64,000 bases of DNA from Oceaniferula marina (lineage in GTDB: Bacteria > Verrucomicrobiota > Verrucomicrobiia > Verrucomicrobiales > Akkermansiaceae), in assembly GCF_013391475.1 (NCBI RefSeq), contig NZ_JACBAZ010000002.1:773837-837836 (forward strand), given 5' to 3'. Positions 1-64,000 of the stretch are shown piece by piece (within the stretch, counting starts at the first letter, position 1; every line of letters begins with the position of its first letter). The position numbers and the translations under genes were made by a program. Below the pieces are notes generated by a model. That model did no database searches. It saw only the letters and a program-made list of their open reading frames with translations, and was not told where the DNA came from.

Positions 1-293
1 ACACTTTCGGCGACGAGGTCACCATGTGCGGTTTGGCCGCGGATGATCAGTCCGAGGGTGATGACGCATTCCGGTTTGTTTTGCTGGATCAGGGCTTCCA
101 CGGTGACCGGGACTTCGTAGGCACCGGGGACCCGGATGATGTTGGTCAGGCTGTTTGGCATGAGTTCTTCAAGCTCTTGCTTGCAGTTTTCGACCAATGC
201 ATCCGTGAATTCCTCATTGTAGGTAGAGGCGACAATCACGATTTGGCTGCGTTGGTTCAGACTCCTGGGCCTGGTGGGAAGTGCCGTGGACAT
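1..293 (-). CDS. ribH: 6,7-dimethyl-8-ribityllumazine synthase, partial (C-terminus beyond left edge)
   Basis: Lumazine synthase joins 5-amino-6-ribitylaminouracil and dihydroxybutanone phosphate in the penultimate step of riboflavin synthesis, in a cytosolic shell-like oligomer. Reading leftward from an ATG at 293, the first 97 codons give IVASTYNEEFTDALVENC, then VPGAYEVPVTVEAL, then GLIIRGQTAHGDLVAES. These match the family's N-terminal substrate loop, the GAxE motif and the V-I-x-G-x-T-x-H segment. The rest of the protein (usually about 155 residues) lies outside the window. The complementary-strand frame is also open but reads as low-information sequence. No riboflavin neighbour is visible here. 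The family assignment is from motifs I recognise, not from a search. Confidence 0.9.
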   Translation of the reverse strand, partial: MSTALPTRPRSLNQRSQIVIVASTYNEEFTDALVENCKQELEELMPNSLTNIIRVPGAYEVPVTVEALIQQNKPECVITLGLIIRGQTAHGDLVAES

Positions 294-391
294 GCAAATC
301 ACTTAAGGGGGTGACCGATTTCTTGCAAGGTTGAAGTTTATTGAATCTCAGTGGATGGCGGCTGAGTCAGGGTGGATGGGGCTTGCTTTGT

Positions 392-1231
392 TCATTTGCT
401 GAAGACGGTGAGGGCCGATTTGGTACTGATCTTTTGGTTTTTTGCGTACGCTTTGGCTGCCCGTTGACGCAGTTGTTGTCGGGATTCCCCTTTGAACCAG
501 CCTTCGAGGGTGTCATGTAGGATAAAGGCCCCAGGATACATATTGGACGCGGTTGTCAGGACGGCATGGTGTTTTCCCTCGCCGAGATGTTTTTGAAAGA
601 AGCGATCGCTCTGGCAGCAGAGAATGGCGACATCTCCTTGTTGTTTGCGTTTCGGGTTGGCGGGCAGTGCGGGAACGCTGAATTCCATCAGCCCGTTGTG
701 GCCGATGAAGCAGAGGAAATCCGCACCTCCTCCGATATTGATGGTGTGGCTTCCTTTGGCGTCATTTACGGTGAGGCTTTCGTAGTGCTGTCCGGCGATG
801 CTTTGGATGAATTGCTCGATGCAGGGTTCGATGGTGGATCCGCGCCAGGCGTCGATCACCAGGATAGCCCGTGTTTCTTGGTGCTGGAAGACCAGACGCT
901 GCATGATGGCTTGTTGGCCATCCACCTTTCCAGCGGACAGGCGTTTCCATCGTTTACTTTTTTCGAAGTAGGAGCGGGATCCATCCGAGCACCCCCAGTA
1001 GAGGTTGTTGGCCGGGTCATCGCCGTTGCCAATTTTTTCAGGGACTGGAGCGATGCCCTGGGATTTATTATCGCAGAGGGCGACATAGGTGTGGATGATT
1101 TTGGCGTCCCGGGCATGCTCCGCCGGAGGTTCCGGGTTGCTGGCGAGGGCCTCGGATTTTCCTTTTTGGCATGAGGGACCGAAAAAAAGAATCAGACAGC
1201 TGAAGATCGGCAGAAAACAGGGATGGCTCAT
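392..1231 (-). CDS. putative secreted lipoprotein of unknown function
   Basis: About 279 residues if started at the ATG at 1231; an in-frame ATG at 1264 would add 11 residues. The 1231 start gives a clean signal sequence, MSHPCFLPIFSCLILFFGPSC, whose Cys after G-P-S could serve as a lipobox-like lipidation site. The mature part carries the patches VALCDNKSQGIAPVP, GNGDDPANNLYWG and FIGHNGLMEF, which look like a conserved uncharacterised family, but I cannot name a function. A Cys-rich stretch (AILCCQSDRFF) sits in the second half. It lies immediately downstream of the cardiolipin synthase gene on the same strand, with almost no gap from that gene's stop at 1266, so the two are probably co-transcribed. 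Confidence 0.75.
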   Translation of the reverse strand: MSHPCFLPIFSCLILFFGPSCQKGKSEALASNPEPPAEHARDAKIIHTYVALCDNKSQGIAPVPEKIGNGDDPANNLYWGCSDGSRSYFEKSKRWKRLSAGKVDGQQAIMQRLVFQHQETRAILVIDAWRGSTIEPCIEQFIQSIAGQHYESLTVNDAKGSHTINIGGGADFLCFIGHNGLMEFSVPALPANPKRKQQGDVAILCCQSDRFFQKHLGEGKHHAVLTTASNMYPGAFILHDTLEGWFKGESRQQLRQRAAKAYAKNQKISTKSALTVFSK

Positions 1232-1265
1232 GGTGTGGATGATGATGTTCGGGTGGAGTGGCATA

Positions 1266-2810
1266 TTATTGCACGGGGGCGGTTAGGTAAGATGCTCGGG
1301 AGAGCACTTTGAACCAAGCGGGTTTGTTGGTGACGTCGGCCTGATTCATGAGTCGTGAGTTGGCAAAGTCATCGCGCAGCATGGTTTCGACTTCTGAGAC
1401 GAAGGTATCATCTGCGATGAGTGCGGTGACCTCGAAGTTGAGGCGAAACGAGCGGTTGTCGAAGTTCGCTGTTCCAACACCGGCCATCCGGTCATCGACG
1501 AGGAATACCTTTTGGTGAAGAAATCCAGGCTGGTAGCGGTGGATCTCGACACCTGATTCGATGAGCTCCCCAATGAAGGCGTAGACCGAGTAGTAAACGA
1601 GTTGGTTATCCGGTTCCTCCGGGATGATGATTTTGACATCCACGCCCCGCAGGGCCGCGAGATGCAGTGCAGACATCACACCTTCGTCCGGGACGAAATA
1701 CGGGCTGGCAATCCAAATGCGCTTGCGAGCCGAATGAATCGCTTGTTGATACATCAGGCTGCAGGTTTCGAGTCGGTCTGCCGGCCCGGTGGATAAAATC
1801 AGGATGCTGGCATTGCCAGTTTCTGCGGGAACCGGGTTCCACGACAGGGATAGGTGCTCATCGGTGGCCCAGTTCCAGTCTTCGACGAATGTCATTTGGA
1901 GCTGCAAGCTTGATGGTCCGGTGATTTTCATGTGGGTGTCGCGCCAGTTGGGGTACTTGGGATCCTTGCCGAGATATTCATCACCGACGTTGTGGCCTCC
2001 GACCCACCCGGTCTTCCCATCGACGACCACAATTTTCCGGTGGTTGCGGAAATTGAGTTGGAAGCGGTTCCCTCCGCCGCGTGTCGAATGAAAGGCGCTG
2101 ACTTCGACTCCGGCTTGTTTCAGTTTACTGGTGTAGTCATCGATATTGCCGGATCCGATTTCGTCGTACAACACATAGACTCGCACGCCGGCTTTTGCTT
2201 TATCGATGAGTTTTTGTTGGAGTTTGCGACCGAGGTCATCGTCGCGGATGATGTAGAATTGAATGAGGATGTAGTCTTCCGCTTGGTCGATGCCATCGAG
2301 GATGCTTTCGAAGGTGGCGTTTCCGTTGATCAGGAGTTCGGCGTTATTGCTGTTGAAGAAGGGAGCGTGGACGACCGTACTGGCAGCATGAAAGACCCCG
2401 TTCCGGTCTTCGAATTGTTGAACGTAAGGAGTCATTTTATCCCTGAGATCAGTCGCTTCATCTTGGAATTCCAGAGAGAGCTGCTGCCGCAGGCTGATGT
2501 AACCTTGGAACTTATCCCGGCCAAATACCCAGTAGGCGGGGACCGCCACCACCGGGATGGCATTGAGAGAGACAATCCAGGCAATGGCTCCTTGGGAGGT
2601 TCGCGTGCTCATCAGGGCGTGAAAGGAGGAAGTCACTCCGAGGATGTGTGCCAACAGCATGAACAGGGCGAATTTTCTGCCACGGAAACGACCTCGTTTT
2701 TTCGCTTTGCGTTTCGATCGCTTCGATACCTTTTTGCCATCGGCCGCAGATGGATTCGGGAGATCTTCAGCTGAATCGTCCGATGGGGAGTTGGCGTTTT
2801 TTGCTTTCAT
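1266..2810 (-). CDS. cls: cardiolipin synthase (phospholipase D superfamily)
   Basis: 514 residues. It probably transfers a phosphatidyl group between two phosphatidylglycerols to make cardiolipin at the inner membrane. Two phospholipase-D HKD motifs are visible: HRKIVVVDGKTGWVGGHN near residue 255 and HQKVFLVDDRMAGVGTANFD near residue 431. Two hydrophobic segments lie between about residues 46 and 95, following a Lys/Arg-rich cytosolic N-terminus that is longer than usual (KRSKRKAKKRGRFRGRK). Length and architecture fit bacterial ClsA-type enzymes. The ATG at 2810 is the first start in the frame. The lipoprotein gene follows directly downstream. A family member with other PLD activity cannot be excluded. 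Confidence 0.92.
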   Translation of the reverse strand: MKAKNANSPSDDSAEDLPNPSAADGKKVSKRSKRKAKKRGRFRGRKFALFMLLAHILGVTSSFHALMSTRTSQGAIAWIVSLNAIPVVAVPAYWVFGRDKFQGYISLRQQLSLEFQDEATDLRDKMTPYVQQFEDRNGVFHAASTVVHAPFFNSNNAELLINGNATFESILDGIDQAEDYILIQFYIIRDDDLGRKLQQKLIDKAKAGVRVYVLYDEIGSGNIDDYTSKLKQAGVEVSAFHSTRGGGNRFQLNFRNHRKIVVVDGKTGWVGGHNVGDEYLGKDPKYPNWRDTHMKITGPSSLQLQMTFVEDWNWATDEHLSLSWNPVPAETGNASILILSTGPADRLETCSLMYQQAIHSARKRIWIASPYFVPDEGVMSALHLAALRGVDVKIIIPEEPDNQLVYYSVYAFIGELIESGVEIHRYQPGFLHQKVFLVDDRMAGVGTANFDNRSFRLNFEVTALIADDTFVSEVETMLRDDFANSRLMNQADVTNKPAWFKVLSRASYLTAPVQ

Positions 2811-3097
2811 GCGTTGATAGTCATCACTGATCCACCTGCATTAGTCAATCATGCAAAACGGAGTGGGGAGTGGCACACGGTCAATGATTCACTTGAAATG
2901 CAGATGATATGGCTGAGAGTTCTATCGGATGGCTATGCCAAGGTCTTAGCATTAGAAAAATCATAGCAGCAAAATAATACAAAAATATTTGAACAAATAC
3001 TTGCTATGATTCCGTCTTATGAGATAGAAAGAAGCAAAAGGAGTCGCGCATATTGCGGACTGGACACCACATTTTTAAAACAAAAACAAACAGAACG

Positions 3098-5671
3098 ATG
3101 GGACTAGATAAATTAACCAACAAATTTCAGGAAGCGTTGCAGGCTGCGCAGCAGTTGGCATCGCGTTCGTCACATGCGGAGTTGAAGAGCCTGCATGTTT
3201 TATTGGCGCTGTTGCAGCAGGACGGGGGCATTGTGGTGCCTTTGTTGGAGAAGGCAGGTGCGGATGTGACACGATTAAAAGCTTCGGCGGTAACGGAGTT
3301 GGAGCGTGAACCGAGGGTTCAGGGGGCAGCCTCGCAGCCGCAGATTAGTTACGGATTGCGTCAGAGTCTTGATGCTGCCGACCAGATACGCGAAAAACTC
3401 GGGGATGATTTTCTGAGTGTGGAGCATTTTATTCTGGGTGTTTTGGATTCGGATTCACCGGCAGGGAAACTGCTGGTGCAAGCCGGCCTGGACCGGAAGA
3501 AGGCGGATGAGGCGTTGAAGGAAATTCGCGGTAGTCAGAAAGTGACGGATCAGGATCCAGAGGGCAAATACCAGACCTTGGAGAAATACGGGACCGATCT
3601 AACGGCTAGGGCGCGTGAAGGAAAAATCGACCCGGTGATTGGTCGCGATGAGGAGATTCGCAGGATCATGCAGGTGTTGTCCCGGCGGACGAAAAACAAC
3701 CCGGTGCTTATTGGTGAACCGGGGACGGGGAAAACGGCCATTGTCGAGGGGTTGGCCCGCCGAATCATCAGCGGGGATGTGCCGGATTCGATGAAAAACA
3801 AGCGTCTGATTGCGATGGACTTGGGGGGGATGATTGCCGGAGCGAAGTACCGCGGTGAGTTTGAGGATCGTTTGAAAGCCTTCCTTAAAGAGGTGACTGA
3901 ATCGGAGGGGGAAATCATTCTCTTTATCGATGAGTTACATACGATTGTGGGTGCCGGAGCCAGTGAGGGCGCGGTGGATGCTTCGAATCTACTCAAACCC
4001 CAACTTGCCCGGGGCGAGCTGCACACTATCGGGGCAACAACGCTGGATGAATACCGGAAGTACATCGAAAAAGATGCTGCTTTGGAGCGGCGTTTCCAAC
4101 CGGTTCGTTGTGATGAGCCGAGTGTGGAAAGTACGATTGCGATTCTGCGTGGACTCAAAGATCGCTATGAAGTGCATCATGGAGTACGCATTACCGATGG
4201 CGCGATTGTTGCCGCTGCGAATTTGAGTGATCGTTATATCACCGATCGGTTTTTGCCGGATAAGGCTGTGGACTTGATGGATGAGGCCGCCTCCCGTTTG
4301 AAAATTGAGTTGGATTCGATGCCGACTGAGATCGACCAGATTGAGCGTCAGGTGATGCAGTTAGAGATGGAGCGTCAGGCGTTAGAGAAGGAAAGTGATG
4401 ACGCTAGTGCTGCTCGCTTAGAAAAAGTGCGAGAAGAAATGGCAAACCTCAAAGAGGAGTCCGCTACCCTGATGGCGCGTTGGCGTAACGAAAAAGATGT
4501 TATCGATGTGGTGCGTGAAGCTCAGGAAAAAATTGAAGATCTGAAAACCGAGGCCGAGCAGGCCAAACGGATTGGCGACTTGAATCGGGCCTCCGAGATT
4601 ACCTATGGCAGCCTCCCGGATGCAGCAAAGGAACTCGAGCAAGCTCAGGAAAAATTGGCTCAGCTTCAGGGAGCGGATCGTATTCTCAAAGAGGAAGTGA
4701 CCGAGGAGGATATTGCCCATGTGATCTCCACCTGGACCCATATTCCCGTGAGCCGTTTGCAAGAAGGAGAACGTGAAAAACTGGTCAAGATGGAAAGTCG
4801 GATCGGAGAACGCGTCATTGGTCAAACGGAAGCGATCGAGGCGGTATCCAATGCGGTGCGTCGTGCGCGCGCCGGACTTCAGGATGAAAACCGGCCGATT
4901 GGTTCGTTTTTATTCCTCGGGCCGACTGGTGTCGGTAAAACCGAACTGTCGAAGGCGCTTGCCGAGTTCCTCTTTGATGATGAGCATTCGATGGTGCGCA
5001 TCGATATGTCCGAGTATATGGAAAAGCACAGCGTTGCCCGGCTGATCGGAGCCCCCCCTGGATACGTTGGTTATGAGGAAGGTGGTCAACTCAGTGAACA
5101 CGTCCGGAGGCATCCGTATTCCGTGGTGCTGTTTGACGAGATTGAAAAAGCGCACTCGGATGTCTTTAACGTGCTGCTGCAGGTACTTGACGATGGTCGT
5201 ATTACCGATGGGCAGGGGCGCACGGTGGATTTCCGTAACACGGTTCTCATTATGACTTCGAACATCGGTAGTCAGTTCATCATGGATGAAGAGAATGCCG
5301 AACAGCGCGAAGCCAAAGTGATGGGAGCCCTGCGCGGTCACTTCCGACCTGAGTTTTTGAATCGGATCGACGAAACCGTGATCTTTGACCGGCTGAAGCG
5401 TGAAGAATTGACGGAGATTGTCGGTCTTCAGTTAGAGCGGGTTCGGCGACGCCTTGCCAAGCAGGGGATTGGTTTGGCTCTTTCCTCAGAAGTGAAGGAC
5501 TTTATTGCCGAACAAGGGTATGACCCGGTCTACGGTGCCCGCCCGCTCAAGCGTGCGATCCAAAAATACTTGCTCGACCCCCTCAGTCTGGAAGTGCTGG
5601 AGGGTAAGTTCCAGGATGGAGATGTCATTCAGGCTGAATTGGCTGACGGGCGGCTTGTATTTAACAAGTGA
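3098..5671 (+). CDS. clpB: ATP-dependent disaggregase ClpB
   Basis: ClpB is the cytosolic hexameric AAA+ disaggregase that works with DnaK, DnaJ and GrpE; grpE-dnaJ lies 8 kb downstream. From the ATG at 3098 the protein has 857 residues, the same size as the E. coli protein, and begins [14 protein letters not shown] as the family does. A TTG at 3053 with a good AAGGAG ten bases upstream would add 15 residues that are not family-like. The first AAA domain has Walker A GEPGTGKT near 206 and [13 protein letters not shown] coiled-coil middle domain spans roughly 400-520. The second AAA domain has [15 protein letters not shown] near 608 and [13 protein letters not shown]. No CIRCE-type operator was seen upstream. 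Confidence 0.97.
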
Positions 5672-5728
5672 CCGTCACCCTTCCTGACTGGGCCCCATAC
5701 TTATGTTGGCGCCGATGACGATGAAGCG

Positions 5729-5755
5729 TAAGTCCCATGCATCCCATGGGACTTA
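5729..5755. terminator. bidirectional hairpin between clpB and gatA
   Basis: TAAGTCCCATG and CATGGGACTTA form an 11-bp perfect stem with a five-base loop. It lies midway between the convergent ends of clpB and gatA and is followed by a T-rich stretch (TTGCTTTCTT) on the + strand. It probably ends transcription from both sides. Confidence 0.7.
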
Positions 5756-5774
5756 TTGCTTTCTTGGGGCTTGG

Positions 5775-7202
5775 TTAAGCCTGCTGCTCCGCAGCCCGGG
5801 CAACTCTGAGGATGTTTTGTTCACCCATGTGGGGGCCGAGAATCTGAAGGCCGACGGGGAGCTGGGTTCCATTGTCTGATGCAACCTTGCCGCAGGGCAC
5901 GCTGATGCCGCAGATTCCTGCAAGGTTGGCGGAGAGGGTGTAGATATCGGCCAGGTACTGCTGCAGGGGATCATCCTTGTCGGCTCCGAGAAGTGGGGCC
6001 GCTGAAGGGGTGACCGGAGAGAGAATGGCATCGACGTTCTGGTAGGCGTCCTGGAAGTCCTTGCGGATCAGGGTGCGGACTTTTTGGGCACGGTTGTAGT
6101 AGGCGTCGTAATAACCCGACGAAAGAACGTAGGTGCCGAGGATGATCCGTCGTTTGACTTCGGGTCCGAATCCACCCTCGCGGCTGCGTCGGTAAAGGTC
6201 GAGGATGTCCTCGGGTTTCTCCACCCGGTTGCCGTAGCGTACTCCGTCGAATCGGGAAAGATTGGAGGATGCTTCCGCCGGGGCGATGATGTAGTAGGTG
6301 GCCACGTTGTAGGCGGTGTGAGGCAGGGAGATTTCAACGAGTTCGGCTCCTTGGGCTTCCAGTCCACTGATCGCTTGGTCGATCTTTTGGCGCACGGCGG
6401 GGTCGATGCCTTCCCCGAAATATTCTTTGGGTAGGCCAAGTTTCATGCCCTTGACCCCGTCGTTGAGCCCCTGGGTGAAATCGGGGACCTCTTCGTTCAG
6501 GCAGGTGGAATCGGCGGTGTCGTAACCGGAAATGGCATTGAGGACGAGGGCGGCATCTTCGACCGATTTGCTGAGTGGTCCAATTTGGTCGAGCGAGGAG
6601 GCGAAGGCAACCAGCCCGTACCGGGAAACACGTCCGTAGGATGGTTTCAGTCCGACGACTCCGCAGTGGCTTGCCGGTTGGCGGATGGATCCGCCGGTAT
6701 CGGAGCCAAGTGCGGCGATGGCGGTATCCGAGGCCACGGCGGCGGCGGACCCTCCGGAGGATCCTCCAGGAGTGCGGGCCGGGTCGTGCGGGTTGGTGGT
6801 CGTTCCCAATGCGGAGTTCTCCGTGGTGGAGCCCATGGCAAATTCATCCATGTTGGCACGGCCGAAGGGGATGGCTCCGGCGTCGCGCAGCTTGCGGATG
6901 ACGGTGGCATCGTAGGGGGAAGTGTAGGCCCCATCGAGAAACTTGGATGCGCAGGTTGTTGGCAGACCTTTGACATTGATATTGTCTTTGATGGCGATGG
7001 GGATGCCGCCGAGCGGTTTACTCAAATCTGCGGTGTTGGCTTCCTGTTTGGCCGACTCCAGATCGTAGGACAGGTAGGCTCCAACGCTGTCGTTTTTCTG
7101 GTCGATGGAGCTGGCCAGTGCGTCGAGAATGTCGCCGGGTTGGATCTCTCTGCTGGTCAGTTTGGCCCGCAGGCTGGTGATGCTTTCGGTGGCTAGGGAC
7201 AT
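5775..7202 (-). CDS. gatA: Asp-tRNA(Asn)/Glu-tRNA(Gln) amidotransferase subunit A
   Basis: 475 residues. GatA is the glutamine-amidohydrolase subunit that supplies ammonia for converting misacylated Glu-tRNA(Gln) or Asp-tRNA(Asn). The amidase-signature triad is visible: Lys in AIKDNINVKG (about 71), cis-Ser in GGSSGGSAAAVASD (about 148-155) and the nucleophilic Ser in ALGSDTGGSIRQPASHCG (about 172). Length is typical. gatC lies just upstream on the same strand with a 62-base spacer; gatB is not in the window. The start at 7202 gives the usual short N-terminal helix before the amidase fold. Confidence 0.96.
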   Translation of the reverse strand: MSLATESITSLRAKLTSREIQPGDILDALASSIDQKNDSVGAYLSYDLESAKQEANTADLSKPLGGIPIAIKDNINVKGLPTTCASKFLDGAYTSPYDATVIRKLRDAGAIPFGRANMDEFAMGSTTENSALGTTTNPHDPARTPGGSSGGSAAAVASDTAIAALGSDTGGSIRQPASHCGVVGLKPSYGRVSRYGLVAFASSLDQIGPLSKSVEDAALVLNAISGYDTADSTCLNEEVPDFTQGLNDGVKGMKLGLPKEYFGEGIDPAVRQKIDQAISGLEAQGAELVEISLPHTAYNVATYYIIAPAEASSNLSRFDGVRYGNRVEKPEDILDLYRRSREGGFGPEVKRRIILGTYVLSSGYYDAYYNRAQKVRTLIRKDFQDAYQNVDAILSPVTPSAAPLLGADKDDPLQQYLADIYTLSANLAGICGISVPCGKVASDNGTQLPVGLQILGPHMGEQNILRVARAAEQQA

Positions 7203-7203
7203 G

Positions 7204-7259
7204 GTGGAAAAGATGGAAGACTTGAAGATGGAAGATAGAAGAATGGGAAGTGGAAGACC
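7204..7259. repeat. degenerate GGAAG heptamer-like repeats between gatC and gatA
   Basis: The 62-base spacer contains GGAAGAC at 7215 and 7252, GGAAGAT at 7230 and GGAAG at 7246, plus near copies. It is purine-only in long runs on the + strand. The composition resembles a decayed form of the perfect GGAAGTT array at 52485-52582. Confidence 0.45.
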
Positions 7260-7264
7260 TTGGA

Positions 7265-7558
7265 TCAGGAGGGGTCGACGACTTTGGGGACCCGGATCTG
7301 GCCGAGTGCGGAGTCCGGGGCATTGCGGAGTAGGTCGGCTTGATTGAGTCCCGGACGCGAAGCATCCTGGCGCAGACGGTCGAAAACCGGGGATGCGTGA
7401 GCCGTGGGCTCGATGCCTTCAACATCGACATCCTTGAGCGTTTCAACGTAGCCGAGAATAGCTTCAAGCTGCCCCTGGAAGGTGCTGCATTCCTCGTCGC
7501 TCAGTTCGATCCGTGCCAGGTCCGCGATGTAGCGGACATCAATGTGCTCAGTGCTCAT
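7265..7558 (-). CDS. gatC: Asp-tRNA(Asn)/Glu-tRNA(Gln) amidotransferase subunit C
   Basis: 97 residues from the ATG at 7558, which gives MSTEHIDVRYIADLARIELS, the normal family N-terminus. The longer open frame to 7657 adds 33 residues with no family resemblance. GatC wraps around the GatA-GatB interface and stabilises the complex. Other recognisable parts are LEAILGYVETLKDVDVEG and the Pro/His segment IEPTAHASPV, followed by the short C-terminal tail with RVPKVVD. Upstream, about 180 bases separate it from the divergent dihaem gene, so the promoter should lie there. Confidence 0.93.
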   Translation of the reverse strand: MSTEHIDVRYIADLARIELSDEECSTFQGQLEAILGYVETLKDVDVEGIEPTAHASPVFDRLRQDASRPGLNQADLLRNAPDSALGQIRVPKVVDPS

Positions 7559-7738
7559 GCGGGGAACCTGTCTGCTCGAACGGGAAGTTTCAAGTCTGGA
7601 TTCTTCCTGTGTTTGTCGGTGGCTTAAAACGAAACCGGGTAAAAATAAATGAAACACCTCGGCTGAGGATTGCGTTCTAGGTTACATGGGTGAATGGAGC
7701 TTCGTTCACCTGACCCCCGTGAATATTCAAAATATGAG

Positions 7739-10186
7739 ATGAAGTTATTGCATACTTGTTTGAAATGGGGAGGGCTTATCGCTGTGATCGCCCAGTCACT
7801 GAATGGGGCGGTGGATGATCAGGAGATCAAGAACCAGTATGCGGTGCTGTCTGCAGATATTGCCAAGCGGGAGAAAATGGAGCGCTATCGTGATGAAGTG
7901 TATCATCCGTCGGCGATGATCGAGACCAGTGACCGCGACCCTCTGGATGTGATTCTGAGGCGCACCCAAGTGTTACTGGATGATATCCGCGAAATGGAAG
8001 GCTCTCCTGATTTGGAGGGGATGGCCCGCTCGCTGGGTGCTTTGAAGTCCCGCGGTAAGGAGGTGAGTGTGAAGGACAAGGATGAGCGCTTGGCTGTTTT
8101 TGCTCAGGTGCATCGCTTGAGGCGCAAGATTGCCTTTTCCAACCCCCAGTTGGATTTTGATCAAGTTCTGTTTATCAAGCGCCATCGGTCGAAGTTTGAT
8201 CATATGTGCGACCAGTTTTATGGGGCTGAGGCTGTGCCGGGTGGCGGGCTCTTTGTGTTGTCGGATCCCTTCGGGGAGCAGGCAAAGGTGAGGGATCTTC
8301 TGAATGGGGTGGAGCTGGATTCCGGCCGGATGAAAGGGGGGGAGTTAGATGGCGGTAGTTTTCTTTCACCGGAGCTTTCTTACGACGGCAAGCGGGTTTA
8401 TTTTTCCTATGTGGAATGCACGGGTAAACCGGGCTTGATCACGCACCTGGATCATGCCAAGCGTGGGCACTGGGACCGGGGTCGAAGCTACCATTTGTTT
8501 GCTGCGGATTTGGGAGAGGATGGGAGTTTGTCTTCGTTGAATCAATTGACGGATGGGACCTTCAATGATTTTGACCCTTGCCCGCTACCGAATGGTCGGG
8601 TGGCTTTTATTTCCGAGCGCAGAGGTGGCTACCTGCGTTGTGGGAGAGCATGCCCCAGCTACACGGTGTTTGACATGAAGCAGGACGGTTCGGATATCCG
8701 GGTGTTGAGTCCTCATGAAAACAATGAATGGCAGCCATCGGTAAACCATGACGGCATGATTATTTACACGCGTTGGGATTATGTCGACCGGCATGGGTGC
8801 ACGGCACACCATCCGTGGATTATGACACCGGACGGCCGGAACTCCCGGGCGATGCACGGGAATTTCTCTATCAAATCAAAACGTGCGGATATGGAGATGG
8901 ATTTGCGCGCGGTTCCGGGTTCGCCGAAAATTGTGGGCACGGCAGCGCCACATCATGGTCAGGCCTATGGCTCCTTGGTTCTCTATGACCCCCGGATTCC
9001 TGACGATGATGCCATGGCTCCGGTGAAGCGCTTGACTCCGGATGTCGGGTTTCCCGAAAGCCAGGGTGGCACTCAGGTGTATGGAACGCCTTGGCCTATC
9101 AGTGAAAAATACCATTTGGTTGTGTATGATGCCTCGATGCGTAAGGGAGGGGGAAGGCAAGGAGGGGAATACAAGCGTGGGGATTATGGTATCTATTTGT
9201 TGGATGCCTTTGGAAACAAGATCTTACTTTACCAGGATCCGGAGATTGCTTGTTTGAGCCCGATGCCTCTGAGGGCAAGATCCATGCCGCCCGTGTTACC
9301 TGAGATGACTGAGCGACTGGCTCAGAACCCGACGATGCACGGCACCATGGCCGTGATGAATGTCTACGATAGCAAGTTGCCGTGGCCTGAGGAAACGAAG
9401 ATCAAAGCCTTGCGGATCTATCAAATTATGCCGAGTTCGGTGCCGAGTGGGAAGGCGCCGCATCAAACCGGTCGGAGGATTGCCGAGGCCTCGGATTCCG
9501 TAAATTTGGCGAGGAAGGTGCTCGGCACCGTGCCGGTGGAGAAAGACGGCAGTGCCTACTTCAAGGTGCCGGCATTGAAAGAATTATACTTTCAGGCTTT
9601 GGATGAAAATGGCTTGGCTGTGCAGTCAATGCGTTCTTCCACCTGGGTTCAGCCGGGTGAGCAGATGGTCTGCCACGGCTGTCATGAGAACAAGGATTCG
9701 GCTATCTCCCGGCGACAACAAGTGATGGCCTTGCGTCGGGCTCCCTCGGAGATCGTGCCGGATGTCTCCGGAACCAATCCCTTCAGTTATCCATTGTTAG
9801 TCCAGCCGGTCTTGGATCAACATTGTGTGAAGTGCCACGCTGAGGAAAAGGAGAAAGGAGCTCCTCCGCTGGATGCCAGAGTGGTTTTATCCCAGCTGGG
9901 AGGTAAGAAAACCAAGGTCTATCAATCCTACGATAGTCTGATTCACAAATATGCCTTTTGGTCGTATGGTGATCGATACCGGACGATCCCCGGGGCCTTT
10001 GGCGCACGGGCGTCGAAGCTTTACCGGATTTTGAAGGACGGGCATTACGATGTGAAGCTCAGTCGCGAGGAGATGCACCGGATTACGGTGTGGCTGGATT
10101 CCGTATCGAATTTTTATGGGGTTTATGAAAAAGAAGGAGGTGAGGCCCAGCTCAGAGGTGAGGTGGTGCAACCGACTTTGGAGTGA
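7739..10186 (+). CDS. HzsA-related secreted dihaem protein with PD40/TolB-like repeats
   Basis: About 815 residues from the ATG at 7739 (an in-frame ATG at 7694 adds 15). The chosen start gives a signal sequence, MKLLHTCLKWGGLIAVIAQS. Beta-propeller-like repeats of TolB/PD40 type are visible (LSPELSYDGKRVYFSYV, NEWQPSVNHDGMIIYTRWDY). A conserved Cys-rich patch, ERRGGYLRCGRACPSYTV, follows the second repeat. Two CXXCH haem-c sites lie in the last quarter: CHGCH near residue 644 and CVKCH near 696. This arrangement is known from the hydrazine-synthase-alpha-like family of planctomycetes and verrucomicrobia. Outside anammox bacteria the role is unknown; a periplasmic redox enzyme or electron carrier is likely. 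No hydrazine synthase beta or gamma partner is nearby. Confidence 0.8.
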   Translation: MKLLHTCLKWGGLIAVIAQSLNGAVDDQEIKNQYAVLSADIAKREKMERYRDEVYHPSAMIETSDRDPLDVILRRTQVLLDDIREMEGSPDLEGMARSLGALKSRGKEVSVKDKDERLAVFAQVHRLRRKIAFSNPQLDFDQVLFIKRHRSKFDHMCDQFYGAEAVPGGGLFVLSDPFGEQAKVRDLLNGVELDSGRMKGGELDGGSFLSPELSYDGKRVYFSYVECTGKPGLITHLDHAKRGHWDRGRSYHLFAADLGEDGSLSSLNQLTDGTFNDFDPCPLPNGRVAFISERRGGYLRCGRACPSYTVFDMKQDGSDIRVLSPHENNEWQPSVNHDGMIIYTRWDYVDRHGCTAHHPWIMTPDGRNSRAMHGNFSIKSKRADMEMDLRAVPGSPKIVGTAAPHHGQAYGSLVLYDPRIPDDDAMAPVKRLTPDVGFPESQGGTQVYGTPWPISEKYHLVVYDASMRKGGGRQGGEYKRGDYGIYLLDAFGNKILLYQDPEIACLSPMPLRARSMPPVLPEMTERLAQNPTMHGTMAVMNVYDSKLPWPEETKIKALRIYQIMPSSVPSGKAPHQTGRRIAEASDSVNLARKVLGTVPVEKDGSAYFKVPALKELYFQALDENGLAVQSMRSSTWVQPGEQMVCHGCHENKDSAISRRQQVMALRRAPSEIVPDVSGTNPFSYPLLVQPVLDQHCVKCHAEEKEKGAPPLDARVVLSQLGGKKTKVYQSYDSLIHKYAFWSYGDRYRTIPGAFGARASKLYRILKDGHYDVKLSREEMHRITVWLDSVSNFYGVYEKEGGEAQLRGEVVQPTLE

Positions 10187-10200
10187 ACGATTGATACGCT

Positions 10201-11409
10201 TTATTTTTCCATCCATTCGAGCGGAATACGCAGGAAGTAGATCGACCATTCTTCTTTGACGCTTTCGAATGGTTCATAGATCATTCCCAGCGTCGTTTCA
10301 TCGCATGGGACCAACTGGCTGTAGCCAAAGAGGCCGGGGATGACTTGTTTGTTGATTGGCCAGGATGTGCCGTCGTCCTTACTCATGGCGATGTGGCCGT
10401 TGGCCCGTTTACTCAGTGAGTTGTTGTAAGAAAAAAACAAGGATGCGCTGTCGCCGACAGGGAACCGGACGAGGCCGCAGTTGCACGGGCGGTTTTTTAA
10501 CTCCTGGGAATAGGCAAAGGGTGACCAGCTGGCCCCGCCGTCCTTGCTGATGGAGGTCAGGCGGTGCTTGGATTTTTGAGAACGGGCGTTCATCAGGATG
10601 TGACCGTCACCGATTTCAGCGATCAGGCATTCATTTCCTGTTTCTGTTGTTTCTACCGGGACATAAGCGGAGCGTTTCCAGCTGCGGGCCATGTCGTCAG
10701 AGTAAAGCACGGCATTTTTCCATGTGCGGCTTTTATCGTTGATTTTTTCGGTGAGAAACATCGGCAGGACGATGCGGCCTTTGTGTTTTCCCTTTTGGAG
10801 TTGGATGGCATTGGCGGGACTGCCCGAGGAAATGATGTTTTTATCTTTTCTGGAGGTCTTTTGTAGCTCTACGGCTTTGGACCACGATTTGCCGTCGTCG
10901 TCGCTGGCGCGAACGAGTAGTTTCTGGGTATGGAGTCCAAAGCCGTCATCCATCATTTTGTGGTGTCTGCCGACCCGGGCGTGATATCCATGAGGAAAGG
11001 TTTCGTAGAACAGGAGAATCCGCCCGCTGTCCAGAGTGACCGGGCTGGGGTTGACCATTACGAGGGATTGGTCGGCGTGAATGACTTGCAGCTCCCCCCA
11101 GGTTTTACCGCCGTCGGCACTGCGTTTTAAAACGATGTCATTGCGTCCATGGTCGTCGCGGATAAACCGCCCTTCGGCGAAAGCAAGCAATGTGCCGTCC
11201 TGGCTTCGGGTGATGGTGGGGATACGAAAATACGGGTACCCCGCTTCCCCTTCCTTGAAGACCAGAACCGGAGTATCGAGGCCTTCCACCGCTGAGGCTT
11301 CGGCTCGGGATACGGTCGGGTAAAGCCAGCAGACCAGCAGGGTGGCCAGGATCAGGGGCACACACGAATGTGCAATAGCGTGGTTTGGCGTGGAGGACGT
11401 TGTCATCAT
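10201..11409 (-). CDS. secreted exo-alpha-sialidase (BNR/Asp-box family)
   Basis: 402 residues with an N-terminal signal sequence (LILATLLVCWLYPTVSRAEA). The RIP motif appears as YFRIPTITRSQDGTLLAFAEGR (split here as YFRIPTI and LLAFAEGR), followed by at least five Asp-box motifs such as SADGGKTWGEL, SDDDGKSWSKA, SKDGGASWSPF and SKDDGTSWP. These mark the six-bladed sialidase propeller. It would remove terminal sialic or related acids from glycans outside the cytoplasm; GH33 is the likely family. Some relatives with this layout act on other sugars, so the substrate is not fixed. It ends 14 bases from the convergent dihaem gene and has no other glycan gene beside it. Confidence 0.87.
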   Translation of the reverse strand: MMTTSSTPNHAIAHSCVPLILATLLVCWLYPTVSRAEASAVEGLDTPVLVFKEGEAGYPYFRIPTITRSQDGTLLAFAEGRFIRDDHGRNDIVLKRSADGGKTWGELQVIHADQSLVMVNPSPVTLDSGRILLFYETFPHGYHARVGRHHKMMDDGFGLHTQKLLVRASDDDGKSWSKAVELQKTSRKDKNIISSGSPANAIQLQKGKHKGRIVLPMFLTEKINDKSRTWKNAVLYSDDMARSWKRSAYVPVETTETGNECLIAEIGDGHILMNARSQKSKHRLTSISKDGGASWSPFAYSQELKNRPCNCGLVRFPVGDSASLFFSYNNSLSKRANGHIAMSKDDGTSWPINKQVIPGLFGYSQLVPCDETTLGMIYEPFESVKEEWSIYFLRIPLEWMEK

Positions 11410-11503
11410 CGGAGATGAATATACTGGATCATTCCGATGATGAAATCAAAAGCAACTGGACGGGTTTTCCTGCCAATGTCATGCGACCAATTTGGGAAAC
11501 TTC

Positions 11504-12991
11504 TTAATGGGTGCCCGGAAGGTAGCGGTAGTAAACTTCGAGCATCAGGGTGCAGAGGCAGGTTCGGTAGTGGATCCCTTCCTTGCTGTCGTTGGCGTAG
11601 TTTGCAGCCACAGCTCTCGGTTTGCTGCCACCTCCTGGTTTTTTCCACGATCCGTCGTCGGCTTGGTTGAGCAGGATTTGGTCGCTGAAGCGTTGGTTGT
11701 ATTGTTTCCATTGGTCGCCACCGCGCTGGATCATGGCTTGGGAATGGTAGTAGTGGGCGTAGAGGTCGCATTCCGGCCCGTTGTAATCCAGTTCGGCCTT
11801 ATCCAGGATGTAACGTGCACCTTTGCGAACTTCGGAGCGAGATCCTTTGCCCCACATCTGGTAGGCGAGTAAGCCGGCACCGGTCAGGCTGTGGTGGCCG
11901 GCTCCTCCGACCGGGGAAGTTCCGGTGTAGCCGAATCCCCCATTGGCTGCTTGACGGGCGCTGACGTAGTTGAGAGCGGCTTTGATGGTGGATTTTATGC
12001 CATCGAATCCGAGCCCGGTGGCGTCGCAGGCTTTCAGTGCCTGGATGTGCCAGGCGGCAATCGAGAGGTCTCCGCCTCGCTTGCCGGAGATATCGTATTG
12101 GTAGTCCCATCCTCCGGACCCATGTTGGTGGGTGATGATCCATTCGCCGGCGAGTTTGAGCACTTCCGGGTGTTGGGGGATGGTGTAGTTGCTGCGTTTG
12201 GAGAACGAGTAGGCTTCTGCCAGGGCGTAGGTGGCGATGGCGTGTTCATACGGCCAATGTTTGTCGCGGGTATTGGTGGCGAGGCGGCCGTTGTTTTGAC
12301 TACCGATGTTCAGCAGGTAGACGATAGCTTGCAGGCACGAGTCGCCAAACTCTTCGGAGTCAGGGGTTTCGCAGTGGCCCAAGTAGGCGAGGAGGGCCAG
12401 TCCGGTCATGCCGGCTTTGTGTTGGTCGCCCCATGATCCATCTGAGTTCTGGGTTTGTTTGAGCCACCTCAGTGAGCGGACCACGACGTCTTCGGTTTCA
12501 GGTTTGCCTCCGTATTGTTTAAGTAGGTTCATGCGTTCGTCTTTCGAGCAACGTTGAATGTTTGGGATGTCCGGATCGCCGGGAATAAAAACGCCGTCAC
12601 CATCGCCGGGGCCGAGGCCGTCACCATCGCCACCGGTGCCTGCTGCCAGACCAACGATGTCAGCCGGCGTTTCGAGGACCGGAAGGTTGATGGTGTTTTG
12701 AGCCATGGCAACGATGCTTGGAACCACTTGATTGGCTGAAGATGGAGGACGCTGGGAAAACAAGCGTTGCATCGTGGGCGGCGGGTCTTTCGGGTTTGGG
12801 TCGTTGGGTGAGTGGTGGACAACAACGTCAGAGGGGATGTTCTTGATCGCTGGTAGAAAATAGAGCGTGAGGCCAATTCCCAGTAAGAGCACGCTGAGGA
12901 TGGCGATGATCACACTGGTGATGGTGGAGTTGCGTTTTTGCTCATGCAGGAGCTGCAGGGTTTCCGGGCTGAGGGTGGCATGTAGGCTCAT
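11504..12991 (-). CDS. membrane-anchored prenyltransferase/squalene-oxidase repeat protein
   Basis: About 495 residues from the ATG at 12991, which gives MSLHATLSPETLQLLHEQKR followed by one membrane helix (SVIIAILSVLLLGIGLTLYF). The in-frame ATG at 13054 would add 21 unlikely residues. A low-complexity Gly/Asp stretch (TGGDGDGLGPGDGDG) links the helix to an alpha-toroid of squalene-cyclase-type repeats with QW-like signatures: NSDGSWGD, GSGGWDYQYD, ANGGFGYTG and DDGSWKKPG. The DXDD motif of true hopene cyclases is not evident. The topology puts the toroid outside the cytoplasm. Related proteins are common in verrucomicrobia and planctomycetes, and their substrate is unknown; it is probably not a terpene cyclase. 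Confidence 0.75.
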   Translation of the reverse strand: MSLHATLSPETLQLLHEQKRNSTITSVIIAILSVLLLGIGLTLYFLPAIKNIPSDVVVHHSPNDPNPKDPPPTMQRLFSQRPPSSANQVVPSIVAMAQNTINLPVLETPADIVGLAAGTGGDGDGLGPGDGDGVFIPGDPDIPNIQRCSKDERMNLLKQYGGKPETEDVVVRSLRWLKQTQNSDGSWGDQHKAGMTGLALLAYLGHCETPDSEEFGDSCLQAIVYLLNIGSQNNGRLATNTRDKHWPYEHAIATYALAEAYSFSKRSNYTIPQHPEVLKLAGEWIITHQHGSGGWDYQYDISGKRGGDLSIAAWHIQALKACDATGLGFDGIKSTIKAALNYVSARQAANGGFGYTGTSPVGGAGHHSLTGAGLLAYQMWGKGSRSEVRKGARYILDKAELDYNGPECDLYAHYYHSQAMIQRGGDQWKQYNQRFSDQILLNQADDGSWKKPGGGSKPRAVAANYANDSKEGIHYRTCLCTLMLEVYYRYLPGTH

Positions 12992-13029
12992 GGTCTGATT
13001 GTGTTGGGGTCGGTGGTTTGGGGTCGGGT

Positions 13030-13311
13030 TACTTGGGCGAGGTGCGTTCCGCACCTCGCAACCTGACAGATGGCCATTGGTCCTGCCGCGTTAAACGCGA
13101 GGGCCAAGTTGGGGACATCTTCCACCGGAACCAGGTCCGGGGGATGAGCTCAAGGTGCGAAACAAGTGAAGTGTTCGGCCGGTTCCGCTCGGCGTCTCAC
13201 TTCATGGGGAAGAACGGACCAAGGAATCGTTCCCTTAGGAATAAATAATGAGATGCCCGTCCGGAGCCTCTCGGGCACTTAGGCTGAGCGACTCATGAAT
13301 GTCGTTTTTTT
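13030..13311 (+). ncRNA. candidate structured RNA or 5' leader upstream of grpE-dnaJ
   Basis: This stretch lies in the 356-base gap between two divergent genes and holds a series of hairpins: CGAGGTGCG/CGCACCTCG (13038-13058); TTGGTCCT...CGCGT/ACGCG...AGGGCCAA (13077-13107, one two-base bulge and one G-U); CCGGA/TCCGG (13125-13140); TGAAGTG/CACTTCA with an inner GCCG/CGGC (13167-13204); AAGGAA/TTCCCTT (13221-13236); TGCCCG/CGGGCA (13254-13277). The last pair, GCGAC/GTCGT, runs into seven T residues at 13305-13311. I do not recognise it as 6S, tmRNA, RNase P or SRP RNA. It could be a stand-alone RNA or an attenuated leader of the heat-shock operon. The strand is chosen only from the T-run. Confidence 0.4.
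13288..13311 (+). terminator. hairpin plus T7 immediately before grpE
   Basis: GCGAC at 13288-13292 pairs with GTCGT at 13301-13305 (one G-U) across an eight-base loop, and T7 follows. It is only 36 bases from the grpE start codon, so it may be an attenuator or the end of the candidate RNA. Confidence 0.5.
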
Positions 13312-13347
13312 ATAACCCTTGCTGTTGACGAAAGCGTCGGTCTGGCT

Positions 13348-13971
13348 ATGAGTTTCGCCATGCAGGAACCGATGCAGGACAAGCAAGAAACAGAAATCGA
13401 GGAAAACGCCGCTGAGGAGCAGGTCGTTGATGATGCGGTAGAAGCTGGCGAAGAGGCTCAAGATACCGAAACTGTCGAAGAGGAGGAACTGGACCCGTGG
13501 GAGCAGTTGGAGCTCGAGGTTGCCAAGTGGAAAGACCAGGCTGTTCGCACCGCCGCGGAATTGGACAACTACCGTAAGCGCATGACCCGCGAGAAGCTCG
13601 ACTCGGTCCGTTATGGAAACCAGGGCTTGTTGGAGGAGTTGCTTCCCGTGTTGGATAACTTTGAAATGGGGATGCAGGCTGCAGCCCAGGAACAGGGGTC
13701 GATGTTGTTCATGGGGATGGATATGGTGCAGAAGCAATTGGTTGAGTTCCTCACTTCCCAAAATGTCACGGAGATCCCGGCTGAGGTCGGAGGGGAGTTT
13801 GACCCACAGCAGCATGAAGCATTAAGCCAGGAGGCCAGTGAAGAGATTGAACCTGAAAAAATCGTGCGGGTGATTCGCAAGGGATATCGGATGGGAGAGC
13901 GGCTACTGAGGCCTTCGAATGTCATTGTTTCCTTGGGTCAGGCGGCTGAAACTGAAACGGAAAGCGAGTAA
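13348..13971 (+). CDS. grpE: nucleotide exchange factor GrpE
   Basis: 207 residues; in-frame ATGs at 13360 and 13372 are alternative starts, and no strong ribosome-binding site separates them. GrpE releases ADP from DnaK. The long acidic N-terminal region is followed by a coiled coil and the signature AAELDNYRKRMTREK, then LLPVLDNFEMGMQAA and the C-terminal beta domain ending RVIRKGYRMGERLLRPSNV. dnaJ starts three bases after the stop, so the two are one operon. dnaK is not in the window. The dense hairpin region just upstream may regulate it. Confidence 0.95.
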   Translation: MSFAMQEPMQDKQETEIEENAAEEQVVDDAVEAGEEAQDTETVEEEELDPWEQLELEVAKWKDQAVRTAAELDNYRKRMTREKLDSVRYGNQGLLEELLPVLDNFEMGMQAAAQEQGSMLFMGMDMVQKQLVEFLTSQNVTEIPAEVGGEFDPQQHEALSQEASEEIEPEKIVRVIRKGYRMGERLLRPSNVIVSLGQAAETETESE

Positions 13972-13974
13972 AGC

Positions 13975-15126
13975 ATGTCTACGAAACGCGACTATTATGA
14001 GGTTCTTGGTGCATCCAAGGATGCTTCCGCAGCGGAACTGAAAAAGGCCTACCGCAAGTTGGCGATTAAGTTTCATCCGGATAAAAACCCGGACGACAAG
14101 GAGGCGGAAGAAAAGTTCAAGGAACTCGGTGAGGCCTACGAGGTGCTCAGCGATGAGGATAAACGTGCTGCTTACGATCGTTACGGTCACGCGGCCTTTG
14201 AAAATGGGGGTGGCGGAGCTGGCGGCTTTGGCGGTGGCTTCCACGATGCCTCTGATATTTTCTCGCAGGTCTTTGGCGGCGCCTTTGGTGGCGGTGGTTT
14301 CGAAGATATTTTTGGTGGTGGGCGCCGTCGGCGTGATCCATCCGGCCGCCAGCCGGGGAGTGACCTTCGCTACGATCTGGAAATCACGCTGGAAGAGGCT
14401 GCCGAGGGAGTGCAGAAGGAGCTTGAAATCGAAAAACTCGAAGGATGTTCGAGCTGTGGAAGCTCAGGATCCAAGAGTGGGGGTGGACGTAAAACCTGTG
14501 CCACCTGCGGTGGTCATGGGGTGGTGACTCGCCAGGCTGGTATCTTTGTTCAGCAGAGTGAGTGCCCGAGCTGCCACGGCGCGGGGCAAACGATTTCGGA
14601 CCCCTGCACCAGCTGCCACGGTGAAGGTCGCCGGAATGAAAAGACCCGGATTAAGATCAACATCCCAGCCGGGGTGGACAACGGAACCCGCTTGCGTTCA
14701 TCCGGTAATGGTGATGCAGGATTGCGCGGCGGCCAGCCGGGCGATCTGTATGTATTTTTACACATCAAGGCTCACGATATCTTTGAGCGTGAGGACGACG
14801 ATTTATTCTGCGAAGTCCCCATGCCATTTGCCACAGCGGCTTTGGGTGGCGAGTTGGAAGTGCCAACCTTGGAAGGTAAGTCATCGATTAAAATTCCTCC
14901 AGGCACCCAGGGTGGAACGACTTTCCGACTGCGCAACCGCGGCATCAAGGATTTGAGAAGTGGGGGCAAGGGCGATTTACACGTGGAGGTGCATGTGGAG
15001 GTGCCGACGCGTCTGGATTCCGGGCAGAAAGAAAAGCTTAAAGCCTTTTCGGAATCCATCGGGGAGAAAAACAACCCGGTCCAAGAGTCATTCTTTGAAA
15101 AAGCGAAACGCTTTTTTGATATGTGA
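13975..15126 (+). CDS. dnaJ: chaperone protein DnaJ
   Basis: 383 residues, typical for full DnaJ. The J domain has the HPD tripeptide in FHPDKNPDD near residue 34. A Gly/Phe-rich linker follows (about 75-115), then a zinc domain with four Cys motifs: [24 protein letters not shown] and CTSCHGEG. The first is CxxCxxxG rather than CxxCxGxG, but all eight cysteines are present. The C-terminal substrate-binding domains include [16 protein letters not shown]. It acts with DnaK and GrpE in folding and in the ClpB disaggregation cycle. It lies three bases after grpE and 30 bases before rsmE, so the three may be co-transcribed. Confidence 0.97.
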
Positions 15127-15156
15127 CCCCTGTCCAATCTCTAACGCATTCTCCCC

Positions 15157-15888
15157 ATGAACCGGTATTATCTTCCAGCGGATTCCTGGCAGGAGAGCGG
15201 CCTTGTTCTGCAGGGAGAAGAGGCGAAGCATTGCAGTCGGGTAATGCGCGCTCGGGCAGGTGACCGGATCGAAGTCTTTGACGGTAACGGCTGCTCCGCC
15301 GTGTGTGAGATTCTCTCTGTGAATAAGGGAGCGGTGGCCTGTAAGCTGCTTGAACGCGTTCAGCATCGGATGCCGGACCATCCGATGACCTTGTGTCAGG
15401 CCATCCCGAAGGGGGGGAATATGGAGCTGATCGTACAGAAATCGGTTGAGCTCGGAGTCAATGTGATCCAACCCCTGATCACGGCCCATACTGTCGCCCG
15501 GCCGGAATCACTGGCAAAAAAACAAGCAAAGTGGCAGCGCATCGCCCTCGAAGCTTGTAAGCAGTGTGGTCAGAATTTCTTACCTGAGGTAAAGTCGCCC
15601 TTATCCTTTGCCTCATGGGTGGACCAGGGGCCGTCATTTGGTTTGGCGCTTGTCGCCTCATTGGAAGACCGGGCTCGTCATGTGAAATCGTTGTTTGAGG
15701 AGGATCCGGTTTCAGGGAGCATTGCCTTATTGGTTGGCCCTGAGGGGGATTTTTCCGAAGATGAGTACCGTGCGGTCTATGAATTGGGCTTTCAACCGGT
15801 TAGCTTTGGTGAAATCGTGATGCGGGTTGAAACCGCAACGATGTACGGATTGAGTGTGATTCAACACGAACTTTCTGCCGCTGAGTGA
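15157..15888 (+). CDS. rsmE: 16S rRNA (uracil-1498-N3)-methyltransferase
   Basis: 243 residues. RsmE methylates N3 of U1498 in 16S rRNA using S-adenosylmethionine. The SPOUT trefoil-knot motifs LLVGPEGDFSEDEY and the C-terminal MRVETATMYGLSVIQ are clear, and the N-terminal PUA-like half has GEEAKHCSRVMRARAGD. Length matches the family. Association with dnaJ is common in bacterial genomes. The start at 15157 gives the family-like MNRYYLP. Confidence 0.95.
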   Translation: MNRYYLPADSWQESGLVLQGEEAKHCSRVMRARAGDRIEVFDGNGCSAVCEILSVNKGAVACKLLERVQHRMPDHPMTLCQAIPKGGNMELIVQKSVELGVNVIQPLITAHTVARPESLAKKQAKWQRIALEACKQCGQNFLPEVKSPLSFASWVDQGPSFGLALVASLEDRARHVKSLFEEDPVSGSIALLVGPEGDFSEDEYRAVYELGFQPVSFGEIVMRVETATMYGLSVIQHELSAAE

Positions 15889-15993
15889 TCAGCAGCTGGT
15901 TAGTGTAGGATTGGCTTCTACCCTTGTAAATCCCTTAGAATCAGTCGATTGGGGTTTGATTTTTATAAAGTCGCGTAAAAAATATAATACTTT

Positions 15994-16050
15994 TCGAGGC
16001 TGAGATTTTTGTCAAAAAAATGTATTTTTTAGCATCTCGGCCAAGCCCTG
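15994..16050. other. AT-rich stem-loop in the rsmE to CAP-gene spacer
   Basis: GGCTGAGAT pairs with ATCTCGGCC (one G-U) across a loop of about 31 bases made of A6/T6 tracts. There is no flanking T-run, so a terminator is uncertain. The rest of the 295-base spacer holds the TTGACA-type motif at 16105-16131. Confidence 0.3.
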
Positions 16051-16104
16051 CAAATAGGAGCTTGGGGGCTGCTGAAGTCCCGTAAATCAAGGTTAGATAG
16101 GGGT

Positions 16105-16131
16105 TTCGACATTGACATTTCATTAAGATTG
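16105..16131 (+). promoter_or_regulatory. weak copy of the PEP-CTERM upstream motif
   Basis: CGACATTGACATTTCATTAAG followed by ATTGG aligns with the sites upstream of the PEP-CTERM genes, especially the one at 42677. The TTGACA element at 16112-16117 lies 72 bases before the start codon, nearly the same distance as at 41690 (74). It could simply be a -35 box; no matching -10 box is clear. Confidence 0.35.
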
Positions 16132-16183
16132 GGGCATTACTCACGTCCCTTTCCCCCCCTGATGAGAATGTTTTAATGATCTG

Positions 16184-18451
16184 ATGGGCTTTACCCTTAC
16201 ATCGACTATGTTGGCTGCGATGCTGTCAGCAGGAGTCACCGGACACATTTACGGCTGGACGCCGGGTGTTGGCAATGAATCCACGACGTCTGACTTCACC
16301 GTTGACCGGCAGTCGCGTAACGACGTGGTTTCTTTTTGGCATGGTGTTTATATGGAGTCGGAGGGTTATGCGGACCGGATCCAGTGGACGGGATCGGTTG
16401 CCGGTGCGGCACCAGGTTCTACATCGTCGGCTTTCAAGGGGGATGTGCAACGGAGGATCAACTACTATCGTGCGATGGCGGGTTTAAGCGCCGATATGGA
16501 TATGACACCGTCATCCACGGTCCTGATTATCGGGGAAACTCCAGCGGGAGCTATTCCCCAAGCGTCTACGACCAAACAAGTGGCAGCTCAGGCAGCCGCC
16601 CTGATGGTTTCTCGCAATACCAGTGAATATCTACCAGGTGGTGGCGTGAGTCAGGGTGATGATCCTCACAACCCGTCTGCATCCTGGACACAGGGGTGGA
16701 GTTCCGAACTGGCGAAGCAGGCGCGTAATGGAGCCTTCTACTCAAACCTCGCATCTGGCTTATACGGTCCAGGGGCGATTGACGCCTACATGGATGAAAA
16801 TGATCAAGGGGCCGCCGGGGCTGTAAATGCTGATGTGGCCCACCGTCGGTATTTGCTATACTCACGAAGGGCTGAATTTGCGACAGGTGACGTGACCTCT
16901 TCATCGGGTGGCAGCTATTATTCTGCAAATGCCTTATACTGCGCAGGAAATCTACGTTCGAGTGTGGTCCCGCAGTTTGTCGCTTGGCCGTCAGACGGCT
17001 ATTTTCCCGAGCCCTTGGCGACGGATTACTGGTCGTTGAGTTTTCCCGGGGCCGATTTTTCATCCGCAACGGTGACGATGACCACGGGTGGAGGTTCAGT
17101 TGTGAATACAAGCGTGGTTTCCAGGACGGCTACTTATGGAGACAATACCTTGGTCTGGACGCCGGATGCATCATCGATGACTTCAGCCGATACCAACGAC
17201 CAGGTGTATCATGTGACCGTATCCAACATGGTGCTCAACTCGGTGGTGGTCAGCCACAGCTACACGGTGACCATGATCAACCCGAACCGCTTGCTGGACT
17301 CTCCCGACCTCGCCGGTAGCGCCAGCCCCCCTGATTCGGGTGCCCGTTATTATTTTGATCCCATCCCCAATGTGGAAGAGTATGAGCTCGATGTCTCGCG
17401 CCAGACCGTGGCGACATGGCTCGAAGGGGCTGAAGCGGGAACCACGGGGTTGATCGTTGATGGTACCGAGGGAGGATATGACCTGATATCCGGGATTCGT
17501 TGGAATGCTTCGAATTTTTATTCGACTGGGAGTAAGGCGTTCCGATTGGCCTTTGAGACCGTGCCTCGAACGGACCAGATGATGACGATTCAACGTTCGG
17601 TGATTCCGAGGGCTGGAGCTGGTCTTAGTTTTCAGATGCGGAGAGGATACATGACCTCTAATGCCCAATTGCAGGTTCAGACTTCCACCGATGGTGGTGA
17701 TACCTGGATCACGCAGCAGACGTATTCAGGAAATGGCAATGGTGGTGTGGATGGGAGGTTTAATCTGAAACAGGTCTCCCTTCCTTCCGAAGGACTGCAG
17801 ACATTGATTCGGTTTTTGTTTACGACCTTGACCCCTAACAGTGGTTATTCCATTGCGGACCATGGCACGGCTTACCCCTTGGGGGTGTTCATTGATGATG
17901 TGCAGGTGACGAATTGCGATGTGCTTGAGAGCGCGGTGCCGGTGAGTTATACTGGTGATTGCTCATCGGTGTTGTTGGATGCCACTTCTGCGGGCGGCAG
18001 CCTGCTGGTTGGAAACGATTACGTTTTACGATTGCGCGCCAGGATGGGGGATCATTGGTTTGGGTATGGTGAGCCGTTGACTGTGACGCCTGTGACCGAA
18101 GCTTCATTGAGTGAGTATGATGCGTGGGTTCGCTCGGAATATTATTTTATTGGTAGGTTTGATGAGGATTACGACCAGGATGGTATCCCGAATGGTGTTG
18201 AACGGGTTTTTGGTATGGATCCTACGGATAAATCCGATGGAGCTGCAGCGCTACGACCATCGATTGTTGATGGGCACATTCAGTTGTCCCATGCCATCAT
18301 TCCGGGGGGAACCGTCGCGGCGCAGTTATCCTATACTCTGCAGTCAGATAGTTGGCAGGACGTCACGGTTCTCATTGAAAACGGACGGGCATCGGTTTCA
18401 GTGCCGATTGGCCAGCAAGCGTGTTACTTGCGCTGGAAGGTGAGTCAGTAG
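16184..18451 (+). CDS. large secreted protein with CAP/SCP-like N-terminal domain
   Basis: 755 residues with a short signal-like N-terminus (TSTMLAAMLSAGVTGHIYG). Residues about 85-260 resemble a CAP/SCP-like domain: the helix RRINYYRAMAGL and a later DVAHRRYLLYS segment. The function of such bacterial domains is unsettled. A middle region of beta-sandwich character follows (VQTSTDGGDTWITQQTY looks like an Asp-box-type strand turn). Near residue 655 there is one calcium-binding TSP3/EF-type loop, DEDYDQDGIPNGVERVFGMD, common in verrucomicrobial secreted proteins. No PEP-CTERM signal is present at the end. It stands alone between rsmE and the convergent ATPase gene. Confidence 0.65.
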   Translation: MGFTLTSTMLAAMLSAGVTGHIYGWTPGVGNESTTSDFTVDRQSRNDVVSFWHGVYMESEGYADRIQWTGSVAGAAPGSTSSAFKGDVQRRINYYRAMAGLSADMDMTPSSTVLIIGETPAGAIPQASTTKQVAAQAAALMVSRNTSEYLPGGGVSQGDDPHNPSASWTQGWSSELAKQARNGAFYSNLASGLYGPGAIDAYMDENDQGAAGAVNADVAHRRYLLYSRRAEFATGDVTSSSGGSYYSANALYCAGNLRSSVVPQFVAWPSDGYFPEPLATDYWSLSFPGADFSSATVTMTTGGGSVVNTSVVSRTATYGDNTLVWTPDASSMTSADTNDQVYHVTVSNMVLNSVVVSHSYTVTMINPNRLLDSPDLAGSASPPDSGARYYFDPIPNVEEYELDVSRQTVATWLEGAEAGTTGLIVDGTEGGYDLISGIRWNASNFYSTGSKAFRLAFETVPRTDQMMTIQRSVIPRAGAGLSFQMRRGYMTSNAQLQVQTSTDGGDTWITQQTYSGNGNGGVDGRFNLKQVSLPSEGLQTLIRFLFTTLTPNSGYSIADHGTAYPLGVFIDDVQVTNCDVLESAVPVSYTGDCSSVLLDATSAGGSLLVGNDYVLRLRARMGDHWFGYGEPLTVTPVTEASLSEYDAWVRSEYYFIGRFDEDYDQDGIPNGVERVFGMDPTDKSDGAAALRPSIVDGHIQLSHAIIPGGTVAAQLSYTLQSDSWQDVTVLIENGRASVSVPIGQQACYLRWKVSQ

Positions 18452-18553
18452 CGGTGGAGCAGGCTGCTGTCCTGACAGTATCCGGGGTGGGGAAGAGCAT
18501 GGAGTGAGCATTCCCAAGTTTACCGCACACAATGGATTGCTTGAATTGTATTT

Positions 18554-20974
18554 CTACCCCCAGAGTGCTTGGCCGTGCTCATCGTAAGGAAGCCAGAGCA
18601 GGGCGGTGCTGTTGACGTGGATATTTTTTTTGTAGGGTTTGACGCTGACAGTTTCGAGCTCCACTTCGGTGGGGTTGAAGCGTGATTCGAGTTCTTCGAT
18701 TTCATCGGCCAGTTCGGCTTGGAGTTCGTCGATATCTTCCTGGATGGCGGCAATTTTCTTTTCGGCGAGTTTGACATCGCTGCGTTGTTTGTAGGCTCGC
18801 GTGGCGCTGTTGATGGTGGTGGAGGTTGAGCTGCGGCGGCCGCCAAAGAGCCCTCCGAGCAGCCCGCCGAGGATTTTCGCACCGGTTTGCCAGTTGGCTG
18901 AGCTGGATTCGGCTTCTTCGCGGGCGAGCGTGTGCTCTGCGCGTTCCCGTTGATTCACCTTGGTTCTGATTTTCCCAGCGTATTTATCGCGCAGCTTATC
19001 CACGGCTTGATCACGTAGCTCTCGGGCGTGTTGGGCGAGCCTACCACGGAACGTGCCTTCTGACTCCCCGAGTTGGGAGTAGGATTTGAGCAGGGGGCTG
19101 TGGAAGAGTTCGATTCGTTCGTGGTGGTAGATGTGGGTGATGAAGTCTTTTTTGACCTGCTTGTAGTTTGCCGCATTCATTGCATAGCCTGGCAGGGCGG
19201 CAAATCCGGCACCTTCTTCCGGCGAGTTCGACATCGCAGCGACGGGGTGGGGGATGTTGATCGGGTTGTCCCAATCGATACTGCTTTCGAGCATCGGGTT
19301 GCAGGTGCGCAGGATGCGTGAGCCGTCGAGTTTGTATTTGCTGGAGGTGAAATGCACCCGGGCTTCGCGTAGGAGTGCCGGTTGGTATTCCACTCGTTCA
19401 GCCTCGTTGATCACCGGCAGAAAGTATTCGACCACGCTGTTACCTACGACCGGGCGGGCTGAGCGGCTGCTCGTTTCACGCTTCTGCGGTATGGCCATCG
19501 GGTTGGATGGCGTTGTCGGCGTGACCACGCTGGAGGCCTCAAAGGCGTGGCGTTTGGGGTCCATCAGTTGTTTGATTTTGCGACGGGTCAGCGGGCCGCA
19601 GAGGTAGCTCATCACCCAACGCACATGAAAAATTTCAGGGGCACTTTCATGCACGTTGTTCATGAGAAAGATTCTGGCTCCCAGCCCGGCGAGGAGCTGT
19701 TCCATTTCGGCGCGATCGAATCCTCCGTCCTGGGATGCGGCAGCTCCTTCCAGGCCATCGAGCACTCTGGCTTTGTCGCGTTCGGTTTGCAGACGGCCCA
19801 GCCACCAGGTCCCAATATTCGAGAGGGCCTTGTAATCGAGGTCGACCGGGTTTTGGGTGGCGAGCAAGACACCCAGACCGAAGGCCCGTCCTTGTTTAAG
19901 CATGGTCATCAGAGGCTTTTTACTCGGTGGGTTTTGGCTGGGTGGCAGGTAGCCGTAAATTTCATCCATATAGAGTAGGGCGCGTAGGCTGGTGGTGCCG
20001 TTTTGCGCCCGCATCCATGCCAGCATTTGGTTGAAAAGCAGGCTGACAAAAAACATGCGCTCGGCATCACTGAGATGGGCGATGGAAAAAATCGAGATGC
20101 GTGGTTTGCCATCGGGCGCGTGTAGCATGGTGTCGATATCGAGCGGTGGCCCATCGAGCCAACTGGAAAAACTCGGGGAGGCCAGGAGGGCGTTGAATTT
20201 CAGTGCCAGCTTCTGACGCTCCTTGGCGGGCATAAACGACTCGATATCGATCACGCCTACGGTGTCGAAGGGCGGTTTTTGCAAATAGCGGATGATCGAT
20301 TCCAGACTCAGGTTTTCTTCCCGCTTCCAGCAGTGGCCGAACAAGGAACCGAGCAAAATGGCTTCGGGGCTTTGGATGGGGTCGGCATCCTCACCCAGCA
20401 GCGATAGCAGCGAGCTGACTGTGCTCTCGATCCGGTCCCCGAGGAGTTCGCCGTCATCGAGCACCTCGAACGGCGGTGCCTCGAGAGAGCTGAGAATAGA
20501 GACGGGAATACCAGCCTTGCTGCCGGGAGTGAAAATATTGATGTCCACTTTGTTTTGCAAGGTTCGGACACGATCGGGGGATTGCCCCCACTCTCCAATG
20601 CCTTGTTTCCATTTTTGGGCGGTTTGTTCGGCGTATTCATCAGCGGAGAGATTTTTCTTACGGGCATCGTCTTCATTGATCCACGGTCGGAAATCGGATC
20701 CTCGAAAATCGGGGAAGGTGAGCATCAGATTGGCAATGTCTCCCTTGGGGTCGATAATGATCGCCGGCACGTTGTCCATGGCTGCCTCTTCGAGGATGGA
20801 CAGGCACAAGCCGGTTTTTCCGGATCCCGTCATGCCTAGGACCACACCGTGGGTGACCAGGTCTTTGGAGTCATAGAGGGTCAGTCGGTCCTGTAGCTTT
20901 CCTTGTTTCAGGTCATAGCCACGTCCCAAGTAGAACGATCCCAGAGTTTCAAAATCATGGGTTTGAATATCCAT
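18554..20974 (-). CDS. HerA/FtsK-type ATP-binding protein with C-terminal coiled coil
   Basis: 806 residues. Walker A is GMTGSGKTGLCLSILEEAA near residue 50, followed by AIIIDPKGDIANLML. A Walker-B-like segment is RALLYMDEIYGYLPPSQN near residue 325, then LATQNPVDLDYKALSNIGTW, the sensor region typical of HerA-like and VirB4-like ATPases. Residues about 640-770 are rich in Lys, Glu and Arg and probably form a coiled coil, split by GGLLGGLFGGRRSS. It may be a DNA translocase or helicase-like motor. No NurA-type nuclease or transfer genes lie next to it, so the partner and the process are unknown. It is convergent with the CAP-like gene and divergent from the LysM gene. Confidence 0.78.
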   Translation of the reverse strand: MDIQTHDFETLGSFYLGRGYDLKQGKLQDRLTLYDSKDLVTHGVVLGMTGSGKTGLCLSILEEAAMDNVPAIIIDPKGDIANLMLTFPDFRGSDFRPWINEDDARKKNLSADEYAEQTAQKWKQGIGEWGQSPDRVRTLQNKVDINIFTPGSKAGIPVSILSSLEAPPFEVLDDGELLGDRIESTVSSLLSLLGEDADPIQSPEAILLGSLFGHCWKREENLSLESIIRYLQKPPFDTVGVIDIESFMPAKERQKLALKFNALLASPSFSSWLDGPPLDIDTMLHAPDGKPRISIFSIAHLSDAERMFFVSLLFNQMLAWMRAQNGTTSLRALLYMDEIYGYLPPSQNPPSKKPLMTMLKQGRAFGLGVLLATQNPVDLDYKALSNIGTWWLGRLQTERDKARVLDGLEGAAASQDGGFDRAEMEQLLAGLGARIFLMNNVHESAPEIFHVRWVMSYLCGPLTRRKIKQLMDPKRHAFEASSVVTPTTPSNPMAIPQKRETSSRSARPVVGNSVVEYFLPVINEAERVEYQPALLREARVHFTSSKYKLDGSRILRTCNPMLESSIDWDNPINIPHPVAAMSNSPEEGAGFAALPGYAMNAANYKQVKKDFITHIYHHERIELFHSPLLKSYSQLGESEGTFRGRLAQHARELRDQAVDKLRDKYAGKIRTKVNQRERAEHTLAREEAESSSANWQTGAKILGGLLGGLFGGRRSSTSTTINSATRAYKQRSDVKLAEKKIAAIQEDIDELQAELADEIEELESRFNPTEVELETVSVKPYKKNIHVNSTALLWLPYDEHGQALWG

Positions 20975-21083
20975 TACTTACCTATCATGGATATCCTTGC
21001 CGGGAAGGAAAGTCAGAAATAGAGCATGGCTTGAATAAAAATTTTAGAGAATGAAGTCGCCAGATCCCTCAAAATCAAGGGGT

Positions 21084-21111
21084 TTGACTTAAAAGTTTTT
21101 ATAAATATTAA
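21084..21111 (+). promoter_or_regulatory. candidate sigma-70 promoter for the LysM gene
   Basis: TTGACT at 21084-21089 and TATTAA at 21106-21111 with a 16-base spacer, within a very AT-rich stretch that also contains imperfect inverted AATATT repeats. It would give a leader of about 50 bases before the start at 21168. Confidence 0.4.
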
Positions 21112-21167
21112 GAAATATTAAATTTTAACTTGTCAGTGCCAAAGTTTTTAGAATAATAGGGCTCGTT

Positions 21168-22067
21168 ATGAAAACCATCTCCCTTATTTCAACCATGTTG
21201 GTTCTGCCTGCGGCTTCCCTTTTGGCCCAAGGTCAGAGTGAGCTTGATTTATTGAAGGCGCGGATTGACGTCCAAGAGCGTCGGATCAGCCAGCTTGAGA
21301 GTGCCTTGAGTCGCTTGAATACTGGTGCTGTGACTTCAACCACGGCCCCGAAGAAGGCGGCAGCGCCTGCAAAGAAGGCTCCTGTAGCCCATGCGGGGGA
21401 ATACACCGTGAAGCAGGGGGACACCCTGACCCGGATTGCTGCGCGTCATCAAACGAGCGTGGAGGCGATCAAGCAGGTGAATGGATTAAAAAGCGATGGC
21501 CTGATGGTTGGGCAAAAACTTCGCTTGCCAGCAGCGCAGTCGGCAGCAGCAAAGACTACGCAACCGGTACCTGCAAAGAAAGCGGAAGTTGCCAGTAAGG
21601 CTCCCGCCAAGGCCCCGGCTCCGCAGCTGACGGGGAAATACAAGGTGAAAGCCGGAGATACCTTTTACGGGATTGCTCGCCGATACAACATGAGTGAAGC
21701 CACCTTACAGGCTGCGAACCCAACAGCGGTTCCCACACGTTTGCAAATTGGCCAGGAGTTGCTCATTGATGCCAAGGCAAAGCCTGCGAGCAAGCCTGCA
21801 GCTCCTGTGGCCAAGTCGAATGCGAACAAGCCAATCGATAAGCCGGTGGTAAAAAAGACAGCCATGGCTAAGTCTTCGACTCCGGCGCCCGCTCCGAAAA
21901 AGAGAAGCTCGATCCGGACGATTACGGTGAATGAGCAGATGACCTATGGTGCATTTGCTAATCGGCATGGTGCGAGCACTTCGCAGCTGAACTCGCTGAA
22001 TGGCTTGAACCTGAGTAAGAGCACGATGTTAGCCAAGGGCTCCGAGTTGTATGTGCCGGAGTTTTAG
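21168..22067 (+). CDS. secreted triple-LysM peptidoglycan-binding protein
   Basis: 299 residues. The N-terminus MKTISLISTMLVLPAASLLA is a signal peptide, followed by a short coiled coil (LLKARIDVQERRISQLESAL). Two clear LysM domains follow: YTVKQGDTLTRIAARHQTSV (about 86-130) and YKVKAGDTFYGIARRYNMSE (about 163-206). A third, more divergent one ends the protein (ITVNEQMTYGAFANRHGAS, about 250-299). Ala/Lys/Pro-rich linkers separate them. There is no enzymatic domain, so the role is probably binding to peptidoglycan or acting as a cell-wall scaffold. A strong terminator follows at 22150. Confidence 0.9.
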   Translation: MKTISLISTMLVLPAASLLAQGQSELDLLKARIDVQERRISQLESALSRLNTGAVTSTTAPKKAAAPAKKAPVAHAGEYTVKQGDTLTRIAARHQTSVEAIKQVNGLKSDGLMVGQKLRLPAAQSAAAKTTQPVPAKKAEVASKAPAKAPAPQLTGKYKVKAGDTFYGIARRYNMSEATLQAANPTAVPTRLQIGQELLIDAKAKPASKPAAPVAKSNANKPIDKPVVKKTAMAKSSTPAPAPKKRSSIRTITVNEQMTYGAFANRHGASTSQLNSLNGLNLSKSTMLAKGSELYVPEF

Positions 22068-22149
22068 ACAATGAATTTTAGCTGTCACCCCGGGGGGGGA
22101 GGGCAGCGCATTTTCCCTAAGGGGGGAATCATAACGACGAAAAAGGGTT

Positions 22150-22190
22150 GGGCGCACGGTGATTGGTTTCACCGTGCGCCCTGTTTTTTT
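22150..22190 (+). terminator. strong rho-independent terminator after the LysM gene
   Basis: GGGCGCACGGTGA (22150-22162) and TCACCGTGCGCCC (22169-22181) form a perfect 13-bp stem with a six-base loop, followed by TGTTTTTTT. It lies inside the over-extended open frame of fdhD and so supports the later fdhD start. Confidence 0.9.
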
Positions 22191-22289
22191 GCTCGAATAC
22201 TTGCTGCCTGCCGTTTGTCTGCTGGCCCCTGTGGGGCTCGTGAGGAAATCGGGTTGCTCTCGGAATCAGCCCACGCTAGAAAAGCCGGT

Positions 22290-23087
22290 ATGAATCAGCT
22301 GGGTAAGGAGTATGAGCTTGGGCAGGGTAACTCGAGTGGGGTGGAGGATGCCGTGGATGCGGTTGCGGTTGAGGAGCCGTTGCAGATCACGGTTGACGGC
22401 ACTCCGGTGGCGGTGGTGATGCGCACGCCGGGTGCCGACCGGGATTTGGTGTCCGGTTTTTTGCTTTCCGAGGGCTTGGTGGATTCGCTGAACCAGGTGG
22501 TCAATATTGATTTGGAACGTCAGCTCAACCACGCTTACGTTTTTTTGGCAGATGATGTGGTTTTGGACCATCATCGGCTGAGTCGGAATTTGTTTAGTGC
22601 GTCGTCGTGCGGCATTTGTGGCAAAGCGAGTATCGAGGCGATTCATTGTCAGGCGCCGGCGATGGATTCCGATCTGGTGGTGCCAATCGAGGTGTTGCTG
22701 GCTTTGCCGGAGCGCATGCGCGAGGCTCAGGCCGGGTTTGAGCATACCGGTGGGCTGCATGCTGCGGCGTTGTTCAGTGTCGAGGGTGATCTTTTGGTTC
22801 TGCGTGAGGATGTGGGTCGCCACAATGCGATCGACAAGGTGATTGGAGCTGCGGTGGCTGGGGGGATCGACTTGTCCCGGACGCTGGTGCAGGTATCCGG
22901 TCGGGTTTCCTTTGAGGTGATGCAAAAAGCCTTGGTCGCCCGGGTTCCGGTGGTGAGTGCCATTTCCGCGCCATCATCGCTGGCGGTTGATTTTGCCAGG
23001 GAGAGCGGGCAGGTGCTGGTCGGGTTTTTACGTCCACCTCATTTCAACGTCTATGCCGGGCGGGAGCGGGTGAAGTGTGGTACATAA
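22290..23087 (+). CDS. fdhD: formate dehydrogenase accessory sulfurtransferase FdhD
   Basis: 265 residues from the ATG at 22290. The open frame reaches back to 22071, but that part crosses a perfect terminator hairpin and is not family-like. FdhD passes sulfur from the cysteine desulfurase to the molybdenum/tungsten cofactor of formate dehydrogenases. The signature is present: SASSCGICGKASIEAI with the CxxC pair that carries the persulfide, FTGGLHAAA-type sequence (EHTGGLHAAALF), EDVGRHNAIDKVIG and VSGRVSFEVMQKAL. No formate dehydrogenase or cofactor-synthesis gene is in the window. A terminator for the convergent BI-1 gene lies immediately after it. Confidence 0.93.
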   Translation: MNQLGKEYELGQGNSSGVEDAVDAVAVEEPLQITVDGTPVAVVMRTPGADRDLVSGFLLSEGLVDSLNQVVNIDLERQLNHAYVFLADDVVLDHHRLSRNLFSASSCGICGKASIEAIHCQAPAMDSDLVVPIEVLLALPERMREAQAGFEHTGGLHAAALFSVEGDLLVLREDVGRHNAIDKVIGAAVAGGIDLSRTLVQVSGRVSFEVMQKALVARVPVVSAISAPSSLAVDFARESGQVLVGFLRPPHFNVYAGRERVKCGT

Positions 23088-23117
23088 AAAAACCGGAATA
23101 GCGTGGGCTACTCCGGG
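23086..23117 (-). terminator. terminator of the Bax-inhibitor-1-type gene
   Basis: CCGGAATAGC and GCTACTCCGG pair with one mismatch around a four-base loop (23093-23117). On the minus strand the stem is followed by seven T residues (A-run at 23086-23092). Confidence 0.7.
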
Positions 23118-23154
23118 TGATGGAAAGTGCGTTGTGAAGCGTTGCTGGCTGGTG

Positions 23155-23868
23155 CTATTCGCGCGACATAAATATCTGCAGCACATACCAGAACAGTAGG
23201 GCCACACTGGCGAACAGCCCGAGAGAGGCTGCAACGTATTGTTCTGTGCCGTAGTGGTGGATGATGTTGCTGGTGTTGTAAAGAATACAGGCGGCGGCAA
23301 AGGCCACCATGATCACGGAGAACCAGAGGCCCAGTCCGACAGCCTGGGGGAAAACAACCGCGATGACAATCACGCCAAGGGCGATGAGTCCGCCAACCTT
23401 GAGGATGCCTCCGAGGAAGGAGAAATCTTTTTTGGTGGTGAAGGCAATCAGAGTGAGACCGGCAAAGAGTAGGGCGGTGACGCCACCCGCTTTGAGAATC
23501 AGTGAGTTGTCCTTGGTCATGTACTGGGCCATCAGCAAAAGCGGCAGGAAGATCAAGGCTTCTGCCACAATGTAGAGGCCGAGTCCCATATATTGGGTTT
23601 TCAAGCTGGTTGAACTGAGTGCCCACTTGTTGGCGATGTGAGAGACAAACATGAAGACTCCGAGTACGATCAGCCAGCTGAAGCTGCTGGTTCCGAGCAT
23701 ACGAAAGACGGTGTCGCCGATCCCCGGAATCGAAAGCAGGGCGGTTTCGACCAAGGCAAAGGCAAGGATCGCTCCGGCGAGATGGCCGTAGGTCTTACGG
23801 ATGAAGGCTGCCCGGATATCTACGGGTTGGGCTGCGACGGTGTACGGATTGGCGTATGACGTTTGCAT
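23155..23868 (-). CDS. Bax inhibitor-1/YccA family membrane protein
   Basis: 237 residues with about seven hydrophobic segments. The N-terminal IRAAFIRKTYGHLAGAILAF is the typical family opening (YxxxxxHLxxAI), and the C-terminal half has GLWFSVIMVAFAAACILYN followed by NTSNIIHHY, matching the usual ILYDT-type region with Asn in place of Asp. Bacterial members are inner-membrane proteins linked to stress or proton-dependent calcium leak and FtsH interaction; the role here is not known. It lies upstream of its own terminator and 31 bases downstream of the HdeD-type gene on the same strand. Confidence 0.88.
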   Translation of the reverse strand: MQTSYANPYTVAAQPVDIRAAFIRKTYGHLAGAILAFALVETALLSIPGIGDTVFRMLGTSSFSWLIVLGVFMFVSHIANKWALSSTSLKTQYMGLGLYIVAEALIFLPLLLMAQYMTKDNSLILKAGGVTALLFAGLTLIAFTTKKDFSFLGGILKVGGLIALGVIVIAVVFPQAVGLGLWFSVIMVAFAAACILYNTSNIIHHYGTEQYVAASLGLFASVALLFWYVLQIFMSRE

Positions 23869-23899
23869 GGGGGGAGTATAAAAGTGATTGGCTCTTGTG

Positions 23900-24556
23900 C
23901 TAGTTGTTTTTTACGGAATTCCTGTCACCGGTTTTGATGGCTCCGCGGACGGTGGTTCCGGTGAAGATCATGGCCCAGCCGTCGAAGATCAGGTTGATAC
24001 CAAAGAGGATACCGAGGGCGAGGGCGCCAGAGACTGGCCAGTTGCGCCAGAGCACTAGCCCCAGCAGCAGAGTGATGACACCGCTGACAAGAATCCAGCC
24101 CCAGCCGGCTCTCGGCCTGATTTTGAACGCCTGGATGATTTTGATCATGCCGTCGGCCATGAAGTAGGCGATGAGAAAGAGGGTGATGACGCCAAGCCCG
24201 AGGATGGGTTTGGCCAGCATCAGGCCACCGCAGGCGATGGCCAACACACCACTGATGATGGCGAATACGGAATGGGCTACCCCAGCTTTGAAAGCGTGGA
24301 TGATTTGGAAGATCCCACCAACCGCGAGCGCGGCTCCGACAAAGTACTGGATGGCGATGCCGACGTAGAAGGGGGAGCTGAGGGCAAACAAACCAAGAAG
24401 AATCGTGGCAATGCCAAGGGTGATGACCCATCCCGCTCCTTTTTTGACCGATTGCGCAAGGGGATCGTTCTGTTCTATGGCCCCATGGGCGGGGGCACCT
24501 GGAGTGTCTGGAGTGTCTGGAGCAGTGTCTGGGCTGTGATCAGAGGGCTGTGTCAT
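23900..24556 (-). CDS. HdeD/DUF308-family membrane protein
   Basis: 218 residues. The first 35 or so residues are Pro/Asp/Thr-rich and cytosolic, then six hydrophobic segments are arranged as paired repeats with the family-like pieces LGLFALSSPFYVG, FQIIHAFKAG and GWGWILVSGVITLLLGLVLW. HdeD-type proteins are inner-membrane proteins named for acid resistance in enterobacteria; the function in this organism is not shown. It precedes the Bax-inhibitor-1-type gene in the same direction, so the two may be co-transcribed. Confidence 0.87.
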   Translation of the reverse strand: MTQPSDHSPDTAPDTPDTPGAPAHGAIEQNDPLAQSVKKGAGWVITLGIATILLGLFALSSPFYVGIAIQYFVGAALAVGGIFQIIHAFKAGVAHSVFAIISGVLAIACGGLMLAKPILGLGVITLFLIAYFMADGMIKIIQAFKIRPRAGWGWILVSGVITLLLGLVLWRNWPVSGALALGILFGINLIFDGWAMIFTGTTVRGAIKTGDRNSVKNN

Positions 24557-25003
24557 TGCTGCACTCTATCAGATGTTCGGGTGATGTCGAGAATGAAGCG
24601 TTATGGGCGCGGGCGCTGGGGGCATTGGATCCTGTGGGCGATCCCGAGCATCGATTTGTGTCATGGAATCGAAGAAAATCTATACACTTAGCATATTTTG
24701 CTCTAAATTGAACCTCTGAGCAAAATATGCTTGCTAAATAGCAAGACTCGGCTTGAATCCCGGCTCATCTGTGCGGGGGTTCTCGAGCAGGGGGCTTTAG
24801 CACTGGGAAGTCAGATGGTTTCAAGGCTGTGTCAGCGATGATGTAGCCTCGGATCCGCAAGTGTTTCTCAAGCTGATGTTTTCTCGCAATCCATCCATAC
24901 AGATACCCACACCCATCCGTTCAAACCCTTCTGATTTCTTTGGAAATCCTTTCTGCAATCATCCGACCTTTTTTAAGTTTCCCACTTTTCTGATTTATCC
25001 GTC
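24557..25003. other. 447-base intergenic region upstream of the oxidase operon
   Basis: No convincing gene was found. It holds the inverted repeat at 24690-24731 and the small palindrome TTGCTA-AA-TAGCAA just after it (24731-24744). The 3' half towards ctaD is C/T-rich on the + strand. The promoters of both the HdeD gene (leftward) and the oxidase operon (rightward) must lie here, but no clear -35/-10 pair stood out. Confidence 0.6.
24690..24731. repeat. perfect 14-bp inverted repeat upstream of ctaD
   Basis: AGCATATTTTGCTC (24690-24703) and GAGCAAAATATGCT (24718-24731) are exact inverted copies with a 14-base spacer. There is no T-run on either side, so a dyad regulator site or RNA structure is more likely than a terminator. 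Confidence 0.7.
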
Positions 25004-26836
25004 ATGAGCGACCACGACGACCACCACCACGACCCCGGTTTTATCCGGAAGTATGTTTTTTCGACCGATCACAAGGTGATTGGCCTTCAGTATGGTTTTA
25101 CCGCGCTGTGTTTTTTGTTGTTTGGTTTCTATCTGATGATGGTGATGCGTTGGAGTATCGCTTACCCGAACGAGCCCCTGCCGGTGTGGATGAGCTGGTT
25201 ATTTACCGAGGACTGGAAGGCACAGTGGCTGAGTGACGGCAAGCTTCCGGGGGAAACCTATAATATGTTTGGTGCGATGCACGGAACCATCATGGTGTTC
25301 CTCGGAGTGGTGCCGCTTGGGTTTGGAGCCTTTGGTAACTATGTGACGCCCTTGCAGATTGGTGCGCCTGATATGGCCTTTCCCCGACTGAACATGGCAA
25401 GTTACTGGATCTACCTGATCGGTGGTATCATGATGTGCGGAAGCTTTTTCATGGAGTCCGGTGCTGCCAAGTCCGGTTGGACCAACTATCCGCCACTCTC
25501 CTTTTTTGCAGACTCCCAATATCCACACCAGTTCTGGACCGGGCAGACCCAGTGGTTGCTTGGTCTGGTGATGCTGATTACCTCATCGCTCTTGGGGTCG
25601 GTGAACTTTATTACCACGATTATCAACCTGCGGGCCAAAGGTCTGACCTGGATGCGGATGCCCTTCTTTGTCTGGGCGATGTTGGTGACCGGATTCCTTT
25701 TGCTGCTCTCCTTCCCGCCATTGGAAGTGGCCGGGATCATGCAGGTTGTCGACCGGATGTTTGGCTCGAGTTTTTTCCAGCCGAGTGGCTTGTATCATCA
25801 GCAGATTGGATTGTCGGATGCCTCCGGCGGTGGTAGCCCTTTGTTGTTCCAGCACTTGTTCTGGTTCCTTGGTCATCCGGAAGTGTATGTCTTGCTGCTA
25901 CCGGCGATTGCCTGTGTGGCGGAAATCATCCCGGCGAATACGCGTCGCCCGATCTGGGGATACAAATCCATGGTTTACGGTGTGTTGGTGCTCGGCTTCC
26001 TGTCGTTTATTGTGTGGGCACACCACATGTATATGACGGGGATGGGACCTGCGGTTTCCACCTTCTTCCAGACGACAACGACGCTTATTTCGATTCCTTC
26101 GGTGATATTGCTGACCTGCTTATTGATTTCGCTTTGGGGAGGATCGATTCGATTCACACCGGCGATGATGTGGGCCTGTGCTTTCCTGCCGATGTTTGGC
26201 ATTGGTGGTCTGACCGGTCTGCCGCTTGCCTTCAACCTGGTGGACTTGTATCTCCACGATACCTATTATGTGATTGGGCACTTCCACTACGTGGTGGCTC
26301 CCGGGATTTTGTTTGGTCTGTTTGCTGGTATTCACCACTGGTATCCGAAGATTTCGGGTCGATTCATGAGCAAGAAGCTCAACCATCTGCACTTCTGGCC
26401 ATCCTTGATTTTGATGAACACCTTGTTCTTCCCCATGCTGATCCAGGGTATGGCCGGATTCCACCGCCGTTGGTATAACGGTGGGGATGCTTACCTGACC
26501 GCTGACCCCGACAGTGCGAACGTGTTTGGCAAGACCGTGGCGGAATACATCGATCTGAACATCATGATGTCATGGTCGGCCTGGTTGCTTTGTGCGGCTC
26601 AAATCCCCTTCATCATCAATGTTCTGGGTGCTTGGAAATTTGGTAAGAAGGTCGAGAGCGACAACCCATGGAATGCCTGCTCACTCGAATGGGCGACCCC
26701 GACGCCTCCAGGTCACGGAAACTTTATCGAAGAACCGATCGCTTACCGTGGATCCTACGAATACGGACGCCCCGATATGGAAGAGGACTTCCTTCCCCAG
26801 TGGCAGAAACCAGCCGAAGAGCCAACAAAAGGGTAA
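25004..26836 (+). CDS. ctaD: cytochrome c oxidase subunit I
   Basis: 610 residues with about 12 membrane helices. It holds haem a and the haem a3-CuB oxygen-reduction centre and pumps protons across the inner membrane. Ligands are visible: His in GAMHGTIMVFLGV, the His-Glu/Tyr pair in GHPEVYVLLLPA, the two CuB histidines in VWAHHMYMTGM, and HDTYYVIGHFHYV with haem a3 and haem a histidines. The presence of HPEVYVLLLPA fits an A-type oxidase. The His-rich cytosolic N-terminus (MSDHDDHHHD) is unusual but precedes a normal start. It is the first gene of a six-gene operon; haem A synthase and Sco-type genes are not in the window. Confidence 0.96.
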   Translation: MSDHDDHHHDPGFIRKYVFSTDHKVIGLQYGFTALCFLLFGFYLMMVMRWSIAYPNEPLPVWMSWLFTEDWKAQWLSDGKLPGETYNMFGAMHGTIMVFLGVVPLGFGAFGNYVTPLQIGAPDMAFPRLNMASYWIYLIGGIMMCGSFFMESGAAKSGWTNYPPLSFFADSQYPHQFWTGQTQWLLGLVMLITSSLLGSVNFITTIINLRAKGLTWMRMPFFVWAMLVTGFLLLLSFPPLEVAGIMQVVDRMFGSSFFQPSGLYHQQIGLSDASGGGSPLLFQHLFWFLGHPEVYVLLLPAIACVAEIIPANTRRPIWGYKSMVYGVLVLGFLSFIVWAHHMYMTGMGPAVSTFFQTTTTLISIPSVILLTCLLISLWGGSIRFTPAMMWACAFLPMFGIGGLTGLPLAFNLVDLYLHDTYYVIGHFHYVVAPGILFGLFAGIHHWYPKISGRFMSKKLNHLHFWPSLILMNTLFFPMLIQGMAGFHRRWYNGGDAYLTADPDSANVFGKTVAEYIDLNIMMSWSAWLLCAAQIPFIINVLGAWKFGKKVESDNPWNACSLEWATPTPPGHGNFIEEPIAYRGSYEYGRPDMEEDFLPQWQKPAEEPTKG

Positions 26837-26875
26837 TTCTTTAGATCGCAGCAATTTTTCATATCACCTTTACTC

Positions 26876-28465
26876 ATGGAAATTCCCTACATTGTCGAAC
26901 CCCGCAAGGACACAGGCCTGACCAACTCAAAGATCGGTATTTGGCTCTTTCTCGCATCCGAGGTCATGCTCTTCGGCGGATTGTTTTCAGGTTACATCTT
27001 CCTTCGTGTTTATGCGGATTACCCTTGGCCGGAGCGCACGCTTCCGATTTTGCCTGGCTTGATCAATACCTTCATTCTGATTGCCTCATCGGTCACGGTG
27101 GTGTTTGCCTGGGTGGCGCTGAAGCTTCGCAATTGGCGTAAATTCCAAATCAACATGAGCATTACGATTGTTTGTGCGCTCTTGTTCATGGTGTTGAAGG
27201 GGTTTGAGTACAATGCCAAGTTCCAACACCAGGCGGTCCGCTTGGATGATTACACCGTGGTGGAGGGGCACGCCCACGCCCAAGACGGTAGTCACGACAA
27301 GAAAAAGCCGACCAAGAACCTAAACATCGAGGCGGACTCGGTGACGGTCAATTTGCGCAGGGTGGACGATATTTATTTCGAGGCCCTTTCATCCCAATAC
27401 GATGCCGCCAAGCTGGTTTTGGCTGAGGACATCAGCATAGGTCAAGATTTCACACTCTCCAAGGAAACCCCAATTAGCCTGGATATACTGCATCAAGCGA
27501 AGGAATACTTCCTTGAGGCGGTAGCCAATAACAGTGAAGTAAACACCGAGATCGCTCGCGAGGTTTGGAAGTCGGTCAAAACCGACTTACCGGGGAAGCG
27601 ATATTACGAGCCCGAGGTGAAAGAATACGTCACTGCCAAAACCAAAGAGCTGAGCGAAAAACGGAAGGGCGACCTTCTGGATGTCGTGCCCAGCTTGACG
27701 TTTGTCCCCAGTGCAGGATCCGCCCCTATTTCTGTCAACCCCTACTGGGGCAAACTCAGCCAAGCCAAAGCCGGTGAAAGCGGCCAACTGAAGCTCAAGG
27801 ATGAAACGGTTATTTCCGGAACGATTGCTGCCAGCCCGATCATTATGGGCGTGGATGGTATCGATTTCCGCCACACGGTCCGCAAGGCCGATGAAAAAGG
27901 GATTTCGGCCAAAGCTGCTGTCGAAAACTCCTGGCTTCTCAAAGATGAGGGCATGAAGGAGCTTTGGGCCAAGCATGAACTGCTGGTGGCCAAACTCGCC
28001 GAGGAAATCAAGCACAAGGGGCACGAGCCCACTGAAACCGAGACCTACCGAATGAACTGGGACGAGATTGCCGCTGTTCAGGAGAAATCGATGGAGGAGC
28101 TTGAAGCGATGACTTACAGCGAGATCAAAGCTGGATTTCCTGGTATGATTGTCGGGTTCACCGGACCTAATCATACAAAGTTCAAGTTTCCTGAAATCAC
28201 CGTTCCCCGCGAGCAGGTGCGTTTTGAGTCTCTCTTTACCCCGCGCTGGAATACCTATTACGCCACTTATTTCACCATCACCGGCCTGCATGGCTTGCAC
28301 GTGATTGCAGGGGCCTTTGTTTTGGGCTATTATCTCTTCTTCGGGCGGAAAATGTTCAATGAAAACCCAACATGGCTCGCCAACCGGGTGGAGGTCGCCG
28401 GCCTGTTCTGGCACTTCGTTGACCTGGTTTGGATTTTCCTCTTCCCGATCCTCTACCTCATGTAA
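26876..28465 (+). CDS. ctaE: cytochrome c oxidase subunit III with a ~320-residue insertion
   Basis: 529 residues, against about 200-290 usual for the family. Residues 1-118 carry the first three helices (GIWLFLASEVMLFGGLFSGY; FILIASSVTVVFAWVALKL; a third ending LFMVLKGFEYN). The last 85 residues carry two more helices with TITGLHGLHVIAGAFVLGYY and VAGLFWHFVDLVWIFLFP, so both halves of a five-helix subunit III are intact. Between them lies a charged, soluble region of about 320 residues, starting GHAHAQDGSHDKKKPTK, with no membrane helix and no metal-ligand motif that I recognise. The frame is open and codon use does not change visibly, so it is an inserted domain rather than a fusion by sequencing error. 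It is encoded 39 bases after ctaD. Confidence 0.9.
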   Translation: MEIPYIVEPRKDTGLTNSKIGIWLFLASEVMLFGGLFSGYIFLRVYADYPWPERTLPILPGLINTFILIASSVTVVFAWVALKLRNWRKFQINMSITIVCALLFMVLKGFEYNAKFQHQAVRLDDYTVVEGHAHAQDGSHDKKKPTKNLNIEADSVTVNLRRVDDIYFEALSSQYDAAKLVLAEDISIGQDFTLSKETPISLDILHQAKEYFLEAVANNSEVNTEIAREVWKSVKTDLPGKRYYEPEVKEYVTAKTKELSEKRKGDLLDVVPSLTFVPSAGSAPISVNPYWGKLSQAKAGESGQLKLKDETVISGTIAASPIIMGVDGIDFRHTVRKADEKGISAKAAVENSWLLKDEGMKELWAKHELLVAKLAEEIKHKGHEPTETETYRMNWDEIAAVQEKSMEELEAMTYSEIKAGFPGMIVGFTGPNHTKFKFPEITVPREQVRFESLFTPRWNTYYATYFTITGLHGLHVIAGAFVLGYYLFFGRKMFNENPTWLANRVEVAGLFWHFVDLVWIFLFPILYLM

Positions 28466-28555
28466 TTGCCGACCGAGCCAGCATTTATGGAGCTGGCGGA
28501 TCATAAAACCTCGACAGACTACAGACACTCTCACTTCTCATTCCCCATCACGACC

Positions 28556-28894
28556 ATGGCTGATTCCCCAGAAGAAATCCAAAAAGCGAGTAAACTCTAT
28601 CTCCTGATCGGAGCGACACTCTTCGTATGCACGGTACTTACCGTGGCGGTTGCCAAATTTGAGTTCCTCGACTTCGGTCAGCGCGGATTTGATGGCGTTG
28701 ATGCAACCATCGGCTTGTTGATTGCTTTGTTTAAATCGTCACTGGTGGCGGCTATTTTCATGCACCTCAACCATGAGAAAAAGTTGGTTTACTGGACCTT
28801 CGGCAGTGCTATCTTCTTCGGTGCGTGTCTGATGTTGCTCACCGGACTTGCTTTTTCCGATCCGATCCAATTTCAAGGTTTCTTCGGGCGTTAG
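28556..28894 (+). CDS. cytochrome c oxidase subunit IV (bacterial COX4-like)
   Basis: 112 residues from the ATG at 28556; the open frame extends back to 28466, but the extra 30 residues are not family-like. Three membrane helices are visible: YLLIGATLFVCTVLTVAVA, ATIGLLIALFKSSLVAAIFM followed by HLNHEKKLVYW, and ACLMLLTGLAF. The HLNHEKK loop after the second helix is typical of the small bacterial subunit IV. It lies between subunit III and two unknown small membrane proteins in the oxidase operon and probably stabilises the complex. Confidence 0.88.
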   Translation: MADSPEEIQKASKLYLLIGATLFVCTVLTVAVAKFEFLDFGQRGFDGVDATIGLLIALFKSSLVAAIFMHLNHEKKLVYWTFGSAIFFGACLMLLTGLAFSDPIQFQGFFGR

Positions 28895-28962
28895 GCTCGA
28901 AATGCTGCACCCCCTACTCACTACAATCTACTTATCCTCAACCCTTTCACTACCCGAGCACC

Positions 28963-29163
28963 ATGTCTTTAAAAGGTTTTCATATCCTCTTCATCACGAT
29001 TGCCACCTTACTCTGTGTGTTTGTCGCGCTGTGGGCTTTTGTGCTTGAGCGCTTGCCTGACCCCGGGCTGCAGATGTTTGGTGCCAGCTGTGCCTTGGCC
29101 TCGGTTGCTTTGCCCATTTACGGTTGGCGCTTTTACCGCAAGGCCAAAGCCATTCACGTCTAG
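28963..29163 (+). CDS. small two-helix membrane protein in the oxidase operon
   Basis: 66 residues from the ATG at 28963. It has a first helix (ILFITIATLLCVFVALWAFV) and a second around MFGASCALASVALPIYGW, ending in the basic tail RFYRKAKAIHV. I do not recognise a named family. Its position between subunits IV and II, with short gaps on both sides, suggests an accessory or assembly component of the oxidase. Confidence 0.7.
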   Translation: MSLKGFHILFITIATLLCVFVALWAFVLERLPDPGLQMFGASCALASVALPIYGWRFYRKAKAIHV

Positions 29164-29199
29164 TCCGATTTCTTCCGCGAACCTGAACCCTCAAAGCAT

Positions 29200-29430
29200 A
29201 TGACTTCATTGATCAACACTCTGGCCTGCTCCGTTTGTATGGGGGTGGGTGAAGAACACCGGGATTCGATTGCCGCGGGTTACGCCATGCTGGTGATGCT
29301 GTTGATCATTGTTCCCATGCTCTGTGCGATCATCTTTTTTATCGTGCGTATGGCCAGACGTGAGCAGGAACAACTCGACCCAGCTTTGGCAGATTCCCGA
29401 ACCGCGACCGATCACCAACCTTTTCTTTAG
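29200..29430 (+). CDS. small membrane protein with N-terminal CxxC, oxidase operon
   Basis: 76 residues. The N-terminus has a CxxC pair (LACSVCMGVGEEHRDSIAAG), then one strong membrane helix (MLVMLLIIVPMLCAIIFFIV) and an acidic cytosolic tail. The family is not recognised. CxxC near a membrane helix in an oxidase operon suggests metal handling or redox assembly, for example copper delivery, but that is inference. It lies 36 bases after the previous small gene and 21 bases before subunit II. Confidence 0.7.
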   Translation: MTSLINTLACSVCMGVGEEHRDSIAAGYAMLVMLLIIVPMLCAIIFFIVRMARREQEQLDPALADSRTATDHQPFL

Positions 29431-29451
29431 CCTCTACCCTTTCTTTTTCCC

Positions 29452-30237
29452 ATGTCTATTCTCGAACTCTTCGGACTACCTGAAAACTACTCCCAGCACG
29501 GTGAGCAAGTTGACCAGATGAACTCAGTGATTCACTGGTTGATGCTTGTGCTCTTTGTCGGCTGGACCATCTTCTTCTTTGTGACCTTGTTCAAGTTCTG
29601 GCACAAGCGGAACCCGAAGCCGAGTTATAGCGGTGTGAAAAACCACGTGTCGACTCACCTTGAGATAGGTGTGGTGATTGTCGAGGCTGTGTTTTTGTTG
29701 GGATTTGCCTTTCCGCTATGGGCTGAGCGCACGGATACCTTCGAGCGTGTCGTCGCCAATGACCCGGAAGCTCCCCGGGTGCGTGTCATCGGACAGCAAT
29801 ACAGCTGGATTTACCACTATCCGGGTAACGACGGCGTGTTTGGACGCACGGATAATGCACTGATTTCAGCGGACAATGCAGTCGGAATCGACCCGGATGA
29901 CGTTAATGGGCACGATGATTTTATTTCCACCACCGCGCTGAAGCTTCCGGCTGGACGTAACTGCATCCTCCAGTTGACCTCGAAGGATGTCATTCACAAC
30001 TTTGCCATCGTTCCTTTGCGGATCCAGCAGGATTGCATTCCGGGGAAAGAGATCCCGATGTGGTTCAATCCGGTCAAGGAAATGGAAACTTCGGTGATCT
30101 GTGCGCAACTTTGCGGGGAAGCCCATGCGAATATGAAGGGAAGCCTTGAGGTGATCAATGCAGCCGAGTATGCCAAGTGGGCCACCTCAAGAAGTGAGGA
30201 AGAGTTGGCCAAAAAGAAGGCTATGGCACTCAATTAG
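29452..30237 (+). CDS. ctaC: cytochrome c oxidase subunit II
   Basis: 261 residues. Two N-terminal membrane helices (WLMLVLFVGWTIFFFVTLF; IGVVIVEAVFLLGFAFPLW) anchor an external CuA domain. The CuA ligands are present as CAQLCGEAHANM, the C-x3-C-x3-H-x2-M pattern, with the upstream His in SKDVIHNFAIVPL and the aromatic patch QQYSWIYHYPG that receives electrons. There is no fused cytochrome c domain at the C-terminus, so a separate cytochrome c donor is needed. It is the last gene of the operon, an unusual place since subunit II is usually first. A strong terminator follows. Confidence 0.95.
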   Translation: MSILELFGLPENYSQHGEQVDQMNSVIHWLMLVLFVGWTIFFFVTLFKFWHKRNPKPSYSGVKNHVSTHLEIGVVIVEAVFLLGFAFPLWAERTDTFERVVANDPEAPRVRVIGQQYSWIYHYPGNDGVFGRTDNALISADNAVGIDPDDVNGHDDFISTTALKLPAGRNCILQLTSKDVIHNFAIVPLRIQQDCIPGKEIPMWFNPVKEMETSVICAQLCGEAHANMKGSLEVINAAEYAKWATSRSEEELAKKKAMALN

Positions 30238-30264
30238 AACAATCTATCAAAAGTTAGTTTTTGT

Positions 30265-30299
30265 CGAGGTGATGGGGTTTTTCCATCACCTCGTTTTTT
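30265..30299 (+). terminator. terminator of the oxidase operon
   Basis: CGAGGTGATGG (30265-30275) and CCATCACCTCG (30283-30293) form an 11-bp perfect stem around a seven-base loop, followed by TTTTTT. Confidence 0.9.
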
Positions 30300-30449
30300 G
30301 TGACAGATGTGGCACGGGAATTGTTTAGGAAATTCCATATCTTACTTGCTACTTGAGGGCGGAGGCTCTATGAATGATACCAAAGCACAGGACGGACTTT
30401 TTGTTCGTTTTTTTGAGCAAATTTACCAATTTGAAGAGGGACAAAGACT

Positions 30450-31982
30450 ATGACTAACAAAAACGAGGACGAAGCCGACAAAATGAATCGAGAAAATAAG
30501 CCTACCATTTTGGTAGTGACTCCTGAGATTACTTACTTGCCCGAGGGGATGGGGAACATGGCCCAGAGGATGAGTGCGAAGGCGGGGGGGATGGCGGATG
30601 TGTCGGCGTCCTTGGTTAGTGCACTATACGATCAGGGAGCGGATGTGCATGTGGCACTGCCCAACTACCGCAGGATGTTCAATATGGACATCAAGTCCGT
30701 GCACGATCGTGAATACCAGACCGTTCGGGACACCTTGGGCAAGGAGCGGATTCATCTGGCGGAGGATCGTATTTTCTACCATCGGGACCAAGTGTATGCT
30801 TCGGAGAACCGCCGGATGGCCTTGGCATTCCAGCGGGAAATCATCAACCATATCATTCCTCAGGTCAAACCGGATCTCATTCACTGCAACGACTGGATGA
30901 CGGGCTTGATTCCGGCTGTGGCACGCCGGTTTGGAATCCCATGCCTTTACACGGTGCACAATATCCATACGGAAAAAATGACCATGGATCAGATTGAGGA
31001 TCGTGGTATTGATGCGGCAGAGTTCTGGAACCATCTGTATTTTGAGCATCCACCGTATTCCTACGAGGAGTCCCGTGAGACCAATCCAACGGATTTCCTA
31101 GCGAGTGGGATTTTTGCAGCGGATCATGTCAACACCGTGAGCCAGACGTTTCTCTATGAGGTGGTCGAGGGTAAACATAGCTTTGTCCCGGATGCGATCC
31201 GTTCTGAAATGGCGAGTAAACTACACGCCGGTTGTGCTACAGGTATTTTGAATGCTCCGGACGTTTCCTATGATCCCGAGACCGATCCGGCGTTGGAGAT
31301 GAATTACACCCATGAGAATGTGATGGAGGGGAAGGCGGTTAACAAACGGGCCTTGCAAGAGCGGATAGGTCTCGAGGTTCGTCCGGATGCCCCATTGTTT
31401 TTCTGGCCGTCCCGATTGGACCCTATGCAAAAGGGGTGCCAGTTGCTTGCGGACATCCTATACCAAATGGTCGATGACCACTCGGATATCGGGTTGCAAG
31501 TTGCGATTATTGCCAACGGTTCATTCCAGAAGCATTTCCATAATATTGTCGAGTTGCACGGATTGCAAAATCGGGTCGCTGTGGTGGACTTTACGGAAGA
31601 TGATTCGCGTCTTGGTTATGCGGCTGCGGATTTCATGATGATGCCCTCACGCTTTGAGCCATGCGGACTGCCGCAGATGGTGAGTCCGAAATACGGCACC
31701 TTGTCGGTTGCCCATGACACCGGTGGTATTCACGATACGGTGGAGCATATGCACCACGATGGCAATCTGGGCAATGGATTCCGCTTCCAGTATTACAGTC
31801 CGGAAGGTTTGCGTTGGGGGATTGATGAAGCGGTTGGGTTTTATAAGCGTTCCTGGGAGGACAAAGATCGGATTTTGTCCCGCGTGATGCGTGAGTCCTC
31901 TGAGCGCTTCAATCATGACACCACGGCCGCGGCCTACATCCAGCGTTATGAAACGATGTTGGGTAAAAAGGTCGGGAATTGA
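30450..31982 (+). CDS. glgA: glycogen synthase (GT5 family)
   Basis: 510 residues. It elongates alpha-1,4-glucan from ADP-glucose in the cytosol. The N-terminal ADP-glucose motif KAGGMADVSASLVSAL is present (K-x-G-G), as is LIHCNDWMTGLIPA and the C-terminal ExxCGL-type segment SRFEPCGLPQMVSP followed by HDTGGIHDT. A GAGGGA sequence about nine bases before the ATG at 30450 is a good ribosome-binding site. The middle of the protein is a little diverged from enterobacterial GlgA. No other glycogen genes are in the window. Confidence 0.88.
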   Translation: MTNKNEDEADKMNRENKPTILVVTPEITYLPEGMGNMAQRMSAKAGGMADVSASLVSALYDQGADVHVALPNYRRMFNMDIKSVHDREYQTVRDTLGKERIHLAEDRIFYHRDQVYASENRRMALAFQREIINHIIPQVKPDLIHCNDWMTGLIPAVARRFGIPCLYTVHNIHTEKMTMDQIEDRGIDAAEFWNHLYFEHPPYSYEESRETNPTDFLASGIFAADHVNTVSQTFLYEVVEGKHSFVPDAIRSEMASKLHAGCATGILNAPDVSYDPETDPALEMNYTHENVMEGKAVNKRALQERIGLEVRPDAPLFFWPSRLDPMQKGCQLLADILYQMVDDHSDIGLQVAIIANGSFQKHFHNIVELHGLQNRVAVVDFTEDDSRLGYAAADFMMMPSRFEPCGLPQMVSPKYGTLSVAHDTGGIHDTVEHMHHDGNLGNGFRFQYYSPEGLRWGIDEAVGFYKRSWEDKDRILSRVMRESSERFNHDTTAAAYIQRYETMLGKKVGN

Positions 31983-32069
31983 TATTTTCGAAACAAGCGC
32001 GGTTGAGTTTCGATGTCGGTGTTATCCTAGGGTTCGCTCTACAGCTAGCCCTAGCGAGTTGATGGAAGG

Positions 32070-32417
32070 ATGAAATCATTTTTCAAATGGAGTGGCAAAG
32101 CGGATCGCTTCGAATGGTGGGCGGTCACTCTGATCACAGGCGTTGCCGGGCAATTAGCCATTCTATATTTGGCATTTTCTCATTTTGATGGAAGTGGAGG
32201 AATCGGGCTCTCGATCTCCTTGGTGATTGCGGCATTGGTGACTCTATGGCTGACATTTGCCGCGACCGTCAGGCGTTTGCGTGATTGCGGCTATTCACCG
32301 TGGTTTGTTTTATTGGGGTGCGTTCCGGTGCTGTGCTGTTTTGTAGTGGCGGTTTGCGGATTTGTCCCTGGTAAGGCCATGAGGAATCGAAAGCTGGTGA
32401 AGCGGGTGGTGAAGTAG
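32070..32417 (+). CDS. DUF805-family small membrane protein
   Basis: 115 residues. The opening FFKWSGKADRFEWWAVTLI and the TVRRLRDCGYSPWFVLL segment are the hallmarks of DUF805 proteins, with about three or four membrane helices and a basic C-terminal tail. The function of the family is not established. A GGAAGG sequence lies close before the ATG. It follows glgA by 87 bases. Confidence 0.82.
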   Translation: MKSFFKWSGKADRFEWWAVTLITGVAGQLAILYLAFSHFDGSGGIGLSISLVIAALVTLWLTFAATVRRLRDCGYSPWFVLLGCVPVLCCFVVAVCGFVPGKAMRNRKLVKRVVK

Positions 32418-32434
32418 CCGGGCTAAAGGGCTCA

Positions 32435-32462
32435 TAAAAAAGCCCTTGCTGCTACAAGGGCT
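32435..32462 (-). terminator. orphan minus-strand terminator with tRNA-like flank
   Basis: AGCCCTTG and CAAGGGCT form an 8-bp stem with a six-base loop; on the minus strand it is followed by six T residues. It closely matches, with its flank, the terminator after the tRNA-Val gene at 50822-50851, yet no minus-strand gene ends here. Confidence 0.6.
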
Positions 32463-32523
32463 GGAAAAGAATGGTGTGTGCTGCTGTTAGTTTTTATTTG
32501 GCAAATTTGAGGTTGGGCAAAAA

Positions 32524-32543
32524 TGAACTTTGCGTATAGTTCA
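32524..32543. promoter_or_regulatory. possible autoregulatory operator before the XylR/AraC-type gene
   Basis: TGAACT and AGTTCA are perfect 6-bp inverted arms with an eight-base spacer, ending five bases before the ATG at 32549. A site here would block transcription or translation of the regulator. Confidence 0.35.
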
Positions 32544-32548
32544 GCTAC

Positions 32549-33736
32549 ATGGATTATTTGCCGGGTAAAAACGATCGACGTTATAAGGTCGGGCTGTTGG
32601 CCCGCAGGGCGTTTCATTTTTATTCCCAGGACGTGGTTGCGGGCATGAGCGCGGCAAAGCTTGAGCCAGGCCAGGTGATCCTTCCCGTGGATTTACTCTA
32701 TCAGAGTGATGAGGACATCCGTCGGCTATTAACTGATTGTGATCTTGATGGATTGATTCTTGGTTTGGATCGGGGCCGTTACGAGCTGTACCGGGAATGT
32801 TTGCCTGATGTCCCGATGGTGAATGTGCACCCCGATATCCTCGCCAATGATATTCCGACGATTGCGATTGATCCACATGCCTTGGCGGTGGCTTCCGTGC
32901 GATATTTCAAAAGTCTCGGGGTGAGCCATGTGGCTAACTTGAGCACTTTTAATACAGAAGCTCAGGATCGGGTAAATCAGACGATGAAGGAATTAGTCGA
33001 AGCCGCCGGGGGCTCATTTACTTCCTATTCCATTCATGTTCCAGGCTTGGTTGCAAGCTACGAAAACACTCGAACGATGCCGGAGGTAGCAGAATTTGAA
33101 TCCTGGCTGGAAAACTTGAAGCGTCCGACGGGTGTGCTTTCAAGTGGTGGCTATACAGCCGTCATGCTTGCCCAGTCTGCGCAGCGTATGGGGATAAACA
33201 TTCCTGACGAATTGTCGATCCTGAGTCGCTCAGACGATAGCGTTTGTTTGTTTGCTGACCCTCCGGTCAGTAGTTTTCGAAGTATTGGGTCGGTGGTTGG
33301 CAAGATGGCCTTGGAGTTTTTGGGATCGTATTTCACCCATGGGCAGTGGCCTGAGACCTGCAGGGCTTTGCCGGTTCCTTCGGTGATCGAGCGCTATTCC
33401 ACGGGGGTTCCTGCCGGGATGAGTCGGAGTATGCACACGGCGGTTCATTATATCAGGCGGAATGCCTTGAAAGGGGTTACGGTGGACGATGTTCTGGCTG
33501 CGTGTCCCGGGCTCTCCCGAAGTCGCTTGTATCGTGAATTCGAGGCCAATTTTGGCCATAGCCCGGCACAGGAAATCACCCGCTTGAGGGTTGACGAGGC
33601 AAAGTACCAGCTACGCTTTACGGATAAATCCTTGGGTGAAATTGCCGAGTGGTGTTCGTTCAAGGGGGCTCCTCAATTTTCAACAGTTTTTGCCCGGGAA
33701 GTAGGCCAGCCCCCTGGCAGCTGGCGCAAATCCTGA
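32549..33736 (+). CDS. XylR-like regulator: periplasmic-binding-protein-like sensor plus AraC HTH
   Basis: 395 residues. Residues about 12-285 resemble a LacI/GalR-type sugar-binding core (KVGLLARRAFHFYSQDVVAG; NEGLISN-like DELSILSRSDDSVCLFADPP; SFRSIGSVVGKMALEFL), with no N-terminal LacI helix-turn-helix. Residues about 295-393 are an AraC-type DNA-binding domain (LSRSRLYREFEANFGHSPAQ; LRVDEAKYQLRFTDKSLGEIAEWCSF). This is the layout of XylR-type sugar sensors. It is the first gene before the surface/glycan cluster at 34-50.8 kb and the best candidate to regulate it. A possible operator lies directly upstream. The inducer is unknown. Confidence 0.88.
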   Translation: MDYLPGKNDRRYKVGLLARRAFHFYSQDVVAGMSAAKLEPGQVILPVDLLYQSDEDIRRLLTDCDLDGLILGLDRGRYELYRECLPDVPMVNVHPDILANDIPTIAIDPHALAVASVRYFKSLGVSHVANLSTFNTEAQDRVNQTMKELVEAAGGSFTSYSIHVPGLVASYENTRTMPEVAEFESWLENLKRPTGVLSSGGYTAVMLAQSAQRMGINIPDELSILSRSDDSVCLFADPPVSSFRSIGSVVGKMALEFLGSYFTHGQWPETCRALPVPSVIERYSTGVPAGMSRSMHTAVHYIRRNALKGVTVDDVLAACPGLSRSRLYREFEANFGHSPAQEITRLRVDEAKYQLRFTDKSLGEIAEWCSFKGAPQFSTVFAREVGQPPGSWRKS

Positions 33737-33830
33737 TTCGATTACGAGGCCTTCCCTTGTCTCATCAGCCCTTCTTCTTTTCTCCCTTCAAGGAGATAGA
33801 GTGATGGGGCTTTGCGCCTGCGAGGCGACT

Positions 33831-33850
33831 GGGACATATTGACAATATTT
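33831..33850 (+). promoter_or_regulatory. PEP-CTERM upstream motif, site 1
   Basis: GGGACATATTGACAATATTT. It contains the palindrome ATATTG-A-CAATAT and a GACA direct repeat, 128 bases before the start of the PEP-CTERM gene at 33967 counting from TTGACA. Confidence 0.55.
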
Positions 33851-33966
33851 ATAAATACACACCAAGCACCCTGAGGCGTATGGTCCGTTCATATAGCCAG
33901 TGATTGATATCAATATTTCAAATGATATCGGAACTGGCATTCACTAAACGAATAAATAATTGAAAT

Positions 33967-34590
33967 ATGAAAATACCACACATGTTACTCGTTACAGCCT
34001 TGGCCATAGGCTCAGGGCACGCTGCCGTTACCATTGCTGACTTTGGAGGCACAGCCCCGGTTTTAGATTCCGGAGATGTAGGAAACACCATATCTGGAGG
34101 TGGTGAGTTCGGTTGGAATGGAAGCGAAACGTTTGGACAAAGCTTCACTCTCGCTTCAGCTGGAACACTGGATTCCATCTATTTTGCATACAGAGGGAAG
34201 GGGAACAACGACACCCAAGTGATCACCGTCGCTGTGGATGGTACGGCCTACTCCGGAATAGCGCTTGATGGGAGCTCAATGAAGTCGGACGGATCCAAGA
34301 CGGATTACAATTGGGCAAGAATTGATTTTACAGGTGAGAACGTCTCATTGGATGCGGGTTCCCATCATTTTTTGTTAAGTATCACTCAATCTCCTGATAA
34401 TGATTGGGTTATTGCTCCACAATATTCTGGGGCTAATCCATATGGTGGGGGGAGAAGTCTGGGAAATATATTAAATGCTCCAGCTGAAGATTTGCTATTT
34501 GCGGTGTCCACATCTGCTGTTCCAGAGCCGAGTTCTGCAGCTCTGCTTGGATTGGGCGGGATAGCTCTTGTTCTTCGCCGGCGTAAGTAA
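33967..34590 (+). CDS. PEP-CTERM sorting-domain protein (module copy 1)
   Basis: 207 residues. Signal peptide MKIPHMLLVTALAIGSGHAA. The body is a small beta-rich domain with LDSIYFAYRGKGNNDTQ and a WVIAPQYSGANPYGGG patch. The C-terminus is a PEP-CTERM signal: AVPEPSSAALLGLGGIAL then a hydrophobic helix and RRRK. Such signals are processed by an exosortase and the protein is delivered to the outer surface or matrix. The gene at 45410 is a clear paralogue (shared GENVSLDAGS / GENITLNAGS, IAPQY / LAPMY and NPYGGG / NPYAGG). A terminator follows at 34674, so the hydrolase-like gene downstream may have its own promoter. Confidence 0.9.
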   Translation: MKIPHMLLVTALAIGSGHAAVTIADFGGTAPVLDSGDVGNTISGGGEFGWNGSETFGQSFTLASAGTLDSIYFAYRGKGNNDTQVITVAVDGTAYSGIALDGSSMKSDGSKTDYNWARIDFTGENVSLDAGSHHFLLSITQSPDNDWVIAPQYSGANPYGGGRSLGNILNAPAEDLLFAVSTSAVPEPSSAALLGLGGIALVLRRRK

Positions 34591-34673
34591 GGAAAAAATC
34601 AAGAGGAGAGTCGGGCTCAGCTGTCTGAAGGCTCTGAAAATACCGCCTCTTGTGTTTGGTGAATCAAAGAGGT

Positions 34674-34708
34674 GGCCGTTGTTCTATAGTGGAACGACGG
34701 CCATTTTT
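34674..34708 (+). terminator. terminator after PEP-CTERM copy 1
   Basis: GGCCGTTGTTC (34674-34684) pairs with GGAACGACGGCC (34691-34702) with one G-U, then a short T-run (ATTTTT). The loop is six bases. Confidence 0.75.
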
Positions 34709-34720
34709 AGCCAATGACAA

Positions 34721-36397
34721 ATGATATTGAATAAGCGTAAATTTAATCAGATGATAATCAGGAGAATGCGTTCGATCGTGATGGGTCTGTGGCTGGCTGG
34801 GTGGGTGGCTTGTAGCGGGGCAGAAGATTCGCAACAGGATCATTATATCCTGGATATGGTGCATCATAATCCGGGTGAGAAACTATATGAGACAGCTTAT
34901 GAGAAGCCGGAGGTGATCAAAAAGATGGGCTTCAACGGCAAGGTGTATTACCTGTTTGATTCCCCGACGCTGGCGATCAACTGGGAGTCGGTTGACCCTG
35001 AAATTTTCCCGGTGGGTTCCGCGGAGCGTGCATGGGTGGATGCCAAGGCCAAGCGGATCAAGCAGCAGCATGCGAGTTGTCGTGCCGCGGGTATTCAGAC
35101 GATGGCGATGGCTGACTTGGTGCTTTTCCCAAAAAAACTAATCAACAAGTATGGTTTGGAAAAAATTTACGGGGATCCGAGCCACCCGCAGACCCAGAAA
35201 TATTTACGTGCCCAGATTGGCGAAATGTTTGATCAGTTCCCGGATCTGGATGGGATTGTCGTGCGGATCGGAGAGACGTATTTGCATGATGCCCCGTATC
35301 ACCGGGGGCACATCCGGAATAAGACGAGCCCTGAAAAAACCATCATCCCTCTGATGCAGTTGCTCCGTGAGGAGGTGTGCGTGAAACGCAGCAAGGACCT
35401 GGTGTTTAGGACCTGGATGAGCTTTGACAAGAACCTGGCGGCTTATAAGCGCGTGAGTCAGGGGGTGGAGCCTCATGCCAAGCTGGTCATCGCGATCAAA
35501 CATTGCGAGGGCGATTTCCACCGGGCCAATCCATTTAGCAAGGTGATTGGCGAGGGGCGTCACAAGCAGCTGATTGAAGTCCAGTGTGCACGTGAATACG
35601 AGGGCAAGGGCGCTTACCCGAATTACATTGCACATGGCGTGATCGAGGGCTTTGAGGAATACCAGGACATGCCGGCGGGTAAGATGCGCAGTATTCGTGA
35701 ACTGGTCGAAACCAAGCCGGATCTGTTTGCCGGGATCTGGACTTGGACGCGCGGAGGGGGCTGGAACGGTCCCTATATCACGAACGAAATGTGGTGTGAT
35801 GTCAACGCCTGGGTGATGGCTCAGTGGGCTGCCGATCCATCGAAATCTGAGGAATTTTTGCTCGCCCGGTATGCCAAAGAAAGACTTCAACTCAAAGGGG
35901 TGGACATTACAAAATTTCGCAAACTGTGCCTCTTGTCGGCCGATGCCGTGCTCAGAGGACGCAATTCGATCCAGGGCGATATGAATCCGTGGTGGACACG
36001 GGACCAGGGGATCGGATACCCTCCCGCACATAAAGATGCGGAAAAGCAGCAACGCAACTTGAAACAGAAAGATGAGGCGATCCGTAAATGGAAAGAGGTG
36101 GTTTCATTGGCCGAGGGAATTCAGTGGGCCGATGAGGAAACGCGCGAATTTGCGGTGTCCTCATCCTACTACGGACTTTACCTCTACGAAATCTACCGGG
36201 CGTTGGTCTACCTTTCTGACGCTGAAGCGCGAAAAGACATAGCTGGAGTGAAGCAGTGGATTGGCCAGTACGACGCGGCTTGGGCACGATATCAGGCACT
36301 ACCCGAAAAATACAACAAGCTGTCCACTCTCTACACCAAGGAATTCAAACGACACATCAGAAACCATGCGGATACTAAAGTGAATAGCCTACGCTAG
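34721..36397 (+). CDS. secreted hydrolase-like protein, unassigned family (module copy 1)
   Basis: 558 residues. A signal peptide follows one of three in-frame ATGs (RSIVMGLWLAGWVACSGA). The body shares long conserved stretches with the gene at 46410: VHHNPGEKLYE, FPDLDGIVVRIGETYLHD, DLVFRTWMSFD, CAREYEGKGAYPNYIAHG, EGFEEYQDMPAGKMRS and WTWTRGGGWNGPYITNEMW. Alternating strands, acidic pairs (LDGIVVRIGE) and clustered Trp residues resemble a TIM-barrel glycoside hydrolase, loosely like alpha-glucuronidase-type or hexosaminidase-type barrels, but I cannot place it in a family. It follows PEP-CTERM copy 1 and precedes the CotH giant gene. Confidence 0.75.
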   Translation: MILNKRKFNQMIIRRMRSIVMGLWLAGWVACSGAEDSQQDHYILDMVHHNPGEKLYETAYEKPEVIKKMGFNGKVYYLFDSPTLAINWESVDPEIFPVGSAERAWVDAKAKRIKQQHASCRAAGIQTMAMADLVLFPKKLINKYGLEKIYGDPSHPQTQKYLRAQIGEMFDQFPDLDGIVVRIGETYLHDAPYHRGHIRNKTSPEKTIIPLMQLLREEVCVKRSKDLVFRTWMSFDKNLAAYKRVSQGVEPHAKLVIAIKHCEGDFHRANPFSKVIGEGRHKQLIEVQCAREYEGKGAYPNYIAHGVIEGFEEYQDMPAGKMRSIRELVETKPDLFAGIWTWTRGGGWNGPYITNEMWCDVNAWVMAQWAADPSKSEEFLLARYAKERLQLKGVDITKFRKLCLLSADAVLRGRNSIQGDMNPWWTRDQGIGYPPAHKDAEKQQRNLKQKDEAIRKWKEVVSLAEGIQWADEETREFAVSSSYYGLYLYEIYRALVYLSDAEARKDIAGVKQWIGQYDAAWARYQALPEKYNKLSTLYTKEFKRHIRNHADTKVNSLR

Positions 36398-36489
36398 CGG
36401 TACATGGTATGAAGTTTACGTGATGATTTTTTTCAGATGACCAGATGATGGACAGGACATGATTCGATACGCCTCGACGAAGTTGAGAA

Positions 36490-39400
36490 ATGCTTAGATT
36501 GCCAAATATAGTTTGGATTTTCATAAGCTGCTGTATAGCAGTTGATGCGGCTCCGGTGCGCTTTGATATCAACTCCGGAGGGAGCCCCACCCAGCCAGGG
36601 TGGGCGGCGGCTCCCGGCGGCCAGGGTAGTGATGGCACGGTGTCGATACGCATGGATCCTGTTGGTGCTGTGGTCTTGGATAGTCGTGACCGCGGGGATC
36701 TGAATGGAGGGGGAGCAGAAGCATCCATGTGGAACGATTTTGTGTTTGCCAGCGGCAGTGATTCCCCTGGGGAGGGGATCCGCATCACCCTCTCCGGTTT
36801 GCAGGCGAACTCCGAATATCCCATCACTGTATGGGCTTTTGATGATCTGACGGGGGGCAATGCCACCGGTTTTTGGAATGGAGAGCAATTGACCTTCCCG
36901 GATAACCCGGACCCTGCTTCCTTGGGGGATTACGCGGTTTCGTTTCATGTGACAAGCGATGCGCAAGGGGAAGTGGCTATTCAGGGCTTGGTCGGGTCGC
37001 CCCGGTCCTCGGGACACAATGTGTTTATCAATGGCTTGGAAGTGGGCGACAGGATCGCTGAAGATGCGCCTTATCATATCGAGCTTTCTTCAAGGCTCGT
37101 GAACAGAGCTGCCGCCATAGGCTCGCTTGTCGGGGTCTTGAGCAGCCAGGATCCGGATCAGGAGGATGGCTTCATCTACACATTTGCCCCGGGGGCGGGA
37201 GGAGATCATAATGGGCTCTTCAGCTTGCAGGGCAATACCTTGCTCACCGATCGCTCACTGCAGAGCGTCGGATCAACGTTGTCGTTGAAGATTCAAACCA
37301 CCGACCGGGAGGGGAATAGCTATGAGAAGGTGTTTGCTTTGGTGGTGATTGATGATGTGGATGATGATGGCTTGGACGATGTTTGGGAATTGGAGTATTT
37401 CCCCTCCCTGTCCGCAGCGCGTGGTAGTGACCATTCCGACGAGGATCTGTTGAACAATCTGGAGGAACAGGCGCTGGGGACCAATCCAACACTGAGTGAC
37501 ACGGATGCGGACGGCCTGGCCGACCATATGGAGAATGGGTCGGGGAAGTTTGTCGATGCGGACAATGCAGGTTCTGATCCTAATCTTGCGGACTCAGATG
37601 GAGACGGTCTTATGGATGGTGATGAGGTGAGTCCGGCCAATGGTTCGGTGACCGACCCCAACTTGAAGGATACGGATGGCGACATGTATGGGGACGCCTT
37701 GGAAATTATCCAGGGGACATCGCCTACCGATGCTGATCAGTTTCCAGATGTGGCGCTTGCACTGACGATCAATGAATTTGTTGCAAACAATCAAACCGGT
37801 GTGAAGGACGGATACGGGAACCGTGAGGATTGGATTGAGATATACAACCCGAATATCGTAGCTGTTAACCTTGTCGGCTACACCCTGACCGATGATGCAA
37901 GTGTGCTGAACAAGTGGACGTTTCCCGAGGTGCATATTCCTGCGGGTGGGTATTTGCTGGTGATGGCTTCCGGTAAAAATGAATGGGATCCTGGTGGATA
38001 CCTTCATACAAACTTCAAGCTGTCTGCCGCTGGTGAGTACCTCGCTTTGGTCCGGCCGCAAGGCCAGGTGATTGATGATCAGATGACCCCGGCTTTCCCC
38101 GAGCAGTTCGGAGATGTTTCTTATGCCCGCCATCCGAGTAGCGGAACCTGGGGTTATGCATCGACGCCGACCCCCAACCAGCTCAACAGCGCTCTTCATT
38201 TTGCGGGGGTGGTGAAAGATACCCGATTCTCTGTGGATCGTGGATTTTATGATCAGCCCTTTCATGTGACGATTGAGAGCGACACTCCGGGAGCGATGAT
38301 CCGCTACACGACGGATGGCAGTAAACCGAGTGCTAGTCATGGTTCGGTTTACACTGGAGCGATTTCGATTGAAACCACTACGACTCTGCGGGCTATTGCC
38401 GTGCGCAGTGGTTGGCTTTCGACTAATGTTGATTCCCATAGTTATTTTTTTGTGGCTGATGTGGTCAACCAACCGGCCGCCCCGCCGGGCTGGCCAGCTA
38501 CATGGACGACAGCTCCCGCTGATTATGCGATGGACCCGAGAGTTCGGGATGGGGCGTTGCTGGGGTACGGCGTGGACGACGCTCTGCTAGATATTCCCAC
38601 GGTTTCGATTACCATGGACCCTGATGATTTTTTGGGCAGCACCAACGGTATTTATTCGCACCCCTTAAATCGCTGGGAGAGGGAATGCTCAGTCGAATAT
38701 GTTTTACCCGATGGTGGCGAAGGCTTTCAGGAAAATTGCAAGGTGGAGATCCACGGTAATTCCAGCCGGAACCCGGCTCGCATGCAAAAGCATTCGATGC
38801 GACTAACCTTCAGTTCGGAGGTCGGCGTTCCGAAACTGGACTTCCCTTTGTTTGCCGACTCTCCGGTAAATGCATTCAACAAATTGGTCCTGCGAGCCTG
38901 TTTCACAGATTCATGGGGGCTTACGGGTTGGTCACCGAGTCGGTATCGCCCAAATGATTCCCAGTATCTCAGGGATGTGTGGATGAAAGAGAGTTTTCGG
39001 GACATGGGGCAGCCATCCAGTTATGGAAATTTCGTTCACGTCTATGTGAATGGCTTATACTTCGGATTGCATAATATGACGGAACGCTTGGAGGATGATT
39101 TCTTTGCTAGCCATTTGGGCGGGAAAGAAGAGGATTGGGAGGTCTATGCTGACTTCTCGAGTCCGGGTGACCATTGGCAGCAATTGATGAGTATAGCCAA
39201 TGGGGCCATTGAAACACCTGAGACGTATCAACAGATTCAGCCGTTCCTTGATATAGAGAATTATATCGATTACATGCTCCTGCATTTTTATGCGGATGCC
39301 GAAGACTGGCCGCATCACAATGGTTACGCCGCCGTGAACCCCGTATCCGGGGACGGCCGCTACCGCTTCTTTGTCTGGGATCAGGAAATTGCATTGGATA

Positions 39401-41577
39401 AGTTTTCCTGGAACCGCTATGATAATGGCACAGGAGGGGCGGCACCATTCCAAAGGTTGCGGCGCAATGAAGAGTTTTTGATGACTTTTGCTGACCGGGT
39501 TCAAAAGCATTTGTTCAATGGTGGAGCCCTGAGCGAAGAATCGAGTCGAGCTCGTTATAATGAAGTCGCCTCATGGATTGATAAGGCGATTGTAGCAGAA
39601 TCGGCGAGATGGGGAGATACCCAGGATACCACAGCTGGATCTGCATCTGTTAGCCAGCCGTCGCCATTGGACGACCTTGATCATGACGCTTATCCTCCGG
39701 CACCCCATGCTCCTAACATTTACTTTACACGTGAGGATTCTTGGTTGCTTGAGTTAGAGAATGTGTTGAACCATTATATTCCGATTTTACACGACCCCAA
39801 TGACCCAAGGTCGATTGTTCGGGAGTTGCGTGCGAACCAGTTGTTTCCCAGCTTGGATGCCCCTGTATTGAGCCAGCATGGCGGAGATATTGATCCGGGG
39901 TTTTTGTTGGACGTTACGGCTAAGCTTGGCGACATTTACTATACCTTGGATGGTTCTGATCCCAGACTGCCTGGGGGGGCGGTTGCCCCTGCTGCACAAT
40001 TTCTGGCGGGTGACTATGACCAGGTTGTCCTCGTTGCATTGGCATCTTCCGACTGGAAATACTTTGATAAGGGAGAAAGTCTGGGGGCGAGCGATATCAT
40101 CTACGGGCATGCTGATTATGATCAGACCGACTGGAAAAACCCTGATTTCGATGATGCCGCATGGAGTGAAGGGCCGGCTCCTTTGGGTTATGGGGTGATG
40201 ACCGGAGGGGTTATCAACACTGTGATTAGTTATGGTGGTGACGCGACAAATAAACATCTGACCAGTTACTTTCGTAAAACCTTTGATGTGGAAGAGGTTT
40301 CAGAAATTGAATCCTTGCGGATTCGCTTGCGTCGAGACGACGGGGCTATTGTGTATTTGAACGGACGTGAAATTGTCCGGAGTAACATGCCTGCCGGCGT
40401 GGTGACCTTTTCCAGTGTTGCCACCCAAGGGGTCGGTGGGAGTGATGAAAGTGCTCTGTTCGATTTTTCTTATGAGCTCAAGCCGGGAGAACTCCTTCGT
40501 GAGGGAAATGTGTTGGCCATTGAGGTGCATCAGTCCGGTGGGGGGAGCTCTGATCTGGGTGTCGATGTGGAAGTTGTCGGGGTCAAGCGGATGGCAGGGA
40601 GCCAATCACTTGAGCTGTTGGATTCGGCTCGTTTGCAAGCCCGGGCGTTTAGCGGGGGTGAGTGGTCGGCTCTTGTCCAGGCTGACTTTACGATGGGGCA
40701 GGCCGCGTCTGCCTCCAATTTGGTTGTGTCCGAAATCATGTATCATCCATTGGATGGAACGAGCTACGAGTATCTTGAATTGATGAATATTTCCTCGACC
40801 GCAGAAATTGACCTTTCGGGAGTGCGCTTTGCACTTGGTATTACTTATACCTTCCCTGAGGGGACGCGCCTTGCTCCGAGGGAGCGTTGTTTAGTGGTTG
40901 AGGACCGGGTTGCCTTTGAGCAATATTATGGTGCTGGCCACCCCGTGGTGGGTCAATATGAGGGCAAACTGGCCAACGGAGGAGAACAAATCATACTACT
41001 GGGTTCCGGGGGTGACACCATTCGTAACTTTAGCTATGGCGACCAGTTTCCATGGCCGGAATCAGCAGATGGAGGAGGGTATTCGTTAGTTTTGATTCAT
41101 CCTGAAAGCGCTCCTGACCATGGGTCTCCCATGAATTGGCGCGCGAGTGTCGCCCTTCACGGGACACCTTCAGGCAGTGATTCCTCATCGTTTGTGGGGG
41201 ACCCGGCCGAGGATCGTGACGGGGACGGATTGGGGGCGTTTCTGGAGTATGCGCTGGGGGGGAGTGATTTGATTTTTTCGCCGGACTCTTTGCCCCGTGC
41301 GGGTTATGGCGTATGGGATGATGGCTCCGAGACAGGCACCACGGCTGAGTACCTGACCTTTTCATTCACCTGCAATCTGGCTGCCGATGACGTGTTGTAT
41401 GCCCCTCAAATTTCTGAAGACTTGCGTGATTGGAGAGAGGGCGAGCCAGACCTGGTCTTGGTGGCGAGATTGAATCTAGGTGACGGAAGAGAGACGAGAA
41501 CATATCGGACTGCCGATCCCGAGGCATGGGCTGAAGGCTCGAAAAAATTTATCAGGCTACTGCTCCGTCAAAGATAA
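36490..41577 (+). CDS. giant secreted CotH/lamin-tail/TSP3 multidomain protein
   Basis: 1695 residues with a signal peptide (IVWIFISCCIAVDAAP). In order: an N-terminal beta domain (20-180) shared with the PEP-CTERM protein at 41764; a cadherin-like repeat (about 185-285); calcium-binding TSP3 loops (about 288-415: DVDDDGLDDVWE, DTDADGLADHMENG, DSDGDGLMDGDEV, DTDGDMYGDALE); a lamin-tail domain (about 420-560, INEFVANNQTG...DWIEIYNP); a chitobiase-C-like domain (575-655, IRYTTDGSKPSASHG); a CotH-kinase-like domain (about 735-1005, VEIHGNSSRNPAR, GLHNMTERLEDDF); a second chitobiase-C-like stretch (about 1123-1190); a galactose-binding jelly-roll (about 1200-1365); a second lamin-tail domain (about 1407-1555); and a final TSP3-like loop near 1573. 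CotH domains can phosphorylate spore-coat proteins; here an adhesion or glycan-binding role is likelier. There is no PEP-CTERM tail. Confidence 0.85.
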   Translation: MLRLPNIVWIFISCCIAVDAAPVRFDINSGGSPTQPGWAAAPGGQGSDGTVSIRMDPVGAVVLDSRDRGDLNGGGAEASMWNDFVFASGSDSPGEGIRITLSGLQANSEYPITVWAFDDLTGGNATGFWNGEQLTFPDNPDPASLGDYAVSFHVTSDAQGEVAIQGLVGSPRSSGHNVFINGLEVGDRIAEDAPYHIELSSRLVNRAAAIGSLVGVLSSQDPDQEDGFIYTFAPGAGGDHNGLFSLQGNTLLTDRSLQSVGSTLSLKIQTTDREGNSYEKVFALVVIDDVDDDGLDDVWELEYFPSLSAARGSDHSDEDLLNNLEEQALGTNPTLSDTDADGLADHMENGSGKFVDADNAGSDPNLADSDGDGLMDGDEVSPANGSVTDPNLKDTDGDMYGDALEIIQGTSPTDADQFPDVALALTINEFVANNQTGVKDGYGNREDWIEIYNPNIVAVNLVGYTLTDDASVLNKWTFPEVHIPAGGYLLVMASGKNEWDPGGYLHTNFKLSAAGEYLALVRPQGQVIDDQMTPAFPEQFGDVSYARHPSSGTWGYASTPTPNQLNSALHFAGVVKDTRFSVDRGFYDQPFHVTIESDTPGAMIRYTTDGSKPSASHGSVYTGAISIETTTTLRAIAVRSGWLSTNVDSHSYFFVADVVNQPAAPPGWPATWTTAPADYAMDPRVRDGALLGYGVDDALLDIPTVSITMDPDDFLGSTNGIYSHPLNRWERECSVEYVLPDGGEGFQENCKVEIHGNSSRNPARMQKHSMRLTFSSEVGVPKLDFPLFADSPVNAFNKLVLRACFTDSWGLTGWSPSRYRPNDSQYLRDVWMKESFRDMGQPSSYGNFVHVYVNGLYFGLHNMTERLEDDFFASHLGGKEEDWEVYADFSSPGDHWQQLMSIANGAIETPETYQQIQPFLDIENYIDYMLLHFYADAEDWPHHNGYAAVNPVSGDGRYRFFVWDQEIALDKFSWNRYDNGTGGAAPFQRLRRNEEFLMTFADRVQKHLFNGGALSEESSRARYNEVASWIDKAIVAESARWGDTQDTTAGSASVSQPSPLDDLDHDAYPPAPHAPNIYFTREDSWLLELENVLNHYIPILHDPNDPRSIVRELRANQLFPSLDAPVLSQHGGDIDPGFLLDVTAKLGDIYYTLDGSDPRLPGGAVAPAAQFLAGDYDQVVLVALASSDWKYFDKGESLGASDIIYGHADYDQTDWKNPDFDDAAWSEGPAPLGYGVMTGGVINTVISYGGDATNKHLTSYFRKTFDVEEVSEIESLRIRLRRDDGAIVYLNGREIVRSNMPAGVVTFSSVATQGVGGSDESALFDFSYELKPGELLREGNVLAIEVHQSGGGSSDLGVDVEVVGVKRMAGSQSLELLDSARLQARAFSGGEWSALVQADFTMGQAASASNLVVSEIMYHPLDGTSYEYLELMNISSTAEIDLSGVRFALGITYTFPEGTRLAPRERCLVVEDRVAFEQYYGAGHPVVGQYEGKLANGGEQIILLGSGGDTIRNFSYGDQFPWPESADGGGYSLVLIHPESAPDHGSPMNWRASVALHGTPSGSDSSSFVGDPAEDRDGDGLGAFLEYALGGSDLIFSPDSLPRAGYGVWDDGSETGTTAEYLTFSFTCNLAADDVLYAPQISEDLRDWREGEPDLVLVARLNLGDGRETRTYRTADPEAWAEGSKKFIRLLLRQR

Positions 41578-41681
41578 ATGGATTGATTGCAGCCTGCATC
41601 GGTATGTCGGGTCAAGGTAGGTACTTGGTTTGTATGTGGGCACGAATCCTTGCTTATCTCCGGACATAGATAATCAAATTT

Positions 41682-41700
41682 GGGACAAATCGACAATTCT
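41682..41700 (+). promoter_or_regulatory. PEP-CTERM upstream motif, site 2
   Basis: GGGACAAATCGACAATTCT, followed by TTGAGATGG. The TCGACA element at 41690 lies 74 bases before the ATG at 41764. It shares the GACAAAT/GACAATT direct repeat with the other sites. Confidence 0.55.
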
Positions 41701-41763
41701 TTGAGATGGCCGTAATGCCAAATGCTGTCTAATTGGTATATCGTTCTCAACCTAATGAAATGA

Positions 41764-42555
41764 ATGATGAAACGTATGAAAAATAGTAGCAAAGGTTCCC
41801 TTGTGACGGGATTGATTTCGGTCAGCATCCTGGGTTTGCCGCTTATTCAGGCTGCGACCCTCAAAGTTGATTTCAATGTGAACGGCGGATCATCTGGGAC
41901 TGCGTCTGGCTACACTTCGATCAGTGGCTCCAACGGATCTGATCTTTCCGCTACCAGTTTGAATTTGGGTTCGGATTCTTTTCAGGTGTCGATCGATGCC
42001 AGGAATAGTGATGGCAGTGATGACGGCAATACACGCTGGATTGACCGAGAGAATCCGGGCACCGGTGTGTGGTCTGGAGCCGCAGCCAACCCCCTTTCGC
42101 AAGACTGGGTTTCAACCGACGACTTCCGGGATTATCTGGTCCTTACCTTCAGTGGTCTGGAGGCAGGCACCTACGACCTCACCACGATTCATGGAGATTG
42201 GAACGGGAATACTGTGACACGGATAGATGTGCAAGGTAGCGTCAACGGTGGAACCTCCTACATTAACCTTCAGGATGGGCCGGTTTACGACGCTCGTCAG
42301 GGGCCAGGCGGGAGTACCGTTGGGCCGGCAACGGTGACAATTGATAATACGTTTACGGCGAATGGGGCGGATGATGTGATTTTCCTTTTCCATGCGGGCG
42401 CCAATAAATTCGGTGACGCCGGGAATACCGGCTCCAGCAATGTGAACCGCTTTGTGGCACTCAACGGATTTGAATTAAGCAGTGTGCCTGAACCTTCGTC
42501 GACGGTATTGCTTGGCCTCGGTGGTTTGGCTTTTGTTATGTATCGACGCAAGTAA
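41764..42555 (+). CDS. PEP-CTERM sorting-domain protein with malectin-like body
   Basis: 263 residues, or slightly fewer if started at a later in-frame ATG (41767, 41776). Signal sequence LVTGLISVSILGLPLIQAA. The body VDFNVNGGSSGTASGY, then FSGLEAGTYDLTTIHG and NRFVALNGFEL, resembles the N-terminal domain of the CotH giant protein just upstream (VRFDINSGGSPTQPGW; LSGLQANSEYPITVW), suggesting a shared carbohydrate-binding-like fold. The C-terminus is PEP-CTERM: SVPEPSSTVLLGLGGLAF, hydrophobic, YRRK. A strong terminator follows. Confidence 0.9.
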   Translation: MMKRMKNSSKGSLVTGLISVSILGLPLIQAATLKVDFNVNGGSSGTASGYTSISGSNGSDLSATSLNLGSDSFQVSIDARNSDGSDDGNTRWIDRENPGTGVWSGAAANPLSQDWVSTDDFRDYLVLTFSGLEAGTYDLTTIHGDWNGNTVTRIDVQGSVNGGTSYINLQDGPVYDARQGPGGSTVGPATVTIDNTFTANGADDVIFLFHAGANKFGDAGNTGSSNVNRFVALNGFELSSVPEPSSTVLLGLGGLAFVMYRRK

Positions 42556-42589
42556 ATCATCTGCCGTTTAAAATTTCATTGTGTGTTTA

Positions 42590-42623
42590 GCGTCCGGATC
42601 CTGAGTGATCCGGGCGCTTTTTT
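42590..42623 (+). terminator. terminator after the second PEP-CTERM gene
   Basis: GCGTCCGGATC (42590-42600) and GATCCGGGCGC (42607-42617) form an 11-bp stem with one G-U and a six-base loop, then TTTTTT. Confidence 0.88.
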
Positions 42624-42676
42624 GTCTTCGCTGCATGGGTGTGAGATGAACTGTGAGTCAAACATTGAGTCTCTAT

Positions 42677-42696
42677 GAGACAAATTGACAATTTAT
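42677..42696 (+). promoter_or_regulatory. PEP-CTERM upstream motif, site 3
   Basis: GAGACAAATTGACAATTTAT, with the perfect palindrome AAATTG-A-CAATTT, followed by CAAGATGG. TTGACA at 42685 lies 95 bases before the ATG at 42780. Confidence 0.6.
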
Positions 42697-42779
42697 CAAG
42701 ATGGACTCTCAAGGGGAAATGTCATTTATCGTATGTAGAGCATCATAATGCTTATGAATCAAAATTAGAACATCATATT

Positions 42780-43613
42780 ATGAAATCGTTGATGACCTGT
42801 ATCGCAATGACAGCGTTGGCTGGCTTATGCCAAGCTGCGTCGTATTTTTCTGTAGTCGATGGGCAGAGCCCGTTGGCCTATTACCGGCTGGACAATTTGA
42901 GTGACAATGAAGGAGGTAGTAGCTTAACTTTGAATGGTTGCAGTGTAGGTGTATCCACTGGGCATGCTCTAACGGGTTCAGGTGGTTACTCCGGATTTCT
43001 AGATTCTAATACTTGGGCGACGGCGCCTGGCAACACTAGCGGCACATTGACTGGGGTCGCCACCGGCTGGAGCAGCGATCAAGGCTCGTTTTCATATTGG
43101 ATGTTCAATGACGGCACTGGAGATGGCACACAGACCAATCTCATTTCCCGCAGGACTGGCGGAGCCTCAAGCTTCAGCGGGTCCGGGGATGGCATGATCG
43201 GCGCATACACCCGAACAAACGGAACCGCCGGAATTAAATTCGACAATATTGGATTAGATTCTGGCTCCGCAGTTCTGACAGCAGACGCCTGGAACCATCT
43301 GGCTTTCACTTGGGACCGGAATACCGGGACGGGCGACGGAACCATCACTGTTTATGTCAACGGATCGGTCGTAGCTTCCACGACCACGGCGACCTTTGAT
43401 TCCTTCACGATCAACGAGTCACGTTTCGGCAAGGAAATGGTTGCAAGCAGCACGCGTAAGTTTAAGGGAGGGGTGGACGAGCTTGCGATTTGGAACCGAA
43501 CTCTGAGCCCAACGGAGGTCTCGGCCCAGTACACCGCGGCTGTTCCCGAACCCAGCTCGATCAGCTTGATCGCCCTTGGCGGCTTGGCTTTGGTGTATCG
43601 TCGACGTAGGTAG
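42780..43613 (+). CDS. PEP-CTERM protein with LamG-like (concanavalin A fold) domain
   Basis: 277 residues from the ATG at 42780. The open frame back to 42675 would read through the conserved upstream motif and add 35 residues before the signal peptide, so the later start (MKSLMTCIAMTALAGLCQAA) is preferred. The body is LamG-like: LAYYRLDNLSDNEGG near the start, then FSYWMFNDGTGDG, WNHLAFTWDRNTGTGDG, ITVYVNGSVVAST and FKGGVDELAIWNRTLSPTEV, the usual strand pattern of a carbohydrate-binding jelly roll. The C-terminus is a PEP-CTERM signal (AVPEPSSISLIALGGLAL, YRRRR). The sulfatase gene follows 69 bases later. Confidence 0.9.
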   Translation: MKSLMTCIAMTALAGLCQAASYFSVVDGQSPLAYYRLDNLSDNEGGSSLTLNGCSVGVSTGHALTGSGGYSGFLDSNTWATAPGNTSGTLTGVATGWSSDQGSFSYWMFNDGTGDGTQTNLISRRTGGASSFSGSGDGMIGAYTRTNGTAGIKFDNIGLDSGSAVLTADAWNHLAFTWDRNTGTGDGTITVYVNGSVVASTTTATFDSFTINESRFGKEMVASSTRKFKGGVDELAIWNRTLSPTEVSAQYTAAVPEPSSISLIALGGLALVYRRRR

Positions 43614-43682
43614 AAACGTCATTTTCTCATGTCATCTTTTATTTCATAGGCTGAGTATAGCACGTCGATTGTTTGGTTTGAT

Positions 43683-45188
43683 ATGTGTGTTTCCGCAATC
43701 GGTTTGCCTATGCGCGTTTTGCTATGCTCAGCCTATTTTTGTTTTCTCTTGGCCAGCGCATGGGGGGGGCAGCGGTCTCCCAACATTCTCTTTGTCTACC
43801 TTGACGACTTGGGGTATGGGGATGTGAGCTGTTATAACCCGGAATCCAAAATACAAACTCCGCATATGGATCGTCTTGCCAAAGAGGGAATTCGGTTCAC
43901 GGATGCACATACCCCCGCTGCGATTTGCGGGCCAAGTCGATATGGTGTGATGACTGGGCGGTATCCATGGCGTCGTGGTAAGGATGGTCTCGGGAACGGT
44001 GCCAAATTCAGGGATACCTTTATCGAACATGGTCGCCTTACTCTTGCCTCACTTCTCAAGAAGAAGGGGTATAATACTGCGCAAATCGGCAAGTGGGGCA
44101 TGCGGCATCATTATTCGAAGGCTCTCAAACCAGGGGCAAAGCCAGGCACTCGGGATGCGTATGATTTCCCACGTAAACGATTGCTGGGATCTCAACGATT
44201 CGGCTTTGATTACTCGTGGTGTATGACTCACTTGTTTCCATTGGATGGGGAGAAACAGATCAGTGTGTTCTGCAAACACCAGATGGAAAACGGTTTGCCC
44301 GTCGACGCCAAACTCAAGCACTCTAATGCCCGCAACTGGCTTCCTGATAGCGCCAAAAAAGTGGTGGAGTATATCGAGGCCTATGCCCAAAAAGAGAAGG
44401 TAAATCAATTTGGTATCCAGCCTAAACATCCTTTTTTTATTTACTGGGATCCGCCAAGCCCTCACGAACCCATTGTGCCTCACAGTAGGTTTCTCGGTAA
44501 GTCCGGAGCCGGAGCATACGGTGATTTTATTGTTGAAATCGACCATTACCTTGGTGAGGTCCTCAAGGCCCTTGATCGTCATGAACTCTCGGAGAATACG
44601 CTGGTAATTCTGTCATCAGACAATGGTCCGGAAAAAAGTGCTTACAGTAGGATTAAACAATATCAACATGACAGTATGGGGGGGCTGCGTGGTGTGAAGC
44701 GCGACCTATGGGAAGGTGGTCACCGCGTTCCATTCATCCTCCGTTGGCCCGGGAGAATCAAAGCAGGTGGTACCGAGGGTGGATTGGTCTGTCTGACAGA
44801 CATCCTGGCCACGTTTGCTGATATCACAGAACAGGCGTTGCCTCAGGACGCTGGCGAAGACAGCATAAGCTTGCTTCCTCAGCTCTACGGTCAGACCGGG
44901 TCCAAGCAAGTAAGGAGCCATGTCATTCATCACAGCCATCGAGGTCACTATGCCCTACGGTATGGGGACTGGCTTTTTATCGATGCCAAAACTGGGGATG
45001 TTAGCGGTGAACCTAAGTGGTTTTCCAAAGATCGAGGTGTTCAGCATCATCAACATCAAGCAGCGTTGTATCACCTTAAGGACGATAAAAAACAATCGAC
45101 CAACCTCTACGGATCACATCCGGAGAAGGCCCGGCAAATGAAGCAAAAACTCAACCAATTGAAGGCAAAGCCTCTCAGCCGGAACTGA
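43683..45188 (+). CDS. secreted type I sulfatase (formylglycine, Cys-type)
   Basis: 501 residues. Signal sequence VLLCSAYFCFLLASAWGGQ. The metal-binding start NILFVYLDDLGYGDVSCYNP and the modification site AAICGPSRYGVMTGRYPW (C-G-P-S-R) mark a Cys-type sulfatase needing a formylglycine-generating enzyme, not seen in this window. Further ligand segments are DPPSPHEPIVPH, VILSSDNGPEKS and GLRGVKRDLWEGGHRVPF. It would remove sulfate esters from a glycan; regiospecificity cannot be read from sequence alone. It sits between PEP-CTERM genes in the surface cluster, with a weak reversed resemblance to the shared motif just upstream. Confidence 0.94.
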   Translation: MCVSAIGLPMRVLLCSAYFCFLLASAWGGQRSPNILFVYLDDLGYGDVSCYNPESKIQTPHMDRLAKEGIRFTDAHTPAAICGPSRYGVMTGRYPWRRGKDGLGNGAKFRDTFIEHGRLTLASLLKKKGYNTAQIGKWGMRHHYSKALKPGAKPGTRDAYDFPRKRLLGSQRFGFDYSWCMTHLFPLDGEKQISVFCKHQMENGLPVDAKLKHSNARNWLPDSAKKVVEYIEAYAQKEKVNQFGIQPKHPFFIYWDPPSPHEPIVPHSRFLGKSGAGAYGDFIVEIDHYLGEVLKALDRHELSENTLVILSSDNGPEKSAYSRIKQYQHDSMGGLRGVKRDLWEGGHRVPFILRWPGRIKAGGTEGGLVCLTDILATFADITEQALPQDAGEDSISLLPQLYGQTGSKQVRSHVIHHSHRGHYALRYGDWLFIDAKTGDVSGEPKWFSKDRGVQHHQHQAALYHLKDDKKQSTNLYGSHPEKARQMKQKLNQLKAKPLSRN

Positions 45189-45280
45189 CCCTGATTTACA
45201 CGGCTCGGCATGGCTTCTCCCGCATCTTCCTCTTGTGGCAATGAGAATACGTGTCGTTTTTATCAGAAAATTTGGAACGT

Positions 45281-45299
45281 GAAACAAATTGACAATACG
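45281..45299 (+). promoter_or_regulatory. PEP-CTERM upstream motif, site 4
   Basis: GAAACAAATTGACAATACG, containing AATTG-A-CAAT. TTGACA at 45289 lies 121 bases before the start of the PEP-CTERM gene at 45410. The remaining bases of the 221-base spacer after the sulfatase show nothing else clear. Confidence 0.55.
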
Positions 45300-45409
45300 C
45301 TGATATGTTTCTTTAGCGTTTCGTGTGTATTATTGGGGTGATTGTCAGCGCAATATAGCGCCACTGTCATTAGCCATGATGGCAATCTCAACAATTAATC
45401 ACGAAAGAA

Positions 45410-46063
45410 ATGAACATAAAAACGACATTAAACATTCTATTGACGGCGTTTGCCGTAGGCAATGCCAGTGCGGCACTGACCGCAGCAGATGTGACAGACA
45501 ACGGAGGGACCGCGCCGATGATCGGGGCGTCCGATACTGGATATACCGGGGCCACCACTAGTCGATTCGGCTGGGATGTTGAGAGGTTTACGCAGACCTT
45601 CACCCTAGCGGAGGAGCGTGTGCTGGATTCCATATACATCGCCTACAATGCATTTGAAAATGGCGATACGCTGACTATGACCCTGGAGGTGAACGGCACC
45701 AACTACACGGGAGCCGGCATCACCTTGGATGGAAACAATTTCAGCGGTGTTGGCTCCGACGGCAACGGCTCGCCAGTATACTGGATGCAGTTTGATCTGT
45801 CCGGAGAAAACATCACGCTCAATGCGGGTTCAAACAACTTTGCGATGGATGGGATCTCCAATACGGGAAATAGCTGGGCACTCGCGCCGATGTATGGCCT
45901 GAATAACAACCCATATGCCGGAGGCTCACTAACAGGTACAGGTATTTCAGGTGGGAATGATGATCTGGCATTCGCTGTGACTACTACGGCCGTCCCCGAG
46001 CCAAGCTCTGCTGCCTTGATCGGCCTTGGGAGCTTTACGCTGCTTCTCCGCCGCCGCCAATAG
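45410..46063 (+). CDS. PEP-CTERM sorting-domain protein (module copy 2)
   Basis: 217 residues. Signal peptide MNIKTTLNILLTAFAVGNASA. It is a paralogue of the protein at 33967: TADVTDNGGTAPMIGASDTG compares with TIADFGGTAPVLDSGDVG, and the central GENITLNAGSNNF and LAPMYGLNNNPYAGG segments match too. The C-terminus is PEP-CTERM (AVPEPSSAALIGLGSFTL, RRRQ). It is followed by a terminator, then a discoidin-domain remnant and the second hydrolase-like copy. Confidence 0.9.
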   Translation: MNIKTTLNILLTAFAVGNASAALTAADVTDNGGTAPMIGASDTGYTGATTSRFGWDVERFTQTFTLAEERVLDSIYIAYNAFENGDTLTMTLEVNGTNYTGAGITLDGNNFSGVGSDGNGSPVYWMQFDLSGENITLNAGSNNFAMDGISNTGNSWALAPMYGLNNNPYAGGSLTGTGISGGNDDLAFAVTTTAVPEPSSAALIGLGSFTLLLRRRQ

Positions 46064-46087
46064 CAAGAGCATTCAAGGTTCACCGCC

Positions 46088-46128
46088 AACCTCTCCGTCA
46101 ATTTCAGTGAGATGATGGAGAGGTTTTC
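46088..46128 (+). terminator. terminator after PEP-CTERM copy 2
   Basis: AACCTCTCC (46088-46096) and GGAGAGGTT (46117-46125) form a 9-bp stem with a 20-base loop, followed by TTCTTT. Confidence 0.6.
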
Positions 46129-46150
46129 TTTATCCTCAAGGTTTCGATGA

Positions 46151-46366
46151 ACGAGTGCAAATGGCCCACTGATCCTGAACTTCAGGCACAGGCTTAACCA
46201 CAGGCTGAAACAAAATCTCAATGTCTACCCGGCTACTCCGAATCAGGACATGACCAAGGTGGAGTCGTATGCGCCAGCCACGGAGTATTTGTTGGAGGTC
46301 AGGGGCAAGCAGGGCGCTTTCAATCTGGCCGAGTTAAACGCCTACGGTTACCCGGTGGCAAAGTAA
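46151..46366 (+). pseudogene. remnant of an F5/8 type C (discoidin) domain gene
   Basis: This occupies most of the 346-base gap between 46064 and 46409. A frame open from 46151 (after a stop at 46148) to the TAA at 46364 reads at its end ESYAPATEYLLEVRGKQG followed by AFNLAELNAYGYPVAK. That pattern matches the last strands of the discoidin domain at the end of the protein at 48441 (YRYLRVIATDPAGKL then SIGEFSAFGYQKE). There is no start codon with a signal peptide and no upstream part of the domain. It looks like the 3' end of a lost gene, left behind by deletion or duplication. Confidence 0.55.
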
Positions 46367-46409
46367 GTTCCCCAGCCGATTTCTGATCAATTGATTTTTT
46401 CTACGTAAC

Positions 46410-48134
46410 ATGATGACTCAGTATACTGGTAAGACAGCTCCTATGGATGTGCGATTGGATTACGTTCACCATAACCCAGGTGAGACACGTTTCGAAAGTG
46501 CCTATCTGGATCCCACCTATTTGAATGGCTTAGGCTATACTGGTCAGGTCCTCGACCGCCATGTTCAGGCTGCTGTTAGTTTAAGGTCGATGTTTCCCGA
46601 TCTGTGGGACTCGCACCCGGAGGGACTCTTCTGGACAAGGGACTACGCCAAACGGTTGCAAGAAGATCTCAAGCGAACCAAAGAGCAAGGGCTGAGTTGT
46701 CTGGCGTGGACGGATTTTGTGGTGTTGCCCAAGGTGTTAGTTGATCGTTATCAGGAGGAGTTGACCACAGACGTCGAAGTGGACGACCCGTTTGACGTCA
46801 AAGGAAAGGTTCGACCCAACATTCAGAGTTCCTTTACGCAGGATGTTCTGCGGACACAGATTCGCGAAATTTTTGAAACGTTCCCCGACCTTGACGGTCT
46901 GGTGGTTCGAGTGGGAGAAACCTACCTTCACAATCTTCCTCACCATACGGGTGGTGATCCCATTGTTGATGGTGTGGAAAGTCATGTGACCTTGTTGCAG
47001 CTCCTGCGTGAGGAGATTTGTGTTAAACATGGAAAGCAACTGATTTACCGGACATGGATGAGTGGGATTGACGAGCGCGCCCAGCCATACGTCGAGGCAA
47101 CCAACAGGATCGAGCCTCATCCCGGACTGTATTTTGTGATCAAACATTGTATCGGGGACTATCACCGAACCCATCCGTTCAGTCCTCCGCTTGGCAAAGG
47201 AAATCATAAGCAATTGGTTGAGATCCAGTGCCAGCGCGAATATGAGGGTAAAGGAGCGTTCCCCAATTTTATTGCAGCAGGGGTGATTGACGGTTTTGAA
47301 GAGTATGCACATCTGATGGCACCGGGTGAACTTCGCAGTGTTCGCCAGTTAATAGGCCTGCCCCAGACGGCTGGTCTTTTGACTTGGTCCCGCGGAGGAG
47401 GATGGAAAGGCCCCTACATCAAGGATGAGTTGTGGTGTGATATCAACGCCCGCGTCTTGCTAAAGTGGGCCCAGAACCCCGGCTTGCCGACCGAACAGGT
47501 GACCGAGTCGGTATTAGAGGATCTGGGATTTGACTCTCCCTCGCGTGAGCTCTTGGTTGAAATACTGAACCTATCTGCCATGGCTGTGGTTCGGGGAGTA
47601 ACCGGGATGCGCGGAGATATCAATACGCTCTGGTCCCGCGACGAGTATTTCGGTGGTTTCGAGCAAGATTCCCCATTTATGAAGCAATCGGTGGAGTCGC
47701 TGATCGAGGCGGGGAATGTCGAGCCGGCTTTGGCCGAGGCGGCTGAGGCCGTTTGCCTATGGAAGCGCATTGAGTCTTTGTCAGAGCAGGTGAATCATGC
47801 GGACCCGTCGCGGCAGGCCTTTATCCGGACCTCATGTACCTACGGTCGTATTTACCAGCAGGTGATCCATGCGGGTTGGACCGTCATCTTGCTGGGGGAG
47901 CAGGCTACGCGCTCGCATACGAGGGATGACAAGCGTATCAGAAAAGCCCTTGAGGATTATCACCGCGCGTGGAGTGAGTGGCGGGAGTTGTCCCAGCGTC
48001 CGGAATGCGCGACGATTTATAATGAAAGCTATTGCCATTATGTGGCTGATCACGGGATGGTGCCTGTTGATGGGATGGGAGCTTCGGTAAAACGGTACAG
48101 CCGTATGTTGGAATTGATGGTGGAGCATGTGTAA
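46410..48134 (+). CDS. hydrolase-like protein without signal peptide (module copy 2)
   Basis: 574 residues, paralogous to the protein at 34721 over nearly its whole length (DYVHHNPGETRFESAY, FPDLDGLVVRVGETYLHNLP, QLIYRTWMSGID, CQREYEGKGAFPNFIAAG, DGFEEYAHLMAPGELRSVRQ, LTWSRGGGWKGPYIKDELW). Unlike copy 1 it has no signal peptide: homology begins 17 residues after the ATG, and an in-frame stop lies 18 bases upstream. If the start is right, one copy would act outside and the other inside the cell. The family is unassigned; a TIM-barrel glycosidase is my best guess. It follows the discoidin remnant. Confidence 0.75.
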   Translation: MMTQYTGKTAPMDVRLDYVHHNPGETRFESAYLDPTYLNGLGYTGQVLDRHVQAAVSLRSMFPDLWDSHPEGLFWTRDYAKRLQEDLKRTKEQGLSCLAWTDFVVLPKVLVDRYQEELTTDVEVDDPFDVKGKVRPNIQSSFTQDVLRTQIREIFETFPDLDGLVVRVGETYLHNLPHHTGGDPIVDGVESHVTLLQLLREEICVKHGKQLIYRTWMSGIDERAQPYVEATNRIEPHPGLYFVIKHCIGDYHRTHPFSPPLGKGNHKQLVEIQCQREYEGKGAFPNFIAAGVIDGFEEYAHLMAPGELRSVRQLIGLPQTAGLLTWSRGGGWKGPYIKDELWCDINARVLLKWAQNPGLPTEQVTESVLEDLGFDSPSRELLVEILNLSAMAVVRGVTGMRGDINTLWSRDEYFGGFEQDSPFMKQSVESLIEAGNVEPALAEAAEAVCLWKRIESLSEQVNHADPSRQAFIRTSCTYGRIYQQVIHAGWTVILLGEQATRSHTRDDKRIRKALEDYHRAWSEWRELSQRPECATIYNESYCHYVADHGMVPVDGMGASVKRYSRMLELMVEHV

Positions 48135-48440
48135 TCACTCGCCTTGTTCTCAATCTGGACGCCGGGATGTTGTTGATATAAAACTTCTCAATTGCCCGTA
48201 TGTGGTTTGTGTGTGTTATTATCATTGGAGTTCATTATGATGAACAAGATCGTGCAGGCGATGACGCCAAGGGGCACAGCATCCCTCACGGCGGCTGAGC
48301 AGGTCGAATACACCAAAGCAACGAGAATGACAGACTTTCAAGAAAGGGATTTACAGTCATTGACTGACCGAAGAGCAAGGTGAGTTAGGTCGTTGTAGCT
48401 CGGAGCTTGAGTATGCTCACTCAACATTGAATAAAATATC
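48135..48440. other. 306-base spacer before the beta-helix gene
   Basis: It contains one possible small open frame (48237-48383), but no clear promoter, terminator hairpin or copy of the GACAAATTGACAAT motif. A short stretch around 48200-48225 (TGTGTGTTATTATCATTGG) faintly resembles the sequence just after motif site 4 (CGTGTGTATTATTGGGG). Confidence 0.5.
48237..48383 (+). CDS. possible small protein of 48 residues, unknown
   Basis: An ATG at 48237 has TGGAG six bases upstream. The product begins MMNKIVQAMTPRGTASLTA and is hydrophilic, with no signal peptide or membrane helix. It ends 57 bases before the beta-helix gene. There is no recognisable family, and it may be chance or a gene remnant. 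Confidence 0.25.
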   Translation: MMNKIVQAMTPRGTASLTAAEQVEYTKATRMTDFQERDLQSLTDRRAR

Positions 48441-50801
48441 ATGAAATATTATTTTCTAACATTATTGTCGCTGTTGCTGGTTGGGTATGCATGTGCCGGG
48501 GATGTAAATCTCTACGTTTCACCGGATGGTGATGATGCAAACTCTGGTAACTCTCTGGAAAAGCCCTTCCTAACAATTGAAAGGGCCCGTGATGTAATTC
48601 GGGCGAAAAAGCTTAACGTGAAGATGTCAGGTGATGTCACGGTGTATTTACGGGGCGGGCGTTACGAACTGGATGATACCCTGTACTTTGATGATCGGGA
48701 TTCCGGGAGCAATGGGCATAGTGTGAATTACAAGGCTTACAAAAAAGAAGAACCGATCATCTGTGGCGGGCGTAGAGTGACAGGGTGGAAGCCGGTTAAA
48801 GGCAAACCCTATTTTGTGGCGTCGGTGCCTGAGCAGGCAGCGGTCAAAACCAAGAGTCCGGTCAGGGGGAATCGTATTCTGCCCTTGCACCCCCGCTTTT
48901 ATTCCCAACAAAGCTTATCGTCCGATGGTTTCGCCCCCTACTTTGCCCAACTCTACGTCAATGGTGTCCGAGCAGAGCGGGCCCGCACGAGCGATATACG
49001 AAGCAGCAGTCGCAAGGAATGGTGGAATAATCCGGAAACCAAGGCATTTCGTGATGGTATCTACATCGATAAGTCGACCATTGAAGATTACACCAATCCT
49101 GAGGATATTCGGCTGTTGTGGTTGGAGTTGTTCAAGACTATGGATACCCCCCTGGAGGACGTGATCCCGTGTGATGACGATGAAGTGATCTTGAAGATGA
49201 AGCAACCTGCGTTTTTGAAAGGGACAGCCTGGCATCGGATACAGCCGAATACGCAGTTTTTTATCATCAATGCCTTGGAGGAACTGGATGAGCCTGGTGA
49301 GTGGTATCTGGATCAGAAGAAGGACTTGGTCTACTACTACCCTCGCACCGTGGATGGCGATATCAATGAAGCCGAGGTGTATGCACCGCGGGTTGAGTGC
49401 CTAGTCAAGGTTGATGGGACACCCATGCGGCGGGCCCGGCATATTAAGTTTGATGGTATAACTTTCCAGTGTGGAAACTGGTCCGACCCCAAGGAGCATT
49501 ATCTCGGCTTGAGTCAGGCTGAAATTTACCGGACTTATACCAGCGAGTTTCCCGGTCAGGTGGTAGTGAACTATGCGGACCATGTCACCATCGCGAATTG
49601 TACGATACGTAATATGGGATCCTGTGGTATCCAGCTATATGAAGGTTGTAACAATACGCTTATCGAAGGGAATCTGACTTACGACACCACCGGTGCAGGT
49701 ATCACCATTGGTCGGTGGTGGTTTCACCTGTTTGAATGCCCGCCCGAATCTATTTGCACCAACACGATGGTTCGGAACAACGTGGTACGCAATACCGGGC
49801 GCGACTACTGGCAAGGAACGGGAATCAATATCTTCACGGCCTATGAGTGCAAGGTGCACCACAACGATATTTCCGACACTGCATACACTGGTTTGCACGC
49901 CAGAGCGGGAGGCTCAGATGGTTTTATTCACCCTCGAATTGGAAAAATCGAATACAAATACAATAAAGTATCCAGAGCCTTTGCCGGTCACAAGTGGGGG
50001 ATCGGTGATGGTGGACACATCTACATGCATGGACGCTACCCCGGCAGCTTGGTCATGGAGAACCTTTCGTTATATGCCAATCAAAACGTGAATATGGAGT
50101 ATTATCCCGATAACGATTCCTATCAAGTAAGCTGGACAAAGAACGTCAGCAGATACTCGAAGTCGAAGTATTCCTTTTATAAAAAGGCTCAATCCACGGT
50201 TCATCACAATTATTCAGACAACCGGGTGACTCGAGGAGTCTCCCACCATACGCTGGTGAAGAATGATGAATGGCCCGAAGAGGCACAAAAAATCATGGCT
50301 AGTGCAGGCTTGCAGCCGGAATACAAACATCTTGAGCGCAGGGTTTACGGGCATAAAAATCTGGCCGAGGGGAGACCATGTAAAAGCTCATCGGATCTGG
50401 ATGGCGCTCATGCAGCTAAAGCAGCGATTGATGGTAACTGGAAGTCCTTCTGGCGTGCCAGCGACAAGAACGATGGTCCAAGTTGGTTCTCCGTCGATTT
50501 GGGTAGTAAGCATGTTATCCAGCGCCTGAGCATGCTTCCTCGTCAGGATCAATATGAAGTTGATGGACGAAGAATGCTGGAGATTCAAGCCTCCAACGAT
50601 CCTGAGTTCAGTGCATATGTGGTGCTGGCTGAGCGAAAAAACCTTCCCTGGTATCACAAAACCACCAGTCATCCGACCAACATGTGGGAGCAGTTTGTGA
50701 ATGTAGACAAGGGATACCGTTATCTGCGGGTGATTGCCACAGATCCGGCTGGCAAACTTAGCATTGGGGAGTTTTCCGCTTTTGGATATCAAAAAGAATA
50801 A
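48441..50801 (+). CDS. secreted parallel beta-helix protein with C-terminal discoidin domain (GH141-like)
   Basis: 786 residues. Signal peptide MKYYFLTLLSLLLVGYACAG, then LYVSPDGDDANSGNSLEKPF, VTVYLRGGRYELDDTLYF and EEPIICGGRRVTGWKPV, the opening pattern of right-handed beta-helix enzymes of the GH141 type (known members act on fucosyl or xylosyl linkages). An Asn-rich beta-helix spans about 330-600 (ITIANCTIRNMGSCGIQLYE-like repeats, here HVTIANCTIRNMG and NTLIEGNLTYDTTGAG). Residues about 650-786 form a F5/8 type C domain (NLAEGRPCKSSSDLDG, WFSVDLGSKHVIQRLSML). It closes the surface cluster. The exact activity is inferred from resemblance only. Confidence 0.82.
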   Translation: MKYYFLTLLSLLLVGYACAGDVNLYVSPDGDDANSGNSLEKPFLTIERARDVIRAKKLNVKMSGDVTVYLRGGRYELDDTLYFDDRDSGSNGHSVNYKAYKKEEPIICGGRRVTGWKPVKGKPYFVASVPEQAAVKTKSPVRGNRILPLHPRFYSQQSLSSDGFAPYFAQLYVNGVRAERARTSDIRSSSRKEWWNNPETKAFRDGIYIDKSTIEDYTNPEDIRLLWLELFKTMDTPLEDVIPCDDDEVILKMKQPAFLKGTAWHRIQPNTQFFIINALEELDEPGEWYLDQKKDLVYYYPRTVDGDINEAEVYAPRVECLVKVDGTPMRRARHIKFDGITFQCGNWSDPKEHYLGLSQAEIYRTYTSEFPGQVVVNYADHVTIANCTIRNMGSCGIQLYEGCNNTLIEGNLTYDTTGAGITIGRWWFHLFECPPESICTNTMVRNNVVRNTGRDYWQGTGINIFTAYECKVHHNDISDTAYTGLHARAGGSDGFIHPRIGKIEYKYNKVSRAFAGHKWGIGDGGHIYMHGRYPGSLVMENLSLYANQNVNMEYYPDNDSYQVSWTKNVSRYSKSKYSFYKKAQSTVHHNYSDNRVTRGVSHHTLVKNDEWPEEAQKIMASAGLQPEYKHLERRVYGHKNLAEGRPCKSSSDLDGAHAAKAAIDGNWKSFWRASDKNDGPSWFSVDLGSKHVIQRLSMLPRQDQYEVDGRRMLEIQASNDPEFSAYVVLAERKNLPWYHKTTSHPTNMWEQFVNVDKGYRYLRVIATDPAGKLSIGEFSAFGYQKE

Positions 50802-50821
50802 TCGACTTTTCCAATGAAGAC

Positions 50822-50851
50822 AAAAAAATGGCCCTTGCTGAAGCAAGGGCC
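50822..50851 (-). terminator. terminator of the tRNA-Val gene
   Basis: GGCCCTTGC and GCAAGGGCC form a 9-bp perfect stem with a TGAA loop; on the minus strand seven T residues follow (A-run 50822-50828). Confidence 0.85.
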
Positions 50852-50860
50852 GGAAAAAGA

Positions 50861-50935
50861 TGGTGCGCGATGCTGGATTTGAACCAGCGACATCATGCGT
50901 GTGAAGCATGCGCTCTACCCCTGAGCTAATCGCGC
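50861..50935 (-). tRNA. tRNA-Val, anticodon CAC, CCA encoded
   Basis: 75 bases. On the minus strand the acceptor stem GCGCGAT pairs with ATCGCGC, followed by discriminator A and a genome-encoded CCA. The D arm reads TAGCTCAGGGGTAGAGC, the anticodon loop CTTCACACG places CAC in position, and the T arm is GCTGGTTCAAATCCAGC. All cloverleaf stems close. CAC decodes GUG (Val). A terminator follows directly. Confidence 0.93.
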
Positions 50936-51045
50936 GTTGGATGGTTTCGCGGCTGTCGGCAGGCTTTTGAGCCCTCGGCTGCGGGCCGACTGATTAGCCC
51001 GCACTACCCGTGAAAGCAAGTCTTTTTTTTACGGCTTTGCCTGGA

Positions 51046-52446
51046 TTAGCATGTCACTTCCTCGCCGAGGATACCGAGGTCGACCTGACCGTCGTGCACC
51101 TCTCGCAGGGCGGTTTGCAGGGCCTCGGATCGGCTGCTTTCGCCGTGGATCAACCAGACTTGCTTTTTGCTGCCGGTGATATTTTGGAAGTATTCGATGA
51201 GCTCGGAGTGGCCGGCGTGGCCGGAGAAGGAATCCATGATCTCAACATGAGCCTTGAGCGGGTAGGGGTCGCCAAAGATTTTGACGGTCGGTTCGCGGTG
51301 TCGGATTTTCCATCCCAGGGTGTTTTCGGCGCAGTAGCCCACAAAGAGAATGGTGTTCTTCGGGTTGCCGATGCCATTTTTCAGGTGGTGGAGGATGCGT
51401 CCGGCCTCACACATACCGGAAGCCGAGATGATGATTGCCTGCTGGTCGCTGCTGTTGAGTTCTTTGGATTTTTTGACCGAGCGGATCAGTTCCAGTTCCT
51501 CGAAGCCGAATGGGTTACTTTTGGAATAGAGGAATTCGTTGACCTCATCGTTGAAGCACTCCGGGTGGAGGCGGAAGATTTCGGTGGCGTTGACGGCGAG
51601 CGGGCTATCGACGTAGACGGGGATGTCCGGGATGCGGTCCTCTTCGAAGAGCTGGTTGAGGACGTAGAGAATTTGCTGGGTTCGCTCGACGGCGAAGCAG
51701 GGAATGATGATTTTACCACCACGTTTAATGGCGGCATTGATGGCATCACAAATACGGTCATCCGCACTGGCACCATGCTCGTGCTCGCGGCCACCATAGG
51801 TGCTTTCCATTAGAAGGTAATCGATGTTCTGAACGACTTCCGGGTCGTTGAGGATATCGTTGTCCCCCCGGCCGACATCGCCGGAGAAGAGGAAACGTTT
51901 GGTTTGGCCGTCGTCTTCATCTTCGATTTCAAGTAGCACCTGGGCACTTCCGAGGATGTGTCCGGCATCGAAAAAGCGGAGAGTGACACCGGGGGCAATG
52001 AGCATGGGGCGGTCATAGCCGACGTTGACAAATTGTTTCAAACATTGCTCGGCATCGCGTTCGGAGTAGAGAGGCTCTAGTAAAGGGAGGTTTTTGCGTT
52101 TGCGGTGTTTGTTGAGCCAGTCGATGTCGGATTTTTGAATGCGGGCGCTGTCGGCGAGCATGACCTGGCAGAGGTCCCGCGTGGCAAAGGTGGCGAAAAT
52201 ATTACCATTGAAGCCCTTGGCGCAAAGGTTGGGCAGGTTGCCGGAGTGGTCGATGTGGGCGTGGGAAAGAACCACGCTGTCGATGGTTTTCGGGTCGAAG
52301 TGGGGGAAACAGCAGTTGATTTCGTGGGCGTCGTGGCGTCGACCTTGATAGAGTCCGCAATCGAGAAGGATGCGTTTTCCGTTGACCTCCAGCAGATGCT
52401 GGGATCCCGTCGTTGTGCCGGCGGCACCACAAAACTTGAGCTTCAT
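51046..52446 (-). CDS. MBL-fold beta-CASP RNA-processing-type metallohydrolase
   Basis: 466 residues. The metal-binding HxHxDH motif is SHAHIDHSGNLP near residue 62, with the Asp ligand segment FLFSGDVGRGD near 185 and ESTYGGREHEHG, then the beta-CASP part (IIIPCFAVERTQQILYVLNQ; ISASGMCEAGRILHHLKN) and the C-terminal RMMBL-like SFSGHAGHSELIEYF and WLIHGESSRSEAL. Such proteins are zinc-dependent nucleases related to CPSF-73 and to bacterial RNase J-like enzymes; in bacteria the substrate is usually unproven. The start at 52446 abuts the heptamer repeat array, which would form part of its 5' untranslated region. Confidence 0.88.
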   Translation of the reverse strand: MKLKFCGAAGTTTGSQHLLEVNGKRILLDCGLYQGRRHDAHEINCCFPHFDPKTIDSVVLSHAHIDHSGNLPNLCAKGFNGNIFATFATRDLCQVMLADSARIQKSDIDWLNKHRKRKNLPLLEPLYSERDAEQCLKQFVNVGYDRPMLIAPGVTLRFFDAGHILGSAQVLLEIEDEDDGQTKRFLFSGDVGRGDNDILNDPEVVQNIDYLLMESTYGGREHEHGASADDRICDAINAAIKRGGKIIIPCFAVERTQQILYVLNQLFEEDRIPDIPVYVDSPLAVNATEIFRLHPECFNDEVNEFLYSKSNPFGFEELELIRSVKKSKELNSSDQQAIIISASGMCEAGRILHHLKNGIGNPKNTILFVGYCAENTLGWKIRHREPTVKIFGDPYPLKAHVEIMDSFSGHAGHSELIEYFQNITGSKKQVWLIHGESSRSEALQTALREVHDGQVDLGILGEEVTC

Positions 52447-52484
52447 ACTATGAACTAACCGCAGATAAGCAATGCTGGCAAGCG

Positions 52485-52582
52485 GGAAGTTGGAAGTTGG
52501 AAGTTGGAAGTTGGAAGTTGGAAGTTGGAAGTTGGAAGTTGGAAGTTGGAAGTTGGAAGTTGGAAGTTGGAAGTTGGAAGTT
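52485..52582. repeat. tandem heptamer repeat, 14 perfect copies of GGAAGTT
   Basis: Positions 52485-52582 are exactly 14 units of GGAAGTT with no mismatch, followed by seven G/A bases. It lies between the divergent start codons of the metallohydrolase (52446) and the antiporter (52615), where both promoters must be. On the minus strand it reads AACTTCC. Confidence 0.97.
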
Positions 52583-52614
52583 GGGGGGGAGTTTGCTAGG
52601 ATCTGTACTTATCC

Positions 52615-53847
52615 ATGGATGAATTGATCTTTTTTGCCGCGTTATTGGTATTTTTGTTTGGCTTGGTGTCGGCTGTGGCGAGTCGGTCTCCGGTGACGGC
52701 TCCAATGTTTTTTGTTGCTGTTGGTGTTTTGGCGGGGCCTTTGGGGTTTGCCTGGTATGAGGCGGAAACCGATTCGGAATCGGTGCAGGTGATCGCGGAG
52801 CTGACCTTGATGCTGATTTTATTTACGGATGCCTCGTTGATTGATTTGAGGGCCTTGAAGCGGGAATACAAGATTCCGCTGAGGTTGTTGGGGATTGGTT
52901 TGCCGTTGACGATGCTGGCTGGTTTTTTGATCGGGCAGTGTTTGTTTCCCGGGATGGCGTTGCCTTTGATCGCGGTGATGGCCTTTATGTTGTCTCCAAC
53001 GGATGCTGCCCTTGGGCAAGCCGTGGTTGCGAGTGAGGTGGTTCCGGCGTCGGTGCGTGATTCGATAGGAGTGGAGAGTGGCTTGAATGATGGGATTGCC
53101 TTGCCGCCGATTCTTGCCTGTATGGCCGCCATTGGGGCAGGGGTGGATAGCACGCTTGATTTCGGGTATTGGGGTGGTTTTGCGTTGAAGCAACTCTTCT
53201 ATGGACCCTTGGTTGGAGCGGCGGTTGGGTTGATTGGAGGACGGTTGGTGGATGGGGCGGTGAAGCGTGGGTGGATGACCTCGGTGTTTCAGCGTTTGAC
53301 TTCGATTTCCTTGGCTTTGGTTTCGTATGCTTTGGCTGAAAAGGTTGGAGGAAATGGTTTTATTGCGGCATTTTTCGGAGGGTTGATGTTGGGGACCAGT
53401 ACGCGTGTGGTGAGGGAGCGCTTGCAGGAGTTTGGAGAGGCTGAGGGGCAGCTGTTGTCATTGTTTGTGTTTTTGATTTTCGGGGCTGTGTTGGTTCCCA
53501 TTGCTTGGGAGCACTGGTCGTGGATGTCCTTGTTGTATGCGGTTTTGAGTTTGACGGTGATTCGGATGGTGCCTGTGTTGGTGAGCTTGTTGGGGGCAAA
53601 TCTGGAGCCGGGGCGTAGGATTGATTGGGCGAGTATTGGTTTTATTGCATGGTTTGGCCCGCGTGGAATTGCCTCGGTTTTGTATATGTTGATGTTTGTT
53701 GGGGTTTTGGGGCGGGATGGTTATGAACCGATGCTTTCGGTGGTGATTTTGACGGTCTTTCTCAGTGTGTTTGCGCATGGTCTGTCCGCTGTTCCTCTGA
53801 GTTCCTTGTATGGGCGCTGGATGGAATCCCGGAGTGAGAGGGGTTAG
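52615..53847 (+). CDS. cation:proton antiporter (CPA1/NhaP type)
   Basis: 410 residues with about 11-13 membrane helices. Family signs are the early FFVAVGVLAGPLG segment, the helix with MLSPTDAALGQAVVASEVVP (near 125-145) carrying the ion-binding Asp, SIGVESGLNDGIALPPILA with the second catalytic-type Asn-Asp pair, and IAWFGPRGIASVLYMLMF near the end. It exchanges Na+ or K+ for protons across the inner membrane. There is no cytosolic regulatory domain after the transporter core. The start ATG at 52615 follows the heptamer repeat by 32 bases. Confidence 0.9.
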   Translation: MDELIFFAALLVFLFGLVSAVASRSPVTAPMFFVAVGVLAGPLGFAWYEAETDSESVQVIAELTLMLILFTDASLIDLRALKREYKIPLRLLGIGLPLTMLAGFLIGQCLFPGMALPLIAVMAFMLSPTDAALGQAVVASEVVPASVRDSIGVESGLNDGIALPPILACMAAIGAGVDSTLDFGYWGGFALKQLFYGPLVGAAVGLIGGRLVDGAVKRGWMTSVFQRLTSISLALVSYALAEKVGGNGFIAAFFGGLMLGTSTRVVRERLQEFGEAEGQLLSLFVFLIFGAVLVPIAWEHWSWMSLLYAVLSLTVIRMVPVLVSLLGANLEPGRRIDWASIGFIAWFGPRGIASVLYMLMFVGVLGRDGYEPMLSVVILTVFLSVFAHGLSAVPLSSLYGRWMESRSERG

Positions 53848-53938
53848 TGTTTAGTCGCGGGAAGCATGGATATTCAAAAGAGATGGCTGTTTTGCCCGGG
53901 CTGCTGATCGGGGATCATGATTGGCATAGTAATTACCG

Positions 53939-54003
53939 TGACAAGTGTTGAACGAATCCGCTTGTCATTACATTGAATTTCACCAGCCGATGAATGTGAA
54001 ATT
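53939..54003. promoter_or_regulatory. two consecutive dyads in the leader of the type II secretion/pilus operon
   Basis: TGACAAG/CTTGTCA (53939-53945 and 53961-53967, 15-base loop) and AATTTCAC/GTGAAATT (53976-53983 and 53996-54003, 12-base loop). Neither has a T-run. They could be regulator sites or an RNA leader of the ATPase gene downstream. Confidence 0.35.
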
Positions 54004-54087
54004 TCGGACAAGTCTGCTTGACGGAGGGTGGTGGTTTGACCAGTGTGTCATTGATGGCTTCCGGGTATTGCGTTCGGAAGTTGTTGT

Positions 54088-55806
54088 TTGAACGATTTAA
54101 AAACCCACCACCTAAGCGAAGATTTTATTGTGTATTCTAACGAAGATTACCTTCTCGAACTCCTGACCGAAGCCCAGTTGGTGACGGCCGAGGAGATTGA
54201 TGCCATCCGTGGTCAGTTAAGAGGCAGAGAGAGCGTTGTGGAACGCCTCATTGGAGACAACCGTGTTTCGGAAGATCAGGTTGCCCAAGTATGTGCCCAG
54301 AGCTCGAGCATGGAGTATATTGACCTGGCGCACTGGCCGATTCCACCTGATGTCTTTGAGAAAGTTCCGGAGGATGTCGCCAAGCGTTTTCGCGCCGTTC
54401 CGGTTCAGGACGACGGTGTTTATTTGACGATTGCTGTTGCTGATCCGCTTGATTTTGAAGTGCTGGATACCTTGCCTCATGTGCTCGGGCGTGAAATCAA
54501 CCCGGTAGTGGCCACGTTATCTGCGATTTCGCAGGTGATTCACCAGAATTACGGGGGCGAGGTTTCCGACGATGCTGCCAATGAAAGCTTTACGGTGGTT
54601 GGTTCCGAGGGGGAGGAGGAAGTGACGGCGGATGATGCGCCGATCATTAAAATGGTTTCATCGATGTTGCTGGAGTCGTTTAAAATGCGCGCCAGTGATA
54701 TCCATATTGAACCGATGGAGACTACTTTGCGGGTTCGTTATCGAGTCGACGGGAAGTTGGTGGAAATCGATAATCATCCCAAAAAGCTGCACCCTGCGAT
54801 CATTGCTCGGATCAAGGTGATGAGCGGAACCATGAGCATTGCGGAGAAGCGTCTTCCCCAGGACGGTCGGATTCAGATCCGGGTGGCTGGCAAAGAGGTT
54901 GATCTTCGTGTTTCATCGGTTCCAAGTAACCACGGTGAAAGCATCGTGATGCGGATTTTGGATAAAACATCACTGATGCTTGGATTGCCTGAGCTCGGGT
55001 TCTTTTCTGATGATCAGGCGACATTTGAGAAACTGATTCGTTTGCCTGATGGTATTATTCTGGTGACCGGGCCGACGGGTTCGGGGAAAACCACGACTCT
55101 ATACGGATGTTTGAATACGATCAATACATCGGACCGTAAGATCATCACGGTGGAGGATCCGGTGGAGTATGAGCTTCCCGGTATTAACCAAGTGATGGTG
55201 AAGACGGACATTGGAATGACTTTTGCTGCCGCCTTGCGAGCCATGATGCGTCAGGCACCAAACGTGATCATGCTTGGTGAGATTCGAGATGCGGAGACCG
55301 CCGGTATTGCCATTCAGGCGGCGTTGACCGGTCACCTTGTGTTTTCCACCTTGCATACGAATGATGCCCCGGGCGCCGTTGCCCGATTGGCGGACATCGG
55401 AGTGAAGCGTTTCCTCGTCGCCTCCGCGGTGCGTGCGATTATTGCCCAGCGACTGGTGCGCAAACTGTGTCCGAAGTGTAAGACATCGGCTATTTTGTCG
55501 GACCGCGAAATGCGGACTTTGAAACTGGATGCCCGACAGGTGGCGGAAAGTGACATCAGGGGACCCCAAGGCTGTGAAGCCTGTCGCGAGATGGGTTACA
55601 AAGGACGTATGGGCATCTTTGAGATGTTCAAAATTGATGATGAAGTCCGGCACTTGATCAACCAGGAGCTCACTTCGCCGCAATTGCGTCGTAGGGCCAG
55701 GGAACTCGGTATGCGGACCTTGCGCGAAGACGGTATTCGCAAGGTGTTGGCGGGGAGTACTTCTGCATCGGAGGTGATGCGGGTCACGATGTCAGACAGT
55801 GATTGA
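54088..55806 (+). CDS. GspE/PilB-type secretion or pilus assembly ATPase (first copy)
   Basis: 572 residues from a TTG at 54088 with GGAAG seven bases upstream; a GTG at 54130 is an alternative that begins directly before SNEDYLLELLTEAQLVTAEE. The N-terminal domain (MshEN-like) is followed by SDIHIEPMETTLRVRYRVDG, Walker A GPTGSGKTTTLYGCLN, the Asp box ITVEDPVEYELPG, HTNDAPGAVARL and a zinc-binding region with two CxxC pairs (CPKCK, CEACR). It powers pseudopilus or pilus assembly at the inner membrane. It is the first of two tandem ATPases in a four-gene operon. Confidence 0.93.
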   Translation: MNDLKTHHLSEDFIVYSNEDYLLELLTEAQLVTAEEIDAIRGQLRGRESVVERLIGDNRVSEDQVAQVCAQSSSMEYIDLAHWPIPPDVFEKVPEDVAKRFRAVPVQDDGVYLTIAVADPLDFEVLDTLPHVLGREINPVVATLSAISQVIHQNYGGEVSDDAANESFTVVGSEGEEEVTADDAPIIKMVSSMLLESFKMRASDIHIEPMETTLRVRYRVDGKLVEIDNHPKKLHPAIIARIKVMSGTMSIAEKRLPQDGRIQIRVAGKEVDLRVSSVPSNHGESIVMRILDKTSLMLGLPELGFFSDDQATFEKLIRLPDGIILVTGPTGSGKTTTLYGCLNTINTSDRKIITVEDPVEYELPGINQVMVKTDIGMTFAAALRAMMRQAPNVIMLGEIRDAETAGIAIQAALTGHLVFSTLHTNDAPGAVARLADIGVKRFLVASAVRAIIAQRLVRKLCPKCKTSAILSDREMRTLKLDARQVAESDIRGPQGCEACREMGYKGRMGIFEMFKIDDEVRHLINQELTSPQLRRRARELGMRTLREDGIRKVLAGSTSASEVMRVTMSDSD

Positions 55807-55855
55807 TCTGAGACCAGCGCCGACGTTTCAATAATTATAAGCTTACACACCTTTC

Positions 55856-57535
55856 ATGGATAATTCACAACTTATCGATATTTTTATCAATCGTAGTTTG
55901 ATTGATCAATATCTTGCAGCTGACATCATTCAGGAGATCGAGAACAGCGGCAAGGAGATTGCCGAGATTCTGGCCGACTACGAAGTCATTCAGGAAAAAG
56001 ATGATATCTGGCCGATCATTGCCAACGAGCTTGGCGTCAATATGGTTGATTTGGCGAGCTACGATCCTCCCGAGGAATTGCTGGCTCTGGTCCCTTCTGG
56101 GATGGCCCGGTTACATGGGGCCTTGCCTGTTAATGTGGACAACGAGGGATTGACTGTTTGTTTGGTTGATCCCTTGAACCCGCAAGTGATTGAGGATCTG
56201 CGCTTTGCCTTGGGGCGGGAGGTGTTTTTAGCGATTGCCCCCGATCACATTGTTGAGAAAAAGCTGGATGAAGCCTATGGCGGCCAGGGGCAGGCGATGG
56301 ATGATGTGCTCGGACAGCTTGAGCTGGGAGTAAACCCACACGCGGACCAAAGTGCTCAGGATGTCGAAGCTGAGGCCAATTCGGCACCGATTATCCGCTA
56401 TGTGGATCTGGTTTTGTATCAGGCGATCAACGAAGGGGCATCCGACATTCACTTTGAGCCATTCGAAAATGATTTTAAAATTCGCTATCGGGTGGATGGA
56501 GCGCTGTATGAAATGGCTCCACCTCCAGCGCATTTGGCGTTGCCGATCCTTTCACGCGTGAAGGTGATGTCGAATATGAACATCGCTGAGAAGCGTGTTC
56601 CTCAGGATGGGCGAATTGTGAAGCATGTTGGTGAAAAGCAGGTGGACATGCGTGTTTCCACGCTGCCGACCCAGCACGGCGAGAGTATTGTGTTGCGGGT
56701 TCTGGACCGTAGTAACGTGAATCTGAACCTGGACATGTTGGGGATGCCTCCCAATGTGTTTGATTATATCAATGAGACGGTTCGCAAACCCAACGGAATT
56801 TTCATCTGCACTGGTCCGACCGGTGCCGGTAAGACGACCACGCTGTATGCGGCGCTCAAGGAGATCAACACGATTGATTCGAAGCTGTTGACTGCTGAGG
56901 ATCCGGTGGAATATGACGTTGACGGGATTATCCAGGTTCCGGTGAACGATGCGATCGGGATGACTTTTTCACGTATCCTGCGGGCATTTCTGCGACAGGA
57001 CCCCGACCGGATTCTGGTCGGTGAGATTCGCGATTTGGATACGGCTCAGATTGCGATCCAGGCGTCGTTGACGGGACACCTTGTGCTGTCGACCTTACAC
57101 ACCAACGATGCTCCGGGTGCGGTGACGCGACTCATCGACATGGGGACCGAACCGTTTTTGGTGGCGGCATCTCTTGAAGGGATACTGGCCCAGCGCTTGT
57201 TGCGGACGATCTGTAAAGAATGTCGTGCCGCGTATGAGCCGAATGAGGCCTTGCTCACTCAGCTGGGTGTGACTTCACACGAGCTTGGCGATAAGGAGTT
57301 TTATACCGGACGGGGCTGTGATGTCTGTGACCAAAGCGGGTATAAGGGACGGCGAGGCCTGTTCGAATTGCTCGATGTGACAGATTCATTGCGCGACTTG
57401 ATCACGGACCGGGCACCTACTGTGGTGCTGAAACAGAAAGCGATCGAGTTGGGTATGCAAACCTTGCGTGAAGATGGCTTGAGAAATATTTACGAAGGGA
57501 ACACCACCATTGAGGAAGTTCTCAAATACACCTAA
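55856..57535 (+). CDS. GspE/PilB-type secretion or pilus assembly ATPase (second copy)
   Basis: 559 residues. It has the same architecture as the first copy: N-terminal MshEN-like domain (IDIFINRSLIDQYLAADIIQ), SDIHFEPFENDFKIRYRVDG, Walker A GPTGAGKTTTLYAALK, LTAEDPVEYDVDGIIQVPVN, HTNDAPGAVTRLIDMGTEPF and the CxxC pairs CKECR and CDVCD. Identity to the first copy is moderate, so the duplication is old and the two probably have separate roles. It starts 49 bases after the first copy and 73 bases before gspF. Confidence 0.94.
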   Translation: MDNSQLIDIFINRSLIDQYLAADIIQEIENSGKEIAEILADYEVIQEKDDIWPIIANELGVNMVDLASYDPPEELLALVPSGMARLHGALPVNVDNEGLTVCLVDPLNPQVIEDLRFALGREVFLAIAPDHIVEKKLDEAYGGQGQAMDDVLGQLELGVNPHADQSAQDVEAEANSAPIIRYVDLVLYQAINEGASDIHFEPFENDFKIRYRVDGALYEMAPPPAHLALPILSRVKVMSNMNIAEKRVPQDGRIVKHVGEKQVDMRVSTLPTQHGESIVLRVLDRSNVNLNLDMLGMPPNVFDYINETVRKPNGIFICTGPTGAGKTTTLYAALKEINTIDSKLLTAEDPVEYDVDGIIQVPVNDAIGMTFSRILRAFLRQDPDRILVGEIRDLDTAQIAIQASLTGHLVLSTLHTNDAPGAVTRLIDMGTEPFLVAASLEGILAQRLLRTICKECRAAYEPNEALLTQLGVTSHELGDKEFYTGRGCDVCDQSGYKGRRGLFELLDVTDSLRDLITDRAPTVVLKQKAIELGMQTLREDGLRNIYEGNTTIEEVLKYT

Positions 57536-57608
57536 GTCAAAAACTTGAATTCTAAGCTCGATATTCTGAGCAGTCTTTTTAATCTTATTTCTAAACATCA
57601 CAAACAAT

Positions 57609-58889
57609 ATGGCTAATTTCCAATACATCGCGCTCGACGCCAAGGGTGAGCAGACGACCGGCAGTGTATCTGCTGGAAGTGAGGCTGACGCAATCCAGCA
57701 GCTGCGGTCCCAGGGGCTGTATCCCACCCAGGTAGTTGAAGAGGGTAAGGGCTCGTTGACCACGGGTAAGGCAAAAAGTAAGACCCGCGGAAAAAAGCGA
57801 GTGAAGTCTGCTAAATCGGGCGGAAAGATTAAACCGAAGGCGTTGATGATTTTCACTCGACAATTGGCGACATTGATTGACTCCGGTCTTCCCTTGTTAC
57901 GTGGGTTGACGGTGCTTGGTAAGCAGGAGCCCAACCCAGTGTTGCGTAGCACGGTGAATTCCTTGGCGGACTCGGTGCAAACCGGTGCAACGTTCTCGGA
58001 GAGTTTGGCCCAGCACCCGAGAATCTTTAACAAGCTCTTTGTCAACATGGTCAAGGCTGGTGAGCTTGGTGGTGTTCTGGAAGTTGTTCTTACTCGTTTG
58101 GCCGAGTACATGGAAAAGGCGGACAAGCTGAAGAATAAGATTGTTTCAGCCATGGTTTATCCGGTGATTGTTTTGTTCATTGCCGTCGCCATTTTGATCT
58201 TCCTGATGTTGTTCATCGTGCCGAAGTTTAAGGAGATGTTTGCCGACCAAGGTGGTGAACTGCCGACGCTTTCCCGAGTGGTGTTTAACTCATCGGAAAA
58301 AATGATGAGTTCAACGGCTGGTTTGCCGAATGTGGTGTGGATTTTCCTCGTTCTTGCCGGTCTTTGGGTGATGTTCAAAGCGTGGTCGAACACCAAGGGT
58401 GGACGCGCTGCCGTGGATGCCTTTAAACTGAAAATTCCGGTTTTGGGCGACCTGACCCGGAAGAGTTCCATTTCTCGGTTTGCCCGGACATTGGGAACGT
58501 TGGTCACTTCCGGTGTCCCGATTCTGCAAGCTTTGACGATTACCCGTGACACGGCTGGTAACGTGATGGTGGCCAATGCCATCGATAAGGTGCATGAAGC
58601 GGTCAAAGAGGGTGAGTCCATCGTGGCCCCCTTGCAATCGAGTAAGATCTTCCCTGCCATGGTGATCAGTATGGTCGATGTGGGTGAAGAAACCGGTCAG
58701 TTGCCTGAAATGTTGCTCAAGATTGCCGATGTCTATGATGACGAGGTTGATACCGCTGTGACCGCTTTTACTTCCGTGCTTGAGCCGATCATGATCGTGT
58801 TCCTGGCATTGGTCGTGGGAACGATTGTATTTGCATTGTTCTTACCTCTGATTAAGATGATCCAAGGCGTGGACAGTCAGGCAGGCTAG
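57609..58889 (+). CDS. type II secretion/type IV pilus inner-membrane platform protein (GspF/PilC)
   Basis: 426 residues. It begins with the usual ANFQYIALDAKGEQTTGSV segment and a basic linker (KAKSKTRGKKRVKSAKSGGK), then two GspF domains of about 120 residues each: ALMIFTRQLATLIDSGLPLL and then KSSISRFARTLGTLVTSGVP. Membrane helices lie near 185-205, 235-255 and at the end (IMIVFLALVVGTIVFALFLP). It forms the platform that the ATPases turn. It is followed by the pseudopilin gene. Confidence 0.94.
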   Translation: MANFQYIALDAKGEQTTGSVSAGSEADAIQQLRSQGLYPTQVVEEGKGSLTTGKAKSKTRGKKRVKSAKSGGKIKPKALMIFTRQLATLIDSGLPLLRGLTVLGKQEPNPVLRSTVNSLADSVQTGATFSESLAQHPRIFNKLFVNMVKAGELGGVLEVVLTRLAEYMEKADKLKNKIVSAMVYPVIVLFIAVAILIFLMLFIVPKFKEMFADQGGELPTLSRVVFNSSEKMMSSTAGLPNVVWIFLVLAGLWVMFKAWSNTKGGRAAVDAFKLKIPVLGDLTRKSSISRFARTLGTLVTSGVPILQALTITRDTAGNVMVANAIDKVHEAVKEGESIVAPLQSSKIFPAMVISMVDVGEETGQLPEMLLKIADVYDDEVDTAVTAFTSVLEPIMIVFLALVVGTIVFALFLPLIKMIQGVDSQAG

Positions 58890-58963
58890 TCTGGCTGACG
58901 CCCCATGGGCCGCGTTTCGCGCGTGAGCCCAAGCTCGTATCAGAAGCCTGTAAAATCAATGTT

Positions 58964-59620
58964 ATGAAAAGGACTCAATCTCAAACCGTTTGTTGTTCGT
59001 CAGGATTTACCTTGATTGAGGTGATCACTGTGATTGCCATTATCATGGTCTTGGCGGCCATGACGGTCGGGGGATTGAATTATGCCCAGAAAAAAGCCGA
59101 AATTTCACGGACCGAGGTATTTATGCAAAGCCTTGGAGCCGGGTTGGAGCAGTACCGCGCTGACAACGGCTTTTTCCCACAGGGTGATGGGTTGTCAGAC
59201 AGCTCTGAGCAGGTGTATATCGCTTTGTATGGTGATGGAGAGCTTGAGTTTGACTCGGGTAGCCAGCAGGTCAGGGTGCGCAGTGGCTACGAACCGGACG
59301 GAGAACCCGATGAGGGATCCACCGTGTATGTGGATACGTTGACCTCTCCGCTTCCTTATACTGCCAAGAAGGCAAGAACCAAGGAATACAATGTGCGTAA
59401 AAATGGTAGCACCTACGTGATTGTCGATGCCTGGATGGATCCGGATGATAATAGTCAGCGACAGGAGATTTTTTATCGCCATGATCCTTCCGGAGCTGAT
59501 GTGGATATGATGAATCCGCCAAGTGACTTCGATTTATGGTCCCTGGGTCCTGATGGTAAAGGCGGGCCTGGAAACGACACCAAAAAAGAGCGCGCAGACG
59601 ACATTGTGAACTGGAAGTAG
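58964..59620 (+). CDS. type II secretion pseudopilin GspG-like
   Basis: 218 residues. The prepilin site is SSGFTLIEVITVIAIIMV, cleaved after Gly by a prepilin peptidase with Glu at position 5 of the mature protein, then an N-terminal helix and YAQKKAEISRTEVFMQSLGA. The C-terminal GspG motif DLWSLGPDGKGGPGNDT, ending DDIVNWK, indicates the calcium-stabilised major pseudopilin. It is larger than the usual 140-residue GspG, with a longer middle. No prepilin peptidase or secretin (GspD) is in the window. Confidence 0.92.
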   Translation: MKRTQSQTVCCSSGFTLIEVITVIAIIMVLAAMTVGGLNYAQKKAEISRTEVFMQSLGAGLEQYRADNGFFPQGDGLSDSSEQVYIALYGDGELEFDSGSQQVRVRSGYEPDGEPDEGSTVYVDTLTSPLPYTAKKARTKEYNVRKNGSTYVIVDAWMDPDDNSQRQEIFYRHDPSGADVDMMNPPSDFDLWSLGPDGKGGPGNDTKKERADDIVNWK

Positions 59621-59703
59621 GAGAGCAAGTTTCCCTTCTGTGACGCATTCCTCTTTACATCGCCCTTGCTGCTAGGTAGTTGGGTGCACACCCAATCTAT
59701 TTT

Positions 59704-60648
59704 ATGCCCGAAGAATCTACTACGCCCGAACCTGCAGCTGATGAGTCTGCAGCCCCTGAAAAATCTCCCAGTAAAAAATCCGCCCCCAAGACGTCTGGTG
59801 AGAAAGGTAAGGGCGTGAAAAAAACTAAAAAGAAGGAGCAGGCTGCCGATGAGGTATCCTCTGCTCCCTCTGCCACTGAAAACAAAGTGGTCGAGCAGGA
59901 ATCTCTCCCACTCGAGGGTGGCGACGGCGGGCCTGCGAAAAAGCAAAGCCGCCCGATGAAAAAAAATGTCCGGGTCGCTAAAAAAGCCACCCAAAAAGGC
60001 TCCAAGTCCGACAAGGACGTTGAGGCGCGCGACACATCGCCTTCAAATGATGGCGGGTCAGATACAGCATCGGATCAAAACCAGGGGCAGCAACGGAGAG
60101 GGCGCGGCAGAAACCGCGGCCGTCAACAAGAGCCACAGGATGAACAAAAAACCGAAATTGATTCGGATTTGGTCGCAAAACGCGCTTGGAAAATTTTTGT
60201 AGGTGAGGTGAACGAAGAGGGACTGGTTTTGATTGGAGACAAGGATGCTCGCGAGTTGGCTCGCCGTAGCCTTCGGGTCGCTGAAATCTATACCCGTGAA
60301 GAGTCCATTCAGCTGCGGCGCGGTCAGGACAAGCCGAGACAGGCGAAGCAGGTCCGCAGTCCGGAGAAAAAGAAGGTGGCAAAAGTAGCCAAGGAGAAGG
60401 AAGAACAAACACCTAAGCAACAAGTGCCAGCCAAGCCGGACAAGGATGAGCCGACGAAAGCCAAAGCGGATAAAAAATCCGCGGTGAAGACCCCGGCAAG
60501 AGTCAAAGACGTAGCTCAGCAGGTCGAGGATAAGCCTGCCAATTCTAAGTCTGCCAAGTCTAAACCGGCTGATACAAAACCGGCAGAGCCCAAGCCTGAA
60601 GTGCTTCAAGCGGATGCTTCCAAGAGCGAAGACGCAAGTGATGCGTGA
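59704..60648 (+). CDS. low-complexity basic protein with one short folded core
   Basis: 314 residues from the ATG at 59704; a TTG at 59680 is an alternative. Almost all of it is disordered, with Pro/Glu/Lys/Ala repeats and an RG-rich patch RRGRGRNRGRQQEPQDEQK. A single ordered-looking stretch lies near residues 150-205 (SDLVAKRAWKIFVGEVNEEG, then VLIGDKDARELARRSLRVAE). RG-rich tails suggest RNA or protein binding, but no function is known. It follows the pseudopilin gene and may be a separate unit. Confidence 0.7.
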   Translation: MPEESTTPEPAADESAAPEKSPSKKSAPKTSGEKGKGVKKTKKKEQAADEVSSAPSATENKVVEQESLPLEGGDGGPAKKQSRPMKKNVRVAKKATQKGSKSDKDVEARDTSPSNDGGSDTASDQNQGQQRRGRGRNRGRQQEPQDEQKTEIDSDLVAKRAWKIFVGEVNEEGLVLIGDKDARELARRSLRVAEIYTREESIQLRRGQDKPRQAKQVRSPEKKKVAKVAKEKEEQTPKQQVPAKPDKDEPTKAKADKKSAVKTPARVKDVAQQVEDKPANSKSAKSKPADTKPAEPKPEVLQADASKSEDASDA

Positions 60649-60707
60649 TTCCTCTTCCAGGCCCAATTCGATGAATTGACCGGCTTGCCATTCGGCATGA
60701 ATGTTTT

Positions 60708-61426
60708 ATGGTTCCTCTCGTGATGAGGGGGATTGCCAGTGTGTGTGTGATGGTGACGGGGTGGCTTTTGTGCCTGTCCCCGGCTCTGTGGGCCTTGTCG
60801 AATCAGGACAAAACGGTGTTGTTGACGGCTACGGTTCAGGAATCGCCTGCGCAAATTCGTTTGGAATGGAGTGCCCCGACCAGTCAGGCTTATGTCCTTT
60901 CCCATCAAAAACTCTATCGGCGAGTGGCCGGGAAAGCCTGGGGAGCTGAATAGGCTACTTTATACCACTCCGCAAAACAGACGAGACGATTGATCGTTGT
61001 TGAGGTATTTGGAAAAGCACTGCGTGATCCATGAGAGTTCCGGATGAATGACTCCTTTGGCTTTGTTTCTCCTTAGTCATGGTGCCCGCACCATTCCTTC
61101 GTCGCGCCTTGCCAAAGAACTCATTCATCTCGGCTATCGTCCCGTCTGTTTACTACTTGGTATTAGGAACCTCGGATTTGAGCTTTGAAGATACTGAGGT
61201 GCAGCTTGGGGGCTGCTATGAGTATCGCTTGGTTCGCTTGTTTACCAATGGTCCTTTGAGTGCGACCGGCTACATTCACGCCGGGGTTCGGCTGCCGTTG
61301 GAGGACCGGCGTGGTGCGGTCTTGTTGCTGGTGAAGGTGTCGGCAGGGCTGGCGAGGCTGATCCGCCGCGCCCCGTTTTTACCGATTGAATATTGTGCGC
61401 CAGTGAGCAGCCTCAGCTCTTGCTAA
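60708..61426 (+). pseudogene. remains of a secreted FN3-type protein gene
   Basis: A start with signal-like sequence (SVCVMVTGWLLCLSPALWAL) leads into ATVQESPAQIRLEWSAPTSQ, a fibronectin-III-like strand pattern, but the frame stops at 60951. After a gap of about 200 bases with no shared frame, another piece (about 61160-61426) reads TDLSFEDTEVQLGGCYEYRL (written from LGTSDLSFEDTEVQLGG) and ATGYIHAGVRLPLEDRRGAVL, which looks like the continuation of the same type of protein. The two pieces are best explained as one broken gene. A short frame of different character (MTPLALFLLSHGARTIPSSR) lies between them. Confidence 0.5.
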
Positions 61427-61974
61427 ACGGATTTTTTGCGGCGTTGCTTGATCGCTTTCAGACGCCTCCCGCGGTTCGGTAAAAAAGCAGAGATGCCATA
61501 GACGATTGGGTAGACCAGCAGACTGAGCGTTACCGCCATGGCGAGACATCCAACAAAGAAGTCGGCCGGATTTCCCGTGATATTGAGGTTGAGGAATTTG
61601 ATCTGCATTGCTTTGTCAAACGGCATTGGAATATCGACAAATTGCCGAATCCAGTGACCAAACGTGATTTGCACTACAATCAAGGGTGGGTGGGTGAACG
61701 GGTTGGATACCCAGCAGGTTCCCATGGCGATCGGGATGTTTATTTTAGCTTTCATCCCCCAGATGGCGGCCAGCAACATTTGGAAGGGGATGGGGAGCAT
61801 CGCGCAAAAAAGGCCAATCGATAGTCCCCCGGCTACGGTGTAGCGGCACGGGTGCCAGAGCTCCCGGTTGTAGAGCGGTTTGGTCAGGGCCAACAGCCAC
61901 GGTCGGTTGCGAATGTGGGGGTGTCTGAGATAGCGGTAAGCGCGCCGAACCAGTCTGAGGTATTTGCGTTTCAT
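61423..61974 (-). CDS. DUF2062-family membrane protein
   Basis: 183 residues from the ATG at 61974; the open frame to 62034 would add 20 residues without family character. The conserved part is AGGLSIGLFCAMLPIPFQML, then AIAMGTCWVSNPFTHPPLIV-like sequence (here IAMGTCWVSNPFTHPP) and two more hydrophobic segments near 110-165, ending in a basic tail (RGRRLKAIKQRRKKSV). The function of DUF2062 is unknown. It overlaps the end of the broken gene by a few bases on the other strand. Confidence 0.85.
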   Translation of the reverse strand: MKRKYLRLVRRAYRYLRHPHIRNRPWLLALTKPLYNRELWHPCRYTVAGGLSIGLFCAMLPIPFQMLLAAIWGMKAKINIPIAMGTCWVSNPFTHPPLIVVQITFGHWIRQFVDIPMPFDKAMQIKFLNLNITGNPADFFVGCLAMAVTLSLLVYPIVYGISAFLPNRGRRLKAIKQRRKKSV

Positions 61975-62108
61975 AGCTGGTCGGTAAAAAATACTGGCAG
62001 GGGGCAATATCAGGCACTCTGGGATGGTGGGCATGCCTCGACGGCGGGTTCATTCCCAGTGGCCACCTCTATGTGGCGTTGATCCGGTGAATAATCAACC
62101 CAACAAAT

Positions 62109-62142
62109 AAAAAAACCCGCCACTGAGTGATCAGGGCGGGTT
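62109..62142 (-). terminator. terminator of the TIGR04073-type gene
   Basis: AACCCGCC and GGCGGGTT form an 8-bp stem with a 13-base loop; on the minus strand the stem is followed by a run of T residues (A-run 62109-62115). Confidence 0.75.
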
Positions 62143-62181
62143 GAAATGATTAATGAATCGTTCTATCGACGAGCTAGAAGA

Positions 62182-62610
62182 TTAAAACTTCTGCACACGT
62201 GAATAGATAAATGCCTCAGCTCCCAGAGATGGTGGGAACTCAGAGAGTCCGTCACTTGGGTTCATCTCGATACGGTGATCTTCACCACAACGCTCGTATG
62301 GTGGTTTGAAGGTTCCGTGGTAGGTTGGGCAGTGGAAAGTGAACAGTTCGTAGAAACCATAGCCAAGACGCTTGAAGGCGCGGCGTGTGCCATCGGCTAC
62401 ACCATAGGTGGATGCAGCTTTGCGGCCGTGTTCTTCGTTTTTACGGACGACTTGTTCAGGGATCTCAACGACTCCATAGATAATGTTGCTCAGGGCGCGA
62501 CCCAGCTTACGGGTAGAGGTGTAGGTGGATCCAGGGGATGCCTGAATATCAGCCATCACGCCGGATGCTGTACAGAGAATTGCTGCTGCGATCGTAAGTG
62601 CTTTTTTCAT
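62182..62610 (-). CDS. exosortase-system-associated protein, TIGR04073-like
   Basis: 142 residues from the ATG at 62610, which gives a signal peptide (MKKALTIAAAILCTASGVMA); the ATG at 62661 would place 17 odd residues before it. The mature part has RKLGRALSNIIYGVVEIPEQ, then RAFKRLGYGFYELFTFHCPT and YGVADGT, matching a family found in genomes with exosortase/PEP-CTERM systems. Its role in sorting is unknown. It supports the presence of an exosortase elsewhere in the genome. Confidence 0.82.
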   Translation of the reverse strand: MKKALTIAAAILCTASGVMADIQASPGSTYTSTRKLGRALSNIIYGVVEIPEQVVRKNEEHGRKAASTYGVADGTRRAFKRLGYGFYELFTFHCPTYHGTFKPPYERCGEDHRIEMNPSDGLSEFPPSLGAEAFIYSRVQKF

Positions 62611-62722
62611 CGTGTTTGGATAGTGAACACTCGCTGGCGGAGTGGCAATCGAAAAATTCAATTTTTCGAAAAAAACAAATGGCTCCCAAATATCGAAAAC
62701 CCTAGGTTTTTACAGGGGTCGA

Positions 62723-62753
62723 CACCCTCGGGCTCGTTTAAACTCCGAGGGTG
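62723..62753. terminator. hairpin between the RND gene end and the TIGR04073 gene
   Basis: CACCCTCGG (62723-62731) and CCGAGGGTG (62745-62753) are a 9-bp perfect stem with a 13-base loop. A T-run is lacking, so termination strength is uncertain. Confidence 0.45.
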
Positions 62754-62781
62754 GCTGTGGTCACTCTACATGCGTTTAAGC

Positions 62782-64000
62782 TTATGCTTTTTCTTTTTTA
62801 CCCGAGATTTTATCGCTGATTGATTGAATCATGGCATAGATCATCGGCACGGCAACCAGGCTGACGATGGTGGCAACCAGAAGTCCAAAACACACCGTGG
62901 TTCCGAGAACTTTGCGGCTTTCGGCCCCGGCTCCGGATGCAATCAAGAGGGGGAGAACGCCAAGGATAAAGGAAAAGGCGGTCATCAAAACGGCACGAAA
63001 TCGGATTTTAACCGCACTGATCGCAGCTTCCATTGTACTCATGCCGGATTGCCTTTGCTGCATGGCAAATTCAACAATCAGAATGGCACTTTTTGTGGCC
63101 AAGCCGATGAGCAAGACGATACCAACCTGGGTGTAGATGTTATTGGTCATGTCTCGGGCATTCAGACCAATCACGGCACCGAGCAAGGCGGTGGGGACCG
63201 AGAGACAGACCGCGATCGGGATACTCCAGCTTTCGTATTGGGCTGCCAGTACGAGGTAAACCATCAGGATGGAGAAGCCGAAGATGCCGGCCATGGCGAG
63301 TGGGTTGATATTGCGCTCCTGGAATGAGAGGTCGGTCCAGGAGTAGCCCATGGTGGTGGGAAGGCTCTTATCGGAGAGGTCTTCCATGATTTTCAGTGCT
63401 TCACCGGAGCTGAAACCAGGGGCGGCTTCACCATTAATCTTGATCGCGGGATACAGGTTGAATCGGGTGATCGTCTGTGGCCCCAGAACTTCTTCAACCG
63501 AGGCAAAGGTTCCGATGGGGATCATGGCATTATTGGCCCCTCGGACTTTGAGGTTTTTGATGTCCTCAGGTTCCATGCGGAAGTTCGTGTCTGCTTGGGC
63601 TGTGACCCGGAAGACCCGGCCGAACTTGGTGTAATCGTTGATATATGAAGAGCCGAGGGCGATGGTCAGGGTGTCATAGACATCGCTGAGTTTGACTCCC
63701 CGTTTGTTGACCTGTTCACGGTCGATGTCGATGTTGAGCTGCGGAGCGGTGGCTCGGTAGGTGGTGTTGACTTTCTGCAGGCCGGTTTGGGAGTTGCCAT
63801 CGGTGATGACCTGAATGGCGGACTGTTGCAGGGACGCTACTCCGGCTCCCTGCCGGTCTTGGAGCATGTAAGTGAAGCCCGCGGAGGTTCCCAATCCTGG
63901 TAGCGAAGGCATGGGGAAGGCAAAGGCGATGGCTTCGCCAATGCCGGACAGCCGCTGGTTCATTTGGCCGATGATTGAATTCTGGTGTTGCTCTGGCACA
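62782..64000 (-). CDS. RND efflux transporter permease (AcrB-type), C-terminal part
   Basis: The last 405 or more residues; the N-terminal part lies beyond the right edge. The segments PAIKINGEAAPGFSSGEALK, LSFQERNINPLAMAGIFGFS, VYLVLAAQYESWSIPIAVCL, QVGIVLLIGLATKSAILIVE and LPLLIASGAGAESRKVLGTT are those of the C-terminal porter and transmembrane half of HAE1-type RND pumps. It would extrude drugs or other hydrophobic compounds with proton energy, together with a membrane-fusion protein and an outer-membrane channel that are not in view. Confidence 0.94.
   Translation of the reverse strand, partial: VPEQHQNSIIGQMNQRLSGIGEAIAFAFPMPSLPGLGTSAGFTYMLQDRQGAGVASLQQSAIQVITDGNSQTGLQKVNTTYRATAPQLNIDIDREQVNKRGVKLSDVYDTLTIALGSSYINDYTKFGRVFRVTAQADTNFRMEPEDIKNLKVRGANNAMIPIGTFASVEEVLGPQTITRFNLYPAIKINGEAAPGFSSGEALKIMEDLSDKSLPTTMGYSWTDLSFQERNINPLAMAGIFGFSILMVYLVLAAQYESWSIPIAVCLSVPTALLGAVIGLNARDMTNNIYTQVGIVLLIGLATKSAILIVEFAMQQRQSGMSTMEAAISAVKIRFRAVLMTAFSFILGVLPLLIASGAGAESRKVLGTTVCFGLLVATIVSLVAVPMIYAMIQSISDKISGKKEKA

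Follow-up and report, generated by a model that had tools for sequence, protein, structure and literature searches.

A conserved motif stands upstream of the PEP-CTERM genes in a 64,000-nucleotide stretch of the Oceaniferula marina genome (the window), and it is probably the operator of a XylR-like regulator, R1, and of its paralogue R2, which would act as activators of two sulfated-polysaccharide loci, one in the window and the other on contig C4; the link between these proteins and the DNA is inferred from sequence.

Organization of the locus in the window

All the features described here lie on the + strand. The R1 gene (32549..33736) encodes a protein in which a Pfam Peripla_BP_3 sugar-binding domain (PF13377, 117-285) is followed by an AraC-type HTH_18 domain (PF12833, 316-394), and which is proposed as the binder of the motif. 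Its stop codon is separated by 93 bases from the first predicted operator, S1 (33830..33858; score 34.8), and the first gene 3' of S1 encodes PEP-CTERM protein 1 (33967..34590; Pfam PF07589). The following genes, encoding a putative glycoside hydrolase with a sub-cut-off GH67-middle match (34721..36397) and a protein of 1695 aa in which Pfam recognizes CotH, lamin-tail and Fn3-associated domains (36490..41577), may belong to the same operon. S2 (41681..41709; 39.7) precedes the gene of PEP-CTERM protein 2 (41764..42555; Pfam), and S3 (42676..42704; 35.9) that of PEP-CTERM protein 3 (42780..43613), which carries a laminin-G-like domain (Pfam, scanned as 42675-43613); since the ORF starting at 42675 overlaps the motif, the ATG at 42780, located after the operator, is the likely start of this gene. 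A sulfatase gene (43683..45188; Pfam PF00884) presumably forms one operon with it. Lastly, S4 (45280..45308; 32.7) precedes the gene of PEP-CTERM protein 4 (45410..46063; Pfam), followed by the gene of a 574-aa protein without a family match (46410..48134), a putative member of the same operon, and by that of a GH141-type beta-helix enzyme with an F5/8 type C domain (48441..50801; Pfam), which lacks a separate site within the window.

The initial annotation had placed a shared motif 5' of all four PEP-CTERM genes, and this is confirmed: the four sites were located, the Pfam PEP-CTERM domain was found in 4/4 products, and a blind search recovered the motif. In the pattern scan of the window, the + strand matched GACAAATTGACAAT with at most one mismatch at 33833, 41684, 42679 and 45283. 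The 29-column matrix, trained on nine sites including the four window sites that it scores, gave these four 32.7-39.7, the best other score in the window being 12.7 on either strand. Since nothing else in the window exceeds this value, no site stands 5' of the R1 gene itself. When up to three mismatches to GACAAATTGACAAT were allowed, nine matches were found in the window vs 7.7 expected, so that this loose threshold is not separable from chance. In the blind 20-mer search of the upstream regions of the window locus, the motif ranked first (score 48, whereas 15 resampled sets peaked at 44; z 8.2); with the regions trimmed before the start codon, which dropped site 3, its lead was small (44 vs 43, 20 sets, z 3.5).

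Other details of the initial annotation fared differently. The fifth copy suggested near 16184 scores 6.2 and ranks only 16th in the window with the nine-site matrix, and TTGACA is not an invariant core, site 2 reading TCGACA. The similarity noticed after sites 2 and 3 as AAGATGG does exist (GAGATGG/AAGATGG); it is better described as part of a conserved second block.

The second locus and the two regulators

R2, encoded on C4, is the single close paralogue of R1 in the genome (42% identity, E 1.8e-88; 32 of 53 first-look candidates scored), harbors the identical Pfam domain pair, and its stop codon is located 64 bases from S5. The C4 polysaccharide locus contains five motif sites, three of which precede genes not encoding PEP-CTERM proteins, two of these being GH141-type. 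S6, located before a PEP-CTERM gene, departs from the consensus (GGTAATA) and is too divergent for the four-site matrix. The two loci are paralogous: the GH141-type enzyme of the window shares 44% identity with the product of L012:15288-17633, a C4 gene preceded by a separate site (S9), the 574-aa protein and the putative glycoside hydrolase share 48% and 39% identity, respectively, with that of the C4 gene L013:16-1752, and the sulfatase 33% with its C4 counterpart. The blind search of the C4 upstream regions, carried out on a longer, joined stretch rather than on L012 only, ranked the motif first (score 49, the highest value among 20 resampled sets being 43; z 10.9); in L012 by itself (20 kb), another 20-mer came out on top (z 3.4) and the motif was not recovered. 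The blind search of 15 other stretches with AraC-HTH regulators disclosed no comparable operator; the value obtained for one of them (L119, z 6.1) stems from near-identical stretches at gene starts.

A profile of R1 and R2 matched the E. coli XylR of known structure (4fe7; E 8e-29), the alignment spanning positions 10-400 out of 404. Fifty HTH_18 matches were found in the genome; the alignment of 17 long regulators, from the 34 of these 50 genes with extracted proteins, revealed that the first HTH recognition segment, SRS(R/K)LYREF, is common to R1 and R2 and absent from the other 15. Over the DNA-binding domain, the identity to R1 is 46% for R2 and 41-42% for two further regulators. No counterpart of R1 was found in 57 related genomes at 1e-40 nor, with about four candidates scored per genome, in 383 further genomes of the class (threshold 1e-45). 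A separate search gave a single distant locus, whose similarity (34%) refers to the DNA-binding domain.

Structure of the predicted operator

The consensus of the nine sites is TGRGACAWATNGACAW-N7-ANAY; beyond the 16-mer, columns T0, A23 and A25 are invariant in the first eight sites. S1 shows no mismatch to the extended pattern and S9, 5' of its GH141-type gene, shows one, having been found with a pattern that included these extra columns. In an ungapped 180-base alignment of the nine sites, 13 columns are kept in at least eight of them, all within T0-A25, and all nine sites are directed to their gene. A 7-base block repeats at offset 21 (z 3.1), the values at offsets 20 and 22 being -0.3 and -1.3; this half-site layout is not unique, as offset 8 is equally strong (z 3.15 vs 3.09 at 21) and offsets 2, 10 and 19 reach 2.4-2.7. 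One possible reading of the consensus is a direct repeat of the AraC kind with a predicted spacing of 21 bases. It is known that the araI1-araI2 half-sites of AraC are about 21 bases apart.

An operator of a different, unlinked regulator serving both loci, be it another AraC/LacI protein or a CRP-like one acting on the ATTGACAAT palindrome, appears improbable, even though it is the strongest of the alternatives. The link of R1 and R2 to the motif is positional only, in a genome with so many HTH_18 genes, and ATTGACAAT is indeed palindromic at S1, S3 and S4. However, the palindrome pointed out in the initial annotation is not conserved, position 10 being T in five of the nine sites and position 16 in four, and a palindromic operator was rejected on these grounds. 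Moreover, a palindrome would not need the single orientation that all the sites share, and the motif lies directly 3' of both close paralogues.

Quite unlikely, too, is that the sites are ordinary housekeeping promoters with TTGACA as the -35 box. This hexamer is intact in S1, S3, S4, S5 and S8, and a weakly positive -10 score at a fitting distance exists for S4, S6 and S7; nevertheless, it is broken in 4/9 sites, the mean -10 score is negative throughout the fitting positions (offsets 29-37), the best score is negative in 6/9 sites, and the conservation from T0 to A25 is wider than such a box. Most of the sites lack a fitting -10 box; the initial annotation had noted no matching -10 box and a similarity reaching beyond TTGACA. 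Among 94 offsets, the best mean -10 score falls at offset 60 (z 3.1), followed by offset 21 (z 2.9).

Distribution of the motif and PEP-CTERM genes

The degenerate 16-mer has seven exact matches in 5.07 Mb, six of which are inside the two loci, and the extended pattern eight, seven of which are inside them; a version with the spacing shifted by one base found 0/9 sites. Among the matches listed for 55 related genomes (about 224 Mb), none is exact to the extended pattern. The exact 16-mer at C1:524951 lacks T0 and A25, lies between the stop codon of secDF and a hairpin resembling a terminator, and was taken as chance, as was the exact extended match at C3:4455, within an ORF on the opposite strand. 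The match at C4:752648, with one mismatch to the 16-mer (among the matches listed), is within a coding ORF. Four matches in the genome have one mismatch to the extended pattern, i.e., S9, C4:401922 (within an ORF and hence rejected), C3:251305 and C15:23638, the last one about 65 bases 5' of a 342-aa ORF.

It is very unlikely that the motif, or a dedicated sigma factor, serves PEP-CTERM/exosortase surface proteins genome-wide, in the manner of the Proteobacterial PrsR/sigma-54 system. The genome contains at least 150 PEP-CTERM genes (150 scored of 237 first-look candidates), giving 149 usable upstream regions, since one gene has no start in its short frame. PEP-CTERM genes do follow six of the nine sites, and weak scores are slightly in excess (37/149 regions at 10 or above with the four-site matrix vs 23.4 expected), but the other three sites precede different genes, and only 5/149 regions reach 16, namely the four training sites and one at the C4 locus. 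One PEP-CTERM gene outside both loci, at C8:118440, has a middling score of 15.1. The median of the 145 regions outside the window (7.8) is close to that of random segments (7.7), so that the genome-wide matrix scan proposed in the initial annotation gave the outcome which that annotation had named as refuting a motif common to PEP-CTERM genes. As for sigma-54, no protein exceeds the curated cut-off of the PrsR family (best 402.8 vs 502.6 bits) and no -24/-12 element TGGC-N7/8-TGC occurs within 300 bases of any of the four PEP-CTERM starts of the window, on which grounds such an element was rejected; looser GG-N9/11-GC strings are present 5' of all four. Of the dedicated regulator for surface proteins that the initial annotation had suggested, the regulator is therefore supported, with R1, adjoining S1, as a plausible candidate, while the extension to surface proteins at large is not.

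Finally, a leftover similarity from a recent duplication of genes and their upstream regions is highly unlikely: PEP-CTERM proteins 1 and 4 appear related by eye and paralogues are common to both loci, but just the 13 columns mentioned above are kept, with none outside T0-A25, and the genes 3' of the sites are varied (PEP-CTERM with or without laminin-G, GH141-type, a 1223-aa protein).

A possible mechanism and comparison with known systems

According to the preferred reading, i.e., operators of R1 and R2, the motif would be the upstream, better-conserved part of an operator of about 27-29 bases, made up of two AraC-type direct half-sites 21 bases apart. The LacI-type domain might bind a sugar freed from a sulfated polysaccharide that probably contains fucose; a dimer would place its AraC-type domains on the tandem half-sites, the second one adjoining the -35 region, and RNA polymerase would be recruited to promoters without a good -35 box. 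The putative operons so induced would encode PEP-CTERM proteins, the sulfatase, GH141-type enzymes and CotH/GH67-like proteins. The sites may stand before PEP-CTERM genes because these are proposed to head transcription units in the window.

The domain order of R1, a LacI/GalR-type ligand domain followed by an AraC-type DNA-binding domain, is that of the E. coli XylR and the Vibrio XylRA, the likeness being at the protein level and, for XylR, full-length. The sites of XylRA are described as AT-rich direct repeats 5' of several genes in a polysaccharide locus (PMC12125979). Unlike XylR proper, which is tied to xylose isomerase/xylulokinase genes, R1 has PEP-CTERM, sulfatase and GH141-type genes as predicted targets, and neither xylose isomerase nor xylulokinase families were found by Pfam among the 40 window ORFs scanned.

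The PrsK/PrsR system also involves a conserved DNA element 5' of PEP-CTERM genes, consisting of sigma-54 and activator sites and reported only in Proteobacteria (Haft et al. 2006; PMC1569441); it differs from the present case, where the sigma-54 element is missing, the PrsR match is sub-cut-off and few PEP-CTERM genes are involved. In Bacteroides polysaccharide utilization loci, regulators (HTCS with AraC-type domains, SusR) are found beside their targets, with direct-repeat motifs (PMC3878776). The position of R1 next to its predicted targets and the direct-repeat motif are similar; however, here the regulator is a one-component XylR-like protein and PEP-CTERM genes follow the sites, and no SusC/SusD match was obtained by Pfam among the 40 window ORFs scanned. 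An AraC-type regulator adjoining a sorted surface-protein gene also recalls TIGR04094, an AraC-family model whose name refers to YSIRK-type sorted surface antigens; R1 and R2 score 27.0 and 44.7 bits, the cut-off being 200, and match it in the DNA-binding domain only. The TIGR04094 systems belong to a different sorting system and phylum.

Biological meaning

In 2006, the control of PEP-CTERM genes in bacteria other than Proteobacteria was still an open question (PMC1569441). Literature searches on PEP-CTERM with AraC and polysaccharide utilization, and on a conserved PEP-CTERM motif in Verrucomicrobia, returned no paper, most subscription papers being outside the search. A small subset of PEP-CTERM genes now has a named candidate regulator, a defined putative operator and nine predicted sites. 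GH141 enzymes have been tied to fucoidan breakdown (PMC12786026, PMC13174399, PMC8857213), and the whole picture suggests that some PEP-CTERM proteins are functionally part of sulfated-polysaccharide degradation.

More tentatively, and with the odds rather against it, the PEP-CTERM/exosortase repertoire of this lineage might consist of many regulons, each of them private and specific to one substrate; every polysaccharide locus would have its own AraC/XylR-type sensor that switches on its own PEP-CTERM proteins and enzymes. This idea is supported by the finding that 15 of the 50 HTH_18 genes have a listed PEP-CTERM gene no more than 2 kb away (5.5 expected; 0/2000 rotations), and it is weakened because a clear shared operator exists at two loci only and because a second genome (G031) showed by eye just two PEP-CTERM/HTH_18 pairs within 3 kb, out of 17 PEP-CTERM and 35 HTH_18 matches. 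If it were true, PEP-CTERM proteins would be the glycan-handling components of these loci, with a role like that of the surface glycan-binding proteins of Bacteroides loci.

The motif in the window

The four sites described in the initial annotation (S1-S4, starting at 33830, 41681, 42676 and 45280 on the forward strand) are present, and each of them precedes a gene (starts at 33967, 41764, 42780 and 45410, respectively) whose product carries a PEP-CTERM domain. When three mismatches are allowed, the 14-mer version of the motif is not rarer than chance (nine matches versus 7.7 expected), so that its significance must rest on the full motif. With a matrix constructed on nine sites (S1-S4 included, together with S5-S9 of a second locus on contig C4), S1-S4 score 32.7-39.7, the next-best position of the window 12.7, and the fifth copy formerly proposed near 16184 just 6.2, which does not bear it out. 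A motif-blind 20-mer search of the upstream regions between 28 and 51.5 kb placed the motif at the top (z 8.2 versus 15 resampled sets); with stricter upstream regions, where the third site is lost, it scored 44 versus a resampled maximum of 43 (z 3.5). Elsewhere in the window (7694-10186), an 830-aa protein is encoded in which Pfam recognizes, with an E of 1e-26, the hydrazine synthase alpha middle domain; hydrazine production is unexpected in such an organism.

Distribution relative to PEP-CTERM genes

The genome (5.07 Mb, 88 contigs) harbors at least 150 PEP-CTERM genes (on contigs C1-C23), and a regulator or sigma factor dedicated to surface proteins had been suggested. A matrix built from the four window sites was run on 149 usable PEP-CTERM upstream regions, with 550-base random segments of fetched DNA as the control. 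Scores of at least 16 were reached in 5/149 regions, i.e., the four window sites and one on C4, and the median of the 145 regions outside the window (7.8) was near that of the random segments (7.7); there was a slight excess of weak scores (at least 10 in 37/149 versus 23.4 expected; at least 12 in 10/149 versus 7.0). A general PEP-CTERM motif was thus rejected: the initial observation was sound, its extension to PEP-CTERM genes at large was wrong.

In this 97%-complete assembly, a single exosortase match was found (C2:395889), apparently leaving a large sorting load to one enzyme, and no PrsR scored above the cut-off.

Two related regulators and a second locus

The stop codon of a XylR-like regulator gene, R1 (32549-33736, forward strand), lies 93 bases before S1. 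R1 combines a LacI-type sugar-binding domain with an AraC-type HTH, and a profile built from R1 and R2, its paralogue on C4, finds E. coli XylR as a full-length match. Among the candidates scored, R2 is the one close paralogue of R1 (42%, E 1.8e-88); of the 34 regulators extracted, the next closest to R2 has an E of 2.6e-35. Their DNA-binding domains share 46% identity; the regulators at C3:343234 and C2:619513 are 42% and 41% identical to R1 in this domain, so that identity alone is no sharp divider. The segment SRS(R/K)LYREF, the first recognition segment, which we take to be the recognition helix after the AraC family, is common to R1 and R2 and absent from 15 other aligned long regulators.

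On C4, the order is R2, S5 (TGGGACAAATTGACATG, 64 bases 3' of R2), a PEP-CTERM gene, S6 (TGGGACAAATGGTAATA, spotted by eye), and another PEP-CTERM gene. The remaining sites, at about 130-175 bases from their genes (start codons being uncertain), precede a GH141-type gene with a laminin-G domain (S7, stretch L013), a 1223-aa gene (S8, stretch L017) and a GH141-type gene with an F5/8C domain (S9, stretch L012). The C4 and window loci are paralogous. A blind search of the joined C4 set (L012 from base 8001, L013, and L017 3001-12000) ranked the motif first, from S7, S8, S5 and S9 (score 49, z 10.9; the highest of 20 resampled sets was 43); since the set was picked because R2 and motif matches lie there, this shows strength and not unprompted discovery. 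From L012 alone, a different 20-mer emerged (z 3.4). The N-terminus of the 1223-aa protein (L017:6116-9787, minus strand) matches Verru_Chthon cassette protein A far below the cut-off (22 versus 332 bits); the operator may also reach such a cassette.

The degenerate 16-mer has seven exact matches in the genome, 6/7 within the two loci, and the extended pattern eight, 7/8 within them. With one mismatch allowed, the latter gives 12 matches versus 0 for a reversed control; as it was fitted to these sites, the counts show specificity and are not an independent test. Across 55 related genomes, which by their rounded sizes add up to about 224 Mb, the extended pattern has no exact match, and with one mismatch 17 altogether versus 12 for the control. 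Searches for an R1 counterpart came back empty both in 57 related genomes (threshold 1e-40) and in 383 further genomes of the class (threshold 1e-45, about four candidates scored per genome). Within the genomes covered, the regulator and the operator cluster were thus each found in this species alone.

Anatomy of the putative operator

Each of the nine sites is oriented towards its gene. In the first eight aligned, T0, A23 and A25 are the three invariant columns outside the 16-mer; with S9, whose search pattern already contained these columns and which is thus no test of them, the invariant columns are T0, G1, A4, C5, A6, A8, T9, G11, A14, A23 and A25. TGRGACA reappears, weaker, as tKARAYR 21 bases further on, a spacing resembling that of the AraC sites araI1-araI2. 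In the nine-site alignment, the repeat has z 3.1 at offset 21, and -0.3 and -1.3 at offsets 20 and 22; it is equalled by another internal repeat, at offset 8 (3.15), and z is 2.4-2.7 at offsets 2, 10 and 19.

TTGACA, which might be read as an ordinary -35 box, is intact in 5/9 sites, and the positions at which a matching -10 would lie score negative on average (S4, S6 and S7 singly weakly positive). Among 94 offsets, a -10-like element shared by the sites is best, though weakly, indicated at offset 60 (z 3.1; offset 21 has 2.9); were the -10 located there, the second half-site might adjoin the -35 region in the manner of class II activation.

Regulators beside PEP-CTERM genes

The genome contains 50 HTH_18 matches. 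The distance to a listed PEP-CTERM gene is at most 2 kb for 15 of them versus 5.5 by rotation (0/2000 rotations), at most 1.5 kb for 10 versus 4.3 (20/2000), and at most 5 kb for 21 versus 11.6 (3/2000). These counts suggest, but do not prove, that locus-bound regulators often accompany PEP-CTERM genes here. A second genome from the family, with 17 PEP-CTERM and 35 HTH_18 matches, has just two pairs within 3 kb, as counted by eye.

Another XylR-like regulator and PEP-CTERM gene occur in stretch L119 (C2:485000-504999), where genes 3624-6014 and 7949-9367 have an identical 20-base stretch, AACAACATGAACAAACAGAA, spanning an ATG. In L132 (C3:333000-352999; 7597-10471), hairpin-like sequences, AAAAAGCG(T/A)(T/A)CGCTTTTT, lie upstream of two divergent ORFs; they may be a shared terminator or operator, or a single palindrome read from either strand.

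Biological meaning

The motif is likely the operator of the two local XylR-like regulators R1 and R2, as predicted from sequence. Vibrio XylRA is a precedent, with XylR-type control of a polysaccharide locus via direct repeats (PMC12125979). For GH141, endo-fucanase activity is reported (PMC12786026), and the family is described from Akkermansiaceae living with macroalgae and from Verrucomicrobiota that occur in diatom blooms (PMC13174399, PMC8857213). Together with the sulfatases, the GH141-type enzymes point to a sulfated fucose-containing polysaccharide as the probable substrate.
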